Shown: piece by piece, positions 1-64,000 of the stretch
Numbering within the stretch: the first letter of the stretch is position 1
Layout of the letters: each line of letters starts with the position of its first letter
DNA from: Methanomassiliicoccaceae archaeon DOK
GTDB taxonomy: Archaea > Thermoplasmatota > Thermoplasmata > Methanomassiliicoccales > Methanomethylophilaceae
Assembly (NCBI GenBank): GCA_009911715.1
Contig: CP047880.1
Span: forward strand, 1,302,001 to 1,366,000
DNA: 64,000 nucleotides
Direction of reading: 5' to 3'
Notes under the pieces: generated by a model
The model's database searches: none
What the model was told of the DNA's origin: nothing
The model's input: the letters and a program-made list of their open reading frames with translations, nothing else
Position numbers and translations under genes: made by a program

Positions 1-1
1 G

Positions 2-358
2 AGGGCCGCTGCGATGCCCGCGGACGGCCTCGCCGAGGACTTCGCCCTGACCGAGATGATCCGCTCCGGGATGGAGGGGATGTACTGCTGGAGGTCGGGG
101 AACAGAGCAGAGGTGGCGTTCGTCATCGGCTCCGGAGAACACAGGGTGCCGATGCAGCTCAACATCGGCAGGATGGCCTTCACACGCAGCATCGCCGAGT
201 TCAGAAGGAGGCACCCGTCGGAGAAGGGCGTGTACCTGTCCCCTCTGGCGCCGGACCTAGGAGCAGACCCCGTCAGGATCCCGATCTACGCGGCCGGGCA
301 CCTCCGCGACATCCTCCCGGAGGCTTCGACGACATCGTCGATGGGACAGCAAGATTGA
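2..358 (+). CDS. DUF4143-type ATPase, C-terminal part only (cut by window edge)
   Basis: The reading frame is open from the first bases of the window, so the true start lies outside; the ATG at 14 is probably internal. The visible ~115 residues match the C-terminal domain of AAA ATPases with DUF4143: a YCWRSGNRAEVAFVI strand, a VPMQLN strand and the closing IPIYAAG. In the family this domain resembles a PD-(D/E)xK nuclease fold with EVDF and PIEVK motifs. Here these read EVAF and PMQLN, so the acidic and lysine positions are lost and the domain is probably not catalytic. Cellular role unknown; such ATPases are common, often decaying genes in gut archaea. Family call from motif pattern only. 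Confidence 0.6.
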   Translation, partial: RAAAMPADGLAEDFALTEMIRSGMEGMYCWRSGNRAEVAFVIGSGEHRVPMQLNIGRMAFTRSIAEFRRRHPSEKGVYLSPLAPDLGADPVRIPIYAAGHLRDILPEASTTSSMGQQD

Positions 359-386
359 AGTACGAGCGCAAACACTGTTCGCGGAC

Positions 387-1799
387 ATGGTGAAGAAGAC
401 CAAAGGCCAGACGCTGGCCGAAGACATCCTGTCCAACCCCAAGAGCCTCCCCGAGAAGGACCCGAAGCTCCTGGAGAAGGCCGCGGAGTTCTGCGAGGGG
501 TACAAGGCGTTCCTCGCCAACAAGACCGAGCGCGAGGTCATAGACTACGTCCTGCCCATCCTGAAAGACCGCGGGTACACCGAGTACGTCCGCGGAACGA
601 AGTACAAGGCGGGCGCCAAGTTCTACAAGGTCAACCGCAGCAAGACCATCATGATGTGCACCAAGGGAAAGAAACCGGTGTCCGAGGGCATCCGCGTGTG
701 CGTGGCGCACATCGACAGCCCCAGGCTGGACTTCAAGCCCCACCCGCTGTTCCAGGACGCGGACATGGCGTTCTTTAAGACCCACTACTACGGGGGCATC
801 AAGAAGTACCAGTGGACCACCATCCCACTTTCCATAAGGGGTGTGGTGCACACCTCCGACGGGAAGACGGTGAAGGTCAGGATCGGCGAGGAGGACGACG
901 AGCCGTCGTTCCTGATCACCGACCTGCTCCCGCACCTGGCGCAGAACCAGATGAGGAAGAACGCCTCCGAAGTCGTGGAGGGGGAGCAGCTGAACCTGCT
1001 GCTGGGATCCTGGCCCTACGACGACGAGAAGGTGAAGGACAGGGTGAAACTTGCCATCATGCAGATCCTGAACGAGAAGTACGGCATCAGGGAGGACGAC
1101 TTCGAGACCGCGGAGCTCTGCGCGGTACCGGCGTTCAAGGCGAGGGACCTGGGCTTCGACAGATCGATGGTCGCGGGCTACGGGCAGGACGACAGCTCCT
1201 GCGCCTACGCCCAGTTCATGGCCGAGCTCGACGTGAAAGACCCGGAGTACACCACCATGACGATCTTCGCCGACAAGGAGGAGACCGGCTCCGACGGCGT
1301 GACCGGCATGAGGTCGTTCTTCTTCAGGGACTTCGTGGAGGACCTGGCGCAGGATGAGGGATGCGAGGTCAGGCACGTGCTGCAGAACTCCGTCTGCCTG
1401 TCGTGCGACGTGAGCGCGGCGTTCGACCCTGCCTACCCGGACGTGCAGGAGAGGAACAACTGCTGCTACCTGAACCACGGCCCGTGCATCGCGAAGTACG
1501 ACGGCGCCAGGGGCAAGTACAGCACCAACGACGCCTCTGCGGAGATGATGGACTACGTCATCGGCATCTTCAGGGACGCCGGCGTGACGTGGCAGATCGG
1601 AGAGCTGGGGAAGATTGACCTGGGCGGAGGAGGCACCATCGCCTCGGAGATCTCGGTGCACGACATCGACACCGTGGACATCGGTGTGCCTGTGCTGTCC
1701 ATGCACGCGCCCGTGGAGGTCACCGCCAAGGCGGACGTGTACATGCTCTACAAAGCAGTGCTGGCACTGTACAATTCCAAGAAGGCCAAGGCCTTCTGA
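387..1799 (+). CDS. M18 family metallo-aminopeptidase
   Basis: 470 residues, the usual length for M18 aminopeptidases, which are cytosolic, form large oligomers and remove acidic or neutral N-terminal residues using two metals. Family motifs occur in order: VAHIDSPR (His108, first metal ligand), AGYGQDDSSCAY, the catalytic/metal pair in DKEETGSDG, CDVSAAFDPAYPD, NHGPCIAKYD, and the last ligand His in VLSMHAPVE near the C-terminus. All expected ligands are present, so the enzyme should be active. It starts 28 nt after the preceding gene with no obvious Shine-Dalgarno. M18 enzymes are uncommon in archaea and frequent in gut Firmicutes, so acquisition by transfer is plausible but untested. Confidence 0.93.
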   Translation: MVKKTKGQTLAEDILSNPKSLPEKDPKLLEKAAEFCEGYKAFLANKTEREVIDYVLPILKDRGYTEYVRGTKYKAGAKFYKVNRSKTIMMCTKGKKPVSEGIRVCVAHIDSPRLDFKPHPLFQDADMAFFKTHYYGGIKKYQWTTIPLSIRGVVHTSDGKTVKVRIGEEDDEPSFLITDLLPHLAQNQMRKNASEVVEGEQLNLLLGSWPYDDEKVKDRVKLAIMQILNEKYGIREDDFETAELCAVPAFKARDLGFDRSMVAGYGQDDSSCAYAQFMAELDVKDPEYTTMTIFADKEETGSDGVTGMRSFFFRDFVEDLAQDEGCEVRHVLQNSVCLSCDVSAAFDPAYPDVQERNNCCYLNHGPCIAKYDGARGKYSTNDASAEMMDYVIGIFRDAGVTWQIGELGKIDLGGGGTIASEISVHDIDTVDIGVPVLSMHAPVEVTAKADVYMLYKAVLALYNSKKAKAF

Positions 1800-1802
1800 A
1801 CC

Positions 1803-1831
1803 CTTTTTTCCGGATGGGCTAACGCCCATCC
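1803..1831 (+). terminator. T-run plus hairpin after the aminopeptidase gene
   Basis: Immediately after the stop codon a CTTTTTTCC run (archaeal U-rich terminator type) is followed by a perfect 8-bp stem, GGATGGGC (1812-1819) / GCCCATCC (1824-1831), with loop TAAC. It lies between two convergent genes and could serve both. Confidence 0.5.
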
Positions 1832-1838
1832 ATTCTTC

Positions 1839-2090
1839 TCATCTCAGGTTCCTTCCGCAGGACCTGCAGAACGCATCGTCGGGATTCACGACGGAACCGC
1901 ACTCCGGACAGAACGCCCCGCTGCCGGGCTCGTCCTCGACCTTCCTGAACACGCCGAAGGTGGCCAGTCCGGGGAAGCAGAGGAACAGTGCCAGAAAGGG
2001 GAACCCGTAGACCAGCCCAATGATCGTAACGGCCACGGACGCCACGGATATGGCCAGCAGGATGATGCTGGCGGTGCTCAGCTTCGCCAT
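1839..2090 (-). CDS. small membrane protein with C-terminal zinc ribbon (third of operon)
   Basis: 83 residues from an ATG at 2090; a much longer upstream extension in this frame is out-of-frame sequence of the neighbour. Two hydrophobic segments (about residues 8-28 and 30-48) are followed by a charged linker and a zinc ribbon, FCPECG...FCRSCGRNLR, at the extreme C-terminus. The start overlaps the end of the preceding gene by 13 nt, so the three zinc-ribbon genes are translationally coupled. The double CxxC is the standard zinc-ribbon pattern of archaeal 'zinc-ribbon domain-containing' membrane proteins. Function unknown; the ribbon is predicted to face the cytoplasm and may mediate protein contacts. 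Confidence 0.75.
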   Translation of the reverse strand: MAKLSTASIILLAISVASVAVTIIGLVYGFPFLALFLCFPGLATFGVFRKVEDEPGSGAFCPECGSVVNPDDAFCRSCGRNLR

Positions 2091-2434
2091 CGGAGCCTCC
2101 TGCCGCAGACACCGCAATACGTGTCCTTGATGGACAGAGGCGCGCCGCAGTTGGGGCAGTATCCGTTGCCCTCGCCGGGATCTGACTCCGGCTTGGGAAG
2201 GTCGGTGACGACTTGTTCCGCCGCCTTGGGCGGATCGGGAATCGCCGCGGAACGGGAGTCCACGTTGCCCCTTCCGAAAAGGACGGCGCCGGCGGCCACC
2301 ACAGAGGTGAACACGAACACCAGCCCGGTCCAGACCGGCCCGTGGTAGATAATCATGAAGGGCATGGCGAGGAACACGACCACGCCGAGGATCATGAGGA
2401 TCAGACCCAGGGCCTTCATCGACCCGGGGCTCAT
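2078..2434 (-). CDS. small membrane protein with C-terminal zinc ribbon (second of operon)
   Basis: 118 residues. Two membrane segments lie at about residues 8-28 and 33-52, followed by a ~40-residue acidic, proline-rich linker and a C-terminal ribbon YCPNCGAPL...YCGVCGRRL. Architecture and spacing match the genes on either side, so the trio arose by duplication. The start codon overlaps the stop of the upstream gene (ATGA, 4 nt). No enzymatic motif is visible; function unknown. Confidence 0.8.
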   Translation of the reverse strand: MSPGSMKALGLILMILGVVVFLAMPFMIIYHGPVWTGLVFVFTSVVAAGAVLFGRGNVDSRSAAIPDPPKAAEQVVTDLPKPESDPGEGNGYCPNCGAPLSIKDTYCGVCGRRLRWRS

Positions 2435-2763
2435 AGCTTCCTCCCGCAGACGCCGCAGAACTGGAAGCCCTTCTCCAGAGGGGACCCGCAGTAGGGGCAG
2501 AATCCGTTGGACTCGCCGTCGTGCGCCTCGGGCTCGACCTCGTGCGGGAGCTCAAACCCGGGAATCTGGCTCTCCTTGGGCCTGAAGCCCTCGTCCCTCC
2601 TGGACCTGACGACGATGTAGAGTCCGTAGGCTACGACGAGGACGCCGACGAGGGAGAACAAGGCGCCGGGCCCGACAGACATGGAGGAGGTCATGGCGAT
2701 CCATATCAGTCCGAATATGACGTAGAACATTCCGGCGAAGACGCTGCCGACCCTGATTGACAT
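2431..2763 (-). CDS. small membrane protein with C-terminal zinc ribbon (first of operon)
   Basis: 110 residues, preceded by a strong Shine-Dalgarno (AGGTGATG) that fixes the start. Two hydrophobic segments (about residues 8-27 and 30-50) are followed by a basic stop-transfer VRSRRDEG, an acidic linker and the ribbon FCPYCGSPL...FCGVCGRKL. It leads a three-gene operon of paralogues linked by 4- and 13-nt overlaps. The operon lies downstream of giant surface gene A in the same orientation, with its own upstream AT-rich stretch (AACGTTAATTACC on the minus strand) as a possible promoter. Function unknown. Confidence 0.82.
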   Translation of the reverse strand: MSIRVGSVFAGMFYVIFGLIWIAMTSSMSVGPGALFSLVGVLVVAYGLYIVVRSRRDEGFRPKESQIPGFELPHEVEPEAHDGESNGFCPYCGSPLEKGFQFCGVCGRKL

Positions 2764-2883
2764 CCCATCACCTTTGGTTGGGAATTGGCTGGAGGGTAAT
2801 TAACGTTTGTCGGTGACTGGTGGAGGTGTGGAAAATCTCCGTTCCAGCGGAAGTGCCAGCATGGATAGGAATAGGTTGAAGTT

Positions 2884-3000
2884 GGGTCCCCGACCCCTTA
2901 ACTCCGGGGACCCGTTTGCTGTTCAGGTTTCTGGTGAGTTGCGCTCTCTCAACGCGGGAGCAGATGTACTCGTTTGTTCGCGTTCTTGTGCGTTCAACCC
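2884..3000 (-). repeat. conserved 3' element, copy A (after giant gene A)
   Basis: Lies between the stop of giant A and the zinc-ribbon operon. Read in the sense of gene A it has a conserved GGGTTGAACG box (3000-2991), a conserved block containing GAGTACATCTGCTCCCGCG and TTGAGAGAGCGCAA, an AACCTGAA box, and a terminal hairpin with stem 2884-2892 / 2905-2913 (GGGTCCCCG / CGGGGACCC on the plus strand) around the invariant loop AGTTAAGGGG. Same element as at 12729, 16581, 21840, 30074 and 40821. Confidence 0.85.
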
Positions 3001-3025
3001 TTTGTATTCGTTGCTGTTGTTACCT

Positions 3026-6000
3026 TCAGCTCCTCATGAGCCTCATGGCAACCATGATGGCCATGATCACGATGAGGATGACGAGGACGATCAGGAGGTA
3101 GTCGGTGAGACCCATGTCGGATCCGTTTCCTCCCTCGATGACAACAGATGTGTCTGCGGGGGTGGCTCCGGAGGCAGCGAGAGTGAAGGACACATCGCCG
3201 GCGTTGATGGTGATGGTTCCTCCATTCTGGACGGTCTGTCCGTTGAAGGTGATGGTTGCGTTGTCGATGCTGTAGTTGGCGTTGGCCGTGATGGTCACGG
3301 TGTGGGTGCCGACAGACAGGTAGTATCCATAATTCTCACCAATTGTCAGGTATGTGTCGATGGTCAGGCCGTCGATGTAGATGGTCAGACCGGTTCCCTG
3401 GGAGATGGTTCCGGGGACGTCCGAGACAGCGAACTGAGCGTAGGCGGCATCGTAGGCGGAGATCCTGTCGGTGTTGCCGAAAGCAGCTTCCTGCTGTCCG
3501 GCGACAGCCTCCTCGGCGGTCTCGTACCACCTGGGGTTGGTGTCGTATCCGTTCAGCTCGATGGCTCCGTCGGCACCGTTGATGGAGTTGACGGGGAGGG
3601 TGCTGGTTCCGTAGGCGTAGATGGTGGCATACTCGGCCTCGTTGATGTAGTACACGGTGCTGGCAGCCTCGGACTCGCCGGTGGCGGGGTTGAGCTGGAT
3701 GGCGGCTCCGCTGAGGTCGGCTCCGGCGTAGGCCAGGATGTATCCGAATCCGGCGGGGCTGAATGTGACGGTTCCAGTAACGGCCCCGGTCGCTGCGGAG
3801 TTGAGCTGGGAGGGCTTGTCTCCGAGAATCAGCTTTCCGAAGCTGTTGGCAGAGGTTCCGCCGATGACCAGCTCCTCTCCGTCGGCGACGGACAGGGTTC
3901 CGGTGACGCGGACGGTGTTGGTGTCGATGTTGAGTCCCTTGGAAGCGTCCAGGGTTCCGGAGACCTCGATGGCTCCGATTCCGTCGATACCGTCGGCGTG
4001 GTTGACCTCGAGGGTTCCCTCGATGACGACCAGAGGCTGTCCCTTGTCGCCGGTGGCCGTGACATTGAGGTCGCCGGCGTTGTCGATGACCATGGTGGCT
4101 CCGGAGGCGACGGTCAGTGTCGCATCCTTTCCGACGATGACGTCGGCTGTGACGGTGCCGGCGGACACGGTGACGGCTCCAATGTATTCTCCGGAGACCT
4201 TGACGTCGTACTCGGTGGCGGAGGCTCCCTCGGTGACCGTGGTCTGGAGGGTGACGCTCTGGGCGTTGGTCATCTGGACGGACGCGTTGGAGGTTCCGTC
4301 TCCGCAGGGGGCTGCGAAGGTGGCGGAGACGCGGGTGTTGTCTCCGATCTGGACGTTGACGTTTCCTCCGAGGGTGATGGTTCCCGCGGAGAGGATTGTC
4401 ATGTTCTCGGGGGCGTTCGGGTTGGTGGTGTCGACGGTCATCTTCACGATGCTGATGTTCAGGGCGAGGTCCTCCACGGATGTGAAGGTGACGTCTCCGG
4501 CGGAGACGATTCCCTTGATGGTGACCGTGTTTCCGGCGAGGTTGTCGTTCTCGCTCGCGGTCTCGGCGGCGAATGCGATGTTGGAGACGTACCAGTAGGT
4601 GGAGGCTCCGGACATGATTCCGAAGTGGGCTCCGGCGACGTTGGCCATGGCCGCGGGCTCCGCGGAGGTCATGGTCCTGGCGTAGAAGACGCCGTTGATG
4701 ACGATCTCGGAGTCCTCGTCCTCGGTGTTCACGGTGATGGCGCCCTCGGTGGTCTCGAGCATGGCGAGGGTTCCGTTGACGGTCAGTGTGGCTCCGTCGA
4801 CGTAGATGGAGCTGTTGTTGTTGTCCGCTGCGGGTGCGACGTTGGTTGTGACGGTCACTCCCTCGGGGATGGTGAGGTCCTCCTCGATGGTGATGGCCCT
4901 GTTGAGGGTGATCTCGGTCATTCCGGACTCGATGGCGTTGGCCAGGGAGGTCCAGGTCCTGGAGGCACCCTGGGTGGACATGACGTCGGCGAGGACGGCC
5001 TTGACGTTGAGGTCCTCGGCGTAGTCCTGGGATGTGAAAGTTCCCTCGACGACGATCTGTGTGGTGTTTCCTCCGGTTATCGTGGCTCCGTCCGCAAGGA
5101 CGACGGTGGCGTCCTCTCCGACGGTGATGGACCCGTTGTTCTGGATCTGCACGTCGATTCCGGTAGCGATGCTCACGTCCTCTCCGACGGTGACGTTTCC
5201 GAGCACGGTGATCCTGTCGTTGTCGGCATCGAGGGCGGCAGCGACGGCGTCAGCGAAGTTGGTGTAGTAGTCTGTGGTGGTGGCATCGACGCCCGTGGTC
5301 TTGACGACGTACTTGACGGCGTTGATGTTGGTGATGGCCATGGCGTTTTCGGATGTTGCGATAAGTCCGTTGACCGTGATGGGTCCGGAACCTGTCATCT
5401 CCTTGTTGTCGGCAGGGTTCGCATTCTTGGCGGTGAAGAACTCGATTCCTCCATCCACCACGAGGGCGTGGTTGACGGTGAAGTTGACATAGTTGCCGAA
5501 GTTGAGTTCGGCTCCCTCTGCGACCATGACATAGGCAGAGGCTTCATCATCCATTGTGCTCTTGACGGGAGCTATGTCGTTGCTGCTTATCAGGACGGTC
5601 GCCGAGTTGTCGTTGATAACGGCTGTGGCCTCTCCGCTTACAGACATGACGGTCCTGTAGTTGCGTACGTTCTTGTCCTCGGCACCGGTGGTGTCGACGT
5701 AGTCGAACCTCTCGCTGACGACGGATACGGTGACGTTCTCCACATTGGTGAGAGAGACGACGTTTCCGTCGGAGACGAACTGGCCTTCCCTGATGGACTC
5801 GTCCAGGATTCCCTTGTCGGTGACGTTGACGGTTCCAGAGACGGATCCGATTGTGATGGTCTGGCCATCGTACAGGACGATGGTGGCACCGGTGGATGTT
5901 CCATCGATGGAGACGGTGCCGAAGTCGTGGATGAATCCGGACATTGTTCCGTTCATGGCGAGGGTTCCGTAGACCTCGAACATGTCGGCGTATCCGGACT

Positions 6001-8488
6001 TGCCGGCTCCTACCTTGTCATATCCGGTTGCAGGTGCCTCGAGGATGTTCTTGTTCCTGTTGTTGTCGGCGACGCCGGCGATGGTGACGGTTCCGTTCTC
6101 GTTGATGACGAAGTCTCCGTCGACGTCGAGGACGGATCCGCCTGTGGCGTACTCTCCAACGGTGACGGTTCCGTTGATCTCGGCGGAGGAACCGGCCTTG
6201 AACTCGGCCTCTCCGAGGATTGTCAGAGTTCCGTTCACGACGAGGCTCCCGCTCTGGTAGACGTACATTGTCGTCCTTGCGGGAACGGTGGCGGTGCTGT
6301 CGATAACGAGGGTTCCGTAGACGTCGACGAGGGATGTGACGTTACCGGTGAGGGTCAGGGTGGTTCCGTATCCGACGCTGACCTGGCTGGAGGTGTTCTG
6401 GTAGACGACATCCTCGTTGTTAACATCAACGGAGGATCCATCCTTGGCGTCGACGATGATGAAGAGGTCGGACTCTGTGATGTCGAGGGAGGATCCCTTG
6501 CTGACAACGATGCTGGAGTCTGTCCTGTTGCTCTGGACTGTCACATCCTCCATCGTCACGGAGGCCCTCTGTCCGGCATCGGTTCCTTTTCCGATCTGGA
6601 TTGTGATGTCCGATCTTTCAGCGATCTCGATGGTGATTCCGTTGAGGTCGAGTGTGTCCGTGATGACTATCTTTCCGCTTCCGGTGAAGTTGACGGTCAT
6701 TCCGGGCTGAGCTGTCTTGAGAGCTTCGACGGCCTCGGGATTGTCGCCTGTACCGCTGATAGTGATCGTGATGTCAGTCTCGCTCATGTCGGTGACGTTT
6801 CCGGGCGTAGTGACGAACGTGAGGACCTCGCTCTCGTTCATGGCATAGACCTTGCATCCGTTGGCACTATTGACAATGGGCTTCGCAAGAGCATCGGACT
6901 CGGCCCTGAGGCTTCCGAGAACGAACAGTTTCGCAGAGTCCTGGAGGGTGATCTTTCCGTTCTCGCCGTCAAAGATGACGGTCTCGTTGCTTCCGATGAC
7001 TACATTTTCGGTCACGTTGATCGGGGAAGAGATCGTGATGGATCCGATGGTGACTTTGTTGAGGTTGACGGTGTATCTCTCATTGGCAGTGACGCCGTTG
7101 AGCTTGGTGTCGAAATCGCTGTAGATTCCAGAGGCGATTGTCTGTCCCTGGGTTCCGAGGATCTCCACGGTGGTTCCTGTGAATTTGATGTGCGAGTTTC
7201 CGTTGCCCTCAAAGGAGATGTCAACAGAAGCGACAGTGTCGTTTCCGGAAATCCTGTTGACGGTTCCGTCGAAGGATCCGTTTCCGCGGATGTACATGGA
7301 TCCATCAGCGTTGAAATTGACGGTTCCAGTCGCACCAGCCTTGTTTACGAACAGGGTTCCGGAGTAGGGCTCATCGCCGAAGGATCCGACGAGAGTAACG
7401 TTGGTTTTCGCAGATCCAGTGAAGGATCCATCCGCGACGTAAATCGCGTCGATTCCGCTGTTGCTGGCAGTGATGCTGTCAGCTTTGACTGTTCCAGCGG
7501 CTCCGACGGAGAGTTTTCCGTTCTCACCGACGATAATGGTTTCGGCCTTGAGGGTTCCGTTCACGATGAGGGTTCCCTGGACGCTCACATTGGTGTAAGA
7601 CTCCTCCCCAGTGATGGTGTAAGTGACTCCAGCAGCGACACTGAAGTTGTTCTGAACAATGTCTCCGTTAGCATCCTGAGTGTAGTTGGTCTCAGGCACT
7701 GTGGTGTCATAGTCATAATCGGTGTAGTCTGTCCTGTCGTAGACGTTGGTGCAGTCCTGGTAGTCGTTGTCGTCCACAAGACTGTCCTCCTGGGCAGGGG
7801 TGAGACCGAGGGTGGTTGTTGTGAAAGAATCAGATCCGAAACGGTCGTTCATAGAGTATTTCTCGGCCACAGTGATTCCAGAAGCGGACCATTCCTGGCT
7901 TCCAGAAGTAGCAGTGGATTTGAATCCCACGAAAGTGTTGCCCTTGATGTCGAGATTCGCATCGGATGTTCCATAGGGGAATATTGTGATGGCGTTAGCA
8001 AGCTCTCCGTTCTCGTCAAGCGTGAAGGTGCATCCGGTGATGGACACCTGCTTTCCGAGGAGTGTGATTCCAGACCTCTCGAGAGTCTGTTTATCATCTC
8101 CCTTGACGAAGATATTGAGTCCCTGAAGGGACACACCATCCACAGCAACAGCTGCTTTTCCATTGAGACCGTAGATGGCGAATCCGCCGTAGATGTTGAC
8201 CTCGGCGTTCTCAGCCGCCTTAATGGTCAGGGGTTTGTCAATTTTATACACACTGTAGCTGGAGGAAGTACCGTAGTCTCCGGCGGACAGCACGAGTGTA
8301 TCGTTGGGCTGAGCAGCATCGATGGCTGCTTGGAGGTTGTCAGCGGAATTGGGAGCAACATTAGTTTCCACTCCCTGGACCTCCTCAGAGGGCATGACGA
8401 CAGCAAGCGCGCAAACAACCATGGCGAGCACGGCGATGGCGGCGAGCAGTTTGGTCTGCCTTCCTTTCTCATTCATGTTCATTATCAT
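3026..8488 (-). CDS. giant adhesin-like surface protein A
   Basis: 1820 residues. A basic N-terminus (MNEKGRQTK) and hydrophobic core form a signal peptide (about residues 1-40). From about residue 48, DNLQAAIDAAQPNDTLVLSAG begins a pectate-lyase-like right-handed beta-helix, and most of the chain is Gly/Val/Thr/Asn-rich solenoid with recurring VxGTLxVxxG turns. Two longer repeats have the form YTNFADAVAAALxxxxxRITVLG (about 1075) and TWTSLANAIESGMTEITL (about 1180). A conserved pre-anchor module (YYINEAEYATIYAYGT) and an Ig-like domain (GTGLTIYIDG...VGTHTVTI...ITFNGQ, about 1690-1770) precede the membrane tail GLTDYLLI-TM-RLMRS (1792-1820). Predicted to be anchored with the bulk outside the cell. 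Three closely spaced ATGs (8488, 8482, 8476) leave the exact start open. Ligand unknown. Bacterial gut adhesins show similar repeats. Confidence 0.9.
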   Translation of the reverse strand: MIMNMNEKGRQTKLLAAIAVLAMVVCALAVVMPSEEVQGVETNVAPNSADNLQAAIDAAQPNDTLVLSAGDYGTSSSYSVYKIDKPLTIKAAENAEVNIYGGFAIYGLNGKAAVAVDGVSLQGLNIFVKGDDKQTLERSGITLLGKQVSITGCTFTLDENGELANAITIFPYGTSDANLDIKGNTFVGFKSTATSGSQEWSASGITVAEKYSMNDRFGSDSFTTTTLGLTPAQEDSLVDDNDYQDCTNVYDRTDYTDYDYDTTVPETNYTQDANGDIVQNNFSVAAGVTYTITGEESYTNVSVQGTLIVNGTLKAETIIVGENGKLSVGAAGTVKADSITASNSGIDAIYVADGSFTGSAKTNVTLVGSFGDEPYSGTLFVNKAGATGTVNFNADGSMYIRGNGSFDGTVNRISGNDTVASVDISFEGNGNSHIKFTGTTVEILGTQGQTIASGIYSDFDTKLNGVTANERYTVNLNKVTIGSITISSPINVTENVVIGSNETVIFDGENGKITLQDSAKLFVLGSLRAESDALAKPIVNSANGCKVYAMNESEVLTFVTTPGNVTDMSETDITITISGTGDNPEAVEALKTAQPGMTVNFTGSGKIVITDTLDLNGITIEIAERSDITIQIGKGTDAGQRASVTMEDVTVQSNRTDSSIVVSKGSSLDITESDLFIIVDAKDGSSVDVNNEDVVYQNTSSQVSVGYGTTLTLTGNVTSLVDVYGTLVIDSTATVPARTTMYVYQSGSLVVNGTLTILGEAEFKAGSSAEINGTVTVGEYATGGSVLDVDGDFVINENGTVTIAGVADNNRNKNILEAPATGYDKVGAGKSGYADMFEVYGTLAMNGTMSGFIHDFGTVSIDGTSTGATIVLYDGQTITIGSVSGTVNVTDKGILDESIREGQFVSDGNVVSLTNVENVTVSVVSERFDYVDTTGAEDKNVRNYRTVMSVSGEATAVINDNSATVLISSNDIAPVKSTMDDEASAYVMVAEGAELNFGNYVNFTVNHALVVDGGIEFFTAKNANPADNKEMTGSGPITVNGLIATSENAMAITNINAVKYVVKTTGVDATTTDYYTNFADAVAAALDADNDRITVLGNVTVGEDVSIATGIDVQIQNNGSITVGEDATVVLADGATITGGNTTQIVVEGTFTSQDYAEDLNVKAVLADVMSTQGASRTWTSLANAIESGMTEITLNRAITIEEDLTIPEGVTVTTNVAPAADNNNSSIYVDGATLTVNGTLAMLETTEGAITVNTEDEDSEIVINGVFYARTMTSAEPAAMANVAGAHFGIMSGASTYWYVSNIAFAAETASENDNLAGNTVTIKGIVSAGDVTFTSVEDLALNISIVKMTVDTTNPNAPENMTILSAGTITLGGNVNVQIGDNTRVSATFAAPCGDGTSNASVQMTNAQSVTLQTTVTEGASATEYDVKVSGEYIGAVTVSAGTVTADVIVGKDATLTVASGATMVIDNAGDLNVTATGDKGQPLVVIEGTLEVNHADGIDGIGAIEVSGTLDASKGLNIDTNTVRVTGTLSVADGEELVIGGTSANSFGKLILGDKPSQLNSAATGAVTGTVTFSPAGFGYILAYAGADLSGAAIQLNPATGESEAASTVYYINEAEYATIYAYGTSTLPVNSINGADGAIELNGYDTNPRWYETAEEAVAGQQEAAFGNTDRISAYDAAYAQFAVSDVPGTISQGTGLTIYIDGLTIDTYLTIGENYGYYLSVGTHTVTITANANYSIDNATITFNGQTVQNGGTITINAGDVSFTLAASGATPADTSVVIEGGNGSDMGLTDYLLIVLVILIVIMAIMVAMRLMRS

Positions 8489-8520
8489 AGGAACACATGA
8501 CGAATCCTTCCTAAACGGCG
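8489..8520 (-). promoter_or_regulatory. conserved start-proximal leader, giant gene A
   Basis: Directly upstream of the start codon, the minus strand carries CGCCGTTTAGGAAGGATTC, then GTCATGTGTTCCT just before the ATG. Nearly the same block precedes giants B and C, with variants before D and E. No Shine-Dalgarno at normal spacing is visible inside it. Confidence 0.6.
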
Positions 8521-8689
8521 ATTATACTCTTATGAAAATACATCAGAACGTAGGAAATTCATTATTGTCTGATGCAAAACGACGTATTGAAGGTGACAAA
8601 TGACTCCAATGGAACTTTTGGTTTTCACCAATAAGACCATCATGTGATGTTACCAAAGCTGTTCAGGAGTTGATTTCTAAATTTCAGAC

Positions 8690-8702
8690 CATTACCTTAT
8701 TT
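8690..8702 (+). promoter_or_regulatory. TATA box for SIR2-domain gene
   Basis: CCTTATTTAGCC lies about 28 nt upstream of the ATG at 8726, spacing that implies a leaderless or nearly leaderless transcript. Confidence 0.4.
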
Positions 8703-8725
8703 AGCCGGGTGCGTTCTTAGGAACC

Positions 8726-10399
8726 ATGTCTTCCAGAAGAGCGTCGCGTAGAAAGGATGAGAATCCACTGGAACAACGCATCGTTCCTTTGGATAAGCTT
8801 TTGAAGGAGAGGCGGGTGCCAGTTCTCTTCATCGGTGCCGGAATAACCAGGAGATACTGCAACACGGTGGGCTGGAACGAGCTCTTGGAATACATCGCAG
8901 CAAAATCAGGAATCGATCGTTTCCAACTCAACGGCATGCGCAAGAAAATTGAAAGCGACAACCCGGAGTACGATGTGAATCCCGCTCTTGCGACCGAACT
9001 CCGTAAAACTATGATCGACCTAATATCCTCTGGTAGAATCGGTCTTTCCGATTTCCCCGAACTATCCGATGACGAATGGAAAAACATGGAGACGCTGGAT
9101 CCGTTCAAGGTTCTCGTATGCAATAGGGTTTCACACATCGAACTCACGGACGATCCCAAGTTGGTCACGGAATTGAATATGTTCAGAAAACTGTCCAGAA
9201 AGATTCCAGCTGTGATTACCACGAACTATGACAGATTTCTGGAACAGGAAGTCTTCACGGACTATTCGGTTCTCGTTTTTCCAGACGACTACTACTTCAG
9301 CGACTCGGACGGGTATGGGGATATACTCAAAATTCACGGGACAGCGGAGAGACCGGACACCATCGTGATTACTACTGAGGACTATGACGGACTGAAATCC
9401 GACTCCAAGATAGTCATGTCCAGAATAACTTCTCTGATGTGTAACAACCCCATCATATTCATCGGATATTCAATGTCCGACAGCGAGATAAACGGGATCA
9501 TCACAGACATTGTAACTTCTCTGAGACAGACGGATCTGGACCGCATCAGAAACCACATGGTCAGAGTAGATGTGGATTCGAATCTAACGAAGACAGTTTG
9601 GAATCCATACCTTGTTGAACACGATGGTAAGAGGGTAGAGATCATGAACATGACTGTCCCCTCCTTGGATGTCCTCTACAACTATCTGGACAAGTTCTCC
9701 CCGACCGCCACTCCGTCAGAGATTAAGAAGTACAGAAGCATGATTCGTGAGATTGTCCTTACTGCTGATCCACAGTCCAGAAGATTGGTGTTCATTAACG
9801 AGAAGGAGATCGAAAGGGCCGGACCGGGCGAATTGGCCGTGATGTTCGCGACCGAGACGTCCCTCAAATCGTTGATGAAGGGAATCATCGGTTACGACAT
9901 ATCGGACGTTCTGATGGATGTCCTCTACGACCGCCCAGGGATGCTCGAATCCAAGACTGCTTTCCTTACCTGGGCTTCGGACAGCAGGATTTGCACAGGG
10001 AACAAGTACATCCCAGTGTTCCACTACATAATGAAATTCGGAATCTCTCTTGACGATCTCCCGGAGAATGTGTCCGTTTTTATAAACACCATGATTGCAC
10101 ATCTGGATAACAAGGTTGAACAGATGAGAGTCCAATGCTCCACGGTGACATCACTGGAAGATATTGATAGGTTCCTGTCCGGGAAGCCGAGATCCTTCCA
10201 TCGCTGCGAGGCGTTGATGTATTTCTATTCAGTCGGCATAATCAATAGGTACTCGTACAGGTCAAAACTCCAGAGCGCTTATTCGGATATCGTCAGGGAT
10301 AATGGCGAACATGCCAGGATTCCTCCGGAGCTTAGAGCGGCAATAACCTATATCGATTACAACACCTTCAAGAACTCGGAGAACAAGAGGGGCGCGTGA
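8726..10399 (+). CDS. SIR2-like domain protein, putative antiphage NADase
   Basis: 557 residues. The N-terminal ~260 residues carry the SIR2-type Rossmann motifs in order: VLFIGAGITRR (nucleotide-binding loop, GAGI at 37-40), VITTNYDRF (163-171), LKIHGTAERP with candidate catalytic His204, and IIFIGYSMSDSEI (about 243-255). The C-terminal ~300 residues are helical with no recognised domain and could be a sensor or oligomerisation part. Known SIR2-effector defence proteins (Thoeris ThsA, DSR, SIR2-Argonaute) kill infected cells by depleting NAD+. This protein has that architecture, but its trigger is unknown. It sits between giant surface genes next to an AbiH gene on the same strand. Lower GC and plainer codon use than its neighbours suggest transfer. 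Confidence 0.8.
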   Translation: MSSRRASRRKDENPLEQRIVPLDKLLKERRVPVLFIGAGITRRYCNTVGWNELLEYIAAKSGIDRFQLNGMRKKIESDNPEYDVNPALATELRKTMIDLISSGRIGLSDFPELSDDEWKNMETLDPFKVLVCNRVSHIELTDDPKLVTELNMFRKLSRKIPAVITTNYDRFLEQEVFTDYSVLVFPDDYYFSDSDGYGDILKIHGTAERPDTIVITTEDYDGLKSDSKIVMSRITSLMCNNPIIFIGYSMSDSEINGIITDIVTSLRQTDLDRIRNHMVRVDVDSNLTKTVWNPYLVEHDGKRVEIMNMTVPSLDVLYNYLDKFSPTATPSEIKKYRSMIREIVLTADPQSRRLVFINEKEIERAGPGELAVMFATETSLKSLMKGIIGYDISDVLMDVLYDRPGMLESKTAFLTWASDSRICTGNKYIPVFHYIMKFGISLDDLPENVSVFINTMIAHLDNKVEQMRVQCSTVTSLEDIDRFLSGKPRSFHRCEALMYFYSVGIINRYSYRSKLQSAYSDIVRDNGEHARIPPELRAAITYIDYNTFKNSENKRGA

Positions 10400-10683
10400 G
10401 CATCTGTACTCTCTCACACTTGGTGCAAGGTTGCAGAGCCCACGCTTAACAGTCTGACAAACCTTTACTTGAATAAAAACGGTGAGTACAAACTATTTTT
10501 GTGGTAGATTGACCATCCTCTCTCACCATGAGAAGTCCGTGTGATTCACTTGACCGATTCAAGAAAGATCCATAATGTCAGATTTGGCCCTGATGGCATA
10601 ACCGCAAAACTCCAAAGACCGCTGTATTGGAGGGAGCCCCATCGGATGACGGCACATACATCGGGAGCGGCGGAGGGGAACGG

Positions 10684-11688
10684 ATGAGGACGCTCTACAT
10701 CATCGGCAACGGATTCGACCTGGCCAACGGGGTCAGGTCATCGTACAGGGACTTCAGGGAGCACCTGCTGTCCCTGGGCCCCGAAGGCGTCCGCATGGCG
10801 GTGACTCTGGAGTCCTACCTCGGGTCGTCCCCCGACCTGTGGGGCGACTTCGAGGAGAGCCTCGGGTTCCTGGACCGCGGCATGGCCATGGACTCGGTTG
10901 ACGACGCCTTTGATAATGACAAGGACGCAGAAGGGTGCGTGGAGAGGGGCCTCGCCGGGGTCACAAGCATCGAGGAGGAGCTCCCGCGCCTGTTCCGCTC
11001 CTGGCTGCGCACGCTCCGCGCCGAGGGGTCCGTGTGGGAGCCGCCGGTCCCGCTGGACCCGGACGGGGCGTACATCGACTTCAACTACACCGACCTGCTG
11101 GAGAGCAGGTACGGGATCCCCCGCGGGAACATCCTGTACATCCACGGAAGCGTGGCGGAGGGCGACGGCAGCATCGTGATGGGGCACGGCTCCGACCCGG
11201 ACAGGTCATACGGGGAGTGGGTGTCGTCCCTGCGGGACGACCCCTCCTACCGCCCCTATGTCAGGGACGCCGACGGGGAGGTGTCCAGGAACACCAGGCT
11301 CTCGGCCCAGGCCTACGGGGAGTACCCGGTGAGGGACGGCGAGTGGGGGTGCGACTCCAGGCGCAGGGCGATGGAGATCGCGAAGGCCGGGATAGAGGAG
11401 TACTTTGGGATTACGGCGAAGAGGTGCCAGGACGTCATAGAAAGGAACCGCGGGTTCTTCGACTCGCTCCGCGACGTGGGGCGCGTGGTCGTGATCGGGC
11501 ACTCGCTGTCGCCCGTTGACATGCCGTACTTCAGGGAGATCATCAGGTGCAGCGGCAGCCCCGACGACATCATGTGGGAGGTGTGCTACCGCAGCAGGAG
11601 GGCCAGGGCGGAGAGGTTCGCTGAGGACCTGGGGCTCGACCCGTCCAGGGTGAGGTACGTCTGCACCCTGCCCGGGGATCGGGAGTGA
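10684..11688 (+). CDS. AbiH family abortive-infection protein
   Basis: 334 residues from the ATG at 10684, chosen because it has a good ribosome site (GGAGGGGAAC) and begins with the family signature MRTLYIIGNGFDLANGVRSS; a longer frame from 10627 adds only low-complexity residues. AbiH motifs follow in order: WGDFEESLG, YIDFNYTDLLE (133-136 FNYT), ILYIHGS (His154), and VVVIGHSLSPVDMPYF (268-283). AbiH was described as a lactococcal phage abortive-infection gene; its biochemistry is poorly known. The motif order (IGNG, FNYT, IHG, IGHSxSxxD) parallels that of the upstream SIR2 protein (GAG, TNYD, IHG, GYSxSD). The two genes are 284 bp apart, same strand, probably separately promoted. Confidence 0.88.
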   Translation: MRTLYIIGNGFDLANGVRSSYRDFREHLLSLGPEGVRMAVTLESYLGSSPDLWGDFEESLGFLDRGMAMDSVDDAFDNDKDAEGCVERGLAGVTSIEEELPRLFRSWLRTLRAEGSVWEPPVPLDPDGAYIDFNYTDLLESRYGIPRGNILYIHGSVAEGDGSIVMGHGSDPDRSYGEWVSSLRDDPSYRPYVRDADGEVSRNTRLSAQAYGEYPVRDGEWGCDSRRRAMEIAKAGIEEYFGITAKRCQDVIERNRGFFDSLRDVGRVVVIGHSLSPVDMPYFREIIRCSGSPDDIMWEVCYRSRRARAERFAEDLGLDPSRVRYVCTLPGDRE

Positions 11689-12401
11689 CGCCCGTCGCTG
11701 AACCCCGCGAACATACGCATCCGGATTGTGCTGCAGACTGCGACATCCTTTCTCAGTACACAGCATCGAAACGGAACGCATCGGTCTGGAGTCTGGAACG
11801 TATCCGCATCCGACATCCCGGCTCTGAACCGATCGTTCTCCCCGAGGCCGTTCGGGTCCGGGGTTATGATCATCGTTTATATCACTGACATAAAGATGAC
11901 TATGACTGTGATGTTAACGATGATGTTTTGATCGAATCGTGACCGTATCGACGGCATGCGATTCGTCCGAATCCTGCTTGGATTCGAGATGTCTGGCTCT
12001 GTCACCGACCACGCTCGGATTGATGGGGTTCCGACTATGGTCATCGATGGTGTTTAGCTGAAGAGTACTGATCATAACTGATTGAATCATGACTCTCGAA
12101 GTCGGATGCACGGGCTCGGAGCCACGCCCGCATCGATCGCCGTTGCACATCCATTCTAATGAGATGAAGAGGCCCATCCATAGTGGCTGCATCCTGTGAT
12201 ATTGCCCGAGTCCAGGGTGGGCAATCCTGACTCCGATCCGGGTATGTTCATGCACCGCACGGGCGAGGCAGTTGATCGCAGCAAGAGTCACTGCCATGAC
12301 CCGGTCCGCCTGAAGGGGGAGCTTGGAACGAACCTCGGCGAGCTCCTGATAGGCATGCGCTCGGAGAGGGGTAGACAAGACCGCTGATGACGGATCCGAT
12401 G
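11689..12401. other. intergenic stretch without a convincing gene
   Basis: About 710 bases between the AbiH gene and a winged-helix gene. A 163-codon frame on the minus strand (12405-11914) starts with an ATGA overlap on the winged-helix stop, but its residue composition is irregular, it matches no family I recognise, and the two related winged-helix genes have no counterpart downstream. It may be decayed sequence. No hairpin element or repeat seen. Confidence 0.4.
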
Positions 12402-12698
12402 TCATAGCAAGTCCTCATCGACACCGTGCCTGAGGGTCTCCTCTGCCTCCAACAGAAGGCAGACGATCCTCCGACCCTTCTCGGTGAGCGTCAACACGCA
12501 TCTGTTCCCTTTTCCAGCTGGCTCCATGATCAGAAGGCTCTCGTCACAGAGCATGTCGATCTTCTCCCTGGTGTGGGCGTTGCGGGAGACTTTCCGGTAG
12601 ATGTCCGATCTGAGGCACATCGGATGATCGTGCACGTAGAGCAGGATGTCCACGGTGTTGGCGGACTCCAAGAGCCCTCCGATCCTTGTTCTGCTCAT
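12402..12698 (-). CDS. winged-helix regulator after giant gene B
   Basis: 98 residues. The layout is of a single winged helix-turn-helix domain: an N-terminal helix (TRIGGLLESANTVDILLYVHDHP), the recognition region (RSDIYRKVSRNAHTREKIDML), then a wing strand pair ending LTLTEKGRRIVCLL. It is clearly paralogous to the genes at 29752 and 40974 (shared ESAN-VDIL, RNAHT-EKI, L-LTEKGR). All three lie directly downstream of a giant surface gene, same strand, with the start 30-34 nt past the conserved hairpin. Probably a DNA-binding regulator of the surface genes or of itself (inference from position). No strong Shine-Dalgarno. Confidence 0.8.
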   Translation of the reverse strand: MSRTRIGGLLESANTVDILLYVHDHPMCLRSDIYRKVSRNAHTREKIDMLCDESLLIMEPAGKGNRCVLTLTEKGRRIVCLLLEAEETLRHGVDEDLL

Positions 12699-12728
12699 GC
12701 TATCGTCGAATAAGAAAAGGGGGAAATC

Positions 12729-12837
12729 GGATCCGGCCCCTTAACTCCGGATCCTTGTTTGTCATTCAGGTCTCTGTGAGGATTCACGTTCTCTCAACGT
12801 GCGAGCAGATGTTCCCGTTCGTCTGACGTTCGAACCC
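12729..12837 (-). repeat. conserved 3' element, copy B (before wHTH gene)
   Basis: Terminal hairpin GGATCCGG (12729-12736) / CCGGATCC (12747-12754) on the plus strand; the sense-strand loop is AGTTAAGGGG. The stem differs from the other copies at most positions but remains perfectly paired. The upstream block reads ACGTTGAGAGAACGTGAA, where paired positions change together relative to copy A. The hairpin ends 30 nt before the wHTH start codon. Confidence 0.85.
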
Positions 12838-12862
12838 TTAGAGCAGTTGTTTTTCAGTGCGT

Positions 12863-15800
12863 TCAGCTCCTCATGAGCCTTGTGGCGACGATGATCGCCA
12901 TGATGACGATGAGGATGACCAGGACGATTAGGAGGTAGTCGGTGAGTCCGAGGCTGCCGGAGTCTCCACCGTTCTCAATGACGACCTGTCCTGAGGACGG
13001 GACGGCACCGGAGACCATCAGAGTGAACGTCGTCATGTCGGAGGTGATCTCGATTGTGCCTCCGTTCTTCACAGTCTGTCCGTTGAAGGTGATGGTGGCG
13101 TTTGTTCCATCGTATCCCGTGGTGACATCGAACGAGATCACATGGGTCCCTACTCCAAGCTGGTATCCCACATTCGGGTCCCATGCGAGACTGTCGATGT
13201 AAAGGTTCAGACCGGTTCCAACGGAGATGACTCCTGTCACAAGTGCAGGCTCCATTCCGATGTAGATGTTCTCGTAGTCTCCGATCTCGAAGTTGCCCTT
13301 TACTGCTGCGAGCTTCTCCTTGAAATCTGAGAAGTCGTAGGTGTCGTTCTGGGCGTCATAGATGATGCCCTTGAATCCGTCGATGACCCCAATCAGCTCG
13401 TTGTAGATGGTGTTCCCTTCAGACTTGAAGTCGTTGATGCAGTCGGTCATTCCCTCGTCGACGTAGAACTTGGCGGTGTCATACCTGACGCCGTTGACTT
13501 CGGTCATGAGGAGGATGAGCTCACCGTAGACGCCATCCTTGGCGTAGACCGTCGCAACCTCGTTTCCGTTGACGAAGAACTTGGTGCTGTTGATGGTGGT
13601 GGATCCAGGCGCGACGATCTTCACTCCGCTGACATCGGATCCAGGGTAGGCGACGATGGCCTCTGCGTTAACGTCACCGGAGATCGTTCCGTTGATGAGT
13701 CCTACGACGTAGGATGCGGAAGCTCCCTCCTGGGAGGCGACTGTTCCGTTGACCATGGTGACTACCTTGTTCACGAAGGTTCCGGTTCCGGTGATGTTGA
13801 CGGTTCCGTTGATGTATGCGACATCAGCAGTGAGGTCGCCGTTGACAGTGACGGTTCCGTTGACCTTCAGTCCTGCAAGACCGGATACGACAGAATCGGT
13901 GAAGAGAGGCATGTTTCCGGATGTTGTGTTGAATCTGTATCCGGGGTTGGTGCCGGCGATGAGGCTGCCCTCGTCCCTGATGACGAGCTCTGCGCCCTCG
14001 GCGACGGTCATGTTGTCCGTGTTGTAAGTGGCAGTGATGTACACGGTGCCGGATACGATGGTGATGGCACCGTCGGAGGTGGCAACGCCTCCACTGGTCC
14101 TGTTCATGGATGCGATCTGCATCTGGTAGGTCGTCTCCTCGTCTGTACCGATCGCGACATTGGAGATTGTGGCATCCTTGTTGGCGTCCAGAGAGATGGT
14201 CGCGCCTCCAGCGGTGATGCTGCCGGTCAGGTCCCCATTGTATGTGTTGACTGTGACCTTTCCGGAGAGGGTGATGGTTCCAGCTACGGCGGAGTCGTCG
14301 GAGTTGTTGTAGATGTACACGGTCTGGTCAAGTCCCTCTGGGGCTGTGAATGTGACATCACCCATGTTGACCTTGCCGTAGAAGACGATGGTTGTGGTTG
14401 TGGAGGACGCATCGGCTGCGACGGAGGCGGAGGAGATGAAGTTGCCCTCGACCTCGCCGACGGTTCCGTTGAAGTAGGCGCCGTCGAGGATGTCGCTGTC
14501 GGTGCTCCAGTCATTCCAATTGATGAAGTTAGCATCGTTCACATTGGAGATGTAGTTGTTCACAACGATGTTGCCGTTCTCGGCACCGGCCTTGTCGGAT
14601 TTAGTGAGCTGGAACTGGGTTCCGCTCATGTTCAGGACTCCGTTGACAGTGAACGTGGCGCTCTCCACGATGATTCCGGGAGTGTCAGCAGCTGTGTCAT
14701 CCACAGTGCCGTCGGCGACGACAGTGACTCCCTCGGGAATGGTCAGGTTCTCGTCGATGGTGACGGTTCCGTTGAGGTTGATGGTCTCGCCGGACTGGGC
14801 CTCGGAGAGCGCGATCTTGAGCGTGGTGTATGTGTAGATTGTCTCGGTGTCGGTGTCCGTGGTCTTCTTGACCTCGTACTTCATCTGATCCTCGTTGATG
14901 TTGGTGTCGTGATCGACGAGTTTGCCGAGGACGTACATTCCGCTCCATGTGCCCTCGAACTCAAGGGACGCATCTGCAGAGACTGTGACGGTGGCTCCCT
15001 CGGCGACGATGGCTCCACAGAGGACGGTAACATCGGTGTCGTCGGGGATTGTGACATCAGAGCTGATGACGTAGCTTCCGCGTCCGTCATCGGGGTTCTG
15101 TCCGGTGTACCAGGAGTTGGCGAGTCCGCAGATGTAGACGTCGGTGACGCCTCCGGCGACGGAATCAGTGATCGCGGTCTGGAGGTCTGTGATGTGTGTG
15201 ATGCCGTTGTCGTCCTCCCAGAATGCTCCGTAGACGGCGAATTTTCCATCCACGGCCGAGTTATTGTCGATGTTGACGGAACCGCCGTTGACTGCGAGTA
15301 TTCCCCTGTCGTTGTTGTTATTCTGAGAAACAACAGCGTTCGCATCCAGAGTCATCTTTCCGACGACTTCGATGGTTCCCTGAATGGTATTGACTTCGGT
15401 TGCAGTTTCAGGAGATTTGATGTTCAGCTCTCCGTTGAGGAGGACATATGTTCCAGAGGTAACATTGAACTTGGCCGTGTCCTCGACGGTCAGCTTACCG
15501 CCAATTACGACGGTTCCCTGTACGAAGTCGTTGTACATATGGGACACTGTGGCTTTTGCCGCATCTTCGGATGTGTAGTATCCAGAGAGATCGTTGCCGT
15601 TAAGGGTGATGCTTCCATCGGCGACTGTTCCGTCGATGTTGAGCATGTACTGCTTGATGAGTGTGGTTCCATCAGCGTCCTTCTGATAAGCGTTGATGTT
15701 GCTGGTAGTGGTGGTGAATGTCAGATTGGAAACGTCCTTTGTACCAGCAGTTGTGTTACTGATCTCGATGGAGGCATCGGAGACAACGGTGCCGGTTCCA

Positions 15801-16405
15801 TAGGAAGAGACTGTGAAACCACTGTCGGAGAGGCCGTTGAACTTGAATGTTCCTCCAACGGCGATGTTGGCGTCGATGTTGGAGATGGAGGCGTTCTTCT
15901 TGACCTCAAGGGTTCCTCCGTTGTTGATGAAAATCTGCCTGTCAGAAGCATCAGATGTGATGATTCCGCTGTTTGTAGCTGTGAGTTTTCCGTTGACTAC
16001 GACAGCGTTAGACTCGATATCGGTGGTGGACTCCCCATTAATGGCAAATGAAGAGCCTTTATTGACCTCTACTTCTCCATTGATTGTAACGAGGCCACCA
16101 GTTACTGTAATCTTACCTCCGTTCTGAAGGGTGATTGTGACGCCTTCGTCGACCATGAAGTTTCCGTTCATGATCTGGAGGTCTCCCGCACCGCTAATTG
16201 TTAGGTCTTCGACGACCCTGATGTTAACATTATTGAATGGCTGGGGAGCGGTCAGGGTGTTAGCTCCGTAGATCTGATAATCGTCATTAGACGCCGCATT
16301 GCTCTCCTCAGAAAAGAGGAGTGCAGAGCCAGCAAACACCATGGCGAGCACAGCTACCAGAGCGAAGAGTTTCACTCCGTTCGTTTTGTTCATTATAGCA
16401 TTCAT
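12863..16405 (-). CDS. giant adhesin-like surface protein B
   Basis: 1180 residues, the smallest of the six. The signal peptide is of the NKTNGVK class (about residues 1-38). The body is a Gly/Thr/Asn-rich beta-solenoid with many VNGTL/VNGxL turns. A long repeat YTTLKIALSEAQSGETINLNGTV sits near residue 525 and is followed by ENLTIPEGVTVVADG, the unit also found in the paralogues. A pre-anchor module (KFFVNGNEVATVYAKDG), an Ig-like domain (GTGLNLYIDS...VGTHVISF...ATITFNGQ) and the tail GLTDYLLI-TM-RLMRS (about 1152-1180) close the protein. Anchored extracellular protein by architecture; ligand unknown. Third gene of the tandem array D-C-B. Confidence 0.9.
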   Translation of the reverse strand: MNAIMNKTNGVKLFALVAVLAMVFAGSALLFSEESNAASNDDYQIYGANTLTAPQPFNNVNIRVVEDLTISGAGDLQIMNGNFMVDEGVTITLQNGGKITVTGGLVTINGEVEVNKGSSFAINGESTTDIESNAVVVNGKLTATNSGIITSDASDRQIFINNGGTLEVKKNASISNIDANIAVGGTFKFNGLSDSGFTVSSYGTGTVVSDASIEISNTTAGTKDVSNLTFTTTTSNINAYQKDADGTTLIKQYMLNIDGTVADGSITLNGNDLSGYYTSEDAAKATVSHMYNDFVQGTVVIGGKLTVEDTAKFNVTSGTYVLLNGELNIKSPETATEVNTIQGTIEVVGKMTLDANAVVSQNNNNDRGILAVNGGSVNIDNNSAVDGKFAVYGAFWEDDNGITHITDLQTAITDSVAGGVTDVYICGLANSWYTGQNPDDGRGSYVISSDVTIPDDTDVTVLCGAIVAEGATVTVSADASLEFEGTWSGMYVLGKLVDHDTNINEDQMKYEVKKTTDTDTETIYTYTTLKIALSEAQSGETINLNGTVTIDENLTIPEGVTVVADGTVDDTAADTPGIIVESATFTVNGVLNMSGTQFQLTKSDKAGAENGNIVVNNYISNVNDANFINWNDWSTDSDILDGAYFNGTVGEVEGNFISSASVAADASSTTTTIVFYGKVNMGDVTFTAPEGLDQTVYIYNNSDDSAVAGTITLSGKVTVNTYNGDLTGSITAGGATISLDANKDATISNVAIGTDEETTYQMQIASMNRTSGGVATSDGAITIVSGTVYITATYNTDNMTVAEGAELVIRDEGSLIAGTNPGYRFNTTSGNMPLFTDSVVSGLAGLKVNGTVTVNGDLTADVAYINGTVNITGTGTFVNKVVTMVNGTVASQEGASASYVVGLINGTISGDVNAEAIVAYPGSDVSGVKIVAPGSTTINSTKFFVNGNEVATVYAKDGVYGELILLMTEVNGVRYDTAKFYVDEGMTDCINDFKSEGNTIYNELIGVIDGFKGIIYDAQNDTYDFSDFKEKLAAVKGNFEIGDYENIYIGMEPALVTGVISVGTGLNLYIDSLAWDPNVGYQLGVGTHVISFDVTTGYDGTNATITFNGQTVKNGGTIEITSDMTTFTLMVSGAVPSSGQVVIENGGDSGSLGLTDYLLIVLVILIVIMAIIVATRLMRS

Positions 16406-16440
16406 AGGAACACATGACGAATCCTTCCTAAACGGCGTGA
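16406..16440 (-). promoter_or_regulatory. conserved start-proximal leader, giant gene B
   Basis: Same block as before giants A and C: ACGCCGTTTAGGAAGGATTC then GTCATGTGTTCCT immediately before ATG. A TATA-like CTATACAAATC lies further upstream (minus strand, about 16553-16543), giving an inferred leader of ~110-120 nt. Confidence 0.6.
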
Positions 16441-16539
16441 AACAAGAAGTTTCTACATTGAATCCGACCAGCTGCGGTTTGAAAATCGTCAGAAAACATG
16501 CTGAAATCGTCTTGAAATCGGTTCAGAGGAACAGATGCT

Positions 16540-16556
16540 CGATGATTTGTATAGTT
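16540..16556 (-). promoter_or_regulatory. TATA box region for giant gene B
   Basis: Minus strand CCCGAACTATACAAATC, with an A-rich BRE-like start and TATA core, lies between the 3' hairpin of giant C and the start of giant B. The same sequence recurs upstream of giant C near 21812, within a duplicated ~300-bp intergenic region. Confidence 0.5.
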
Positions 16557-16580
16557 CGGGAAAGGGTAAAATGTAAGGTG

Positions 16581-16697
16581 GAGGGACGGCCCCTTAACTC
16601 CGTCCCTCTCGTTTGCTGTTCAGGTTTCCGTGGGTTCACGCTCTCTCAACGTGGGAGCAGATGTACTCGGTTTTTCACGTTCTCTGTCGTTCAACCC
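16581..16697 (-). repeat. conserved 3' element, copy C (between giants C and B)
   Basis: Hairpin GAGGGACGG (16581-16589) / CCGTCCCTC (16600-16608), sense loop AGTTAAGGGG. The second conserved block reads CACGTTGAGAGAGCGTGAA, again with matched changes (CACG/CGTG instead of GCG/CGC). The GGGTTGAACG box is at 16697-16688. Here the element is followed by the promoter of the next giant gene, not a wHTH gene. Confidence 0.85.
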
Positions 16698-16722
16698 TTT
16701 CTTCGTTCGGTTTACGTTACAT

Positions 16723-19700
16723 TCAGCTCCTCATCAGCCTGATGGCGACGATGATTGCCATGACGACGATCAGGACCACGAGGACGATGAGCAGGTAGTC
16801 GGTGAGGCCGAGGCTGTCGTCTCCGCCAGTGGACGGTGTGTCGGGGGTGACGGGTCCAGATGCCTCGACTCCTGTGATGACGATGTTGTACACAACGAAG
16901 TCTGTGGTGGTGCTACCATACTGCTCTCCGAACGGATGCTCGAAGTCGATGTCTCCGTGGTAGTCGACATCGTCCTTGAGGTAGGGCATGTCGGAAGACA
17001 GTGTGAACTTGCCGTCGGTCATTGTCTGACCGTTGATTGTCATGGTAACTGTTCCAGAGAATCCGTTGTCGAGCCTGTATGTGACGGTGTGCTCACCTGC
17101 GGGAAGCATGATGTAGACGTTGCCGTAGTACCCAGAGAGTCCGGCGGTGGCTACGAGGTCTCCGTCGACATAGACATCGGAGATTCCCGACTCGATGGTG
17201 AACGTCACCAGGTATACATCCTCGACGATGTATGCGCTGACGGTGTTGATGGTTCCAACCATATCAGTTGCGGCGACAGGAGTGACCTTTCCGTCCTTCT
17301 CGTACTGCCAGTAGTCGGCGTAGACTCCATCGAGGACGGGTGTCAGGACAGCGTTGATCTGGACGTTGTTCAGAACAGTGTATACTGTCATGTACAGCTC
17401 GTCCTGCACCATGTACGCGGTGGTCTTCTTACCGTTGATCTGGGCATCACTGACAGTATTGTCGGCCGCGAGGTAGATTGTCTGGACAGATCCGAGGGCG
17501 CTCTCGGCATTGACAACGGCACCAGTGTATGTGTTCCACTTATCATCGACTCCGATGTAGAGGCTCTTGACGGTGGTGGCTCCGGGCTGGACGCCGGCAG
17601 CGGTGTCGGCGGCTCCGACGGTGAAGGTTCCGAGGACGTAGATAGTCGTAATGTCTGCGTTTCCAGACTCCTGTGCGACCAGGGTACCCCTGATGATAAC
17701 CTTGTCAGCATCGACCTTGGCGTTGCTGCCAGTTATGGTCAGTGTGGCTCCCTCCGCGACTTCGAAGTCGACGTTAACGGTGGCGGTTCCGAGGACATAT
17801 ACCTGTCCGCTTGCGATAGAGATGGACGGGTCGTCCACGTTCTGACCGGTCTCGGCCTGGTTGACGGTTCCGAATACGGTCATTCCCATGACGTCCGCGG
17901 AGACCTCAGTAGAGGCAGCGGTGAGTCCGGTGACGTTGACAGCGTCGACGGATCCCTCGGCTGTGGCGACTGTTCCAGTGAACCAGCCGTTCACGGCGAG
18001 TGCGGCGTACTGCAGGGTGACGGTTCCGGCGTTCAGCTCAGCGGCGGCGTAGTTGTCGGCGGCGGTGCCGTTGGTCTTGGCTCCCATGACGGTGACGGTC
18101 ACGGGCTCGGTCTCAGTCCCGGTGAAGGCGATGTCTCCGACAGTGTTCTCTCCATAGATGTAGATGGCAGTGGCGTCGGATTCGGCTGCGATGGCGACGG
18201 GCTCGATGAACTTGTACTGTCCGGTGGTCGTCAGAGCGATGTAGTACGCTCCAGCGACATCGTAGTAGGTGTACAGCTGATCAAGAGTACCGGCCTCTGT
18301 GGTCTGGAAGGTTCCGTTGACGACCAGCCTGGATGTGGTGTCGGAGACCTCCTCATCGAAGGTGGTCTCAGCTGCGATCTGGGATGCTGTGGTGAGGTTA
18401 CCGTTGACGGTCAGGGTGACATTGTTGTTGACGGTCACGGTGGATCCGAGGGGCACGACGAGGGTAACCTCGGCGGGCACGGTGAGGTCGGAAGTGATGG
18501 TGACGTCGGTTCCGGTGATGGTGACAACGTCTCCGGGCTGTGCGCCAGCAAGGGCGGTGGCGACGTTGGTGTAGGTGATCTCGTTGCCGTTCTCGATGGT
18601 GACATCGCTTTCGACGTCTCCCCTGTCGTTCCTGTCGTTGAGGAAGTGGAGCGTTGAGAAGACGACGGCATCGGCTCTGACATCACAGCCGTCTGCGATG
18701 TCAACGGTGATTCCGCGGTTGTCGGCGGCTCCGATCTGGAGGGTTCCGGTTCCGTTGATGTTGACGGTGGCGGGGACCTGCACACTCTCGTCGACGATGA
18801 CCGTTCCCATGACCTCAAGGGAGACCTTGGTGGTCGCGGCGGAATTGTCGGCGACAGCTGTGGCCAGAGAGGTGTAGATGTTCCTGGGCTCAGATGCTGC
18901 CCTGTAATAAACAGCGTTGACGTCGGTGACAGTCTCATATGCGGAGATCTTTCCGGTGACGGTGGTCTGGCTTCCGCTCAGGTTTACTCCTTCAGCTAGG
19001 GTCACTGTACCGGAAACGGTGAAGAGCCCGGAAACTTTGATATCGATATTCTCGTCGACGTTCAGAGTTTCAGTAACTTCGACTCCAGTTCCAACGATGT
19101 TTTCGTCAGAAACGTGAGCTGTACTGGAGATGTCGATTTTGATGATGTTGCTAGTCTCACTAATCTGATCGTTAGAGTTGACATTCACAGAGGCGTTTCC
19201 GGACATCTGCAGAGAATTGACGTAGCTCGTGACGCTTCCCTGCGTCTTAGCGATGACGGACTCTGTGAAGATAAGACCCTCGATTGCAGAGTTGACATAG
19301 GATGTATCTTCGTCAAGACTGATAGTCACACTGTTGTTATTGAGTGCGACGGTCTGACCGACGGTAAGACCAGCATCAGTGATTTCCAGAGATGCACTTG
19401 TGCTTCCGAAGGAAACGGAGTGAATGTTGACGACGGCTCCAGATGCGGCCATGTTGATGGTGGCAGCTCCGGCGATGCTGGCACCGTCCATGGTGATGGT
19501 TCCAGAGTTCTTGATTCCGCTGGTATCGACGGCACCCTGGAGACTGAGTGTTGCCTCGGATCCGATTTCGAGTCCGTTGTTGGCTGTGAATGTACCCATG
19601 GAGGTGACCGAAGCCGATCCTGTGAGCTTTGTGGGTGCGTTGAATGTAAGTGCAGCGTCCTCCTCAGAGGAAACGGTTCCGGAGATGTCTACCTCTTTGG

Positions 19701-21666
19701 ACTTGGTAACGGTGAAAGCTCCGGTCTCATAGACGTTGAGGTTACCAGCGATGATTACATTGGCAGTGCCACTGTTCACGATGATTCTGGAACCCTCCTC
19801 GATGTACACGGTGGTTCCCTCGGGGATCTCCAGCCCTCCCTGAATGGTGAGCGTGGCCTGTCCGGTGACGGTGAGTGTACCGGATACGACCATGTTCTGG
19901 TTAAGGGGGAAGGTTGTGTTGGTTCCGTAGACTCCGGTCAGCTCTGCATCGATCATGGCACCGGAGACGTTGATTGTTCCGTCTCCAGAAAGGGTGATGT
20001 TCTTGAAGACAGCACCATTGAGAGCATTCCAGACTCCAGGAGTCTCTGCACCGTTAACATTGCTTGTATCGACGGTAATGGCGTAGATGTTGTTAGAGGG
20101 AGTACATTCAGATCTAGTGTCATCAATCGCAGTAACTGTTCCATACTGATTTACTGTTCCGTAAACTTTAACGCTTCCAGAGGTGAATCCAAGATCGACA
20201 CCTTTCATTATGTTCAAGGTGGCTCCGAGAGGTACGTTGGTTCCGATAACATAGGATCCGGAAACAAGAGTGAGTTCGCCAGCATTTATCTGCACAGCAA
20301 GAGTTCCTTTATAGGGTTTGACAGAACCCTGGAAGTCATCACCCATGATGTAGGGGGGTTCGGCTCCGAGGTTGAGGGACCGAGCACTCGTGGCGTCCAC
20401 GATGGTAATGGTTCCGGTGAATGCTCCGGTCGCTGTGAGGCTACTGGCTTCAAGTGTGGAGCCAGAGGCAACAGTGAAAGTAGTGTTGTCGGCGACTGTG
20501 AGTGCTCCGTTGACTTTAAGAGTGGTTCCGTTGGAAAGGGAGACGTTTCCTTCAGTCGTAAGGGCTCCAGAGACCACAAGGTCCTCTCCGCTGGCGGAGA
20601 AGAGAGGCAGGTTATCAGCGGTGATGGTGGGAATTAAGACACTGGCATCGTTAAGGTCGATGACATTGGTAATCGTACCTGTAACGCCCTTGTGAACAAA
20701 CGAGCCGCCCTCGTAGACGGTGATGCTTCCGCTGACTGTGATTGATTTCACTGTTTCGGGAATGGTGAGTGTTGCGCCGGCGGGGATGACGATTTTATCG
20801 CCGATTGTGACGGCATTGTCGGTGACTTTCATGGTGCCGTCCTCGAGCCACATTGCTCCAAGAGATTCGGTATCGGAGTTCATCCATCCATATTCCTCGA
20901 AGTCCTCGGAACCGGTAAACGACACGTTACCGGCCTCAGACCAGATCTGGGCCTGCTCTCCAAAGTTGTTGGATCCGGACAGGGTGAAGTTGGCTGTTCC
21001 GTCGTCGCTATCGACGTTGATTCCGCCCCAGGCGTTGCCGGAGGTGGTGATGTTGGATGCGCTGACGGTGGAGGACTGCTCCGCATTGTCACCGCCGTTG
21101 ACGACGATTCCGGCGGCACCGCAATCTTTGATAGTGATGTTATCGAGCGTTACATCGGCTCCGACCATGTTGATTCCATGCTTGGACTTGCTTGTGTCGG
21201 CGGCATAGTCTCCGTCGATGATCAGATCGCTGACGCTGTACTCAGCGCCATCATAGAATCCGATGACACTGGTCTCGTTGGTTCCTTTGAAGGTGATTGT
21301 GTTGTCGCCACCGTTGATGGTTATGGTGACATCGTTGGAGTTGTCAAACCACAGCGCGGCCTCGGATACTTCAACACCCGAGGGGATCACTGTGAAACTC
21401 TGGTTGATGGTTATCTCAACATCCTCGGTAGCTCCGTTGACCGCATCGAGGAATGTGGTAAGTTCTCCACTGTTAACGGGGACAGGTTTTCCGTCTCCGA
21501 TCGTGTACGTGATGATGGCGCCTGTCCCATCGCCAGTGGCGTTGGTGGTACCATCCACATTCTCGGAAGGCAGGACTACGGCCACAGCACAGACAACCAT
21601 CGCGATGATGGCGATCGCGGCCAGCAGTTTGGTCTGCCTTCCTTTCTCGTTCATTATAGCATTCAT
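16723..21666 (-). CDS. giant adhesin-like surface protein C
   Basis: 1647 residues. The signal peptide is of the NEKGRQTKLLAAIA class, almost identical to A and F. The first ~270 residues form a typical right-handed beta-helix (ITIKDCGAAGIVVNGG, NITTSGNAWGGINVDS). The long middle is a repetitive solenoid with units such as NIYTSLATAVADNSAATTKV (about 935) and YTNVATALAGAQPGDVVTITG (about 1040), each followed by a VPAEVTL/VPATVNI strand. The pre-anchor module is AYMVQDELYMTVYTVLN. The C-terminal Ig-like domain has a His/Asp-rich insert (DDVDYHGDIDFEHPFGEQY) not seen in the others and could bind a metal (inference). Tail GLTDYLLI-TM-RLMRS. Middle gene of the D-C-B tandem. Confidence 0.9.
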   Translation of the reverse strand: MNAIMNEKGRQTKLLAAIAIIAMVVCAVAVVLPSENVDGTTNATGDGTGAIITYTIGDGKPVPVNSGELTTFLDAVNGATEDVEITINQSFTVIPSGVEVSEAALWFDNSNDVTITINGGDNTITFKGTNETSVIGFYDGAEYSVSDLIIDGDYAADTSKSKHGINMVGADVTLDNITIKDCGAAGIVVNGGDNAEQSSTVSASNITTSGNAWGGINVDSDDGTANFTLSGSNNFGEQAQIWSEAGNVSFTGSEDFEEYGWMNSDTESLGAMWLEDGTMKVTDNAVTIGDKIVIPAGATLTIPETVKSITVSGSITVYEGGSFVHKGVTGTITNVIDLNDASVLIPTITADNLPLFSASGEDLVVSGALTTEGNVSLSNGTTLKVNGALTVADNTTFTVASGSTLEASSLTATGAFTGTITIVDATSARSLNLGAEPPYIMGDDFQGSVKPYKGTLAVQINAGELTLVSGSYVIGTNVPLGATLNIMKGVDLGFTSGSVKVYGTVNQYGTVTAIDDTRSECTPSNNIYAITVDTSNVNGAETPGVWNALNGAVFKNITLSGDGTINVSGAMIDAELTGVYGTNTTFPLNQNMVVSGTLTVTGQATLTIQGGLEIPEGTTVYIEEGSRIIVNSGTANVIIAGNLNVYETGAFTVTKSKEVDISGTVSSEEDAALTFNAPTKLTGSASVTSMGTFTANNGLEIGSEATLSLQGAVDTSGIKNSGTITMDGASIAGAATINMAASGAVVNIHSVSFGSTSASLEITDAGLTVGQTVALNNNSVTISLDEDTSYVNSAIEGLIFTESVIAKTQGSVTSYVNSLQMSGNASVNVNSNDQISETSNIIKIDISSTAHVSDENIVGTGVEVTETLNVDENIDIKVSGLFTVSGTVTLAEGVNLSGSQTTVTGKISAYETVTDVNAVYYRAASEPRNIYTSLATAVADNSAATTKVSLEVMGTVIVDESVQVPATVNINGTGTLQIGAADNRGITVDIADGCDVRADAVVFSTLHFLNDRNDRGDVESDVTIENGNEITYTNVATALAGAQPGDVVTITGTDVTITSDLTVPAEVTLVVPLGSTVTVNNNVTLTVNGNLTTASQIAAETTFDEEVSDTTSRLVVNGTFQTTEAGTLDQLYTYYDVAGAYYIALTTTGQYKFIEPVAIAAESDATAIYIYGENTVGDIAFTGTETEPVTVTVMGAKTNGTAADNYAAAELNAGTVTLQYAALAVNGWFTGTVATAEGSVDAVNVTGLTAASTEVSADVMGMTVFGTVNQAETGQNVDDPSISIASGQVYVLGTATVNVDFEVAEGATLTITGSNAKVDADKVIIRGTLVAQESGNADITTIYVLGTFTVGAADTAAGVQPGATTVKSLYIGVDDKWNTYTGAVVNAESALGSVQTIYLAADNTVSDAQINGKKTTAYMVQDELYMTVYTVLNNVQINAVLTPVLDGVYADYWQYEKDGKVTPVAATDMVGTINTVSAYIVEDVYLVTFTIESGISDVYVDGDLVATAGLSGYYGNVYIMLPAGEHTVTYRLDNGFSGTVTMTINGQTMTDGKFTLSSDMPYLKDDVDYHGDIDFEHPFGEQYGSTTTDFVVYNIVITGVEASGPVTPDTPSTGGDDSLGLTDYLLIVLVVLIVVMAIIVAIRLMRS

Positions 21667-21701
21667 AGGAACACATGACGAATCCTTCCTAAACGGCGTG
21701 A
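21667..21701 (-). promoter_or_regulatory. conserved start-proximal leader, giant gene C
   Basis: Identical over its core to the block before giant B (ACGCCGTTTAGGAAGGATTC, then GTCATGTGTTCCT and ATG). A matching TATA-like CTATACAAATC lies near 21812 on the minus strand. Confidence 0.6.
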
Positions 21702-21839
21702 AACGAGTTTTTTCTCACGGAGTTCAACCAATTAAGGTTTAGAACTCCTCAGAAAACAGGTCAAAATCGTCTCGAAATCGGTTCAGAGGAACCGATGCTC
21801 GATGATTTGTATAGTTCGGAAAGGGTAAAAAGTAAGGTG

Positions 21840-21949
21840 GAGGGACGGCCCCTTAACTCCGTCCCTCTCGTTTCCTGTTCAGGTTGCTGTGGGTTCACGC
21901 TCTCTCAACGTGGGAGCAGATGTTCTCGTTCACTTCGGCGTTCGTACCC
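21840..21949 (-). repeat. conserved 3' element, copy D (between giants D and C)
   Basis: Hairpin GAGGGACGG (21840-21848) / CCGTCCCTC (21859-21867) with sense loop AGTTAAGGGG; stem identical to copy C. The second block is CACGTTGAGAGAGCGTGAA. Copies C and D are embedded in a duplicated ~300-bp intergenic region. Confidence 0.85.
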
Positions 21950-21977
21950 TTTGTTCCCTTTCGGTTTTCGTTTACCT

Positions 21978-24900
21978 TCAGCTCCTCATCAGCCTGAGGG
22001 CGACGATGATCGCCATGACGACGATCAGGATCACGAGGATGATCAGGAGGTAGTCGGTGAGGCCCATAGAGGAGTCGCCAGAGTTTCCGCCGTCGATGAC
22101 AACGGTGGAGTCCTGGGTGAGACTACCTGTTGCGGAGATCACGATATCCTCGATGGAGTTGATCATGTCGGATGTGATCGTGATCTCACCGTTGGTCACT
22201 GCCTGTCCGTTGAAAGTTATGGTCACGTTTCCGGAGAATCCGGGATCGATGACAGCGGACACGGTGTGGGTTCCGATAGTCAGGAGCTTGTCGGAGGTGC
22301 TGGTGTAGACAACGCCATCGACAGAGAGCGAGATGTGGCTTCCGACGGAGATGGTAACGGAAATCGAGTTGTACTGGATTTCGGTTGTGACCTCTGCGTA
22401 GTCTCCGACAGTCTCTCCGTCCTTGACCTCGCTGCCCTCTGCGTACCAAGTGGCGCTGAAGTCCTCGGTGTTGGATGGTGCAGGAGTGTACAGGTCGTCG
22501 AGTCCGTCAACAAAGTCATCGATGACATCGGAGTTGATGTCGATGCTGTCGAAGGTGTAGACTGTGACAAAGTCGATTCCATTGATCTTGTACGCTGTGG
22601 CGTTGATCTCAGAGGAGGTCTCGTTGGAGAATTCGGTCTCGGCGACGGAGGCTCCTGCGAAGACATAGACGACTGCCTCGTCTCCGAGAACGACCTCTCC
22701 GATGATGGATCCGGTGGTGGCGTCTCCGAGAAGCTCGGGAACCGCACCGACGATGAGGGTTCCGTTGACTCCGAAGTCTCCCTCGGCATCCACTGTGATG
22801 GTTCCAGTCACGACCAGAGGGTTGGCTCCGGCAAGAAGCTGGGCATCCTTTCCAACCACGACGTCTCCGGTGAGGGTGACGCCGTCGGCTCCGACGGACA
22901 GGATGGCGTCCTCATCGATTACGATGGATCCGTTGTTGTCGATATAGTCTCCACTGATGATGACATCGCCAGTGATGAGCAGAGTGGCACCGCTGTTGAC
23001 GGCGAGGACCTGCTCCTTGTGGGTGTTGATCTCATAGTCGTCGACACCAGCGAACTCGACGGTTCCGGCGACGACTGTGGTGTTGTTCACAACAGAGTCG
23101 ATTGTGATCTTGTACTCTGTGACTCCTTCAGCGTTGAGAGAGTCGACGCTCGCGATGGTGGCTGTGGTCTTGTTGACGGACACAGTGCTGGTGGTGGCGG
23201 CATCGCCGGCGCCAGTGAGTCCGGAAACTGTAGCGGTGTACTGTCCGGCCTTGTCGGCAGTGTTGCCGGATGCGGGCTGGGCGACGCTGATCTGTGCCCC
23301 GGTCAGGGTCACATCGCCGAGAGTTACGACGGAGTTGAGGGCGATGACGATGTTGACGTCGTCGGACTCGATGGCTCCACCCTCGGAGAATGTTCCGGTG
23401 GCGGTGATAGAGGGCAGGGCGTTCTCCTCAGCGTAGGCGATGGCCTTGGCGACCGAGGTGTACACTGTCTCGCCGGCATCGCTGTAGTATGCTGCGTTGA
23501 TGGTGACTCCTGTGATGCTGTTGCCGACAACGGATGTGGCTCCTGTGGAGTACATGTTGACCTTGCCTGTGTTGTCTTCGTTCTTGGCGATCTTTCCGCC
23601 CTCGGTGGCATCGAGGTCTCCGTTGACGGTGATTGTGTAGTCTCTGGCATTGTCCTTTCCGACGACGAGCTGGGCGTTGTTGTCCAGGATAAGCTTGCCC
23701 TCGGCTTCCACGGTGACGTTTCCAAGGACTGTCAGGACGATGTTCTCGTTGACGTCGACGGTGACCTGGGCGGGAATCACGAGGTTACCATCATACTCGG
23801 CGTTTCCGACGACGGTGACTGTCTGTCCAGCAGTCGCGTTGTCCAGTGCTACCTTGAATCCGGAGTAGGTAGTGGTGTTGTCCTCCACCGTCGTCTTCAC
23901 GGCGTAGATGTAGTGGCTGGTACCAGTAACGGTGGCGCTAGGCCTGTATCCGACACCCTCGGTGACGATGACACGTCCCTCGATGGTGTAGAACGCATCG
24001 TTGTCGATGGTCGCGTCTACGCCGACGGTAATCTGCCCGTCCTCTGCGACAACGATCTCGGAGTCGCCCTCGACCTCGATTGCCTGCTCTCCGGTGAGTT
24101 CGTATGTTCCGGAGATCTCGAAGGATCCGGATACTGTGACGAGGTTGTCCTGGACGGTGGCGATCTGGGCCATAGCGTTGGCGAATGTGGTGAAGTATGT
24201 GGTCTCGACGGGTGCGTTCTCGACGGTGGTCTCGACTACGTACTTGGCTCCGTAGTAATCAAATATAGAGGCGTTGCCGTCGTTGAGGACGATGGTTCCA
24301 GCCTCGGAGACGTCGAAGTAGCCGTTATCGGTGAATTTGATGGTGTTCTTCTCGGGTGCGGTCAGGGTTCCATCGATGAACACTGCTCCAGTGAACTTGA
24401 TAATTCCATCTTCTTCTGCATTGGTACTTCTGTCGTTATTGGTGAAGTCCAGAGTTCCACTGACGTACATCTGCTGGAAGACGTTGGATTTGGTGGCGTC
24501 ATCCTCGTCGGGGACGGTGATCCTTCCGACGGATACGGTGATTCCAGTGGTTCCATGGTAGATGACGGTCGTTCCAGAATCGTCCCTCACTCCATCAAGG
24601 GCGACTGTGGACTCATCAAGAGTTTCAAGGACGAACTCGTCGCCACTCTTAATCTGACCGACCTGGACGGTGATGGTTCCCTTTGTGGGAGCGTTGATGA
24701 CAGCGGATGCTCCGTTTCCGAGGACGAACTCCCCGTCGATCTGCATGTAGGCTCCGTTGTTGGTGAACACGACGTTCTTGGCAACGGTCGTGTTGTCCGT
24801 GACATAGAACTCCACGTTGCTTCCAATGGTCATAGCAGCGTCGATGTCAACGTTGCAGATGCTCAGCTTGTGGACATCGGTTCCGGTGACTCTGGAGATA

Positions 24901-27197
24901 TCTCCGGAGACGGACATGTTGTAGAGGTTCCTGTTGTCAGAGTCCCTGTCCATCTTGAGGTTGACGCCCTTTACACCCTGCATGGAGACGGTCTGGGTCT
25001 CGTTGTTCTCACCGTTCTTGATGGTGATGGGCATGGTGTCTCCGATGATTCCATTGTTATTCTGGATGGAACCAGTGCTCATGAGAGTGATGGTTCCAGC
25101 ATCGTTGGCGTTCATGGAGGTGATGGTGGCGTTCCTCTCGATTACGAGATTTCCGTAGACCTTGAGGTCGAATCCCATCAGGTTGAGGGTGGAGTTGGCG
25201 GTGATGGTGACGGTGACGCCCTCCTCGATGACAGTGTCCTGGGAGAGATAGCGGTCTCCCTCGAAGTTCTGGTCGTTGGAGATGATGTTCTCCGTTCCCT
25301 GGGCTCCCTCGATCTTGACGATTCCTCCGTCGGAGTTGTCGATGGTGACTCCGCTGGTCTTGGAGGAGTATGTGAAGATGGCTCCGGCGTTGACGTAGAT
25401 GGTGCCTGTTCCGGTGAGCTCCCCTGCGGTCATGTTGACCGCGGATTCGAGGATGATGTCTCCGTTCAGGATGATATCGGATGCGTTGACGGTGACTGCT
25501 CCTTTGGTATCTGCCCTCTGGATTTTGAGGCCGTCGCCGTTGATCGTCATGTCGGAGGCGATGTTGACGGTGGTCCCCCCGTTGGCATTGATCGTCAGGG
25601 CGTTGGAGCCGTCTGTACCGGGTGTTGTCTCCGTGGTTCCTGAAAGATTTAGGACCTCATCGGTGACATTGATGGTTCCGGAAAGCTCCTCTCCGTCGAT
25701 AGTCACCGATCCGTATTTGACGGTGACACCGACTCCGCTGAAATTCTTTACGGAAACAGTGGAACCTCCGGTTCCGTTGTTGAGGCCGAATGTTGCATCG
25801 CTGAGGTCTCCGAGCTGTGCGGTTGCACCGGATGCAGTCAGAACAATAGCTGCTCCATCTCCAAGCGTGACGTTGTCACCGAATACGAGCGTGGTGTTGG
25901 CAGGAACTGTGAGTTCACTAGTGATTGTGACGCCATCGATCACGACTACATCGTTGTTCTCAAGGGCTTCGTTAATCTGACTTGCATCACCGCTGCTGAT
26001 AGTCTGAGTCGTCTCGAAGTCGTAGTTGACAGTGAAGGACTTGAGACCCTCGGTCTCCCCTTCGACGATGGTCTCGTCACTGAAGTAGTATGTTGTGCTT
26101 CCGGTGGCACGCTCGGCGTCGATGTAGACGAGCTGTGTAGAGGTCTTTCCGAGTTTCTCGATGACTTTCCATTCTCCCTCGGAGTTGTAGTATCCGATGT
26201 ACATCGCATCATCGGCGGTTCCGAATCCGTAGCTTCCATCCGCGTCGACGACATCGGCGAGGTTGAAAACGAATCCGTACTCGAATCCTGCAGGGGCTCC
26301 AGTAGCAGTGAACTCACTGTTATTTGCCTGGTTAGCCAGAGTTCCGGTGATGAGGACTGTCGTGTTGTTGACACGCTGCATGTCCATGTTGTAGTTTCCG
26401 AGGCTGCTGTTGGTGATAGGTACAGTGTTTCCACTGACGTAATCCCACTCAGCCCCATCGGCGTCGATGAAGGACACTGTGGCGTTCTGGGTGGAGATGT
26501 CTCCCCTGTAGATCATGTCGACGTACGTGCCGTATGGGATGAGGTTGAAGTCGTAGTTGACAGTGAAGGACTTGAGACCCTCGGTCTCCCCTTCGACGAA
26601 GGTCTCGTCACTGAAGTAGTATGTTGTGCTTCCGGTGGCACGCTCGGCGTCGATGTAGACGAGCTGTGTGGTTGTGCTTCCAGACTTGTCTAGAACCTTC
26701 CACTCTCCCTCCGCATTCTTGTATCCGATGAACACATGGTTGGTTTCATCACCGAATACATAACTGCCGTTATCGTCGACGACGTCGGCGAGGTTGAAAA
26801 CGAATCCGTACTCGAATCCTGCAGGGGCTCCGGTGAGGTAGTACTGTGCCCCTTCAGGCTGTCCCATGAGGTTTCCGGAGATGGTAACGATTGTTTTGTC
26901 GGTTACATCAACTGCAATGTTCATGTTGGTGTTTCCGAGGCTGCTGTTGGTGATAGGTACAGTGTTTCCACTGACGTAATCCCACTCAGCCCCATCGGCG
27001 TCGATGAAGGACACTGTCGCGTTTTCTGTGACAATGTCTCCCCTCTGGATCTCGGCGTTGTCTGCATATGTGGGTGCAGCAGCGTCGGCTCCGCTGAAGG
27101 GCATGGCAACCGCGAACACGCAGGCGAGCATGGCGAAAATGGCCACTGCCGCGATGAGGCGTTTGCCGTTGTTCGTTTTGTTCATTATAGCATTCAT
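21978..27197 (-). CDS. giant adhesin-like surface protein D
   Basis: 1739 residues, signal peptide of the NKTNNGK class. Distinctive N-terminal part: two ~177-residue repeats (about 50-395), each containing NATVSFIDADGAEWDYVSG, GAPAGFEYGFVFNLADVV, a GYxNxEGEWKVxxKxG segment and LVYIDAERATGSTTYYFSD. This looks like a folded domain rather than solenoid and is absent from the other five. A beta-solenoid follows, with units YFTTFANAMAQIATVQDNLV (about 1000), YSGFKVALDNATAGQTVTVVG (about 1110) and VYTSVAKAIAYAEENALPSI. Pre-anchor module AYKINGIDFVTVYTFDS, Ig-like domain, then GLTDYLLI-TM-RLMRS. The duplicated domain may carry the binding specificity (inference). Confidence 0.9.
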   Translation of the reverse strand: MNAIMNKTNNGKRLIAAVAIFAMLACVFAVAMPFSGADAAAPTYADNAEIQRGDIVTENATVSFIDADGAEWDYVSGNTVPITNSSLGNTNMNIAVDVTDKTIVTISGNLMGQPEGAQYYLTGAPAGFEYGFVFNLADVVDDNGSYVFGDETNHVFIGYKNAEGEWKVLDKSGSTTTQLVYIDAERATGSTTYYFSDETFVEGETEGLKSFTVNYDFNLIPYGTYVDMIYRGDISTQNATVSFIDADGAEWDYVSGNTVPITNSSLGNYNMDMQRVNNTTVLITGTLANQANNSEFTATGAPAGFEYGFVFNLADVVDADGSYGFGTADDAMYIGYYNSEGEWKVIEKLGKTSTQLVYIDAERATGSTTYYFSDETIVEGETEGLKSFTVNYDFETTQTISSGDASQINEALENNDVVVIDGVTITSELTVPANTTLVFGDNVTLGDGAAIVLTASGATAQLGDLSDATFGLNNGTGGSTVSVKNFSGVGVTVKYGSVTIDGEELSGTINVTDEVLNLSGTTETTPGTDGSNALTINANGGTTVNIASDMTINGDGLKIQRADTKGAVTVNASDIILNGDIILESAVNMTAGELTGTGTIYVNAGAIFTYSSKTSGVTIDNSDGGIVKIEGAQGTENIISNDQNFEGDRYLSQDTVIEEGVTVTITANSTLNLMGFDLKVYGNLVIERNATITSMNANDAGTITLMSTGSIQNNNGIIGDTMPITIKNGENNETQTVSMQGVKGVNLKMDRDSDNRNLYNMSVSGDISRVTGTDVHKLSICNVDIDAAMTIGSNVEFYVTDNTTVAKNVVFTNNGAYMQIDGEFVLGNGASAVINAPTKGTITVQVGQIKSGDEFVLETLDESTVALDGVRDDSGTTVIYHGTTGITVSVGRITVPDEDDATKSNVFQQMYVSGTLDFTNNDRSTNAEEDGIIKFTGAVFIDGTLTAPEKNTIKFTDNGYFDVSEAGTIVLNDGNASIFDYYGAKYVVETTVENAPVETTYFTTFANAMAQIATVQDNLVTVSGSFEISGTYELTGEQAIEVEGDSEIVVAEDGQITVGVDATIDNDAFYTIEGRVIVTEGVGYRPSATVTGTSHYIYAVKTTVEDNTTTYSGFKVALDNATAGQTVTVVGNAEYDGNLVIPAQVTVDVNENIVLTVLGNVTVEAEGKLILDNNAQLVVGKDNARDYTITVNGDLDATEGGKIAKNEDNTGKVNMYSTGATSVVGNSITGVTINAAYYSDAGETVYTSVAKAIAYAEENALPSITATGTFSEGGAIESDDVNIVIALNSVVTLGDVTLTGAQISVAQPASGNTADKAGQYTATVSGLTGAGDAATTSTVSVNKTTATIASVDSLNAEGVTEYKITIDSVVNNTTVVAGTVEFAGVDDYEINTHKEQVLAVNSGATLLITGDVIISGDYIDNNGSIVIDEDAILSVGADGVTLTGDVVVGKDAQLLAGANPLVVTGTITVDAEGDFGVNGTLIVGAVPELLGDATTGSIIGEVVLGDEAVVYVFAGASVAETEFSNETSSEINATAYKINGIDFVTVYTFDSIDINSDVIDDFVDGLDDLYTPAPSNTEDFSATWYAEGSEVKDGETVGDYAEVTTEIQYNSISVTISVGSHISLSVDGVVYTSTSDKLLTIGTHTVSAVIDPGFSGNVTITFNGQAVTNGEITITSDMINSIEDIVISATGSLTQDSTVVIDGGNSGDSSMGLTDYLLIILVILIVVMAIIVALRLMRS
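26015..26505 (-). repeat. internal tandem duplication in giant D, copy 2
   Basis: Encodes the second ~165-residue domain unit. Aligned with 26546-27042 at an offset of 531 bp at one end (177 codons) and 537 bp at the other. Long stretches are identical at DNA level, e.g. around 26427-26478 versus 26964-27015, pointing to a recent duplication or ongoing gene conversion. Confidence 0.85.
26546..27042 (-). repeat. internal tandem duplication in giant D, copy 1
   Basis: Encodes the first domain unit of giant D, just after the signal peptide. Near-identical to 26015-26505, with small in-frame length differences in the middle (SGNLMGQPEGAQYYLTG versus TGTLANQANNSEFTATG). Confidence 0.85.
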
Positions 27198-27233
27198 AGG
27201 AACATAAGACGAAAGTTTCCTAAACGTCGTGAA
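27198..27233 (-). promoter_or_regulatory. conserved start-proximal leader, giant gene D
   Basis: Variant of the shared leader: ACGACGTTTAGGAAACTTTC then GTCTTATGTTCCT and ATG. Upstream of it (27234-27495) no gene is seen; the sequence diverges from the other giants' upstream regions apart from a short CCGTCTCGAAAT match. Confidence 0.55.
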
Positions 27234-27495
27234 AACTTATTCGGAAACCAATGGGGACTTCGAACATGTTGAATCCGTCTCGAAATAAGGACGGAATCTG
27301 CAGTTTTTCGGATTCATCGGAAATACTGCTTTAAGTTCCCCATCCCATCGGAGAGACGTATGGGAACGCAGAACTCGGATACGAGGGACGATGGCAAAGG
27401 CCTGCATGAATCGCCCCCTTTTCGATGACGAACATGAGTCTGAATCCATCACCCGTGAGTCCCAATATTCATTATTTTGCAATATAAAATAATGA

Positions 27496-27514
27496 TTTGT
27501 GATTAATTCACAAA
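27496..27514. promoter_or_regulatory. perfect inverted repeat, possible operator
   Basis: TTTGTGA (27496-27502) and TCACAAA (27508-27514), 5-bp spacer, in an AT-rich stretch between the 3' end of the RloB gene and the upstream region of giant D. The whole 27198-27563 interval has no convincing gene. Confidence 0.45.
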
Positions 27515-27530
27515 TATAATGATTAAAATG
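27507..27530. repeat. direct repeat, left side of ATPase-RloB module
   Basis: TTCACAAATA followed by TAATGATT and AAAATG. Nearly matches 29461-29484 (same orientation, small indels), so the two copies bracket the two-gene defence module. Confidence 0.45.
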
Positions 27531-27563
27531 TTTGATTTCATCATCTACGGCTACATCCGGGAC

Positions 27564-28154
27564 TCACAGGCCAGCCAGGTCGGCCAGTTCCGAGACGAGG
27601 ATGTGGAGCATGGTGCTCGGTGTCCTGTCGAAGCAGGTCTCGATGTCACACGATCCTGTCGGAAGCCTCCTCTCAGCCCTTCCTATCGCGTCGCGGATCC
27701 CAGAATCCGGGAGCCTGCGCGTCAGGTCGGCGCCCTTCGAATACCTCTGTCCGAGCAGGTCGCCCAGCATGTCCTCCATCTCCCCCTGGGTCATCGCCTT
27801 GGTGACGTCCCTGAAGTGCAGCAGGAGCCAATACTCGAAGGAGGGATTGGACATGAACAGCATCACCTCTCCGGCGATGTCCCTCGCCCTGCGTACGTTC
27901 TCGAGCGCGTTGAGATCCCTGTCAAAGACTATGGCAGCCCTGTCACCGTCCACGTCGCCGAATCCGCGCAGCCTCAGCTCTCTCAGGCAGTACTCCGTGA
28001 TGCCGATGACGTCCGTGTTCCCCGCCTGGATGGGGATCACGCTGACGGGCATTCCGCGCCTTCTGAACATCTCGAAATAGAGCACCTCCGACTTCCCCTC
28101 AGTGAAGATAAACAGCCTGGGGGCCATGGATCTCGTTCTGCGGCCCCTTCCCAT
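27564..28154 (-). CDS. RloB-like protein (AbiLii-type TOPRIM partner)
   Basis: 196 residues. RloB-family motifs are clear: LFIFTEGKSEVLYFEMF (TEG at 18-20, the TOPRIM-like Glu), VFDRD (77-80, acidic metal site), and SNPSFEYWLLLHF (102-114). RloB proteins are predicted nucleases paired with an ATPase in restriction-associated and abortive-infection loci. It follows the ATPase gene with a 2-bp gap, so the two form an operon matching the AbiL layout (AbiLi ATPase plus AbiLii RloB). Met10 (MAPRLFIF) is an alternative start that would give a more typical N-terminus. Function in phage defence is inferred from family and pairing. Confidence 0.85.
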   Translation of the reverse strand: MGRGRRTRSMAPRLFIFTEGKSEVLYFEMFRRRGMPVSVIPIQAGNTDVIGITEYCLRELRLRGFGDVDGDRAAIVFDRDLNALENVRRARDIAGEVMLFMSNPSFEYWLLLHFRDVTKAMTQGEMEDMLGDLLGQRYSKGADLTRRLPDSGIRDAIGRAERRLPTGSCDIETCFDRTPSTMLHILVSELADLAGL

Positions 28155-28156
28155 CG

Positions 28157-29422
28157 TCAGAGTATGTCCCCCCTGTCGATGTCCGGGAGGGCATCGAACC
28201 TTCCCGACAGATACGATTTGAGGACATCCAGGTCCTTCCTCACACCCTTGAAGTCGGAAAGGGAGTACAGCTCCGCTGCCCCGGTGCCCCTGTCCTTGTT
28301 GGTGAAGTATATCTGGTCCCTCCTGAACAGCATCTCCGTGTCCATGAGCATCAGGTCGTGTGTGTTGACCAGGAGCTGGGCGCCTCTGGGATTCGAGGAG
28401 GCGGAGAACTGTCCGACGATCCAGCGTGATATGTTGGTATGCAGGGACGACCCGAACTCATCGAAGAGAACCACGCCCCCGCCCCTCAGGGCCTCTATCA
28501 CAGGACCCATCATGCTGAACATCTGCAGTGTTCCGCGGGACTCGATGGAGTACGGGAAGTAGTGCAGCGACTCGTCCACGTCCGCGTTCGGGAAGTCGTG
28601 TCTCATCTCCAGCCTGTTGCTGACGATCCTGGAATCCGGAACCGACTCGAGAAGCTGTTTCAACTGGATGGGGAGCCCCGGTGTGTCATCGACATTCGCA
28701 CTGTGGGTTTCGCCGATGAAATCCGATATGCCGAAATCGGCTATGCCCATGGCACGGACCATCCTGTCCTTCACCCGATCGTCGTCCGAGATGCGGGACA
28801 GGACATCCCAGAGCAGGTTCATCGGTGCATCCCCGATGACGACTATGTTCCGGGTGAGGTAACGGTGCACGGACTGGCATACGGGGTTGTTCAGTTGGGC
28901 GGCCATCGTGAGGAACGGGGTGTTTTGCGGTGTCATCTCAGATATGAGACGCATCGAGGATTCGTCCGACCTCCTGAACGTGAAGCCCTGTCCGTCACGG
29001 ATGAAGACCTTGGTTATGCGACCGTGCGGATAGCTGTGCAGGTACTCGGATGCGATGCGTTCGGAATCGAAGGCTATACCGTATTCGTACCGCACCCCGT
29101 CCGCGGTGAACTTGATGGACATCCCGGTCGGTTCCCGGAGGGAGCCTCTGGAGAGACGGAACGGGTTGTAGAACGGGATCCGGGAATTCGGGGCCGGGGC
29201 CGAGCCGATCAGACGGATCAGATCCCCCATCGCCATGAAAACGCGGGACTTCCCCGAGGAGTTCAGCCCGAACACCGCCACCGATGTGAGCACCTGCCTG
29301 CCGGTCTCGGGGCAGATGACGGTGTTGTCCGGATGCTCGTCGCCGGCGTCCTTCTCCATGCTCAGCACGGCCTCGTCACGGAACGGTCCGTAGTTCCTCA
29401 GGGTGAATTCCAGAAGCATCAT
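28157..29422 (-). CDS. AAA ATPase (RloA/AbiLi-like), partner of RloB
   Basis: 421 residues with the SMC/OLD-like ABC-ATPase layout: N-terminal LLEFTLRNYGPFRDEAVLSM, Walker A GLNSSGKS (52-59), Walker B VVLFDEFGSSLH (Asp321, Glu322), and the NTHD switch (353-356). The first residue of the start is taken from tandem ATGs (MMLLEF) just after an AT-rich promoter. In the AbiL, PARIS and related systems such an ATPase senses infection and controls a TOPRIM nuclease; here the partner is RloB. Same operon and strand as RloB. The exact trigger and target are unknown. Confidence 0.85.
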   Translation of the reverse strand: MMLLEFTLRNYGPFRDEAVLSMEKDAGDEHPDNTVICPETGRQVLTSVAVFGLNSSGKSRVFMAMGDLIRLIGSAPAPNSRIPFYNPFRLSRGSLREPTGMSIKFTADGVRYEYGIAFDSERIASEYLHSYPHGRITKVFIRDGQGFTFRRSDESSMRLISEMTPQNTPFLTMAAQLNNPVCQSVHRYLTRNIVVIGDAPMNLLWDVLSRISDDDRVKDRMVRAMGIADFGISDFIGETHSANVDDTPGLPIQLKQLLESVPDSRIVSNRLEMRHDFPNADVDESLHYFPYSIESRGTLQMFSMMGPVIEALRGGGVVLFDEFGSSLHTNISRWIVGQFSASSNPRGAQLLVNTHDLMLMDTEMLFRRDQIYFTNKDRGTGAAELYSLSDFKGVRKDLDVLKSYLSGRFDALPDIDRGDIL

Positions 29423-29429
29423 GGGATAC

Positions 29430-29503
29430 TCTGATTTTAATTATTTAAATTTGTATATATTTCACAAATACTGATTATAAAATGTGAATTATTCGTATTT
29501 GTG
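29430..29503 (-). promoter_or_regulatory. AT-rich promoter and inverted repeat upstream of ATPase-RloB operon
   Basis: Contains TATA-like AAATATATACAAA and TTTATAATC (minus strand) and a perfect 9-bp inverted repeat CACAAATAC (29463-29471) / GTATTTGTG (29495-29503) that could bind a repressor. The rest of 29504-29751 holds no convincing gene. Confidence 0.5.
29461..29484. repeat. direct repeat, right side of ATPase-RloB module
   Basis: TTCACAAATA, then CTGATTAT and AAAATG; the counterpart lies at 27507-27530. It overlaps the promoter of the operon. Confidence 0.45.
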
Positions 29504-29751
29504 CAGAACGTCGATTCGTCACAGACGTCTCTGGAGAACAGAAACCGGTCGCACAGCGGACTCGTGACGGGAATCGGCTTCACTCGCATGCGAGGTGCAT
29601 TCTGAACGCGCTTTCGACGAAACCGCTCGTGTCCTCGGACACGAGGACGACCTTCTCCAGACACCGTCGTCGGATATCTCCCATCTTCCGTCGATCATTC
29701 CTGAACCTGAAATCCCGGCATGTGGAAGTAAATCATGTTGGGAGTTTAGGA

Positions 29752-30042
29752 TTACTCGGATTCATGGGTCTGAGTCAGGATCCGCTCTGCTTCTAACAGG
29801 AGATCTGTGAGAGTCCGTCCCTTCTCTGACAGAGAGAGCAGTATTGCGTTGGGACGGCTAGTCTGTTCCATATCGATGAGTCCCTCTTTTCCGAGACACT
29901 CGATCTTCTCCTTGGTGTGGGCGTTCCGCGTGACGTTCTGGTAGATGTCCGATTTACGGCATCCAGGGTGATTGTGGATATAGAACAGGATGTCCACCGA
30001 GTTTGCGGATTCCAGAACATCGCCGATTCTGGTTTTGCTCAT
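29752..30042 (-). CDS. winged-helix regulator after giant gene E
   Basis: 96 residues, paralogue of the genes at 12402 and 40974. Helical start TRIGDVLESANSVDILFYIHNHPG, recognition segment KSDIYQNVTRNAHTKEKIECL, then EGLIDMEQTSRPNAILLSLSEKGR as the wing. The start is 31 nt after the conserved hairpin and has a GGAAGTGA ribosome site. It probably lies on the giant E transcript or a processed part of it. Predicted DNA-binding regulator; target unknown. Confidence 0.82.
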   Translation of the reverse strand: MSKTRIGDVLESANSVDILFYIHNHPGCRKSDIYQNVTRNAHTKEKIECLGKEGLIDMEQTSRPNAILLSLSEKGRTLTDLLLEAERILTQTHESE

Positions 30043-30073
30043 CTCTGTTCACTTCCTAACAAAAAATAAATGT

Positions 30074-30189
30074 GGGGTCCGGCCCCTTAACTCCGGGCCC
30101 CTGTTCCTCTTCAGGTTACTGGCGAGTTGCGCTCTCTCAACGCGGGAGCAGATGTACTCTTTTATTCGCGTTCTGTGTGCGTTCAACCC
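30074..30189 (-). repeat. conserved 3' element, copy E (before wHTH gene)
   Basis: Hairpin GGGGTCCGG (30074-30082) / CCGGGCCCC (30093-30101), sense loop AGTTAAGGGG. Eight of nine pairs are canonical; the remaining one is G-T on the plus strand and C-A on the sense (minus) strand. The second block is GCGTTGAGAGAGCGCAA as in copies A and F. The GGGTTGAACG box is at 30189-30180. Confidence 0.83.
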
Positions 30190-30214
30190 TTCGATTCTGT
30201 TGCTGTGTTTACCT

Positions 30215-33200
30215 TCAGCTCCTCATGAGCCTCATTGCGACCATGATGGCCATGATCACGATGAGCACGACGAGGATGATCAGGAGGTAGTCGGTGAGTC
30301 CGAGGCTGTCGGATCCGCCGTTTCCGCCCTCGATGACGACTGTTGTGTCGGCGGGAGTGGCCCCTCCGAGACTCAGATAGTACACGACAGGTGTCCCGTC
30401 GGCGCCCTCGAAGTCTCCGGAGAGTGTGAATGTCATTCCGGAGACGGTGACATTGCTAGAGGACAGGACAGGAGTTCCCTCATAGTTGGCTGCCAAAGTG
30501 TAGGTGACGGTGTGCTGTCCGGCCTTGAGCTCGGTTCCTCCGGGGAGGATGTATCCGCCGAGATCAGGGATGTAGGAGAGCAGCTGTCCGTCGATGGCGA
30601 CGGATCCAACGGTGTTGTCGAGCACGACGACGACGTTGTACACCTCATAGTCGATGTTGGCGTAGACCTGCCTGTAGTTCTCATCTCCGACCTTCGCGGT
30701 CGCGGGAACGAGCTTTCCGTCGGCGGTGGTCCATGCAACGAACTTGCTGGATTCAAGCTCTCCGGGCACGAAGTTGTATGTTGCAGGAGTGCTTGAGGTA
30801 GCGGCGGACTTGACGATGTTGCTGCCTGTCTTCTCGTATACGGTCATCCACAGGGAATCCTCGACATAGAATCCGGTAGAGTCCATGCTTTCGGTCAGCT
30901 TCCCGGTGAAGGTCGACTGAGCGGACACGTAGACTGTGTTGAGTGTTCCTCCGAGGTTGTCCGCTGTGACAGCCCCCGCGGATGCGTCTACGAACTCGCC
31001 ATCCTCGTTGGTGGCGATACCGATGTAGAGGGTGGTGATCGAAGCACTTCCGGCGTTGTTGTCATCGGTCTTCTCGGCGACGGTGAATGTTCCCCTGACG
31101 GTCAGTGAAGTGACATTGACGGCTCCGCTGTCGATGGCGACAAGGGTTCCGTCAACCGTCATCTCATCGGCCTTGAGGACGACACCGTTGCCGGTTACGG
31201 TCAGAGTGGCTCCCTCGGCAATCTCGAAGGTCTCGAGTCCGGCGTGAACAGCTCCGCCGATTGTAGCAGAGGAGACGATGTTGAGGTCATTGGTAGCATC
31301 GTTGACAACTATGCTTCCGGTGGCAATGACCATGGATGCATCGGCACCCTCGTCGTCCGCCTGAACAGGAGTTCCGCTGACGGCCATGTACTCTACGTCA
31401 TCACTGTCGTAACCGTCTGTGACGACGAAGTTGGTGGCGTTGACGAATGCGATTGAACCGAGGGCGGAGTCAACGGTTCCATCAAACTGTCCGTCGACAT
31501 CAAGGATGGCGCGGGACAGGGAGATGGTTCCGGCTGTGAGTTTTCCGTCAGCGGTGACGGTAACGGTCACGGGGTCGGCACCATCCTCGATGCTGCCCGC
31601 GAAGTCGATGTCGGCGACGACGATCTCTCCGTTGATCTGGATACCGTTCTCGACGGTCGACGCAACGTCAGCGGCGGCCTCGACGGGTGTAATCCAGTAC
31701 CAGGCACCGTCGGTGTCGATAATCTGGTAGTAGGCTCCGGGGATGTAGTAGGCGTTGTACGGGACGTTCTCCATGGATTTGAGGGCACCGTTGACGACGA
31801 TTGCGGCCGGCTCCCTCTCGTCAGTAGGGTCGGTGACGGGCTGGAATCCGTCTCCATCCACGTAGGGTATGGTGGTAGCGGTGGCCTCATCGGGGTTCAG
31901 GATCATGCTGTCGATGATTCCGCTGTTCTCGACGGTACCGTTGACTGTCATGGTGACGCCGTTGTCGAGGTAGACGTTGGCTCCGGACGGGATGACGAGT
32001 GTCACTCCGGCCTTGACCTCGATGTCCTCGTTGAGGAACACGGTTCCCCTGACGGTGACCTTTCCATCGGTGGCATTGTTGAGTGCGGTGTAGACGTTTG
32101 TGTACGTCTTGACGGGTTCGGTCTCGATGACCACGTCGCTGGTGACGGTGGTCCTGTCGTCCCTCTTCGCGTTCTCGAACACGAGGGTTCCGAGAACGGT
32201 GACGTTTCCGTTCCTGATGGATCCGCCGTTGGCGACGGTGACAGTAACATCCCTGTTGTCCTCGGATCCGATGACCATGGTTCCGTTTCCGTCGAGCCTG
32301 GTTCCATCGGGGATGGTGGCGTTCTCAAGGACCTGGACCTTGCCCATGAAGTCGATGGTGGTGGCTCCGCTGGCAAGGGCGGCAGTGAGGTTGGTGTAGT
32401 AGTTTGCCGCACCGGTTCCGCTGGTGCTGTAGTGGAACGCGTTGATCTTTCCGTTGTTCTCGACGGTGATCGCGCTCTTTGAGACGATGGTTCCTGTGAC
32501 GTCAATCTCCTTCTCATCGCTACCGAAGAATTCGATGGAAGCACCATCTGCGGTTACGGTGAGCTCTCCGTCGACGTTGAGGGTTCCGGATGTGAATCTG
32601 GTTGTGGCGTCCTCTCCGACGGTCAGGGAGGACTCGGCCTCGATGTAGATCCCGCCGGCTCCGGCATCGGTCCTGCCGGCTCCGCGGATGTCAACGATGA
32701 TGTTGAGGTCGGCGACAGTGCCGTTCTCCTCGGCATTGATGCTTCCGGAGACTATCATGGAGTTGCTGTACAGTTTCGCGTCGTCCTCTGTGATGGAGAC
32801 GACGGACTCTGTGACGAGGAGTCCGCTGACGCCCTCGTTCGCATCAAGGGTGATGTGGATGGCGTTGGTCTCGTTGACTGTGGTTCCATCGACGACATCG
32901 TTCTTCTTCTCGTCGAAGACGAGGCCGTTGTCCTGGATACGGAGAGAGGCGCTCTGTGTAGCGTACACGGATCTGACGTCGACGACGGCGCCGTCCCCGG
33001 CCATGTTGATGACCGTGGCACCGGAGATCAGGGCGTTGTCGAGAGTGACGGTTCCCTTGTTGTAGATTCCCTCAGCGGCGGCGGTGAATTTGGAGCTGAT
33101 GGTGAGCTCTCCACCGACCTCGACGGTGAGTCCCTTGTCAACGTTGAGGGTGGACTCGGAACCAGTGGAGATGCTGTCGTTGATAAGGATGCTTCCGCCG

Positions 33201-35269
33201 TTCTCGATGGTAACGGTAGAGTTGATATCGACAGTTCCCTCGGAGATGATGTCGCCGGTGACTGTGACATCCTTCGCGTTGGCAACCTTGAAGATACCTC
33301 CGTTCTCGACGTCAATAGTACCGTTGACGGTGACGCCGGTAGCGAGGATCTCTTTACCGACAGTGTCGTCTCCGACGATGAGTTGGGCACCCTTCTCGAT
33401 GATGATGGTGCAGTTCTCGTTGATGACGAGCTCTCCGAGCACTACGAGTTTGTATCCAGATTTGATGGTCAGAGTGTCGCCGATAACGACCTTTTGGGAC
33501 TGGGACCATTCGGAATCGGACTCGATGTCGTCGTTGATGGTGATCGTGGACATGGCGGCGGAGATGTCGATCTCTCCGTCTCCGTTGACGATGACACCCT
33601 TTCCAATCGTGGCACCGGCGTAGGCTACGAGGGAGTTCTTAGGCTCTGTTGCGGATTTGTTGACAGTGATGACGACATTGTCGTTGTCGGGGTCGGCGGC
33701 CATGATGGAACCGTAAACCCTCATGTTGCCGTTGACGAGATAGGTGATGCCGTCATCAAGGGTAATCGTGGCGCCGTTTGTGATCGTGGCGTTGACGAAT
33801 GTCAGGGTTCCTGTTCCGGTGACGTTGAGGTCCCCATCGATTGTGCCGTTGATATAGACATCATCTTCATTATTGTTCTCAATCGTTCCGGAGATGTTGC
33901 CCTCCACATGGACGGATCCGCCAGTGACGGTGAAGTTTCCGCTCACATCGACGAACTTGACTCCGTTTGTCTGGCTTCCTCCCTTCACGGTGAAAGTCTT
34001 GGCAGCGGAGGATGTGGTGTTGACCTCGACAACTCCGCCGTCGGCGATTGAGATGGGGTTGGTGTCGGTTCCAGAGATGCTGGTTCCGTCTGCGATGACG
34101 AGGGTCTTGTTCGCGGGAACGGAGAGCGCAGCGCTAGTGGCGTCGATTGTTCCGTTGAGGACGACCTTGTCCACGGATTCGTTCGTCAGGAGACTGTTGG
34201 CGGTGGCGACATCTCCAGCTTCCACGGATGTCTCTCCTCCAGTGACCGATCCGATTGTGATGCTATCGTCATTTGTGCCTGTGATGGCGACATCCTTGGC
34301 GTCGTGCCCCTCCCATGCGAAGAAGATGGGGACATTGTTGACGGATGTCAGGATGACGGGTTTGGAGCTGGCTGCGGAATTTGTGATGGTCGTGTCCTTG
34401 ACGGTGACGTTGATCGCATCGGTTTCCGCAGGGTTGGAGTAGTTGTTGTTGATGGTGAGGGTGGAGATGCTAGCTCCACTTCCATTGTTGTTCGATTCGT
34501 CAGACTCCACATATCTGGCGGAGCTGAGGGTGCATCCGCTGATGGCGATGTCTCCGGCCTTGATTTCGATGGCACTCTCGGAGGAGGCTCCACTGGTCGT
34601 GATGTCACAGTTCGTGACGGTGGCCTTCTGGACGGTCGCGAGATAGATTCCGAGTTCTCCGGTGGTGATATCGCAGTTCGTGAAGGTAGCCTCCGCGATC
34701 GCGGCGTTGCTCAGCCAGAACGCGGTGTTGACCGTGTTGATGGTGATGTTCTCGACGTTGATGGTGTTGGTCGGGGCGGTATCGGTGTTGACATCATACC
34801 AGATGAATCCGTATTCGCCGGTGGTGTATGTTCCGCCGGTGATCTCGAGGCTGCAGTTGTCGGCCCTGAGGAATACGATACGTCCGGATGCGTCTATGGC
34901 GCTTCCCTCCTCCTCGCCGTTGATGGTGAGTGTGATGTTGGCGGTTCCAGGACTCGCTCCTTTCTCGCCATTGGCGTTGTAGAACATGCATCCGACATTG
35001 TCGGCGCTGGACAGAGTGAATCCGTTGAGGTTAATGGTGAGGCTCTTGTTCAGATCAACCTGACTTGTGAGTTCTACATCCTTGTCGAGGGTGATAACGC
35101 CCTGACCTGCTTCTGCGAGGAACTGTTCGCCGGTCATCTGAGATGCCAGAGCACCGTCGGACTCCTCGGAAGCAACACCGGCAGCCATGAAAGCGCAGGC
35201 AATCAGTGCGAGCACTGCAACTGCAGCAATCAGTTTGCCGTTGTTCGTTTTGTTCATTATAGCATTCAT
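30215..35269 (-). CDS. giant adhesin-like surface protein E
   Basis: 1684 residues, signal peptide of the NKTNNGK class. The N-terminal ~230 residues start with GVITLDKDVELTSQVDLN and LTINLNGFTL, then a beta-helix with ITGGTYTTGEYGFIWYD and repeated TFTNCDITTG / TVTNCDITTSG rungs; this opening is the same type as F. The solenoid continues with VNGTL turns and a unit NYYTNLTAALASGATTIDFMG. The pre-anchor module is GFYVEDSLWMTVYEKTG, followed by KFVAWTTADGKLVPATAKVG and an Ig-like domain with VAIDGQLL and AGQHTVTYTL. Tail GLTDYLLI-TM-RLMRS (1656-1684). It is divergently oriented from giant F. Confidence 0.9.
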   Translation of the reverse strand: MNAIMNKTNNGKLIAAVAVLALIACAFMAAGVASEESDGALASQMTGEQFLAEAGQGVITLDKDVELTSQVDLNKSLTINLNGFTLSSADNVGCMFYNANGEKGASPGTANITLTINGEEEGSAIDASGRIVFLRADNCSLEITGGTYTTGEYGFIWYDVNTDTAPTNTINVENITINTVNTAFWLSNAAIAEATFTNCDITTGELGIYLATVQKATVTNCDITTSGASSESAIEIKAGDIAISGCTLSSARYVESDESNNNGSGASISTLTINNNYSNPAETDAINVTVKDTTITNSAASSKPVILTSVNNVPIFFAWEGHDAKDVAITGTNDDSITIGSVTGGETSVEAGDVATANSLLTNESVDKVVLNGTIDATSAALSVPANKTLVIADGTSISGTDTNPISIADGGVVEVNTTSSAAKTFTVKGGSQTNGVKFVDVSGNFTVTGGSVHVEGNISGTIENNNEDDVYINGTIDGDLNVTGTGTLTFVNATITNGATITLDDGITYLVNGNMRVYGSIMAADPDNDNVVITVNKSATEPKNSLVAYAGATIGKGVIVNGDGEIDISAAMSTITINDDIESDSEWSQSQKVVIGDTLTIKSGYKLVVLGELVINENCTIIIEKGAQLIVGDDTVGKEILATGVTVNGTIDVENGGIFKVANAKDVTVTGDIISEGTVDINSTVTIENGGSILINDSISTGSESTLNVDKGLTVEVGGELTISSKFTAAAEGIYNKGTVTLDNALISGATVINMAGDGAVVDVRSVYATQSASLRIQDNGLVFDEKKNDVVDGTTVNETNAIHITLDANEGVSGLLVTESVVSITEDDAKLYSNSMIVSGSINAEENGTVADLNIIVDIRGAGRTDAGAGGIYIEAESSLTVGEDATTRFTSGTLNVDGELTVTADGASIEFFGSDEKEIDVTGTIVSKSAITVENNGKINAFHYSTSGTGAANYYTNLTAALASGATTIDFMGKVQVLENATIPDGTRLDGNGTMVIGSEDNRDVTVTVANGGSIRNGNVTVLGTLVFENAKRDDRTTVTSDVVIETEPVKTYTNVYTALNNATDGKVTVRGTVFLNEDIEVKAGVTLVIPSGANVYLDNGVTMTVNGTVENSGIIDSMILNPDEATATTIPYVDGDGFQPVTDPTDEREPAAIVVNGALKSMENVPYNAYYIPGAYYQIIDTDGAWYWITPVEAAADVASTVENGIQINGEIVVADIDFAGSIEDGADPVTVTVTADGKLTAGTISLSRAILDVDGQFDGTVDSALGSIAFVNATNFVVTDGYDSDDVEYMAVSGTPVQADDEGADASMVIATGSIVVNDATNDLNIVSSATIGGAVHAGLETFEIAEGATLTVTGNGVVLKADEMTVDGTLVAIDSGAVNVTSLTVRGTFTVAEKTDDNNAGSASITTLYIGIATNEDGEFVDASAGAVTADNLGGTLNTVYVSAQSTFTGKLTESMDSTGFYVEDSLWMTVYEKTGSNIVKSAATSSTPATYNFVPGELESSKFVAWTTADGKLVPATAKVGDENYRQVYANIDYEVYNVVVVLDNTVGSVAIDGQLLSYIPDLGGYILPGGTELKAGQHTVTYTLAANYEGTPVLSSSNVTVSGMTFTLSGDFEGADGTPVVYYLSLGGATPADTTVVIEGGNGGSDSLGLTDYLLIILVVLIVIMAIMVAMRLMRS

Positions 35270-35305
35270 AGGAACAAATGACGTTCATTTCCTAACGCCG
35301 TGAAC
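35270..35305 (-). promoter_or_regulatory. conserved start-proximal leader, giant gene E
   Basis: Variant leader: TTCACGGCGTTAGGAAATGA, then CGTCATTTGTTCCT and ATG. An AT-rich TATA candidate (CTAATATACATATTATTATAG, minus strand) lies near 35507-35487, implying a leader of roughly 190 nt. Confidence 0.5.
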
Positions 35306-35779
35306 ATAAGAGAACAATCAGAACGCGACCGATGGAAACTCCTTAGAAAGACCGCAGATGCCGTACGGTTCGGACACGATCGAGCCTCAATAGAAAGGGA
35401 GGACTCATTTTGGGAGAGCACGGTGCAATCGAAGGCATCTCCCGAGTGCATCAAATGCACCCCCTAAGGGCGCCCCGGCGGCCCTCCTATAATAATATGT
35501 ATATTAGGGAAGATGAGGGTCCGAAAGCAGAGAAGAATCGTCGATCCGCTGCTCCTGCCGTTCCCGAGAACGTGAAGATCCGTACAGGTGCCGATATCGT
35601 ATGATTCCGGTCGGAAGCGGTCGTCTAGGGGCCTCCGGAAGGTCCCGACCATGTCGGCGGTTTGTACAATCTCTGAGCTCTCGATGATTAGCTTTTTATT
35701 CTATCATTCATAACCGACCATATCCGAGAGAAAAAGACTCTTTCGGATGCAGAATTGGGATGCTCTGCTGGTGGGTCTG
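35306..35779. other. divergent intergenic region between giants E and F
   Basis: About 470 bases without a convincing gene. It holds the likely E promoter near 35487-35507 and a TTTTTATTC TATA candidate for F near 35692. Several short ORFs are present, but none has recognisable composition. Confidence 0.4.
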
Positions 35780-35795
35780 AAAAGGCTAGCCTTTT
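35780..35795. promoter_or_regulatory. 16-bp perfect palindrome upstream of giant F
   Basis: AAAAGGCTAGCCTTTT, 115 nt before the F start. An identical copy lies at 41569-41584 upstream of the recombinase. In both places CCCGGCTAA follows 17-32 nt downstream. It could be a regulator operator, a weak hairpin (AAAAGG / CCTTTT, loop CTAG) or a recombination-related site. Confidence 0.65.
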
Positions 35796-35910
35796 GGGTG
35801 TTCGATTCTGCCCGGCTAAGGTTGGATGTGAGCCGATGATGAGGGCGAAAAACCCTATGAATTGTCGGTTTGCAACAATTACAGCCGAAATGTAAGGAGC
35901 AGATGTTCCT

Positions 35911-38900
35911 ATGATAATGAACATGAATGAGAAAGGAAGGCAGACCAAACTGCTCGCCGCCATCGCCGTGCTCGCCATGGTGGTTTGCGCGTTCGCAATG
36001 GTCGTACCTTCTGATGTGAACGGTGAGGTCACGGACGACGGAACAACCGCGACCATCACTGAAGCCGGGGACTTCAAAAAAGTTCTTGGTATCGAATCTG
36101 ATTACACAACAATCAAACTCGGAAAAGACATCGCAGCTGATGTAACAATCCCTGCCAACAAGAAAGTAACGCTTGACCTCAACGGCTACAAACTCACAAA
36201 CAACACCAGTCACACCATCACTGTTGAAGCCAGTGCTGAGCTAACCATCGTCGATTCCAGCGATGACAAGACCGGAACCATCGACAACGTCACTCACGCT
36301 AAAGCTGCCATCTACAACAGCGGAAAGGTCACCCTCAACGGGGGAACCATCGAGAGGAGTCTTGAGAACGGAGCGATTGTCTGGAACGACGAGACTAAGA
36401 ACTACGACGATGATAAAGCGAAATCCACCAACACATTCTACACTATCCAGAACCTTGGAACCCTCGACATCAACAACGGTGCGGTCGTGAAGAACAACGG
36501 CGACATGTCCAGCGTCATTGTCAATGGACAGTCTAGTACCACCGCCGGAATCATGAATGTCTACGGTGGAAAGATCATCGGCGGAAAATACGTCAAGAAC
36601 GAGAGCGGAACGATGACCATCAGTGGAGGGGAGTTCACCGATGGAAGGTGCGCTGCCATCGCCAGCTACGGAACCCTCAAGATCACTGGAGGAAACTTCG
36701 ACAATGGAACCAGGGGAAGCCTCTACATCCTTGGTGGATCCCTTGAAATCACCGGTGGATCATTCTCCAGCACCAAATCAGATGATGTACACGCGGATGT
36801 CACTTACAAAGGGACAGTGTTCGCCTGGGCCAACTCTATCTCCAAGATTGCAATCAGCGGAATGACCCAGTACAACCCCAACAGTGTGCTCTTTATTGAG
36901 GAAACATCCATTGTTGGAGACCTGAGCGTTGATCTCAACGGAAGCATCCTCAAGACCAGTAATATCAAAGCAGGTGAGGATGGTATCATTATCTCCCAGG
37001 GATCCGTCGTCATCAGCGGAGACATCGACGGAGCAGCAACCATCACCGCCACCGGCGAGGTCAAGCTGAACGGTGTGGACATCACAAATAAGCTCACTGT
37101 CGGCACCGTGAATGGTGATGAGAACAAGGTAATCATCCAGAACCTCACAATCGGTACAGGCGGCTCCCTCGAGATCCAGTCTGGTGCCTTTGTGGAGGTC
37201 CCCGAGGACGGCACGCTCACCAACAACAGCAGTATCTCCATTTCCAACGCTGGTACACTTGCACTGTACAACGCCATTCAGGGAAACAAGACTGATGTTA
37301 CTAACACAGGAACCCTTGCCGTTGCACCTGGTGTCGAGCAGCCTAAAACCACTGGAGAAGGAGGAACTATCGTCTCCACCACAGCCATCGGCGAATCCCT
37401 CGGTCTGAACCAGAACCTCGACACAGACCTGACGATCAAGAGCAGCGCATTCCTCGAGAAGAACCTGACTATTCAGGCTGGCGTCACACTGACCATCGGT
37501 GCGAACGCCACCCTCGATCTGAATGGATGTGAGCTCATCGTCAACGGATCCATCGTCATTATGAACAACGGATCCATCGTCAACGGTGGAAACAACACTG
37601 GTGCAATCGTCCTCAGCAAATCTGGTTCCATTGAGAACAACGGCGGAGTCATCGGAAAGGGCGATGCCATCAACATCAAGCTGACCGCTTCCGAGTCCGT
37701 TAACGCCAGGGACCAGTACAACACAGGATACATCTCCGTCCAGGACGTCTCCGGAATCGGAATCGTCATCGACAAGAAGGTCGACGGACAGAAGGTCTAC
37801 TACACCCTCGCCCTCACGGGAGACATCTCCAAGAAGGGCAACGTCGCCGGAACCGTCACTGTCAAGAACACCACCACTGGAGATAAGGTCTACGTCGACG
37901 GAACCCTCGAAGTCGGCAACGGAACAACCCTCAAAGTTGATACCAGTGCCACCCTTGAGTTGAAGAAGAGCGCCACACTAGATGTCGCATCCAAGGGAGC
38001 CGTCAACGGTGTCGGAGCTATCGTCCTGAACGATAGTGCCACTGTCAACATGGATGGCTCTGTTACGGGAGTCTTCCAGGCACCCACTGGAAAGTACCTC
38101 ACCAACGGCATGGACAAAGCAACATACACCACACAGGTCTCCGTGACTAATGTCACAGGACTGGTCATCACTGCCACTTCCGTCACTGCCTACGACGCAG
38201 ACGAGGAGAACACTGTCACAGAGGTCAGGCTCGTCCTGTCCGGATCCGTTGAGCAGGGATCCTTCACCATTGGCAACGGCGACAAAGCAACCGATGCAGA
38301 GGTTGAGATCTCTGCCTCTGGAACCCCCAACGATGACGTCGACAGCTATGCCGGGGTCTACGTCGAGGACACCCTGTTTATCGATGAGAAGGTCAAGACT
38401 TTCGAACTCAACAACAATGTTCAGACCGTCATTACCGTCCTGGGAACCGTCACATACGAGAATGCCTACACTCCGTCCGCCACCAACACGATCGGAGTAC
38501 AGTACACCGTCGAGTCCGAAGACGCGGACGGGAAGAAGACCACGACCAACTACGTCAAACCCTTCGCCACCGCGTTCGCCGACATCGCCAAGGCCGACGA
38601 CATGACCCTCAACGTCTACGGACCCGTCGAGATCGCTTCCGAGATCACCGTCGGAGCCGACCAGACAGTCTCCGGAGGAGACTTCACCATCACCGTCGAT
38701 GGAAAGATTACCGTCGCTGAGAGCGGAATCATGAACGTCACCTCCATGGACGTTCAGGGAATCCTTGTCGTCACAGCCGACGGATCCTTCGCCCACACCG
38801 GTAAATTCAACTACAGTACCATGACCGAGAACGAGGAGACTGGTGACGTCACCTACGCCGGATTCGCAGTTGCCCTTGCCAACGCCAAGCCCGGAGACAT

Positions 38901-40794
38901 AATCGAGATCTCCAAGGAGACGAAGGTCAGCGCCTCCTTCACCATCCCCGCCGAGGTGACCGTCAGGGTCACTGCCGACGGAAGCATCGTTCCCGCCGAG
39001 GACAAGACCGTCAACATGACCGTCAACGGAACCCTGGAGAACGAGGGCACCATCCAGATCAACGGCAACACCACCGTCAACGGTGTGGTCGACCTGACTG
39101 AGGGAGGCAGCGCCACCCTCTGCGGAACCCCCGACAAGGTGGTTAACGTCACAGGAGAAGTTATCGCCAACTCCACCATCGCCGACAAGATCAACGCAGT
39201 ATGGTACACCAACGACGATGGACAGGTCGTATACACCACGCTCGCAAAGGCCGTCACCGCCATCTCGGCCATGGACGTCCCCGTAGAGATCACCCAGGTC
39301 GGAAACGTCAGCGACTCCGCCGCCGTCGAGCTCGGTGACATCACCCTGAACGTAACCGGAACCGCCGTCTTCGGCGACATCGCTCTGGAGAAGGGAACCG
39401 TGAAGGTCACCGGAAACGGAGTCCTCACCGCAACAATCACGGGACCCGTCGGAGACGAGGGATCCACAGTCGACAGCGCCGTCCAGCTCTCCAAGGTTAG
39501 CAACGCGACAGTTACGAGCGGATCCACACCCAACTCACAGAACGTCCAGGTCTGGTACCTGAACTTCGACACAACCGCCTCTGATGACACAATCGACGGA
39601 GCCGTCACGGTCTCCGCCGGAACCGTGCAGATCATCGGAACCACAGTAGTTGATGGTAAGGACAACACCCTCACAGTCGCCAACGGAGCCACCGCCGTCA
39701 TCCCCGCAGGACAGGACAACGTCCTCACTGCTGGAGACAATGACGATGGAAAGGCTGTCGTCACTGTCGCAGGTACAATGACTGTCAACGGCACCCTGAA
39801 CGTCACTGGAATCATGGATGTCACCGGAACCCTGACCGTGGCCACCTCCGAGGGGGCCGAGGCCGCTGTAGTCAACGTAGATGATGGAGTCAATAACGAC
39901 GCTGACAACAACGCCACCCTCAACATCCTCGGAACCCTGACCGTCGTCGAGAACGAGGACGAGAACAAGGCTGTCGTCAACGTCAGTGGAATCCTCGTCA
40001 TCGGTGACAAGCCTACCGTCCTCGGAGCTGGAGGAGTCCTCGCCGGACCCGTCGATACCATCGATGCTGGATACGTGAAGGCCTACGCCGGAGCAGACCT
40101 GACCGGAGCCAAGATCGACTGGAACAACCAGTCCGCTGAGTCCGAGGCCGAGTCCTCTGTGTTCTACATCAACGGATACGAGTACATGGCCGTCTACACC
40201 AGTGTCACCGTCACCTTCCAGAATGTCCTGGATGATGAGGTCTTCCAGCTCACAGGATATGAGATGGTCGTACCCGGTGCTAATGCTGCGGATGACGTAT
40301 ACAACATCAACAATGCCAAGTTCTGGAATGCTGACGCCGACCTGACTGAGCCTCTTGATTCAGCGATCGGATCCTCCGACGCCTACACCAAGGCCAACGC
40401 CTCTGTCGTGCCCGTGACTGTCTCCGTCGGTACCGGAATCTCCCTGTACATCGACGGAATCAAGTACGAGTCCGGTTCCACACCCAACCTGGCCGTCGGA
40501 ACCCACACGATCACCGCGACCGTCGACCCCGGCTACACCGGAACCGTCACCGTCCAGTTCAACGGACAGGCGGTCACCGGATCGTTCACCATCACCCCTG
40601 AGATGGCTTCCGCCGCCTACGAGGGAACTGTGTCTGTGTCCGCCACTGGATCCATCGCTGTCGACGGAGGATCCTCCTCTGGATCCGCATCTTCCGACGA
40701 CGGAATGGGCCTCACCGACTACCTCCTGATCATCCTCGTTATCCTCATCGTCGTCATGGCTATCATCGTCGCCATGAGGCTCATGAGGAGCTGA
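35911..40794 (+). CDS. giant adhesin-like surface protein F
   Basis: 1627 residues, the only giant on the plus strand. The signal peptide is almost identical to A and C (NEKGRQTKLLAAIAVLAMVVCA). The N-terminal ~300 residues read FKKVLGIESDYTTIKLGKDI, LDLNGYKL, then a right-handed beta-helix with ITGGNFDNGTRGSLYILGG rungs. A solenoid follows, with units NYVKPFATAFADIAKADDMTL (about 880) and YAGFAVALANAKPGDIIEI (about 980), each continued by a TIPAEVTV-like strand. Pre-anchor SVFYINGYEYMAVYTSVT, Ig-like domain (GTGISLYIDGIKYE...VGTHTITATV...VTVQFNGQ), tail GLTDYLLI-TM-RLMRS. Start among ATGs at 35911, 35917 and 35923. Upstream sequence is unrelated to the other giants until GTTCCTATGATAATGAAC. 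Confidence 0.9.
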   Translation: MIMNMNEKGRQTKLLAAIAVLAMVVCAFAMVVPSDVNGEVTDDGTTATITEAGDFKKVLGIESDYTTIKLGKDIAADVTIPANKKVTLDLNGYKLTNNTSHTITVEASAELTIVDSSDDKTGTIDNVTHAKAAIYNSGKVTLNGGTIERSLENGAIVWNDETKNYDDDKAKSTNTFYTIQNLGTLDINNGAVVKNNGDMSSVIVNGQSSTTAGIMNVYGGKIIGGKYVKNESGTMTISGGEFTDGRCAAIASYGTLKITGGNFDNGTRGSLYILGGSLEITGGSFSSTKSDDVHADVTYKGTVFAWANSISKIAISGMTQYNPNSVLFIEETSIVGDLSVDLNGSILKTSNIKAGEDGIIISQGSVVISGDIDGAATITATGEVKLNGVDITNKLTVGTVNGDENKVIIQNLTIGTGGSLEIQSGAFVEVPEDGTLTNNSSISISNAGTLALYNAIQGNKTDVTNTGTLAVAPGVEQPKTTGEGGTIVSTTAIGESLGLNQNLDTDLTIKSSAFLEKNLTIQAGVTLTIGANATLDLNGCELIVNGSIVIMNNGSIVNGGNNTGAIVLSKSGSIENNGGVIGKGDAINIKLTASESVNARDQYNTGYISVQDVSGIGIVIDKKVDGQKVYYTLALTGDISKKGNVAGTVTVKNTTTGDKVYVDGTLEVGNGTTLKVDTSATLELKKSATLDVASKGAVNGVGAIVLNDSATVNMDGSVTGVFQAPTGKYLTNGMDKATYTTQVSVTNVTGLVITATSVTAYDADEENTVTEVRLVLSGSVEQGSFTIGNGDKATDAEVEISASGTPNDDVDSYAGVYVEDTLFIDEKVKTFELNNNVQTVITVLGTVTYENAYTPSATNTIGVQYTVESEDADGKKTTTNYVKPFATAFADIAKADDMTLNVYGPVEIASEITVGADQTVSGGDFTITVDGKITVAESGIMNVTSMDVQGILVVTADGSFAHTGKFNYSTMTENEETGDVTYAGFAVALANAKPGDIIEISKETKVSASFTIPAEVTVRVTADGSIVPAEDKTVNMTVNGTLENEGTIQINGNTTVNGVVDLTEGGSATLCGTPDKVVNVTGEVIANSTIADKINAVWYTNDDGQVVYTTLAKAVTAISAMDVPVEITQVGNVSDSAAVELGDITLNVTGTAVFGDIALEKGTVKVTGNGVLTATITGPVGDEGSTVDSAVQLSKVSNATVTSGSTPNSQNVQVWYLNFDTTASDDTIDGAVTVSAGTVQIIGTTVVDGKDNTLTVANGATAVIPAGQDNVLTAGDNDDGKAVVTVAGTMTVNGTLNVTGIMDVTGTLTVATSEGAEAAVVNVDDGVNNDADNNATLNILGTLTVVENEDENKAVVNVSGILVIGDKPTVLGAGGVLAGPVDTIDAGYVKAYAGADLTGAKIDWNNQSAESEAESSVFYINGYEYMAVYTSVTVTFQNVLDDEVFQLTGYEMVVPGANAADDVYNINNAKFWNADADLTEPLDSAIGSSDAYTKANASVVPVTVSVGTGISLYIDGIKYESGSTPNLAVGTHTITATVDPGYTGTVTVQFNGQAVTGSFTITPEMASAAYEGTVSVSATGSIAVDGGSSSGSASSDDGMGLTDYLLIILVILIVVMAIIVAMRLMRS

Positions 40795-40820
40795 AGGTAC
40801 TGAAAACCGAAACAAGACAA

Positions 40821-40939
40821 GGGTTGAACGCAACGGATAACGCGAACATAAGAGTACATCTGCTCCCGCGTTGAGAGAGCGCAACTCACCAGAAACCTGA
40901 AGGACAAACGGGTCCCCGGAGTTAAGGGGCCGGGGACCC
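40821..40939 (+). repeat. conserved 3' element, copy F (before wHTH gene)
   Basis: GGGTTGAACG box at 40821-40830, GAGTACATCTGCTCCCGCG then TTGAGAGAGCGCAA, AACCTGAA, and the hairpin GGGTCCCCGG (40910-40919) / CCGGGGACCC (40930-40939) around AGTTAAGGGG (40920-40929). Perfect 10-bp stem. It ends 34 nt before the wHTH start and lies on the opposite strand from the other five copies, as expected for a part of the gene unit. Confidence 0.87.
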
Positions 40940-40973
40940 ACATTACCGATTCTCGACAACCAGGTGATATAGC

Positions 40974-41270
40974 ATGGATGAAGGCACACTTCTCGGAACC
41001 CTTCTCCACTCCGCCAACAGCCTGGACATCCTCCTCTACATCCGCGACCATCCCGGATGCGTGAAGTCCGCCGTCTACCGCGACGTCACCCGCAACGCCC
41101 ACACCGCCGACAGGATCGGAAGGATGGCGGACATGGGCCTCATCGACATCGCAACGACCTCCCGTCCGAACACCGTCGTCCTGACCCTCACCGAGAAGGG
41201 GATGCGGTTCACGGACCATCTCCTCGCCGCTGAGTCCGTGCTCCGCGGAACAGTACCAGATGACCGTTGA
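40974..41270 (+). CDS. winged-helix regulator after giant gene F
   Basis: 98 residues, start fixed by the ribosome site AGGTGATAT five to six bases upstream. Single winged-helix domain: GTLLHSANSLDILLYIRDHPG, VKSAVYRDVTRNAHTADRIGRMADMGL, then TSRPNTVVLTLTEKGMRFTDHLL. Paralogue of the genes at 12402 and 29752, again directly behind a giant gene and the hairpin element. It lies between giant F and the tyrosine recombinase. Regulator by fold; target unknown. Confidence 0.83.
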   Translation: MDEGTLLGTLLHSANSLDILLYIRDHPGCVKSAVYRDVTRNAHTADRIGRMADMGLIDIATTSRPNTVVLTLTEKGMRFTDHLLAAESVLRGTVPDDR

Positions 41271-41568
41271 AGAACGAATGGAAACCCATGACAACCGTTT
41301 TCAAAGCATTTTGAAACCTCTCCCGACTTCTGCACATCTGGCACTATTATCGGCTTCGCTTCTTCTTCGAAAACATACCAAGTCAGATTACTCCAGAAGA
41401 TGCTGCCAAGAACGTTCTCAGATAGCTGTGATGGACAGCAGAAAGCAGACATGAATGCCACAACGGATGATGTCCAACCCCTCTCACCCATGGCGATCCG
41501 ACCCCGAATCGAGCGTCGGACCCTTATGACCTGATAACTTAAATCGAAGGTATCGGCGACCTCCGTCT
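41271..41568. other. intergenic stretch between wHTH and recombinase
   Basis: About 300 bases with several short ORFs and no recognisable product. The tail holds an AT-rich segment (ATAACTTAAATCG, 41534-41546) that could be a TATA region for the recombinase transcript. Confidence 0.35.
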
Positions 41569-41584
41569 AAAAGGCTAGCCTTTT
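41569..41584. promoter_or_regulatory. 16-bp perfect palindrome upstream of recombinase
   Basis: AAAAGGCTAGCCTTTT, identical to 35780-35795, 73 nt before the recombinase start. CCCGGCTAA follows at about 41616-41624. Confidence 0.65.
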
Positions 41585-41657
41585 CGGAACGGGTTTCCCG
41601 AAGGGCCTCCCGGTCCCGGCTAAACACATTTCGTCAGTCCCGCCGGGATACCGTCCC

Positions 41658-42620
41658 ATGGACCGTCACACGGATTTCATGATGCTACGCCAGACAGACG
41701 AATGGTTGGACCACCTCAGGTCCCTGAACAGGAAGGAGGACACCCTCCGCACCCACCGCAGCAACGTGAGGCGCTGCCTGGTCTTCCTGATGGCGGACAA
41801 CCGCAGCACCGAGGCCGAGGACATCGACCAGGACGACATACAGTACCTCTGGAAGGTCCTCCCCGTGAAGGAGGACGTCAGGCGCGCCTACCTGCGCAGC
41901 CTCGCTGGAATGATCGAGTACCACACCGGCACGGACGTGGTGAAGAAGGCCGACCTGCTCCACAACAGGGAGTCCCGCGAGAGGGTCTTCATCAACGACG
42001 AGGAGTTCCGCATCGCCTACGTCGCTGCGGACCCGTTCCAGAGGCTCATCCTCTGCCTGGGGGCCTACATGGGGCTCAGGAGGTCGGAGATGGGCGCCAT
42101 CCGCGACGACGACATGGACAGGGGGACGCTGACCATCCACGGCAAGGGCCACGGCCTGGAGGGGCTGGTGGCCTACATGCAGATCCCCAACCCCGTCCTC
42201 CGCGCCGTCGAGGAGTTCAGGGAGTCGCTGGACGGCCAGGGGAGGCGCGGGGACGACTACCTCCTGCAGGCCCGCTCCAGGGACGGAACCCTCAGGAGGG
42301 TGTCGCCCACCAGGATCTCCAGCGCCATCACCGAGCTGGGCAGGGACACCGGGATCAGGATCACCACCCACTCCCTGAGGAGGTACTTCGCCACCACCCT
42401 GTACTACAAGACCGGCTGCGACCTGCAGACGGTCAGGAGGCTGATGCGCCACGCCGACGTGTCCACCACGCTGAAGTGCTACGTGGACGCCTACGACCAG
42501 AAGGCGAAGGTCGCGTCGGAGAAGCTCGCGGAGCACATAGACAGGCTGATCGGCGAGGACTCCCGCGAAAGGGGAAGGAGGAAGGACGACGGCGATGGCC
42601 CGGAGGACCCGCCCAGATGA
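41658..42620 (+). CDS. tyrosine recombinase / integrase (XerC/D-like)
   Basis: 320 residues. The N-terminal ~110 residues form a SAM-like core-binding domain (WLDHLRSLNRKEDTLRTHRSNVRRCL). The catalytic domain has all expected residues: Arg141 in GLRRSE, Lys163 in HGKGHG, His238-x-x-Arg241 in HSLRR, His265 in MRHADVSTT and the nucleophile Tyr275 in LKCYVD. The C-terminus ends in a charged RKDDGDGPEDPPR tail. It should be active in strand exchange. It lies at the right edge of the giant-gene region and may serve chromosome dimer resolution (XerA), integrate an element, or rearrange the surface genes. No tRNA attachment site is visible beside it. Start has no clear ribosome site; Met8 is an alternative. 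Confidence 0.9.
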   Translation: MDRHTDFMMLRQTDEWLDHLRSLNRKEDTLRTHRSNVRRCLVFLMADNRSTEAEDIDQDDIQYLWKVLPVKEDVRRAYLRSLAGMIEYHTGTDVVKKADLLHNRESRERVFINDEEFRIAYVAADPFQRLILCLGAYMGLRRSEMGAIRDDDMDRGTLTIHGKGHGLEGLVAYMQIPNPVLRAVEEFRESLDGQGRRGDDYLLQARSRDGTLRRVSPTRISSAITELGRDTGIRITTHSLRRYFATTLYYKTGCDLQTVRRLMRHADVSTTLKCYVDAYDQKAKVASEKLAEHIDRLIGEDSRERGRRKDDGDGPEDPPR

Positions 42621-42722
42621 GCCCTCCGCACGAGGCCCGCGGCGGGAGTCTGGCACATCCCGCCCGGGACGCCAGCCGGGGCAATCGGACCCGTTATCAA
42701 CGAGTACACCATCCGCCGGTGC

Positions 42723-43820
42723 ATGACTGAAGGCAAGGACGCTGCATCCCTCAGGGAGCTGGGCAACAGGTACCGCGAGGGCGACGGTGTTGAGAAGGAT
42801 CCCTCGAGGGCGGCGGAGCTCCTCTCCGAGGCCTCGGACCTGGGCGACGCCCAGGCCGCTTCCTCGCTCGGGTACATGCTCATGGTGGGCGAGGGCATCC
42901 CCGCCGACCGCTCCGCCGCGGAGGCGCAGCTGAGGAGGGCGGCGGACGCCGGGATCGCGACCGCCATGTGCAACCTCGGCGTCCTGCTCTCAGACACCGC
43001 GCCGGACGAGTCCGTGTCGTGGTTCGTCAGGGCGGCGGAGGCGGGCAGCCTCCGCGCCGTCAAGAACCTGGCAGCGGCCTACTCCTCCGGATCCGGCGTT
43101 CCCCTCGACAAGGGGAGGGCGGCGGAGTACTACAGAAGAGCCGCCGACCTCGGGGACGCTGACTCCATGTGCGTCCTCGCCTCCATGCTCCGCAACGGTG
43201 ACGGCGTCCCCGTGGACAAGCCGGGCGCCGCGGAGCTCTACCGCAGAGCGGCGGACCTGGGCGACTCCGAGGCCCAGTACGACCTGGCGTTCATGCTGGA
43301 CGCCGGCGAGGGCATCCCGCAGGACCGCGCCGAGGCGGAGAGGCTGTTCAGGCTGTCCGCCGACCAGGGCGACACAGATGCCTGCCTCTGCCTGGGAGGG
43401 ATCCTCTACGAGAGAGGGGACTACGGAGGTGCAGAGGGATACTTCACCGACGCCGCTCTCAAGGGGGAGGTCAAGGCGATGTACAACCTGGGCCTGATGT
43501 ACTCCGAGGGCTCCCTGGGGGAGCCCGACGCGGGGAAGGCGGAGGAGTGGTTCGAGTCCGCCGCCCAGGAGGGCTTCGCATACGCCCAGACCAGCCTCGC
43601 CGGGATCCTCTACGGAAAGGGCGACGTGGAAGGGGCCGCCCTGTGGTACAGGAGGGCCGCCGACCAGGGCGAGCCCACGGCGATGTACAACCTCGGAGCG
43701 TTCGGGGTCTCCGGCATGATGGAGATGGACGACAGGGAGGCAATGGACCTCCTCGTCAGGGCCGCCTCCGCCGGCGTCCAGGAGGCCGTGGAGCTCCTCT
43801 CCAGGATCACCAGAGGATGA
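42723..43820 (+). CDS. Sel1-repeat (TPR-like) protein
   Basis: 365 residues made almost entirely of ~36-residue Sel1 repeats, with recurring AxxLYRRAADLGDxxAQxxLAxMLxxGxGVPxDxxxAxxLF. About nine units can be counted. No signal peptide, so cytosolic. Such alpha-solenoids act as protein-binding scaffolds; the partner is unknown. It lies 102 bp after the recombinase on the same strand, and its last 14 bp overlap the convergent HAD gene. One central unit is degenerate (SDTAPDESVSWFVRAAEAGS). Confidence 0.88.
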   Translation: MTEGKDAASLRELGNRYREGDGVEKDPSRAAELLSEASDLGDAQAASSLGYMLMVGEGIPADRSAAEAQLRRAADAGIATAMCNLGVLLSDTAPDESVSWFVRAAEAGSLRAVKNLAAAYSSGSGVPLDKGRAAEYYRRAADLGDADSMCVLASMLRNGDGVPVDKPGAAELYRRAADLGDSEAQYDLAFMLDAGEGIPQDRAEAERLFRLSADQGDTDACLCLGGILYERGDYGGAEGYFTDAALKGEVKAMYNLGLMYSEGSLGEPDAGKAEEWFESAAQEGFAYAQTSLAGILYGKGDVEGAALWYRRAADQGEPTAMYNLGAFGVSGMMEMDDREAMDLLVRAASAGVQEAVELLSRITRG

Positions 43821-44439
43821 GCTCGTCCAGGGAGTCCACCTGACAGGTGCACTCTATGCCTTCCACGCTGAGCTGGTTGTGCCTGTCCACGATGACGCAG
43901 TCAACGCCGGCGGCCTCCGCCGCCAGGGCGTCGTTCGGGCTGTCGCCCACGTAGACCGTCTCGTCCCTCGGGACGTCGAAGGACGACATCCCCCTCAGTA
44001 TCGGGTCCGGGAACGGCTTGTGCCTCTCTGTCTCGTCGAAGCCCACCACAGTCTCGGGATAGCCGTCGAGGCCGTTGGCCCTCAGGAGGTTGACGATCTT
44101 GTAGGCCTTCTTGCCAGAGACTACGCCGATCCTCTTGCCCCTGACCCTCAGGGACTCCAGCACGCACGCGGTCTCCGGGAACGGCGGCGCGCCCAGGTAG
44201 GCGTCCGACATGACCACCGACATGAACGACCTCTCGAAGTCCCGGTACCGGGAGCGGTCGTCCCCCATGTACCGGTCGTAGACCTGGTCCATGGTCAGGC
44301 CGAGGCACTCGTCGAAGCTGTCCGGGCCGTACTCCACGCCGAGCACGGGAAGGGCCTCCCTGAGGATGGCCTCTATCCCGCACCTTGTGTCGAAGAGGGT
44401 GTTGTCGAAGTCGAACAGGTAGAGGGCGTACTCCCTCAT
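43807..44439 (-). CDS. HAD-superfamily phosphatase
   Basis: 210 residues from the ATG at 44439, which overlaps the stop of the methyltransferase gene by 4 nt; an upstream extension in this frame is out-of-frame sequence of that gene. HAD motifs: LFDFDNTLFDT (nucleophile Asp), VVSGKKA (motif II Ser), HKPFPDP (motif III Lys) and YVGDSPNDALAAEAAG (motif IV). A helical cap lies between motifs I and II, as in phosphoglycolate phosphatase-like enzymes. Last gene of a UbiA-UbiE-HAD operon, so the substrate may be a polyprenyl or quinone-precursor phosphate (inference), or it may be a housekeeping phosphatase. Confidence 0.87.
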   Translation of the reverse strand: MREYALYLFDFDNTLFDTRCGIEAILREALPVLGVEYGPDSFDECLGLTMDQVYDRYMGDDRSRYRDFERSFMSVVMSDAYLGAPPFPETACVLESLRVRGKRIGVVSGKKAYKIVNLLRANGLDGYPETVVGFDETERHKPFPDPILRGMSSFDVPRDETVYVGDSPNDALAAEAAGVDCVIVDRHNQLSVEGIECTCQVDSLDELILW

Positions 44440-45185
44440 CTGGTCCCCACGTAGATGTTGACGGCGCCGAAGCTCTTCACGTAGAACCTGGCGTCCTCGA
44501 AGCCGGCCTTCCTGAAGATCTTGACCATGTCCTCGCCGTAAGGGAACCCCTCGATGGAGCATGTGAGCCACTCGTACGCGGACTGCCTCCCGTCGATGGA
44601 CTTGCCCTTGTCGTACTTGCGGCCGTACCTCTTGACCCTCCTCATGTAGATGTTGTAGAAGAAGCGGATGACCGAGTTCTTCGGCTTGGAGAGCTCCGCC
44701 ACGATGACCTTTCCGCCGGGGGCGAGCACGCGGTGCATCTCGCTTACGGCCTTCTGGATGTCGCAGACGTTCCTGAGCATGTACCCGGACGTGACCAGGT
44801 CGAACGACCCGTCGGGGAACTGCAGGTCCAGGGCGTCGCCGACCTGCCAGTCGATCTTGACCGGGAGGTCCAGCTCGGACTCCTTCTTCTCGGCGAGCTC
44901 CAGCATCCTGGGCGTTATGTCCACGCCCACCACGGTGGATCCCTCCCCCGCGGTCCTGGCGACGTGGAAAGCGATCTCCCCGGTGCCGGTGCCCACGTCG
45001 AGGCACCTCTTGCCGCGGATGTCCCCCGCCTTCCTCATCATGAACCTGTGCCAGCCCTGCACCATGTGCATGCTCATGATCTCGTTCATCTCGTCGTAGT
45101 AGTCCGCGATCTCGGTGAAGACATCCTTGATGTACTCCTCCTTGCCCTCGAACTGGACGCCCTTCTTGAGCTCTTCCTCTGCCAT
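44436..45185 (-). CDS. UbiE/MenG-like SAM-dependent methyltransferase
   Basis: 249 residues. The N-terminal YIKDVFTEIADYYDEMNEIMSM and the SAM loop LDVGTGTGEIAFHVA match UbiE/MenG C-methyltransferases, followed by VGVDITPRMLELAEKK, VGDALDLQFPDGSFDLVTSGYMLRNV and a family-type RFFYNIYMRRV stretch. These enzymes methylate the ring of prenylated quinone precursors. One nucleotide after the UbiA gene and 4-nt overlap with the HAD gene, so an operon. The pairing with a prenyltransferase supports a lipoquinone-like product, unexpected in methanogens lacking quinones; other substrates are possible. Confidence 0.87.
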   Translation of the reverse strand: MAEEELKKGVQFEGKEEYIKDVFTEIADYYDEMNEIMSMHMVQGWHRFMMRKAGDIRGKRCLDVGTGTGEIAFHVARTAGEGSTVVGVDITPRMLELAEKKESELDLPVKIDWQVGDALDLQFPDGSFDLVTSGYMLRNVCDIQKAVSEMHRVLAPGGKVIVAELSKPKNSVIRFFYNIYMRRVKRYGRKYDKGKSIDGRQSAYEWLTCSIEGFPYGEDMVKIFRKAGFEDARFYVKSFGAVNIYVGTR

Positions 45186-45186
45186 T

Positions 45187-46113
45187 TCAGATCACCGGAA
45201 TGAGATAGTAACTTATAATGTACCCCAGCACCAGGAGCACCCCGAAGTGCCAGTTCTGCCTGAACGCCATCGGCACCAGCATGAAGCTGGAGTGCGGGTC
45301 CGTCGGCGCGCTGCGCGCGTTGCGGACCAGCCTGTGCGCGTCGTACAGCGCGACGAAGGCCAGCGCGCACCCCCACGGCGCGACGCCCGAGACGAGCAGC
45401 GCCAGGAGCACCGGGTACGATGCCAGGTTCATGAACAGGTACAGCCTGATGCTGTTCTCGTAGGACAGGTGCCCGCACAGCGTGCCCACGCCCGCCCTCT
45501 TGTCCTCGTGGTAGTCCCTGGTCTCGTTGCCGGTGAGGACCCCTGTGATCATGAACGCGTTGGGCAGGGAGACCAGCAGGACCTCCCATGAGAAGATGTC
45601 CCCGGTCAGGACGTAGTAGGTCCCCAGGGGCATCAGGACGCCCATCATCAGGAACACGGACGGCTGGCCGAGACCGTAGTACTTGTACGCCGGCCCGATC
45701 GTGTACATGCCGGCGCCCGCGACCCCGAGTATGCCGTAGACCAGGATCCCCCAGCCCACGTGCCAGATGAAGACCAGGCCGATGACGCATGTGACCAGCA
45801 GGCACAGCATCCCCGCCAGGAGGACGTGCTTCGGCCTCAGGACGCCCGTCACCAGCTCCGGAGAGCGGGTCTCGTTCTCGACGGTGTCCGTCCCCTTCGA
45901 GAAGTCGCCGTACGTGTTCAGGAGGTTCGAGGCGGACTGCAGGAGTATGCCGCCCACCAGGACCAGGGCCAGCAGCACCCATTCCAGGACGTCGAACGCC
46001 TGGTGGTGGTACGCGAGGGCGCCGCCTATGAGAACGGGCACCACCGCGCCGTGGAGCGTCCACGGCCTGAACGCGTTGTACCATCCGGCCTTCACCGGTC
46101 TGACGCCTTCCAT
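45187..46113 (-). CDS. UbiA-family prenyltransferase (MenA-like)
   Basis: 308 residues from the ATG at 46113. About eight to nine membrane segments. The first Asp-rich motif NLLNTYGDFSKGTDT and the second ETRDYHEDKRAGVGTL are the Mg2+-diphosphate binding sites of UbiA enzymes, and the N-terminal WYNAFRPWTLHGAVVPVLIG is MenA-like. MenA attaches a polyprenyl chain to dihydroxynaphthoate; in archaea relatives also make methanophenazine or archaeal lipids. First gene of the operon with UbiE and HAD. The aromatic acceptor cannot be told from sequence. Confidence 0.87.
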   Translation of the reverse strand: MEGVRPVKAGWYNAFRPWTLHGAVVPVLIGGALAYHHQAFDVLEWVLLALVLVGGILLQSASNLLNTYGDFSKGTDTVENETRSPELVTGVLRPKHVLLAGMLCLLVTCVIGLVFIWHVGWGILVYGILGVAGAGMYTIGPAYKYYGLGQPSVFLMMGVLMPLGTYYVLTGDIFSWEVLLVSLPNAFMITGVLTGNETRDYHEDKRAGVGTLCGHLSYENSIRLYLFMNLASYPVLLALLVSGVAPWGCALAFVALYDAHRLVRNARSAPTDPHSSFMLVPMAFRQNWHFGVLLVLGYIISYYLIPVI

Positions 46114-46165
46114 GACGGGGAGATGCCGAACACCGTGATAAACATCATCCAAGGAGGTTAGGAAT

Positions 46166-46186
46166 GGGACGGGCGAAGCCCGTCCC
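46166..46186 (-). terminator. hairpin with C(UUCG)G loop after htpG
   Basis: GGGACGGGC (46166-46174) / GCCCGTCCC (46178-46186). On the minus strand it reads GGGACGGG, CTTCG, CCCGTCCC, an extra-stable UUCG tetraloop, 14 nt past the htpG stop. It may terminate or stabilise the mRNA 3' end. Confidence 0.6.
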
Positions 46187-46199
46187 GATTTGCTGAGAA

Positions 46200-48119
46200 T
46201 CACTGCCCGAAGAGCCTGAAGACCCTGTCGGAGTACCCGAGCATGTCGTCCAGCGGCATGCCCGCGATGAGCACCGCCTGGTCGTACATGATCTCGGCCA
46301 TCTCCTTCGCCCTGTCCCTGTCCTCGGCGTACGCCTTCTTCAGGGCGGCGTAGGCGGGGTGCTCGACGTTGACCTCCAGGACGCGCCTGGCCTTCACGTT
46401 CTGTGCGTCCCCTCCGGGGATCGAGGAGAAGTACTTCTCCATCTCCAGGGAGACGTCCCCGTCGGTGCTCAGGCACACGGCGTGGGTCTTCAGCTTCCTG
46501 GACACCCTTACGTCGACGACCCTGTCCCCCAGGGTCTCCTTGACGAACCCGAGGAGGTCCTTCTCGGATTCGGCCCTCTCGTCGGAGGCTTTCTTCTCCT
46601 CTTCAGACTCCAGGCCCAGGTCCCCTCCGGCCACGTCGCAGAACTCCTTGCCGTCGTACTCCCTCATGGTCTTGACGGCGAACTCGTCCATGTCCTCGCC
46701 GAAGAGGAGGATGTCGTAGCCCTTGGCCCTGACCTGCTCGGTCTGGGGGAGCTGCCTCGCCCTCGCGACGGACTCCGCCGCCGCGTAGTAGATCCTCTCC
46801 TGGCCCTCGGGCATGGCGTCCCTGTACTCCTTCAGCGTCACGAGGGCGTCCTTGTCGAAGGACTGGAACAGCAGTAGGTCCTTGATCATGTCCGCCTTCA
46901 TGCCGTAGTCCTGGATGACGCCGTACTTCAGCTGGGTGCCGAAGCTCTTGAAGAACTCGAGGTACGTGTCCCTGTCCTCCTCGAGCAGCCTGGTCAGCTC
47001 GGCCTTCACCTTCTTCTCGATGTTTGCCCTGATGGTTGTCAGCTGCCTGTCGTGCTGCAGGAGCTCCCTGGAGATGTTCAGGGACAGGTCGGGGGAGTCC
47101 ACGACGCCCCTGACGAACCTGAAGCAGTCGGGGAGGACGTCCTTGCACTTCTCCATGATCATCACGCCGGAGGAGTACAGCTCCAGCCCGGGCTCGAAGT
47201 CCCTGCTGTAGAAGTTGTAGGGCGCGACCTTGGGGATGAACAGCATCGCCCTGTAGTTGACGACGCCCTCCGCGTTGATCCTGATGACGGAGATCGGCTC
47301 CTCCCAGTCGCGGAACTTCTCCATGTAGAACTTCTTGCAGTCCTCGTCGGAGACCTCGTCCTTGCCGCGCTGCCAGATGGGCACCATGCTGTTGACGACC
47401 TCGTCCCTGACGGACTTGACCCAGTCCTTCTTGGGCTTGCCCTCCTCGTCGGTCTCCCCGGTCTCGACGTAGTCCTCGTGCTCCACCATCATGTGGATGG
47501 GCCAGCGGACGTAGTCGGAGTACTTTTTGACCAGGTCCCTGAGCCTGTACGAGTCCAGGTACTCGGAGTAGGCGCCGTCCTCGTCGTCGGGCCTCAGGTG
47601 CATGATTACGTCGGTCCCCCAGGAGTCCTTCTCGCACTCCCTGATGCTGTACCCGTCCGCGCCCTCGGAGGTCCACTCCCATGCCTGGTCCTGGCCGTAG
47701 GCCTTCGACCTGACGGTGACCCTGTCGGACACCAGGAACGCGGAGTAGAAGCCCACGCCGAACTGGCCGATGATGTCCACGTCCGAGGTGCCGGCCTCCA
47801 TCTCCTTCTTGAAGTCCAGGGAGCCGCTGTGCGCGATGACCCCCAGGTTGGCGTCCATGTCCTCCTTGGTCATCCCGATCCCGTTGTCCGAGACAGTGAT
47901 CGTGCCGGCGTCCTTGTCGTAGGAGACGTCGATCCTGAAGTCCTCCCTGGCGACGGTGACCTTGTCGGGCTCCGTGATGGACCTGTAGTGGAGCTTGTCG
48001 ATGGCGTCAGACGCGTTGGAGATGATCTCCCTCAGGAAGATCTCCCTGTGGGTGTAGATCGAGTTGATCATGAGGTTGAGAAGCTGCTTGGATTCCGCTT
48101 TGAACTGTTTCTTTGCCAT
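46200..48119 (-). CDS. htpG: Hsp90 chaperone HtpG
   Basis: 639 residues, full length for bacterial-type Hsp90. The N-terminal GHKL ATPase has KQLLNLMINSIYTHREIFLREIISNASDAIDKL (Glu31, Asn35, Asp38 in the nucleotide site), DNGIGMTKED and GQFGVGFYSAFLVSD. The middle domain holds the family LNISRELLQHDRQLT with the ATP-contacting Arg. A short C-terminal dimerisation domain follows. An ATP-driven chaperone for client proteins, dispensable in many bacteria. Most archaea lack Hsp90, so this gene probably came from a gut bacterium. Own promoter likely (GTTTATTATAG near 48200-48190); ribosome site GGCGATAGG before ATG. Confidence 0.96.
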   Translation of the reverse strand: MAKKQFKAESKQLLNLMINSIYTHREIFLREIISNASDAIDKLHYRSITEPDKVTVAREDFRIDVSYDKDAGTITVSDNGIGMTKEDMDANLGVIAHSGSLDFKKEMEAGTSDVDIIGQFGVGFYSAFLVSDRVTVRSKAYGQDQAWEWTSEGADGYSIRECEKDSWGTDVIMHLRPDDEDGAYSEYLDSYRLRDLVKKYSDYVRWPIHMMVEHEDYVETGETDEEGKPKKDWVKSVRDEVVNSMVPIWQRGKDEVSDEDCKKFYMEKFRDWEEPISVIRINAEGVVNYRAMLFIPKVAPYNFYSRDFEPGLELYSSGVMIMEKCKDVLPDCFRFVRGVVDSPDLSLNISRELLQHDRQLTTIRANIEKKVKAELTRLLEEDRDTYLEFFKSFGTQLKYGVIQDYGMKADMIKDLLLFQSFDKDALVTLKEYRDAMPEGQERIYYAAAESVARARQLPQTEQVRAKGYDILLFGEDMDEFAVKTMREYDGKEFCDVAGGDLGLESEEEKKASDERAESEKDLLGFVKETLGDRVVDVRVSRKLKTHAVCLSTDGDVSLEMEKYFSSIPGGDAQNVKARRVLEVNVEHPAYAALKKAYAEDRDRAKEMAEIMYDQAVLIAGMPLDDMLGYSDRVFRLFGQ

Positions 48120-48264
48120 CCTATCGCCTTCGATTGTGATGACACCCTGTTTTCAACCAGGGCTGCAACAGCGATTTTACTGTTAGAACTTCTATAATAA
48201 ACTTTCTAATATTTCCAGACAGCGTATGTGTGTAATCAGTTCGTGACCCACGCCCCTGCGTTGA

Positions 48265-48278
48265 CCATTATATATTCG
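48265..48278 (+). promoter_or_regulatory. TATA box for BspA-like gene
   Basis: CCATTATATATTCG. Twenty-five nt downstream falls at about 48297, close to the ribosome-site-like GGGTGACAGG, so the leader must be very short. Confidence 0.5.
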
Positions 48279-48328
48279 TAAATCGGTGTTAAACGGGTGA
48301 CAGGATTAGAACTCTATACTGTGTCCTT

Positions 48329-50500
48329 GTGATCGCGGTTGCGGCTGTATCCGTCCTGGCCGCCTCCGCTTGCGGAACGGAGGCCTCCCCGGATGACGGC
48401 ATGGTCTTCTCACAGGACGGGATCGTCTACGAGACGAGAGGCGGATTCTACAACTATGTGGAGCTGATCGGAGTGACCGACGGATTCGACGCTGAGGACC
48501 TCGTTGTTCCGGAGACCGTCACACACGATGGGATGTCCTACAGGGTGACATACGTCGCTCCGGAAGCGTTCAAGGACCAGACATCCCTGGTCTCTGTCCA
48601 CCTTCCCGAGACTATACACAGTCTGGGAAACGGCGCATTCTCCGGATGCACCTCACTCAGCGACATTAACATCCCTTACTCGGTAACGGATCTGGAGGAG
48701 ACCTTCGCGGGATGCACCTCCTTGGAGAAGGTCATCCTTTCCGGGAACTACTACACAACCGAACTCCGTGGAACGTTCCAAGGATGTACATCGCTAAGGG
48801 AAGTCTCGATTCCCTGGACCGTCACCGTGGGCGACAACACGTTCGCGGGATGCGATTCGCTTGAGTACATCGATATCGGACGCGCATCCTTCGTAGGTGA
48901 CGATGCATTCTCTGGATGCTCGTCCCTGACCGAGCTCAGATTCAGCAAGGACATAACACTCATCGGGGACCGTGCCTTCGAGGATTGCACATCGCTAAGG
49001 GCGGTGACCATCCCCGAAACAGATGGCCTGGTCATCGAGGAGGAGGCCTTCTCAGGCTGCACCGACCTGGAATCCGTCTACATAGGCGACGGTGTCGAGG
49101 TAGTCGGAGACCGTGCCTTCGAAGGATGCCATTCCATTTCGGTACTCACGTTCCTGAGTGTCTGCGAGATTGGTGAATCCGTGTTCGCCGAGAGTGGTTC
49201 GATAGAGACGGCACACATACACAGTCAGACACTTCTTGAGAGTCTGGATCACGGAAACGCGCTTGTATCGCTCACCCTTGGTGGGGATGTGGTCGACCTG
49301 TCTCCCCGGACCGTCCCGTCGCTGTTGGGCCTGCGCACCCTCGTACTGGAGGACGGTGTCAGGACAGTAGATGTGGGGACTTTCGATGGCTCAAGAAATC
49401 TGGAGCTCGTCGCAATACCGCACAGCCTCGAGGCACCAGAGGGGCCGATATTCGATGTGGACGGCGAGTGCCTCGTCGCCGGGAATCGGGAAATCCTGGA
49501 TTCTGTCGGCATCTGGAATCCGATTCATGGGAACCTGGTGACATACAACCTCACCGGCATGCCGGGAGAGGCCGACCGGCTGGAGTACGACTGGGCCGTT
49601 TCCGGAGAATGGGTCACACCTGAATACCATGACAGGGGCGGATACACAGTGGAGGTTTCACTGGACGGGGATGATGCGGAAGAAGGATTCGAGATGCCAT
49701 CCCATGATGTGAATTTGGATGTCACATACCACAGCGACGTACGTAGAATACTGTTCTACGACGAGAACACCCTGGTGGACTTCCAGAGATTGCACCTCGG
49801 TGACCAGATCCAGATTCCCGAGACACCCTATCGCTACCCCACCGTGGGGTACGACTACGAGTTCAGAGGATGGGTGGGTCTGGAACCCGGGATGGTCGTG
49901 AAGGAGAGCACCTCCTTCCATTCCGACTTCGTCAGGGTTCTGACTGACGAGGGATGCGGAGAGGCGGCAGACGGTTTCCTGTGCTTCGACTGGAATTCGG
50001 AGGCACCAGTCCGCATCACCGGCGACATGGCATCACGTCTCCTCTCCTCGAACATCTCCGAGGGACTCGACGGTGTCTCGTTCTCCTTCGAAACTGGCTG
50101 GATTACTTTGGGGAACGACGATCTATCGCTTATCTCCGACGAGGGAGTGGTGTTCGAGACCTACTGGACATTTAATCCGACATCCCGGCACCATGTCACA
50201 GCAGAGGGGTCAGACGGATCGGTGACCTTCGATGTGGACCTGGGATGGATGTCTTCGAACAGGATCACGGTGGTCAGCCAGATCGGACCCGACGGGGAAC
50301 TGACCGAGATCGAAAGCACCACGGCATGGCACGATGGGTTCCGCTTTGTCAGATTCACCGTCACCGATTCCGGGGACTACTTCCTGGACAACGGTGGCCC
50401 ACTCAGGGAAATACCAATGATCGCGATCCATATCGGAGCGGCGTTGCTGCTGGGGTTGCTCGCCGTTGTCTCCGTGGTCGTCATATCCCGTAGGGTCTGA
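48329..50500 (+). CDS. BspA-type leucine-rich repeat surface protein
   Basis: 723 residues from the GTG at 48329; the frame is open back to 48293, and a better signal peptide (RTLYCVLVIAVAAVSVLAA) results if translation starts at the ATT at 48305, which follows GGGTGACAGG. About residues 60-400 are BspA/LRR_5 repeats (AFSGCTSLxxIxIPxxVTxI, AFEDCTSLRAVTIPE). Near 470-520 is an InlB/Listeria-Bacteroides-type repeat (RILFYDENTLVDFQRLHLGDQI...YEFRGW). A C-terminal membrane helix (IHIGAALLLGLLAVVSVVVI) ends in SRRV. Anchored extracellular protein; BspA relatives bind host matrix or other cells. Its C-terminal tail differs from the GLTDYLL tail of the giants. Confidence 0.85.
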   Translation: MIAVAAVSVLAASACGTEASPDDGMVFSQDGIVYETRGGFYNYVELIGVTDGFDAEDLVVPETVTHDGMSYRVTYVAPEAFKDQTSLVSVHLPETIHSLGNGAFSGCTSLSDINIPYSVTDLEETFAGCTSLEKVILSGNYYTTELRGTFQGCTSLREVSIPWTVTVGDNTFAGCDSLEYIDIGRASFVGDDAFSGCSSLTELRFSKDITLIGDRAFEDCTSLRAVTIPETDGLVIEEEAFSGCTDLESVYIGDGVEVVGDRAFEGCHSISVLTFLSVCEIGESVFAESGSIETAHIHSQTLLESLDHGNALVSLTLGGDVVDLSPRTVPSLLGLRTLVLEDGVRTVDVGTFDGSRNLELVAIPHSLEAPEGPIFDVDGECLVAGNREILDSVGIWNPIHGNLVTYNLTGMPGEADRLEYDWAVSGEWVTPEYHDRGGYTVEVSLDGDDAEEGFEMPSHDVNLDVTYHSDVRRILFYDENTLVDFQRLHLGDQIQIPETPYRYPTVGYDYEFRGWVGLEPGMVVKESTSFHSDFVRVLTDEGCGEAADGFLCFDWNSEAPVRITGDMASRLLSSNISEGLDGVSFSFETGWITLGNDDLSLISDEGVVFETYWTFNPTSRHHVTAEGSDGSVTFDVDLGWMSSNRITVVSQIGPDGELTEIESTTAWHDGFRFVRFTVTDSGDYFLDNGGPLREIPMIAIHIGAALLLGLLAVVSVVVISRRV

Positions 50501-50682
50501 AAGTCCCAATGACGGGGGGCCCGGCCCCCGCCAACACGGGTAACACTAATGCCATGTCGATGGCAACCTGGTAGCACGTTTCTGTTTCCAGGAATAACAC
50601 GGTGACACGATTCCATGATTGTTATGTAGCCTACGCTGGCGGAACAGAAACCTTTAAACCCCTTCCGACAGACTGACCTTTC

Positions 50683-51579
50683 ATGATGGGGAAGGCGGCT
50701 AAGGCGGTCGTGTTCGCGGTGCTCGCGGCGGTGTTCTACGCCGTGAGCTCGCCCCTGTCCAAGATCCTCCTCGAGGATGTCTCGCCCTACCTCATGGCCG
50801 CGCTGCTTTACCTCGGCGCCGGGATCGGGATGACCGCCGTCAGGGCCGCGTCCCCGTCGAAGCGCGCGGAGGAGCGCCCCCTCACAAAGGTCGACTCACC
50901 GTACATCTTCGGGATGATCGTCCTGGACATCGCCGCGCCGATACTGCTGATGTACGGCCTGCTCAACTCCCCGGCGTCATCGGTCTCCCTCCTGAACAAC
51001 TTCGAGATCGTCGCGACCACGCTCATCGCCCTCCTGGTGTTCGGGGAGAGGGTCACACCCACGACCTGGGTCGCCATCATACTGATCACAATCTCAACGG
51101 TCATCCTGTCCACAGCCGGTACAGGGGAGATCTCGTTCTCGCACGGCTCCCTCGCCGTCATCCTGGCATGCGTCTGCTGGGGCCTCGAGAACAACTGCAC
51201 CCGCAGGCTCTCCGACTCCGGGGCGCTGAGGATCGTCGTCATAAAGGGTATCTTCTCTGGCCTCGGCGCCCTCGCGATAGCCGTGTTCATGGGCATGGGC
51301 TCCCCCTCCGCGACGGAGGTCATGGGCGCCCTGGCTCTCGGGTTCGTGTCCTACGGCATGAGCCTGTTCTTCTACATCACCGCCCAGGCCAGCCTCGGCG
51401 CTGCGAAGGTCAGCGCGTACTACGCCATGGCGCCGTTCATCGGAGCCTTCATCTCCCTCGCCGTCCTCGGCGAGGTCCTGACCCAGGCCTTCGTCCTGGC
51501 GCTGGTGTTCATGGCGGCGGGGGCCGTGGTGCTGACCAGGGAGACGCTGAGGCCGGAGCCGACCCCGGCGGCGTCGTAA
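50683..51579 (+). CDS. EamA/DMT-superfamily transporter
   Basis: 298 residues, ten predicted membrane helices in two EamA repeats (about 5-140 and 155-285). Signatures include AVFYAVSSPLSKILLE in the first repeat, LLNNFEIVATTLIALLVFGERVTPTTWVAI, CVCWGLENNCTR opening the second and YYAMAPFIGAFISLAVLGEVLT. These carriers export or import small metabolites or amino acids; substrate not predictable. A TATA element CCTTTAAACC lies about 28 nt upstream of the ATG, so the mRNA is probably leaderless. Confidence 0.88.
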   Translation: MMGKAAKAVVFAVLAAVFYAVSSPLSKILLEDVSPYLMAALLYLGAGIGMTAVRAASPSKRAEERPLTKVDSPYIFGMIVLDIAAPILLMYGLLNSPASSVSLLNNFEIVATTLIALLVFGERVTPTTWVAIILITISTVILSTAGTGEISFSHGSLAVILACVCWGLENNCTRRLSDSGALRIVVIKGIFSGLGALAIAVFMGMGSPSATEVMGALALGFVSYGMSLFFYITAQASLGAAKVSAYYAMAPFIGAFISLAVLGEVLTQAFVLALVFMAAGAVVLTRETLRPEPTPAAS

Positions 51580-51610
51580 GCTATATGAGCCCTGAGGCCG
51601 TGGTAAAGGC

Positions 51611-52315
51611 ATGGACACCCGTGTCAGGTACCTTCTCATACTGGCCGTCTACGTGGCGGCTTGCGTAGTGGTGGGGACGGGTGTCACGGTCCACCTGACC
51701 GACCTGAACGGGGCGGACTCGTTCTACTACGTGGTGCAGACCCTGTGGACCGTCGGGTTCGGCGACGTCATCCCCGCCGGACACGTGGGGAGGGTCATCA
51801 CGCTGGCCCTCAACTTCTTCGGGACCATCGGCGTGCTCTCGGCGATCGGTATCGTCAGCGGTATCGTCCTGGACAGGTTCGTCGTCCGCCAGCGCAGGCT
51901 CGCGGAGGACTACGCCCACAGGCGCGAGCGCATCAGCTCCGCGATTCACGAGTGGGCGGACGAGAACGGAGTGGAGCGCGACAGGGTGGAGGAGGCGATC
52001 GTCTTCGATGAAGTCCACCGACGTCGAGCTTCTGAGATGGAGCGCGATCGTGGCCGCGTTCCTGGCGGTGTCCACCGCCGTGTTCTGCCATCTCGAGGGA
52101 TGGAGCGTGTTCGACTCATTCTACTACTCGTTCACCACATCCACCTCGGCCGGGTTCGGAGACCTCGTGGTCTCGCGCGAGAACAGGGTCCTCGCCGCGG
52201 TGTTCATGATGGTCGGCGCGACCCTGGTCCTCTCGCTCGCTGCGAACGTCGGCCAGTGGATCATGGACACCGTCACCCGCAGACGCGCGGTGAGGGCGTT
52301 CAGAAGGGAGCTTGA
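51611..52315 (+). CDS. K+ channel, first pore domain (frame probably broken near 52010)
   Basis: Residues 1-~135 form a 2TM-pore unit: LLILAVYVAACVVVGTGV, pore helix and filter TLWTVGFGDVIPA (a TVGYGD variant), second helix LNFFGTIGVLSAIGIVSGIVLD, then a basic cytoplasmic linker to VEEAIVFDE. After about 52010 the frame runs on for 100 codons of Arg/His-rich residues that are the shadow of the next gene. So the real coding part ends near 52010 and continues in the +1 frame, giving a tandem two-pore channel, or there are two subunits with an unusual overlap. Predicted membrane potassium channel. Confidence 0.7.
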   Translation: MDTRVRYLLILAVYVAACVVVGTGVTVHLTDLNGADSFYYVVQTLWTVGFGDVIPAGHVGRVITLALNFFGTIGVLSAIGIVSGIVLDRFVVRQRRLAEDYAHRRERISSAIHEWADENGVERDRVEEAIVFDEVHRRRASEMERDRGRVPGGVHRRVLPSRGMERVRLILLLVHHIHLGRVRRPRGLAREQGPRRGVHDGRRDPGPLARCERRPVDHGHRHPQTRGEGVQKGA

Positions 52316-52451
52316 GGCCACGGTGGCCAACCTCCGCGCCCTCGGCCCCGACACATCGGCGCTTGAGAGGAGACTGGACGCCATCGTTTCCGAGGGGGTC
52401 GAGGCGGCAGAGGCAGACGACCTGGACCTCGGCATCGGCGGCCACAGGTGA
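52008..52451 (+). CDS. K+ channel, second pore domain
   Basis: 147 residues if started at the ATG at 52008, which has GGAGGAGGCGATC about ten bases upstream. One 2TM-pore unit: WSAIVAAFLAVSTAVFCHLE, pore SFTTSTSAGFGDLVV (filter GFGD), second helix LAAVFMMVGATLVLSLAANVG, then a coiled cytoplasmic tail (FRRELEATVANLRALG). It lies in the +1 frame relative to the first pore unit and matches the second half expected of a tandem channel. It ends 1 bp before the convergent flavoprotein gene. Confidence 0.72.
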   Translation: MKSTDVELLRWSAIVAAFLAVSTAVFCHLEGWSVFDSFYYSFTTSTSAGFGDLVVSRENRVLAAVFMMVGATLVLSLAANVGQWIMDTVTRRRAVRAFRRELEATVANLRALGPDTSALERRLDAIVSEGVEAAEADDLDLGIGGHR

Positions 52452-52452
52452 G

Positions 52453-53094
52453 TCAGACCATCCCATTGGCCAGTCTCCGGCCGAGATCCCTCGCCGCCTC
52501 GCGGTCCCTCGGGAACACCTCGTCCCTCTGGACGCGCTTCGACTCCATGTCGAATATCTGATGCTCGTACCTCTCGTAGTCGGGGTACTGCCACGTGTTG
52601 TAGCAGTACAGCTCCAGGGGCTCGCTGCCCGTCAGCCTCCTGGTGAAGCGCCTGAAGCGGTTGATGTCTATGCCGTAGTGCGCCAGCTGCTCCTCCGTGA
52701 CGTTCATGGTGTAGACGTACGCCATGCGCACAGGGTGCTCGCAGAACGACGGCCCGTTGCCGTAGGAGACACGGGGGAACAACAGCCTCTCCAGGAACGC
52801 GTCCGTCATGGCGGACAGGCCGTTGAAGTAGATCGGAGATCCGACGACGAGCGCATTCGCGCCGTCGATTGCGTCGAGGCCCGGGGTGAGACCGTCCCTC
52901 ATGGCGCATCCGTGCTCCTCCAGACCTATGCGCTTGCATGCGAAGCAGCTGGTGCAACCCCTGAAGTCCAGGTCGTAGAGGTTGAACAGCTCCGTCTCCG
53001 CGCCCGTCTCTGCGGCTCCGTCCAATGCGTCCTGCACCAGCGTGGCGGTGTTCCACTTCTTCCTGGGGCTTCCGTTGATCCCTATGACCTTCAT
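52453..53094 (-). CDS. iron-sulfur flavoprotein-like NAD(P)H reductase
   Basis: 213 residues from the ATG at 53094 (start of the FMN strand MKVIGINGSPRKKWNTATL). Flavodoxin-like fold with the FMN phosphate loop SPRKKWNT, a cysteine cluster GCTSCFACKRIGLEEHGC (C-x2-C-x2-C-x9-C, close to the 4Fe-4S motif of archaeal Isf proteins), and VVGSPIYFNGLSAMTDAFLERL. Such proteins move electrons between ferredoxin and small oxidants or O2/peroxide in methanogens. A TATA-like GATTTTAAGG is about 30 nt upstream. Substrate unknown; could also be a quinone or nitro-reductase. Confidence 0.82.
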   Translation of the reverse strand: MKVIGINGSPRKKWNTATLVQDALDGAAETGAETELFNLYDLDFRGCTSCFACKRIGLEEHGCAMRDGLTPGLDAIDGANALVVGSPIYFNGLSAMTDAFLERLLFPRVSYGNGPSFCEHPVRMAYVYTMNVTEEQLAHYGIDINRFRRFTRRLTGSEPLELYCYNTWQYPDYERYEHQIFDMESKRVQRDEVFPRDREAARDLGRRLANGMV

Positions 53095-53182
53095 GACCGG
53101 GAGATGGTCTCCAACCCTTAAAATCGATTTCCAGAATGGATTTTCATGGATTCCCCGAATCAACGTGACCGCACGGTGCCTC

Positions 53183-53190
53183 CTTTAAGA
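53183..53190 (+). promoter_or_regulatory. TATA box for candidate ncRNA
   Basis: CTTTAAGA. The expected transcription start 25 nt downstream (about 53211) coincides with the first base pairs of hairpin 1 of the candidate RNA. Confidence 0.5.
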
Positions 53191-53210
53191 AACATCGCGC
53201 AGAAACGAGA

Positions 53211-53425
53211 TGGCCGGCCGGGTTATCGAGACCCCCGACCGGCAGGAGAAGAGTAAATGGAAGTTACTTTCCTCCGGAGGACGTTTTACGTCCGGGTCTC
53301 GATCACGATGTTTGGCATCGAGATCGAGATCTCCGTCCAGTGATGGACGGACAAACCCTGGCCGTGAGGCCCCGGGCCTGTTAGGCGCAGGATCGGTTCG
53401 GGTATGAGTGTAGGAACGATGAGCT
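53211..53425 (+). ncRNA. candidate structured non-coding RNA with at least six hairpins
   Basis: No good ORF. Successive stems: 53213-53222/53234-53243 (ten pairs, one C-A mismatch); GGACG/CGTCC 53279-53293; TCTCGATC 53297-53304 with GATCGAGA 53322-53329 enclosing CGATG/CATCG; TCCGTCCA/TGGACGGA 53332-53351 closed by GTGA; GGCC/GGCC 53360-53371 again closed by GTGA; and GCCT/AGGC 53376-53386. GTGA is a GNRA tetraloop only on the plus strand, which with the upstream TATA favours plus-strand transcription. It does not show the conserved blocks I would expect of RNase P or SRP RNA. Function unknown. Confidence 0.55.
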
Positions 53426-53427
53426 AG

Positions 53428-53436
53428 TATTTAAAG
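53428..53436. promoter_or_regulatory. strong TATA-like element
   Basis: TATTTAAAG, usable in either direction. No clear gene starts at the right distance on either strand; 53437-53600 holds only a short minus-strand frame with two CxxC pairs and no start codon. Confidence 0.35.
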
Positions 53437-53600
53437 AATCGTTTCGACACTCGATGGCTTTAGTGCAATCTCAAAATCCTCTTCGGAACACGGGCCGCAT
53501 TGGTTGCAGAACGCGCCTGTTCCGGAATCGGGATGAACACTCTGCGACCGGCATGCACGGCAGAGGCCCCATGATCCGGAGGACCTCCGTCGAATGGAGA

Positions 53601-55652
53601 TTAGATACCGTCGAACCGCCTGACGCCCCTGCAGTTCGGGTAGTCGCAGCAGCCGTAGAACCTCCTGCCGTCGTGCTCCACGATCCTGACCGGTCCGAAG
53701 CACTCGGGGCAGAAAGGCGTGGACCTGGACAGCACCGGGCTCTGGCCCAGCAGCTCGGTGACGAACGGCGACCTGGCGGACTGGGCGTAGTGGTCCTCGT
53801 CCGTGCGGTTGACGATGAACAGTCTCCTCCTGGCCCTGGTCATCGCCACGTAGAAGACCCTCCTCTCCTCGGCCAGCGGTATCCCCTCGTCCCTGGTCGC
53901 GAACAGGTCCGAGAGCTCGTCGGAGACCGTGTTGGGGAACCCGCCGCGGTCCCTGTCGGCCAGTATGAACACGTTGTCGGCCTCGAGCCCCTTGGACGAG
54001 TGCGCCGTGAGAAACCTCACCGGCCTCACGTCCCTCCAGTCGCCGGAGTCCTCGTCCCACCTGCGGTAGACGATGTCCACAGATCCCGACTGGGACCTGT
54101 CCCCGAGGCTGAATGAGAACTGCCCGCTCCCGTATCCGAGGGCGTACACGTCCGCCCTGGTCCTGCCGATGATGAAGACCGACTCCCCGGGATCGATGAA
54201 GTCCAGGCGGTTGGCGATCGCCCTGGGGATGTCCCTGTCCGAGTTCACCGGCAGCAGCTGCGCCGGCCTGAACGGCGGGTCCCTCACCCCCCTGACCTCC
54301 TTCCTCTGCTGCATGGGGTTCGCCGACACGAACCTCCCGGAGAGGTCGACGATGGTCTGCGGGCAGCGGTAGGTGGTCTCTATCCTGGACACGGACACCG
54401 TCCCGTACCCTTCCCAGATCCTCTCGAAGTCGTAGAACTGCCACACGTCCCCGCCGCTGAATGAGTAGATGCTCTGCCAGTCGTCCCCGACGCAGAAGAG
54501 CCTGAACCCCGTCCTGTCCCTGATCGCCCTCAGCAGGCCGACCAGCGTCGGCGAGACGTCCTGGTACTCGTCCACCAGGACGTGCGTGTACCTCCTCCCG
54601 TAGGGCCCTCCGGCGCGGACGGACTCCGTGGCCTGGATGACCATATCGTCGTAGTCCGCCATGTCACCCTGCATGCAGAGCATGTTGTACTCGTCCCAGA
54701 CCCTGTCCAGGAGGGACAGCTTCTCCTCCACGCGGGGGCGGGTCTTGGTGTCGTTGCGACCGTTGGCCCTCCTGAGGTCGCCGATGGTGGTCCCGGTTGA
54801 CTTGCACCTGGAGATCAGCGCCCCCATGGCCTCTGGGAGCCTGTCGCCCCACGCGTTGATGACCTCGGCCGCCAGGTCGTTCGGGTTCAGCCTCTCGCAC
54901 TGGAACCCGTGGCGCTCCATGTGCTCCCACGCCTCGCGGGGCTCCTTGGCTGCCTTCCTCACCACGTCGTCGTCGGAGTAGACGGTGAACCTGTGGCCCT
55001 TCCCGTCCTCGGCGTGGACGGAGGCGGGCTTCGTCTCCCTGTCGGTCACGACCGGCCTCTCGTACGTGCAGCGGATGCCGCACTCGAAGAGGGCGTCGGC
55101 GAAGTTCCTCAGGCCGCGGTTCCTGATGCTGATGCCGCAGAGCGACACGTCGGAGTACCCGACGGTGCGGAGCCCCTCGACGTAGAGAAGAAGCGCCCTC
55201 GCGAACCTGCGGTCGACCTCGGCCGTGTCGTACATGATCCTGCCGAGGAGCCTGGTCCTGTCCTTGCCGACGCAGGACCTCCTGCGGAGGATCCTGTTGC
55301 CAAGGGCGTGGATGGTCATCACGTCGCCGGGGAAGCCGCCGCCGAACTCCGAGTCGATGGAGGCGCGGAGGTCCGCGACGGTGTTGTTCGTCAGCGAGAT
55401 GAGCAGGATGCCCTTCGGATCGACGCCTGTGTCGACCAGGTGCCTGACCTTCCCGACGAGCGTTGTGGTCTTCCCGGTGCCCGCGGCCGCGATGACCAGC
55501 TGGGTGTCCGCGTCATCCATGACGGCGGCCAGCTGCTGCGGGTCGAGGGGGTGCTCCCTCACCACCATGACTGGACCTGCTCCGACCATGGGCCCCACAT
55601 CGTAAGGTCGGTCAATAGGGTTGCGGTGGGAGCCTGCGACCATCTCCGGCAT
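53601..55652 (-). CDS. UvrD/Rep-family superfamily 1 DNA helicase
   Basis: 683 residues. Helicase motifs in order: Q-motif LDPQQLAAV, Walker A AAGTGKTT (56-63), motif Ia LTNNTVADL, DEYQDVSP (about 355), FCVGDDWQSIYSFSGGD, TYRCPQTIVDLS, LTAHSSKGLEADNVFILA and VFYVAMTRARRRLF. The C-terminus adds a topoisomerase-type zinc finger (CPECFGPVRIVEHDGRRFYGCCDYPNC). 3'-5' DNA translocase in repair or replication restart. The first ~28 residues are atypical, and Met29 (MVVREHPLD) is an alternative start. A perfect inverted repeat at 55727-55743 upstream may regulate it. Confidence 0.92.
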   Translation of the reverse strand: MPEMVAGSHRNPIDRPYDVGPMVGAGPVMVVREHPLDPQQLAAVMDDADTQLVIAAAGTGKTTTLVGKVRHLVDTGVDPKGILLISLTNNTVADLRASIDSEFGGGFPGDVMTIHALGNRILRRRSCVGKDRTRLLGRIMYDTAEVDRRFARALLLYVEGLRTVGYSDVSLCGISIRNRGLRNFADALFECGIRCTYERPVVTDRETKPASVHAEDGKGHRFTVYSDDDVVRKAAKEPREAWEHMERHGFQCERLNPNDLAAEVINAWGDRLPEAMGALISRCKSTGTTIGDLRRANGRNDTKTRPRVEEKLSLLDRVWDEYNMLCMQGDMADYDDMVIQATESVRAGGPYGRRYTHVLVDEYQDVSPTLVGLLRAIRDRTGFRLFCVGDDWQSIYSFSGGDVWQFYDFERIWEGYGTVSVSRIETTYRCPQTIVDLSGRFVSANPMQQRKEVRGVRDPPFRPAQLLPVNSDRDIPRAIANRLDFIDPGESVFIIGRTRADVYALGYGSGQFSFSLGDRSQSGSVDIVYRRWDEDSGDWRDVRPVRFLTAHSSKGLEADNVFILADRDRGGFPNTVSDELSDLFATRDEGIPLAEERRVFYVAMTRARRRLFIVNRTDEDHYAQSARSPFVTELLGQSPVLSRSTPFCPECFGPVRIVEHDGRRFYGCCDYPNCRGVRRFDGI

Positions 55653-55726
55653 GCCGACGAGCTCCAGCCTTATGCCGGGCTCATCCCTTGCGAAATCCTC
55701 CAGCCCCGGGGTGAATTATGGACATC

Positions 55727-55743
55727 GACAGTGATTTACTGTC
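55727..55743. promoter_or_regulatory. inverted repeat, possible operator of helicase gene
   Basis: GACAGT-GATTT-ACTGTC, 75 bp upstream of the helicase start and downstream of AT-rich TATA candidates (minus strand CATTATAACAG). Confidence 0.5.
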
Positions 55744-55846
55744 AAAAATTTTCATGATTGCACATTGCTGTTATAATGCAAAATCACAACCGTATGCTGG
55801 CTCATGTGACGATCGGAAATTCGAGGCCGATGAACCCGGAACCGAT

Positions 55847-57112
55847 TCACCGATGGGATCTCAGGGAGGACACGACGATCTCGTAAGCGTCCCTGTACGG
55901 GATGCCCCTCTCCCTGCATATGGCAGCGAGGGACTCGTACTCGGGATGGGCCTTCTCGATACCGTCCACGGTGCAGAACTTCACCTGCACCCTGCCGAGC
56001 GGCGTGTCCACATCCTCGATCCTGCGGTCCATCACGGTGCGGTCCATGACCGCCCTGCGGATCCCGACGGTGGAGGTCTCCTCGAAGATCACCCTCTCCA
56101 TGCGCTCCCTGTCGGATTCGGAGCATATGACGGACAGCATGTACGCCGGACGCCCCTTCTTCATGAAGACCGGGGTGTAGTGGGCGTCCCTGGCCCCCTC
56201 GCGCATCAGCCTCCCCGCGGCGAAGCCCAGGGCCTCGCCCGTGCAGTCGTCCACGTTGCACTCCAGCTTGACGATCGTGTCCGTCTCCGGCGCGGGCGTG
56301 ATAAGCATGGCCCTCAGGATGCCGGACCTCTCCGACTCCCTCTTGCCTGCTCCCATCCCGATCCTGTCTATGGTGAACGACCTCGGAACACCGCGGGTCC
56401 TGACCGCGGCGGCGAAGGCGGCGCCCGTGGGCGTGACGTACTCCCCCTTGGAGTCCGTGATCCTGAGCGCCAGCCCGCAGGCCCCGGCTATGTTGACGAC
56501 CGCCGGCGCCGGCACCGGGATCACGCCGTGCTGGCACCTTATGCATCCGGTGCCCTCGTAGAGCTCGGAGAAGCACACGTCCGCGACCCCGAGGCTGTCG
56601 ATGCAGACCCCCAGCGACACGACGTCGACGATGGAATCCACCGCACCGACCTCGTGGAAGTGGACCTGCTCGATCGGCACGCCGTGGGCCTTGGCCTCGG
56701 CCTCGCCGATGATTTTGAATATCCTCCTGGACACGGACTTGGCGTTCTCGGTCATGTCCGCGCCGTCGATGATCGCCAGTATCTCCGGCAGCCCTCTGTG
56801 GACGTGGTGGTGCGGATGCTCCATCTCCTCGTGGACATGGTGCTCCTCGCCGTGGGCGTGGCTGTGGCTGTGGCCGTACAGGTAGTCCGCGTCATGGTCG
56901 TGGTTGTCCTCGTCCAGGATCACGTTGAAGTCGCAGACGTCCAGTCCCGACTTGGAGACGCGCGTGACCTCGGTCCTGAACCCCGTGAGGTCGAGGGACG
57001 ACAGGGCCCTGTCCAGCGCCTCCCTGTCGGCGCCGAGGTCGAGCATCGCCGCCACGGCCATATCGCCGCTTATACCTGAGTAGCATTCGAAGTAGAGCGT
57101 CCTTCCGTCCAT
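55847..57112 (-). CDS. larC: nickel-pincer cofactor insertion protein LarC
   Basis: 421 residues from the ATG at 57112, preceded by GGAAGGCGATC. LarC inserts nickel into the pyridinium bis-thiocarboxylate mononucleotide cofactor used by lactate racemase-type enzymes. N-terminal signature LYFECYSGISGDMAVAAMLDLGAD; a His-rich loop (HSHSHAHGEEHHVHEE, then HPHHHVH, about 85-110) for metal binding; GVPIEQVHFHEVGAVDSIVD; and a C-terminal domain with LECNVDDCTGEALGF. In lactobacilli LarC is made by frameshifting between two ORFs; here it is one continuous frame. No larB, larE or racemase gene is nearby. Confidence 0.92.
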   Translation of the reverse strand: MDGRTLYFECYSGISGDMAVAAMLDLGADREALDRALSSLDLTGFRTEVTRVSKSGLDVCDFNVILDEDNHDHDADYLYGHSHSHAHGEEHHVHEEMEHPHHHVHRGLPEILAIIDGADMTENAKSVSRRIFKIIGEAEAKAHGVPIEQVHFHEVGAVDSIVDVVSLGVCIDSLGVADVCFSELYEGTGCIRCQHGVIPVPAPAVVNIAGACGLALRITDSKGEYVTPTGAAFAAAVRTRGVPRSFTIDRIGMGAGKRESERSGILRAMLITPAPETDTIVKLECNVDDCTGEALGFAAGRLMREGARDAHYTPVFMKKGRPAYMLSVICSESDRERMERVIFEETSTVGIRRAVMDRTVMDRRIEDVDTPLGRVQVKFCTVDGIEKAHPEYESLAAICRERGIPYRDAYEIVVSSLRSHR

Positions 57113-57205
57113 CTGATCGCCTTCCAATCGACTCCCGGGTATAACTAGGGAGCGACCGGAGTGTCATCGGCAGCAGATATTTAGAGTTGACTCCAACTGT
57201 ATCGT

Positions 57206-58327
57206 TCAGACGAGCCTCTCCAGCAGACCCGCCACGTCCCTGAGCCCCTCCCTTACGGGGAGATGCTGGGGGCAGGCCGCCTCGCACTTGCCGCAGCCCG
57301 TGCAGTCGGACGCCCTCCCATGGCCCTTGGACCTGTTCAGGTAGTAGAACCTCTGAGGCTGAAGGCCCTTCGCAGGAGCCATCCTGGCACTGTTGTAGAT
57401 CTGGAAATAGTCCGATATGGGGATGTCCATCGGGCAGCCCTCGAGGCAGTACCCGCACGAGGTGCACGGGATCGCAGTGGATCCGCCGATGATCCCCGCC
57501 GCCCTGCGGACCGTTTCCTGTCCAGCGGCGTCCAGCGGCCTCGGGTCGGTCATGGTGCGCATGTTGTCCTCAAGCTGCGCCATATCGGACATCCCGGAGA
57601 GGACGGTCTCCACGCCCTCCAGCCCGGCGACGAACCTCATCGCCCATGACGCGGGGGTCGAGCCGGGTTCGGCCTCGTCGAACATCTCCCTGACGCTGTC
57701 GGGGACGTTCGCCAGCGCGCCTCCCTTCACGGGCTCCATGACCACGATGGGCTTGTGATGCCTCCTGGCGACCTCGTAGCACTTCCTCGACTGGATGGTG
57801 GGGCTCTCCCAGTCCAGGTAGTTTATCTGGAGCTGCACGAAGTCGTAGTCGTCGTTCTCCTCCAGCAGCCTCTCGAGGAACTCGGCGTCGTCGTGGACCG
57901 AGAAGCCGATCCTGCCGACCCTCCCCTCCTCCTTGAGCATCCTGACGAAGTCGAATGTCCCGAGACGGTCGGCGGTGTCGTACAGCCCGCGGCAGGGGTT
58001 GTGCACGAGGTAGCTGTCGAAGCGGTCGACGCCGCATCTGTCCAGCTGCTCCCTGAAGACCCTCTCTTGATCCTCCGGGACGCTGATCGACATCAGAGGC
58101 ATCTTCGATGCTATGCGGAAGCTCCCGCGTGGATGCCTCTCGCTGAGCACCTTCCTCACGACCCTCTCGCTCATCCCCCTGTGGTAGAGGTAGGCGGTGT
58201 CGAAGTAGTCGAAACCGGATGCGAGGAAAGCGTCCACCATGGCCTCCAGCTGCGGGATGTCCACGCTGGTGGGGTCCTCCGGGTCCATCAGTGGCAGGCG
58301 CATCAGTCCGAATCCTAGTTCCGTCAT
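57206..58327 (-). CDS. aldo/keto reductase with C-terminal 4Fe-4S ferredoxin domain
   Basis: 373 residues. The TIM-barrel N-terminal ~270 residues have the AKR tetrad region: FDTAYLYHRGMSE (Asp, Tyr), IASKMPL (Lys), YLVHNP (His). The C-terminal part has two cysteine clusters, CTSCGYCLEGCP and CTGCGKCEAACP, for 4Fe-4S centres. This fusion is common in anaerobes, where it probably links ferredoxin to carbonyl or other small-molecule reduction. Divergently transcribed from the AlbA_2 gene across a region full of inverted repeats, so both may share a regulator. Confidence 0.9.
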   Translation of the reverse strand: MTELGFGLMRLPLMDPEDPTSVDIPQLEAMVDAFLASGFDYFDTAYLYHRGMSERVVRKVLSERHPRGSFRIASKMPLMSISVPEDQERVFREQLDRCGVDRFDSYLVHNPCRGLYDTADRLGTFDFVRMLKEEGRVGRIGFSVHDDAEFLERLLEENDDYDFVQLQINYLDWESPTIQSRKCYEVARRHHKPIVVMEPVKGGALANVPDSVREMFDEAEPGSTPASWAMRFVAGLEGVETVLSGMSDMAQLEDNMRTMTDPRPLDAAGQETVRRAAGIIGGSTAIPCTSCGYCLEGCPMDIPISDYFQIYNSARMAPAKGLQPQRFYYLNRSKGHGRASDCTGCGKCEAACPQHLPVREGLRDVAGLLERLV

Positions 58328-58372
58328 GGATGCGACTATCCCAGAAGCGTATTTGGGCGTTGTGCAGGCTTA

Positions 58373-58447
58373 AACATATGTTTTTACTTATGTTATAACA
58401 TATGTTCATCCAACAAGATGATTTCAACTTATGTTGAAACATAAGTT
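58373..58447. promoter_or_regulatory. clustered operators between divergent genes
   Basis: Repeated half-site ACTTATGTT / AACATATGTT: AACATATGTT at 58373-58382 and 58397-58406, palindrome TATGTTATAACATA at 58389-58402, and a perfect 10-bp inverted repeat AACTTATGTT-GA-AACATAAGTT at 58426-58447. Such a density of sites implies cooperative binding of a dimeric regulator over both promoters. Confidence 0.75.
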
Positions 58448-58483
58448 AATATGCGACACCGACGATAGATCGACGGTGATCGG

Positions 58484-59953
58484 TTGCCAATCCCAGTGAA
58501 CGCATCGGACCTCATCTATGGCAGAAGGGTGGAGAGCGCCAGGATCGAATACAAGAAAGGATGGAATCCGGCCAAGGTGCTCCACACAATGTGTGCATTC
58601 GCTAACGATGTGGAGGGCTGGGGCGGGGGATACATCATCATAGGCGTGGACTTCGAGTCCGGAAGACCGGAGATCGTCGGAATAGACGAAAACACAGTCG
58701 ACTCCATCAACAAAGAGCTGATCGGCATGGGCAATCTGATGGAGCCCAGATACATCCCGATAGCGGATCTGGAGCACGTGGACGGGAAAGATGTATTCCT
58801 GATCTGGGTACCGGCAGGGGACCGCAGACCGTACAGCTGTCCGGTCTCATACTCCAGGGAGAGGAAGAGCGGAGAGCGCGCCTACTACATCCGCAGACTG
58901 GCAAGCACCATCCGGGCAGACAGGGACGATGAGAGGATGCTGTTCGAGGCGTCCAGGAACAACCCCTTCGACGAATGCATCAACCCGGATGCCAGGATCG
59001 ACGACCTGAGGCCGTCTCTGATCCGTGACTACCTGTACCGTGTCGGCAGCGACCTCTACAGGAAGGCGACAGACGAACCCATAGAGAGGCTGGCAGACCT
59101 GATGAGAATCGCGGGAGGGCCTCCCGAGGACCGCCGCCCCCTGAACGTGGGCATGATGTTCTTCAACGATGAACCGGACCGTTTCCTGCCAGGTGCATAT
59201 GTGGAGGTCGTTCACAAACCGAAGCCCTCGGGAGAAGGTATGTCCGTCTGGCGCTTCACAGGGCCTGTGGACCGCCAGATCATAGAATCCATCAGGTTCC
59301 TGGAGAACACCTTCGTCACCGAACGCGTTTACAAGACAAACGACCCACAGGCGAGGAGGGTGCTGAGCTATCCTCCCAAGGCCATAAGGGAACTGCTGGT
59401 CAACGCCGTGTACCACAAGAGCTACGAGATGAGGGAACCCGTGGTCGTGACCGTCACTCCTGAGTGCATGGAGTTCCTGAACTACCCTGGCCCGTCCCCA
59501 TCCATCACAGATGAGGACATACGGAACAACCGTCTCAACGTGAGCGCGTACAGGAACAGACGCACGGGCGAGTACCTGAAGGAACTGGAACTCGCCGAGG
59601 CCCGTTTCACGGGGATACCTCTGGTCATCGAGTCCCTCGAGAGGAACGGGTCGCCACCGTTGAGGATCCTCACAGACCCGTTGCGCACGTACTTCAAAGC
59701 GGTGCTCGGCATCCACCCGGACTTCCTGGAACAGGCGGAGTACGATGATTCGCCCATCGAGGACCGCATAGCCTCCGTGCTCAGATCCTCGGGATGCCTG
59801 TCCTTGCGCGAGATATCCCAGTCGCTCGGTTACAAAGGCATCAACAAGACCGTTTCCGAAGCCGTCAAGGGGATGATCTCCGAGGGCCGTCTCGAGTACC
59901 TCATTCCGGACAAGCCCCGCTCGCCCAAACAGAGGATATGCCTACGCAGATGA
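58484..59953 (+). CDS. AlbA_2/Schlafen-type putative transcriptional regulator
   Basis: 489 residues. The N-terminal AlbA_2 (Schlafen AAA_4-like) domain shows ESARIEYKKGW, HTMCAFANDVEGWGGGYIIIGVD and a GERAYYIRRLAST strand. The middle segment SYPPKAIRELLVNAVYHKSYEMREPVVVTV is the GHKL-like domain seen in this family. The C-terminus (SSGCLSLREISQSLGYKGINKTVSEAVKGMI) is a winged helix. Often annotated as RecG-like or putative DNA-binding; exact function unknown. Start uncertain: TTG 58484 lies two bases after GGTGATC, and in-frame GTG 58496 has more normal spacing. Upstream operators (58373-58447) suggest autoregulation. Confidence 0.8.
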   Translation: MPIPVNASDLIYGRRVESARIEYKKGWNPAKVLHTMCAFANDVEGWGGGYIIIGVDFESGRPEIVGIDENTVDSINKELIGMGNLMEPRYIPIADLEHVDGKDVFLIWVPAGDRRPYSCPVSYSRERKSGERAYYIRRLASTIRADRDDERMLFEASRNNPFDECINPDARIDDLRPSLIRDYLYRVGSDLYRKATDEPIERLADLMRIAGGPPEDRRPLNVGMMFFNDEPDRFLPGAYVEVVHKPKPSGEGMSVWRFTGPVDRQIIESIRFLENTFVTERVYKTNDPQARRVLSYPPKAIRELLVNAVYHKSYEMREPVVVTVTPECMEFLNYPGPSPSITDEDIRNNRLNVSAYRNRRTGEYLKELELAEARFTGIPLVIESLERNGSPPLRILTDPLRTYFKAVLGIHPDFLEQAEYDDSPIEDRIASVLRSSGCLSLREISQSLGYKGINKTVSEAVKGMISEGRLEYLIPDKPRSPKQRICLRR

Positions 59954-59973
59954 CGTACTTGTACGGATCCCGT

Positions 59974-60729
59974 TCACTTCGACGGGTCGCGCATCGAGCA
60001 TGGCATGGCGCAGAGGCACTTCCCGCAGATCTGCTCCCCTGTGAGCGGCACGTTCTCCGTGCACCTCTCCAGACAGGCGTCCCTCCTGAAGCCGTCCCCG
60101 GTCAGCGCGGACACGGGACAGGCTCTCATGCACCTTCCGCATGAGCCGTCGATCCTGAAGAGGCATCTCTCCTCGAGACAGGGGGCGTCGTGCGCGCATT
60201 GGATGTCCGTCACCACGGAGAAGAACCTCCCGGCGCACCCGGCTTCGGTGATGAGCATCCCGTTGACCCCGAAGTTCCCGAGGCCCGCAATGCGGGCGAC
60301 GTGCCTCTGGGACCAGACGCTGTACGTCCCATCGATGATCGTCCCGGCGTCCTCCGGCACCGCGGCGCGGAACCCCATCGCCTCCACCTGGGAAGCGATG
60401 AACCTGTTCATCTCCGCGCACATGGCGTTGGTCAGGGAGTATGCATGGGACCACGACGCGACGGGGCGCTCGCCGCCGGCGTTGTCACCGACAACATCGC
60501 GGACGAACGGCATGAAGTAGGATATCACGGTCCTCGCGCCGGGGAGGTAGTCCTGGGGGACCTTGTGCGACGGGTGCGCCACGACCCTCAGCTCGGGGAA
60601 CATCGGGGACCCAGCGTCCGCCAGCCCGACCATGGGCTCCCTCCAGATCGTCTCCAGTCCGCGCTCGGCGCAGTAGCCCTCCGAGAATCCGGCTATCCAT
60701 TCCCCGACCCGGCGCTTCAGACCGTCCAT
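59974..60729 (-). CDS. QueG-like 4Fe-4S protein (second of tandem pair)
   Basis: 251 residues from the ATG at 60729; longer upstream frame is out-of-frame sequence of the first copy. Epoxyqueuosine reductase-like core: GARTVISYFMPF, VWSQRHVARIAGLGNFGVNGMLITEAGCAGRFFSVVTD, then cysteine clusters ERCLFRIDGSCGRCMRACPVSAL and CGKCLCAMPC for two 4Fe-4S centres. It is shorter than genuine QueG (about 380 residues) and lacks its C-terminal HEAT-like part. In methanogens such short relatives may reduce corrinoids or other substrates. Five nucleotides after its paralogue, same operon. Confidence 0.8.
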   Translation of the reverse strand: MDGLKRRVGEWIAGFSEGYCAERGLETIWREPMVGLADAGSPMFPELRVVAHPSHKVPQDYLPGARTVISYFMPFVRDVVGDNAGGERPVASWSHAYSLTNAMCAEMNRFIASQVEAMGFRAAVPEDAGTIIDGTYSVWSQRHVARIAGLGNFGVNGMLITEAGCAGRFFSVVTDIQCAHDAPCLEERCLFRIDGSCGRCMRACPVSALTGDGFRRDACLERCTENVPLTGEQICGKCLCAMPCSMRDPSK

Positions 60730-60734
60730 GCATA

Positions 60735-61502
60735 TCACGCCGAAGGGTCCCTGAACGAGCAGGGCATGCCAACGATGCACTTCCCGCACGCGTACAGTCC
60801 GTTGTAGGTCGCCCTGGAGGCGTCGCCGTACCTGTCGCAGGCCCAGCGGTCGTACCCTCCGGGCGTGAGGGCCTTGCTCCTGCACTTCCTCATGCAGGCT
60901 CCGCACGACCCGTCGATCTTGAAGAGGCAGCGCTCGCCCTCGACCGGGGCGTCCGGCTCCACGTCGAGGTTCGTGACGACGGAGTAGAACCTGCCGCAGC
61001 AGCCGCGGTCGGTGATGAGCATGTTGTTCTTGCCGAAGGCCCCCAGCCCCGCGATGTACGCCACATGCCTCTGGGACCACCTGCTGACGATGTCCCCCTC
61101 GATGCGGTCGTACTGCTCCGGCGTGGGGAACTCGGCCTCGAAGTCCAGCGCCCTGACGTCCGTGGCGACCGTGTCCGCCAGGTCGTCGATGATGCTGGTC
61201 GTGAGGGCGTAGGCGAACGCCCACTCGGTGGACGCGGTGTTCCCGGAGATGTTCCCCTTCGCCAGATCCCTGTCGTACGGGATGTAGTACGAGACGACGA
61301 TGGTCGCCCCGGGCAGGATGTCCTCCGGCATGAGGTGGTCCGGATGGACGACCGTCCTGAGATCCTGGAACAGCGGCGACCTCGCGTCGGCGAACCCGAC
61401 CAGCGGGTCCCCCCAGACCGGGTCGAACCCGTTCTCGTCGCAGTACCTGTCCAGGTACCTCTTGATAGTGTCCGTCAGAAGCTCCCTCACATCCAGATCC
61501 AT
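60735..61502 (-). CDS. QueG-like 4Fe-4S protein (first of tandem pair)
   Basis: 255 residues from the ATG at 61502. Same layout as the downstream copy: PGATIVVSYYIPYDRD, RWSQRHVAYIAGLGAFGKNNMLITDRGCCGRFYSVVTN, ERCLFKIDGSCGACMRKCRSKAL and CGKCIVGMPCSFRDPS. The second cluster of this copy has CRSKAL where the other has CPVSAL. The pair clearly arose by duplication. Cytosolic redox proteins; substrate unknown. Possible involvement in corrinoid reactivation in a methylotrophic methanogen is speculation. Confidence 0.8.
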   Translation of the reverse strand: MDLDVRELLTDTIKRYLDRYCDENGFDPVWGDPLVGFADARSPLFQDLRTVVHPDHLMPEDILPGATIVVSYYIPYDRDLAKGNISGNTASTEWAFAYALTTSIIDDLADTVATDVRALDFEAEFPTPEQYDRIEGDIVSRWSQRHVAYIAGLGAFGKNNMLITDRGCCGRFYSVVTNLDVEPDAPVEGERCLFKIDGSCGACMRKCRSKALTPGGYDRWACDRYGDASRATYNGLYACGKCIVGMPCSFRDPSA

Positions 61503-61546
61503 GCCGGGCACGAAAGAGGAGCCCGTGATAAAGGTGACGGCCAGCC

Positions 61547-61800
61547 TCAGTCTCTCAGGCACCCAATGGGGATGACGTGGACCCCGTCCGGCCTTGTGTA
61601 GGCGTATCCGAGGGCCGTGATCACAGCCAGGGCGGACGGCGGCCTCATCCTCTCCGCATCTATCTTGTCCCTCAGCCTCTTCAACGTGGCAGCCCCCTGC
61701 TAGATTGCGTCCTCTCCGCCCAGCTTGACCTCGAATGCCACCCACCTGCCGCCGTAGACATGGACCACCGCGTCCGCCTTATATAGCCAGACTCTCGGAT
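61547..61800 (-). pseudogene. DUF4143-type ATPase remnant with in-frame TAG
   Basis: The minus strand encodes WLYKADAVVHVYGGRWVAFEVKLGG, a TAG codon (61702-61700), then QGAATLKRLRDKI...PPSALAVITALGYAYTRPDGVHVIPIGCLRD and TGA at 61547. This is the C-terminal nuclease-like end of a DUF4143 ATPase, with the D...ExK residues kept; the ATPase part is missing, so it is a remnant. The TAG falls where the family usually has an acidic residue or Gln, one base from CAG or GAG. In organisms that decode TAG as pyrrolysine it need not stop translation, but the truncation makes a functional gene unlikely. Confidence 0.75.
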
Positions 61801-62160
61801 TCGAAGGCCGAATAACCTCTGACGGAATACACGATATACTGGATGAGGGAAGATCTGATTGTCACTATGCTACACACAGGTCTAACATTCCCGCGTTTCG
61901 TTATTGATTGATATAATTTTGGTGCAGATTGGTGGTAATATTCGATGCAAGTTGGCTATACTTTTAGATGCAAGTTGGCGGACAGAATCCATGCGGTTCC
62001 ATGATGTGCCAGACGCGTTCCATAAACAGGAGGACTGCAAGAAAAGGGGGATCTTCCAGACCTCTATACCGACACGGAATCGGTAACGGTTCAAACATCA
62101 TATTCAACGATGATGAACAACTGTGAAGAAGACGTACCAGGATCCCGGGGCGAGGAAGGT
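61801..62160. other. intergenic region with 23-bp periodic repeats
   Basis: No convincing gene. Apart from the repeats at 61921-61979, only AT-rich stretches (TTATTGATTGATATAATTTT, 61899-61918) that may be a promoter for an unseen transcript. Confidence 0.4.
61921..61979. repeat. three direct repeats with 23-bp period
   Basis: GATGCAAGTTGGC is exact at 61944-61956 and 61967-61979; a degenerate unit GGTGCAGATTGGT is at 61921-61933. Period 23 bp, about two helical turns. Possible iteron-like or regulator binding sites. Confidence 0.6.
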
Positions 62161-62186
62161 CCCCGCGGGCATGGACGCCCGCGGGG
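62161..62186. terminator. GC-rich hairpin after Top6A
   Basis: Perfect 10-bp stem CCCCGCGGGC (62161-62170) / GCCCGCGGGG (62177-62186), loop ATGGAC, 9 nt past the stop of the Top6A gene on the minus strand. Probable mRNA 3' end structure. Confidence 0.55.
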
Positions 62187-62194
62187 GTTCATAG

Positions 62195-63292
62195 TCAGAG
62201 TATGCCCATGTCCGTGAGCTTCTCCGGCAGGTACGTGTCCGTGACGTAGTCCAGACCGTACTTCGCCAGCGCCTGCTGCTCAGACTTCTTGCCCATGCCG
62301 AGCATCGCCTGGATCTCGTTGACCCAGAACTCGTCGGTGAACCTGGGGTCGGAGAGCTCGGCGTTGAGTGCGCCGACGTCCTTGTCGTTGAGCTTGTCGG
62401 TCGGCAGGTCGTAGTTCAGGATGTCCGACGCGGTGACGCCGATGAACTGCGCGGTGGGCGTCGCGAGGTACTCGGAGATGTGCGCGGTCTTGATGGCGCC
62501 GTACGCGACGGACGCGTAGATCCTGAACGACCAGGGGTCGCCGTCGGTGAAGACCGTGACTGGGAGGTTGTGCTCCTCGTTCATCCTCTTGATGAGGCGC
62601 CTGGTGGACCTGGCGGGCTGTCCGGACAGGTGCACGAGCACGCAGTCGTACTTCTCGGGGAACCCGTTCTCGATCAGCCTGGCGTACATACCTCCTGTCT
62701 CGATTGCCATGACGAACTTCGCGTTCCCGGGATCGATCTGGAAGGTGTCCTCCTCGACCTTGTACGGGACGGCGAACCCCGCCTCGGACACGTCGTCAAC
62801 GCAGTTCATCGTCTTCATGCCCTTCTTCGTCATGGTCGTGAAGTTGACGTCGCCGTAGACGTGGGCACCGGACTCCTCCGGACGGAGCTTGAAGTCCTCC
62901 CTCATGCAGTGCGTGATGGTCTCCAGATCCTCCGCGAGCAGGTTGCTCTCGTCCTGGGTGTGGAACTTGGCGTTGTTCCATCCCTCGGAGATGTAGTACA
63001 TCTCCCTCAGGGTGGACGACTTGTTCTCGCGGATCATCTCGTTGATGAAGTCCGCGGTGTAAACGGTCCTGAGCATCATGACCGCCCCGTTGACCGTCTT
63101 GGCGGAACGGGACGTCTTGAGGTCCCCGTACTTCCAGACGTTGTGCTGCGGGTCGAACTCGATGTTCCTCTTGGACCTCAGGGGGAGCTCCATGGTGGGG
63201 ATCTGCCCGCCGTCCAGCTGGTCGTAGATCCTCTCGACCACGCCGGTGAGACTCTCCTGGGCGAGCTGCTGTCTGTTCTCATTCGTCGTCAA
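62195..63292 (-). CDS. top6A: DNA topoisomerase VI subunit A
   Basis: 365 residues, normal length. Spo11-type subunit that cleaves both DNA strands. The winged-helix CAP domain has the catalytic tyrosine in LREMYYISEG (Tyr99/Tyr100). The TOPRIM domain has the Glu in FVMAIETGGMYARL and DxD in VFTDGDPWSFRIYASVAYG. The C-terminal YGLDYVTDTYLPEKL is typical. The start overlaps the end of the Top6B gene by 14 nt, so both subunits are made in coupled fashion, as in most archaea. Followed by a GC-rich hairpin. Confidence 0.97.
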   Translation of the reverse strand: MTTNENRQQLAQESLTGVVERIYDQLDGGQIPTMELPLRSKRNIEFDPQHNVWKYGDLKTSRSAKTVNGAVMMLRTVYTADFINEMIRENKSSTLREMYYISEGWNNAKFHTQDESNLLAEDLETITHCMREDFKLRPEESGAHVYGDVNFTTMTKKGMKTMNCVDDVSEAGFAVPYKVEEDTFQIDPGNAKFVMAIETGGMYARLIENGFPEKYDCVLVHLSGQPARSTRRLIKRMNEEHNLPVTVFTDGDPWSFRIYASVAYGAIKTAHISEYLATPTAQFIGVTASDILNYDLPTDKLNDKDVGALNAELSDPRFTDEFWVNEIQAMLGMGKKSEQQALAKYGLDYVTDTYLPEKLTDMGIL

Positions 63293-64000
63293 GGTCTTCA
63301 GCCTCCATCGTCTCTTCCTCCTCGTCCTCGACGTAGTCGCCCTCGTCGGTCTGGATGATCTCCATGCCTTTGATTCCCCAGTCGCCGGGGAGCATGTCGG
63401 CGCCCATGACCATCGCCGGGTTGAGCCCGGAGAAGTAGATGTCCTCGGCGTCGAAGGTGTCCGCCATGTCGCCCTTCAGCTCGAAGACCACGTCGATGTG
63501 CTTCGACGGCTGCAGGTCGGTCACCTCCCAGTTCGCCTTGCCCTCGTCGTTCATGTCGATGAACATCGGATTGGCGAACAGGGTCAGGTTGACGGCCTCC
63601 TTGGGCAGCTGGGCGTGGAGTCTGAAGCTGCGCGGGAGGTTGGTGTAGTTGTAAACCGTGTACGTGACCTCGCGGGTCTTCTTGTCGAGCTTCTTGACCG
63701 AGGGCTCGACCCAGACCACGTTCATGATCCTGGTGATCGTCATGTCCAGGTTGGGGACCGGCCTGTTGAGGTGCGCCGCCGCCTTCTGGGCCATGTCCGG
63801 GAGGATCTCCTGGACGATCTCGAACTTCGCGTGGGTCTTCTTCTTCCTCTCCAGCTTGTTGAGGTGGCTCTTGAGGTTCCTGGCGCAGAGCCTCAGCGCG
63901 AGGCCGATCTCGCTCTGCAGCTCGGGGAAGGACGCGATCGCCTCCTTGCCCTCGGAGGTGAACGGGACCTTTGTCGACGCCACGTGGACCAGGATGATCG
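63279..64000 (-). CDS. top6B: DNA topoisomerase VI subunit B, C-terminal part (cut by window edge)
   Basis: The frame is open to the right edge; the GTG at 63983 is internal (ILVHVASTKVPFTSEGKEAIA is a conserved stretch of the transducer domain). The visible ~240 residues cover the end of the transducer domain with its long linker helix (ALRLCARNLKSHLNKLERKKKTHAKFEIVQEILP) and an Ig-like C-terminal domain (TYTVYNYTNLPRSFRLHAQLP), ending in an acidic tail EDEEEETMEAEDLDDE. The N-terminal GHKL ATPase lies outside the window. Forms the A2B2 type IIB topoisomerase with the next gene. Confidence 0.95.
   Translation of the reverse strand, partial: IILVHVASTKVPFTSEGKEAIASFPELQSEIGLALRLCARNLKSHLNKLERKKKTHAKFEIVQEILPDMAQKAAAHLNRPVPNLDMTITRIMNVVWVEPSVKKLDKKTREVTYTVYNYTNLPRSFRLHAQLPKEAVNLTLFANPMFIDMNDEGKANWEVTDLQPSKHIDVVFELKGDMADTFDAEDIYFSGLNPAMVMGADMLPGDWGIKGMEIIQTDEGDYVEDEEEETMEAEDLDDE

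Follow-up and report, generated by a model that had tools for sequence, protein, structure and literature searches.

The giant surface-protein genes of Methanomassiliicoccaceae archaeon DOK and its relatives are followed by a structured 3'-UTR element of about 100 nt. The box at the beginning of this element, ACAUCUGCUC, is the reverse complement of a leader sequence, GAGCAGAUGU, that covers the Shine-Dalgarno site of several of these genes. This points to a message whose tail regulates its own start. The element, its link to the giant genes and the covariation of its two hairpins, P2 and P4, are established by sequence, and it is near certain that an RNA structure is under selection here. That the P4-containing element is a cis-regulatory RNA which pairs with the ribosome-binding site, like that of icaR in Staphylococcus aureus, I regard with modest confidence as probable.

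The window, i.e. the whole stretch of 64,000 nt that was analysed, contains six giant genes with their elements (Table 1), and the initial annotation had described a hairpin with changing stem and invariant loop behind each of them. In the window there are exactly six occurrences of the loop, AGTTAAGGGG, against an average of 0.04 and never six in dinucleotide shuffles. All six lie where they had been placed, within the 3' UTRs of open reading frames of 1180-1820 aa and on their sense strand. The stems are indeed of 8-10 bp and fall into the four classes described, which truly differ and retain their pairing; the one imperfect pair, in copy E, is a C.A mismatch, while the loop of copy A is closed by a G-U pair. 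The whole genome (G000, one contig of 1.89 Mb) has nine copies, all behind genes of the same family and three of them outside the window, with the loop AGTTAAGGGG in eight and AATTAAGGGG in one. The invariance of the loop can be upheld within this genome; in relatives, however, it drifts, for example to AGAUAAAGGG, GAUAAGGG and AAUAAGGG. Likewise, the hairpin itself is real but is no stand-alone unit, as it forms the 3' end of a longer element. The rest of that element and the complement in the 5' leader had been missed, and the strongest clue, the box with its leader complement, lies outside the hairpin at 2884-2913. The giant genes are paralogues whose N-terminal and C-terminal ends are conserved, the product of gene F having a signal-like N-terminal segment and a C-terminal membrane tail, GLTDYLLI..RLMRS, and none of the giant proteins has a significant match in Pfam or NCBIfam.

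Table 1. Positions of the elements, giant genes, leaders and neighbouring genes in the window.
Feature	Position	Strand	Details
3'-UTR element, gene A	2876..2972	-	box 2958-2967, P4 hairpin 2884-2913, loop 2894-2903
3'-UTR element, gene B	12719..12817	-	box 12803-12812, P4 hairpin 12729-12754, loop 12737-12746
3'-UTR element, gene C	16572..16669	-	box 16655-16664, P4 hairpin 16581-16608, loop 16590-16599
3'-UTR element, gene D	21831..21928	-	box 21914-21923, P4 hairpin 21840-21867, loop 21849-21858
3'-UTR element, gene E	30065..30160	-	box 30146-30155, P4 hairpin 30074-30101, loop 30083-30092
3'-UTR element, gene F	40851..40947	+	box 40856-40865, P4 hairpin 40910-40939, loop 40920-40929
Giant gene A	3026..8488	-	1820 aa, type-1 leader
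Giant gene B	12863..16405	-	1180 aa, type-1 leader
Giant gene C	16723..21666	-	1647 aa, type-1 leader
Giant gene D	21978..27197	-	1739 aa, type-1 leader
Giant gene E	30215..35269	-	1684 aa, type-1 leader
Giant adhesin-like gene F	35911..40794	+	1627 aa
Leader site GGAGCAGATGTTCCT, immediately 5' of gene F start	35896..35910	+	Shine-Dalgarno and exact 3'-box complement
Leader of gene F, common to gene H	35658..35923	+	79% over 275 nt
Type-1 start box of gene B, TTCACGCCGTTTAGGAAGGATTCGTCATGTGTTCCT	16406..16441	-	
Small ORF, winged-helix-like by eye	40974..41270	+	98 aa, directly 3' of F element
Tyrosine recombinase (Phage_integrase)	41658..42620	+	320 aa

In the aligned 3' UTRs, conservation starts about 60-70 nt 5' of the terminal hairpin, and the order from 5' to 3' is box, P2, linker and P4. 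P2 is a small covarying hairpin with a loop that is mostly GAGRG, the linker usually contains ACCUGAA.AG.AAAC, and P4 is the terminal hairpin with the purine-rich loop UAAGGG, flanked as AAAC-[hairpin]-CACCUUAC; its stem varies freely while loop and flanks are retained. There are 31 different terminal stems and 19 different upstream stems. In an alignment of 43 copies, which leans to structure because it was fitted to a model, 15 of 19 pairs have changed on both sides, doubly changed cells number 134 against 31 (sd 5) in shuffles, and 95% of cells are paired, compared with 31-46% once the partners are slid. A swap test agrees; it used arms that were parsed separately but had been chosen for pairing. 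Thus the reading of the changing stem as a selected structure is strengthened by compensatory change across 14 genomes, and stem changes elsewhere stay compensated. Two further candidate helices, P1 (GAG/CUC) and P3, have weak support as conserved helices, the evidence being carried by P2 and P4, and the partner strand of P1 is lost in the single-copy group. A pseudoknot between the P4 loop and a downstream CCUUA can be dismissed by reasoning, as the linker, with its roughly 2 nt, is too short to reach across a 9-bp stem. The box is retained in 42 of the 43 copies, even in those whose P2 and P1 are wholly altered. In the single-copy group of G079, G083, G084, G090, G091 and G092, longer stems capped by UUCG or another loop take the place of P2 and the box stays, with one change in that of G084. 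Its predicted accessibility is only moderate (mean 0.62). Rfam 15 has no match in the window, nor for the region of copy C up to E = 5, and the element has no match in the phage and viral collections.

A covariance model built from nine copies and searched in 147 genomes of the order returned 36 copies in 8 of them; a second model, combined with inspection of the context, gave the 43 copies in 14 Methanomethylophilaceae genomes, and a third scored the distant ones among these at about 50-52 bits and added two from G088, which are left out of the count of 43. The accepted copies belong to one genus (g1) and to one genome (G115) of another genus in the same family, and the suggested search of archaeal genomes, covering up to 400 of the class, likewise gave accepted matches only in one archaeal family. 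A fixed-pattern search of a collection of 84,980 species found matching copies only in Methanomethylophilaceae/Methanomassiliicoccaceae MAGs, including UBA71 and one from sheep colon. Two low-scoring matches were not counted: one in another family (G415) that is unconvincing at 27 bits, and one in G115:C21 at 29.5 bits in which the box was not seen. The proposed link to the giant genes holds: 42 of the 43 copies come after a giant surface-protein gene, and in the 39 copies measured automatically 41-65 nt separate its stop codon from the box. The sole copy away from a giant gene is an orphan in G100 (L095:11449-11544, + strand). Some copies (in G099 and G097; L104, L109, L110 and L111) follow a second type of large surface protein with a different membrane tail, DDDTTTYIVAIAAAAVVAILAALILMQTRKS or similar, and since the element follows this type too, it is not just carried along with one protein end.

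The evidence for pairing includes the seven single-copy genomes (G079, G083, G084, G089, G090, G091 and G092). In all seven, AGGAGCAGATGTT lies immediately 5' of the start of the sole giant gene and the box lies past its stop codon, so that the exact complement of the box overlaps the Shine-Dalgarno site of the same gene. In this genome the same holds for genes F and H, two of the nine giant genes. Overall, the 3' UTR is complementary to the gene's own Shine-Dalgarno region in 11 genes, with an exact match of 10-13 nt as compared with a maximum of 6-8 in windows of the coding sequence, and its duplex energy is not bettered in any of about 60 windows. Within 12 nt of an ATG, AGGAGCAGATGT gives 19 pattern matches in the 31 genomes of the genus versus 4 for the reversed pattern. 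The leaders are themselves predicted to fold: in six single-copy genomes a hairpin has GCAGAUG in its loop, while its stem contains the Shine-Dalgarno site and AUG, and the hairpins predicted for F and H have AGAU in the loop. In the leaders of L152-L157, a second small hairpin, CCGGGC..GCCCGG, occurs just 5' of the Shine-Dalgarno hairpin, with changes that are apparently compensated. A leader site, AAAAGGAGCAGATGTTACTATG, is also present on the minus strand of L101 in G074 (around 6154), followed by an ORF of 11 codons and no giant gene.

The match is not universal. It is absent in seven of the nine giant genes of this genome despite their 3' box; these use a type-1 leader, with a start box like that of gene B also preceding A, C, D and E, and no Shine-Dalgarno site is present in the last 18 nt of the five type-1 leaders checked in the window. 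Some genes in G074, G086, G097 and G100 also have the 3' box without the leader match. Compensatory change between box and leader was looked for and not found, and the box is more conserved than its putative leader partner. In G088 (L240 and L243), the box and P2 occur in the 5' leaders of two adhesin-like genes, about 130 nt before the start; these leaders are long and GC-rich, and Rfam gives one sub-threshold match elsewhere in one of them and none at gathering level. Because of the unmatched leaders, the absent covariation and the 5' position in G088, the box may have another partner or act in trans. In G098, related leaders carry GGAGCAnnUGU or similar before the start without a 3' box; in the 3' UTRs of the same gene family (L196-L199) there are two modules in tandem, each of ACCUGAA.AG.AAAC and a hairpin, again without the box.

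Taken together, the matches favour, if by no great degree of certainty, the view that the box serves to pair with the leader. In the proposed mechanism, the box ACAUCUGCUC would pair with GAGCAGAUGU in the 5' leader, which holds the Shine-Dalgarno site and part of which would be presented in the loop of the small predicted leader hairpin. Such pairing would block the entry of ribosomes once the 3' end of the mRNA has been made, and the mRNA would therefore repress itself; by analogy with icaR, the sign of control is most likely negative. Paralogues could be repressed as well if a 3' fragment were released. The role of P4 would most likely be to protect the mRNA at its 3' end or to define that end.

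I know of no described family of structured 3'-UTR RNAs in archaea whose members pair with the ribosome-binding site of the message they belong to, and none was found in the open-access papers searched. If the pairing is real, long-range 5'-3' control of the icaR type would extend from a bacterium to the archaea, conserved across species in a defined RNA family and testable by sequence swaps, and it would offer a way to study the control of giant surface proteins in gut methanogens. In the icaR mRNA of S. aureus, a short 3'-UTR motif, UCCCCUG, complements the message's own Shine-Dalgarno region, and when the two pair, initiation of translation is inhibited and the duplex becomes open to cleavage by RNase III (PMC3868564). 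The elements described here share a 3'-UTR motif complementary to the own Shine-Dalgarno region, but they are archaeal, their exact match is longer (10-13 nt), and the box is part of a covarying structured element conserved over species and paralogues, with the pairing read from sequence. In the methanogen Methanosarcina mazei, sRNA162 is a small RNA in its own right, whose targets are both cis- and trans-encoded (PMC3510493); regulation of mRNA by RNA-RNA contact is predicted here as well, by a 3'-UTR element of the regulated gene rather than by a separate RNA.

Alternatively, the element may serve only the 3' end, with P4 and its flanks terminating transcription or stopping exonucleases, the UAAGGG loop perhaps bound by protein, and the leader match unused in the cell. 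This is unlikely but deserves to be taken seriously, as the P4 stem varies with loop and flanks kept, and as genomes without the box (G098, G073, G080, G095 and G044) keep, in the corresponding position, a GC-rich hairpin preceded by CCUGAA.AG.AAAC or a similar string, so that P4 is the older and wider module. However, it leaves the box, P2 and the exact leader complement in all single-copy genomes unexplained. A GC-rich hairpin past the stop codon also recalls intrinsic terminators, but these lack the conserved loop and flanks and the extra upstream module, and a TTTT run within 40 nt past P4 is found in just 13 of 43 copies, too few for a U-tract terminator; as the upstream string is confined to these elements in this genome, P4 is not a general terminator either. 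Somewhat more doubtful is action in trans, in which a 3'-UTR fragment or orphan copy is an sRNA with the leader as one of several targets, or in which box and P2 bind a shared protein or RNA partner. The invariance of the box in paralogues with unmatched leaders, the orphan in G100 and the 5' copies in G088 speak for this. On the other hand, besides F and H no further exact target with AGGAGCAGATGT near an ATG was found in this genome, and in single-copy genomes the pair is kept inside one gene, as fits cis control.

The elements could also be sites in DNA, where a tyrosine recombinase inverts or moves genes at the 13-bp 5' and 3' copies, as inverted repeats, or at single-stranded P4. A recombinase lies 0.7 kb past the element of gene F, with close homologues adjoining elements in G097 and G100; genes A and F share 67 identical bp that begin exactly at -7 despite different leaders; and the genome has nine copies of TGTTCCTATGA, one for each giant gene. 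Still, I consider this improbable, since the single-copy genomes retain both sites and have only distant relatives of the recombinase or none, and in several of them a related ORF in the same orientation begins after the element; that the sites lie in UTRs and that P2 and P4 covary also favours RNA. A variable-stem hairpin behind each gene of an array, near a tyrosine recombinase, resembles the attC sites of integrons, but their core pair RYYYAAC/GTTRRRY is present in 0 of 43 copies, and the recombinase in the window scores 39.9 bits against a cut-off of 265 for the integron integrase model TIGR02249. Finally, as the genes are paralogues with conserved ends, their 3' ends might be alike merely through recent copying; this is hardly credible, as the stems differ yet stay paired over 14 genomes and the element also follows the second protein type with its other membrane tail. 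Pairing in cis remains the preferred reading.

Recombination at the gene-start box is a question separate from the 3' element, and the recombinase beside the array raises that of surface switching in these archaea. An array of paralogous large surface genes with a common gene-start box and an adjoining recombinase is found in site-specific antigen switching by tyrosine recombinases too, but here, with one assembly per species, no rearrangement has been seen; I know of no counterpart of the 3' RNA in those systems. As seven genes have the other leader and the recombinase lies near F, one may speculate that the type-1 genes, without Shine-Dalgarno site in their leader, are cassettes that share two expression leaders, those of F and H, with exchange by the neighbouring recombinase at the gene-start box. 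The 3' box would then be common to all cassettes since each of them, after its installation, has to pair with the shared expression leader and so control it. Such RNA-locked switching is a tentative and rather doubtful proposal. Among the giant genes of the window there are also defence-like genes (SIR2_2, AbiH and AAA_21, at 8726-10399, 10627-11688 and 28157-29422), and small winged-helix-like ORFs directly follow the elements of genes B and E as well, with similar ones in G074 and G097.
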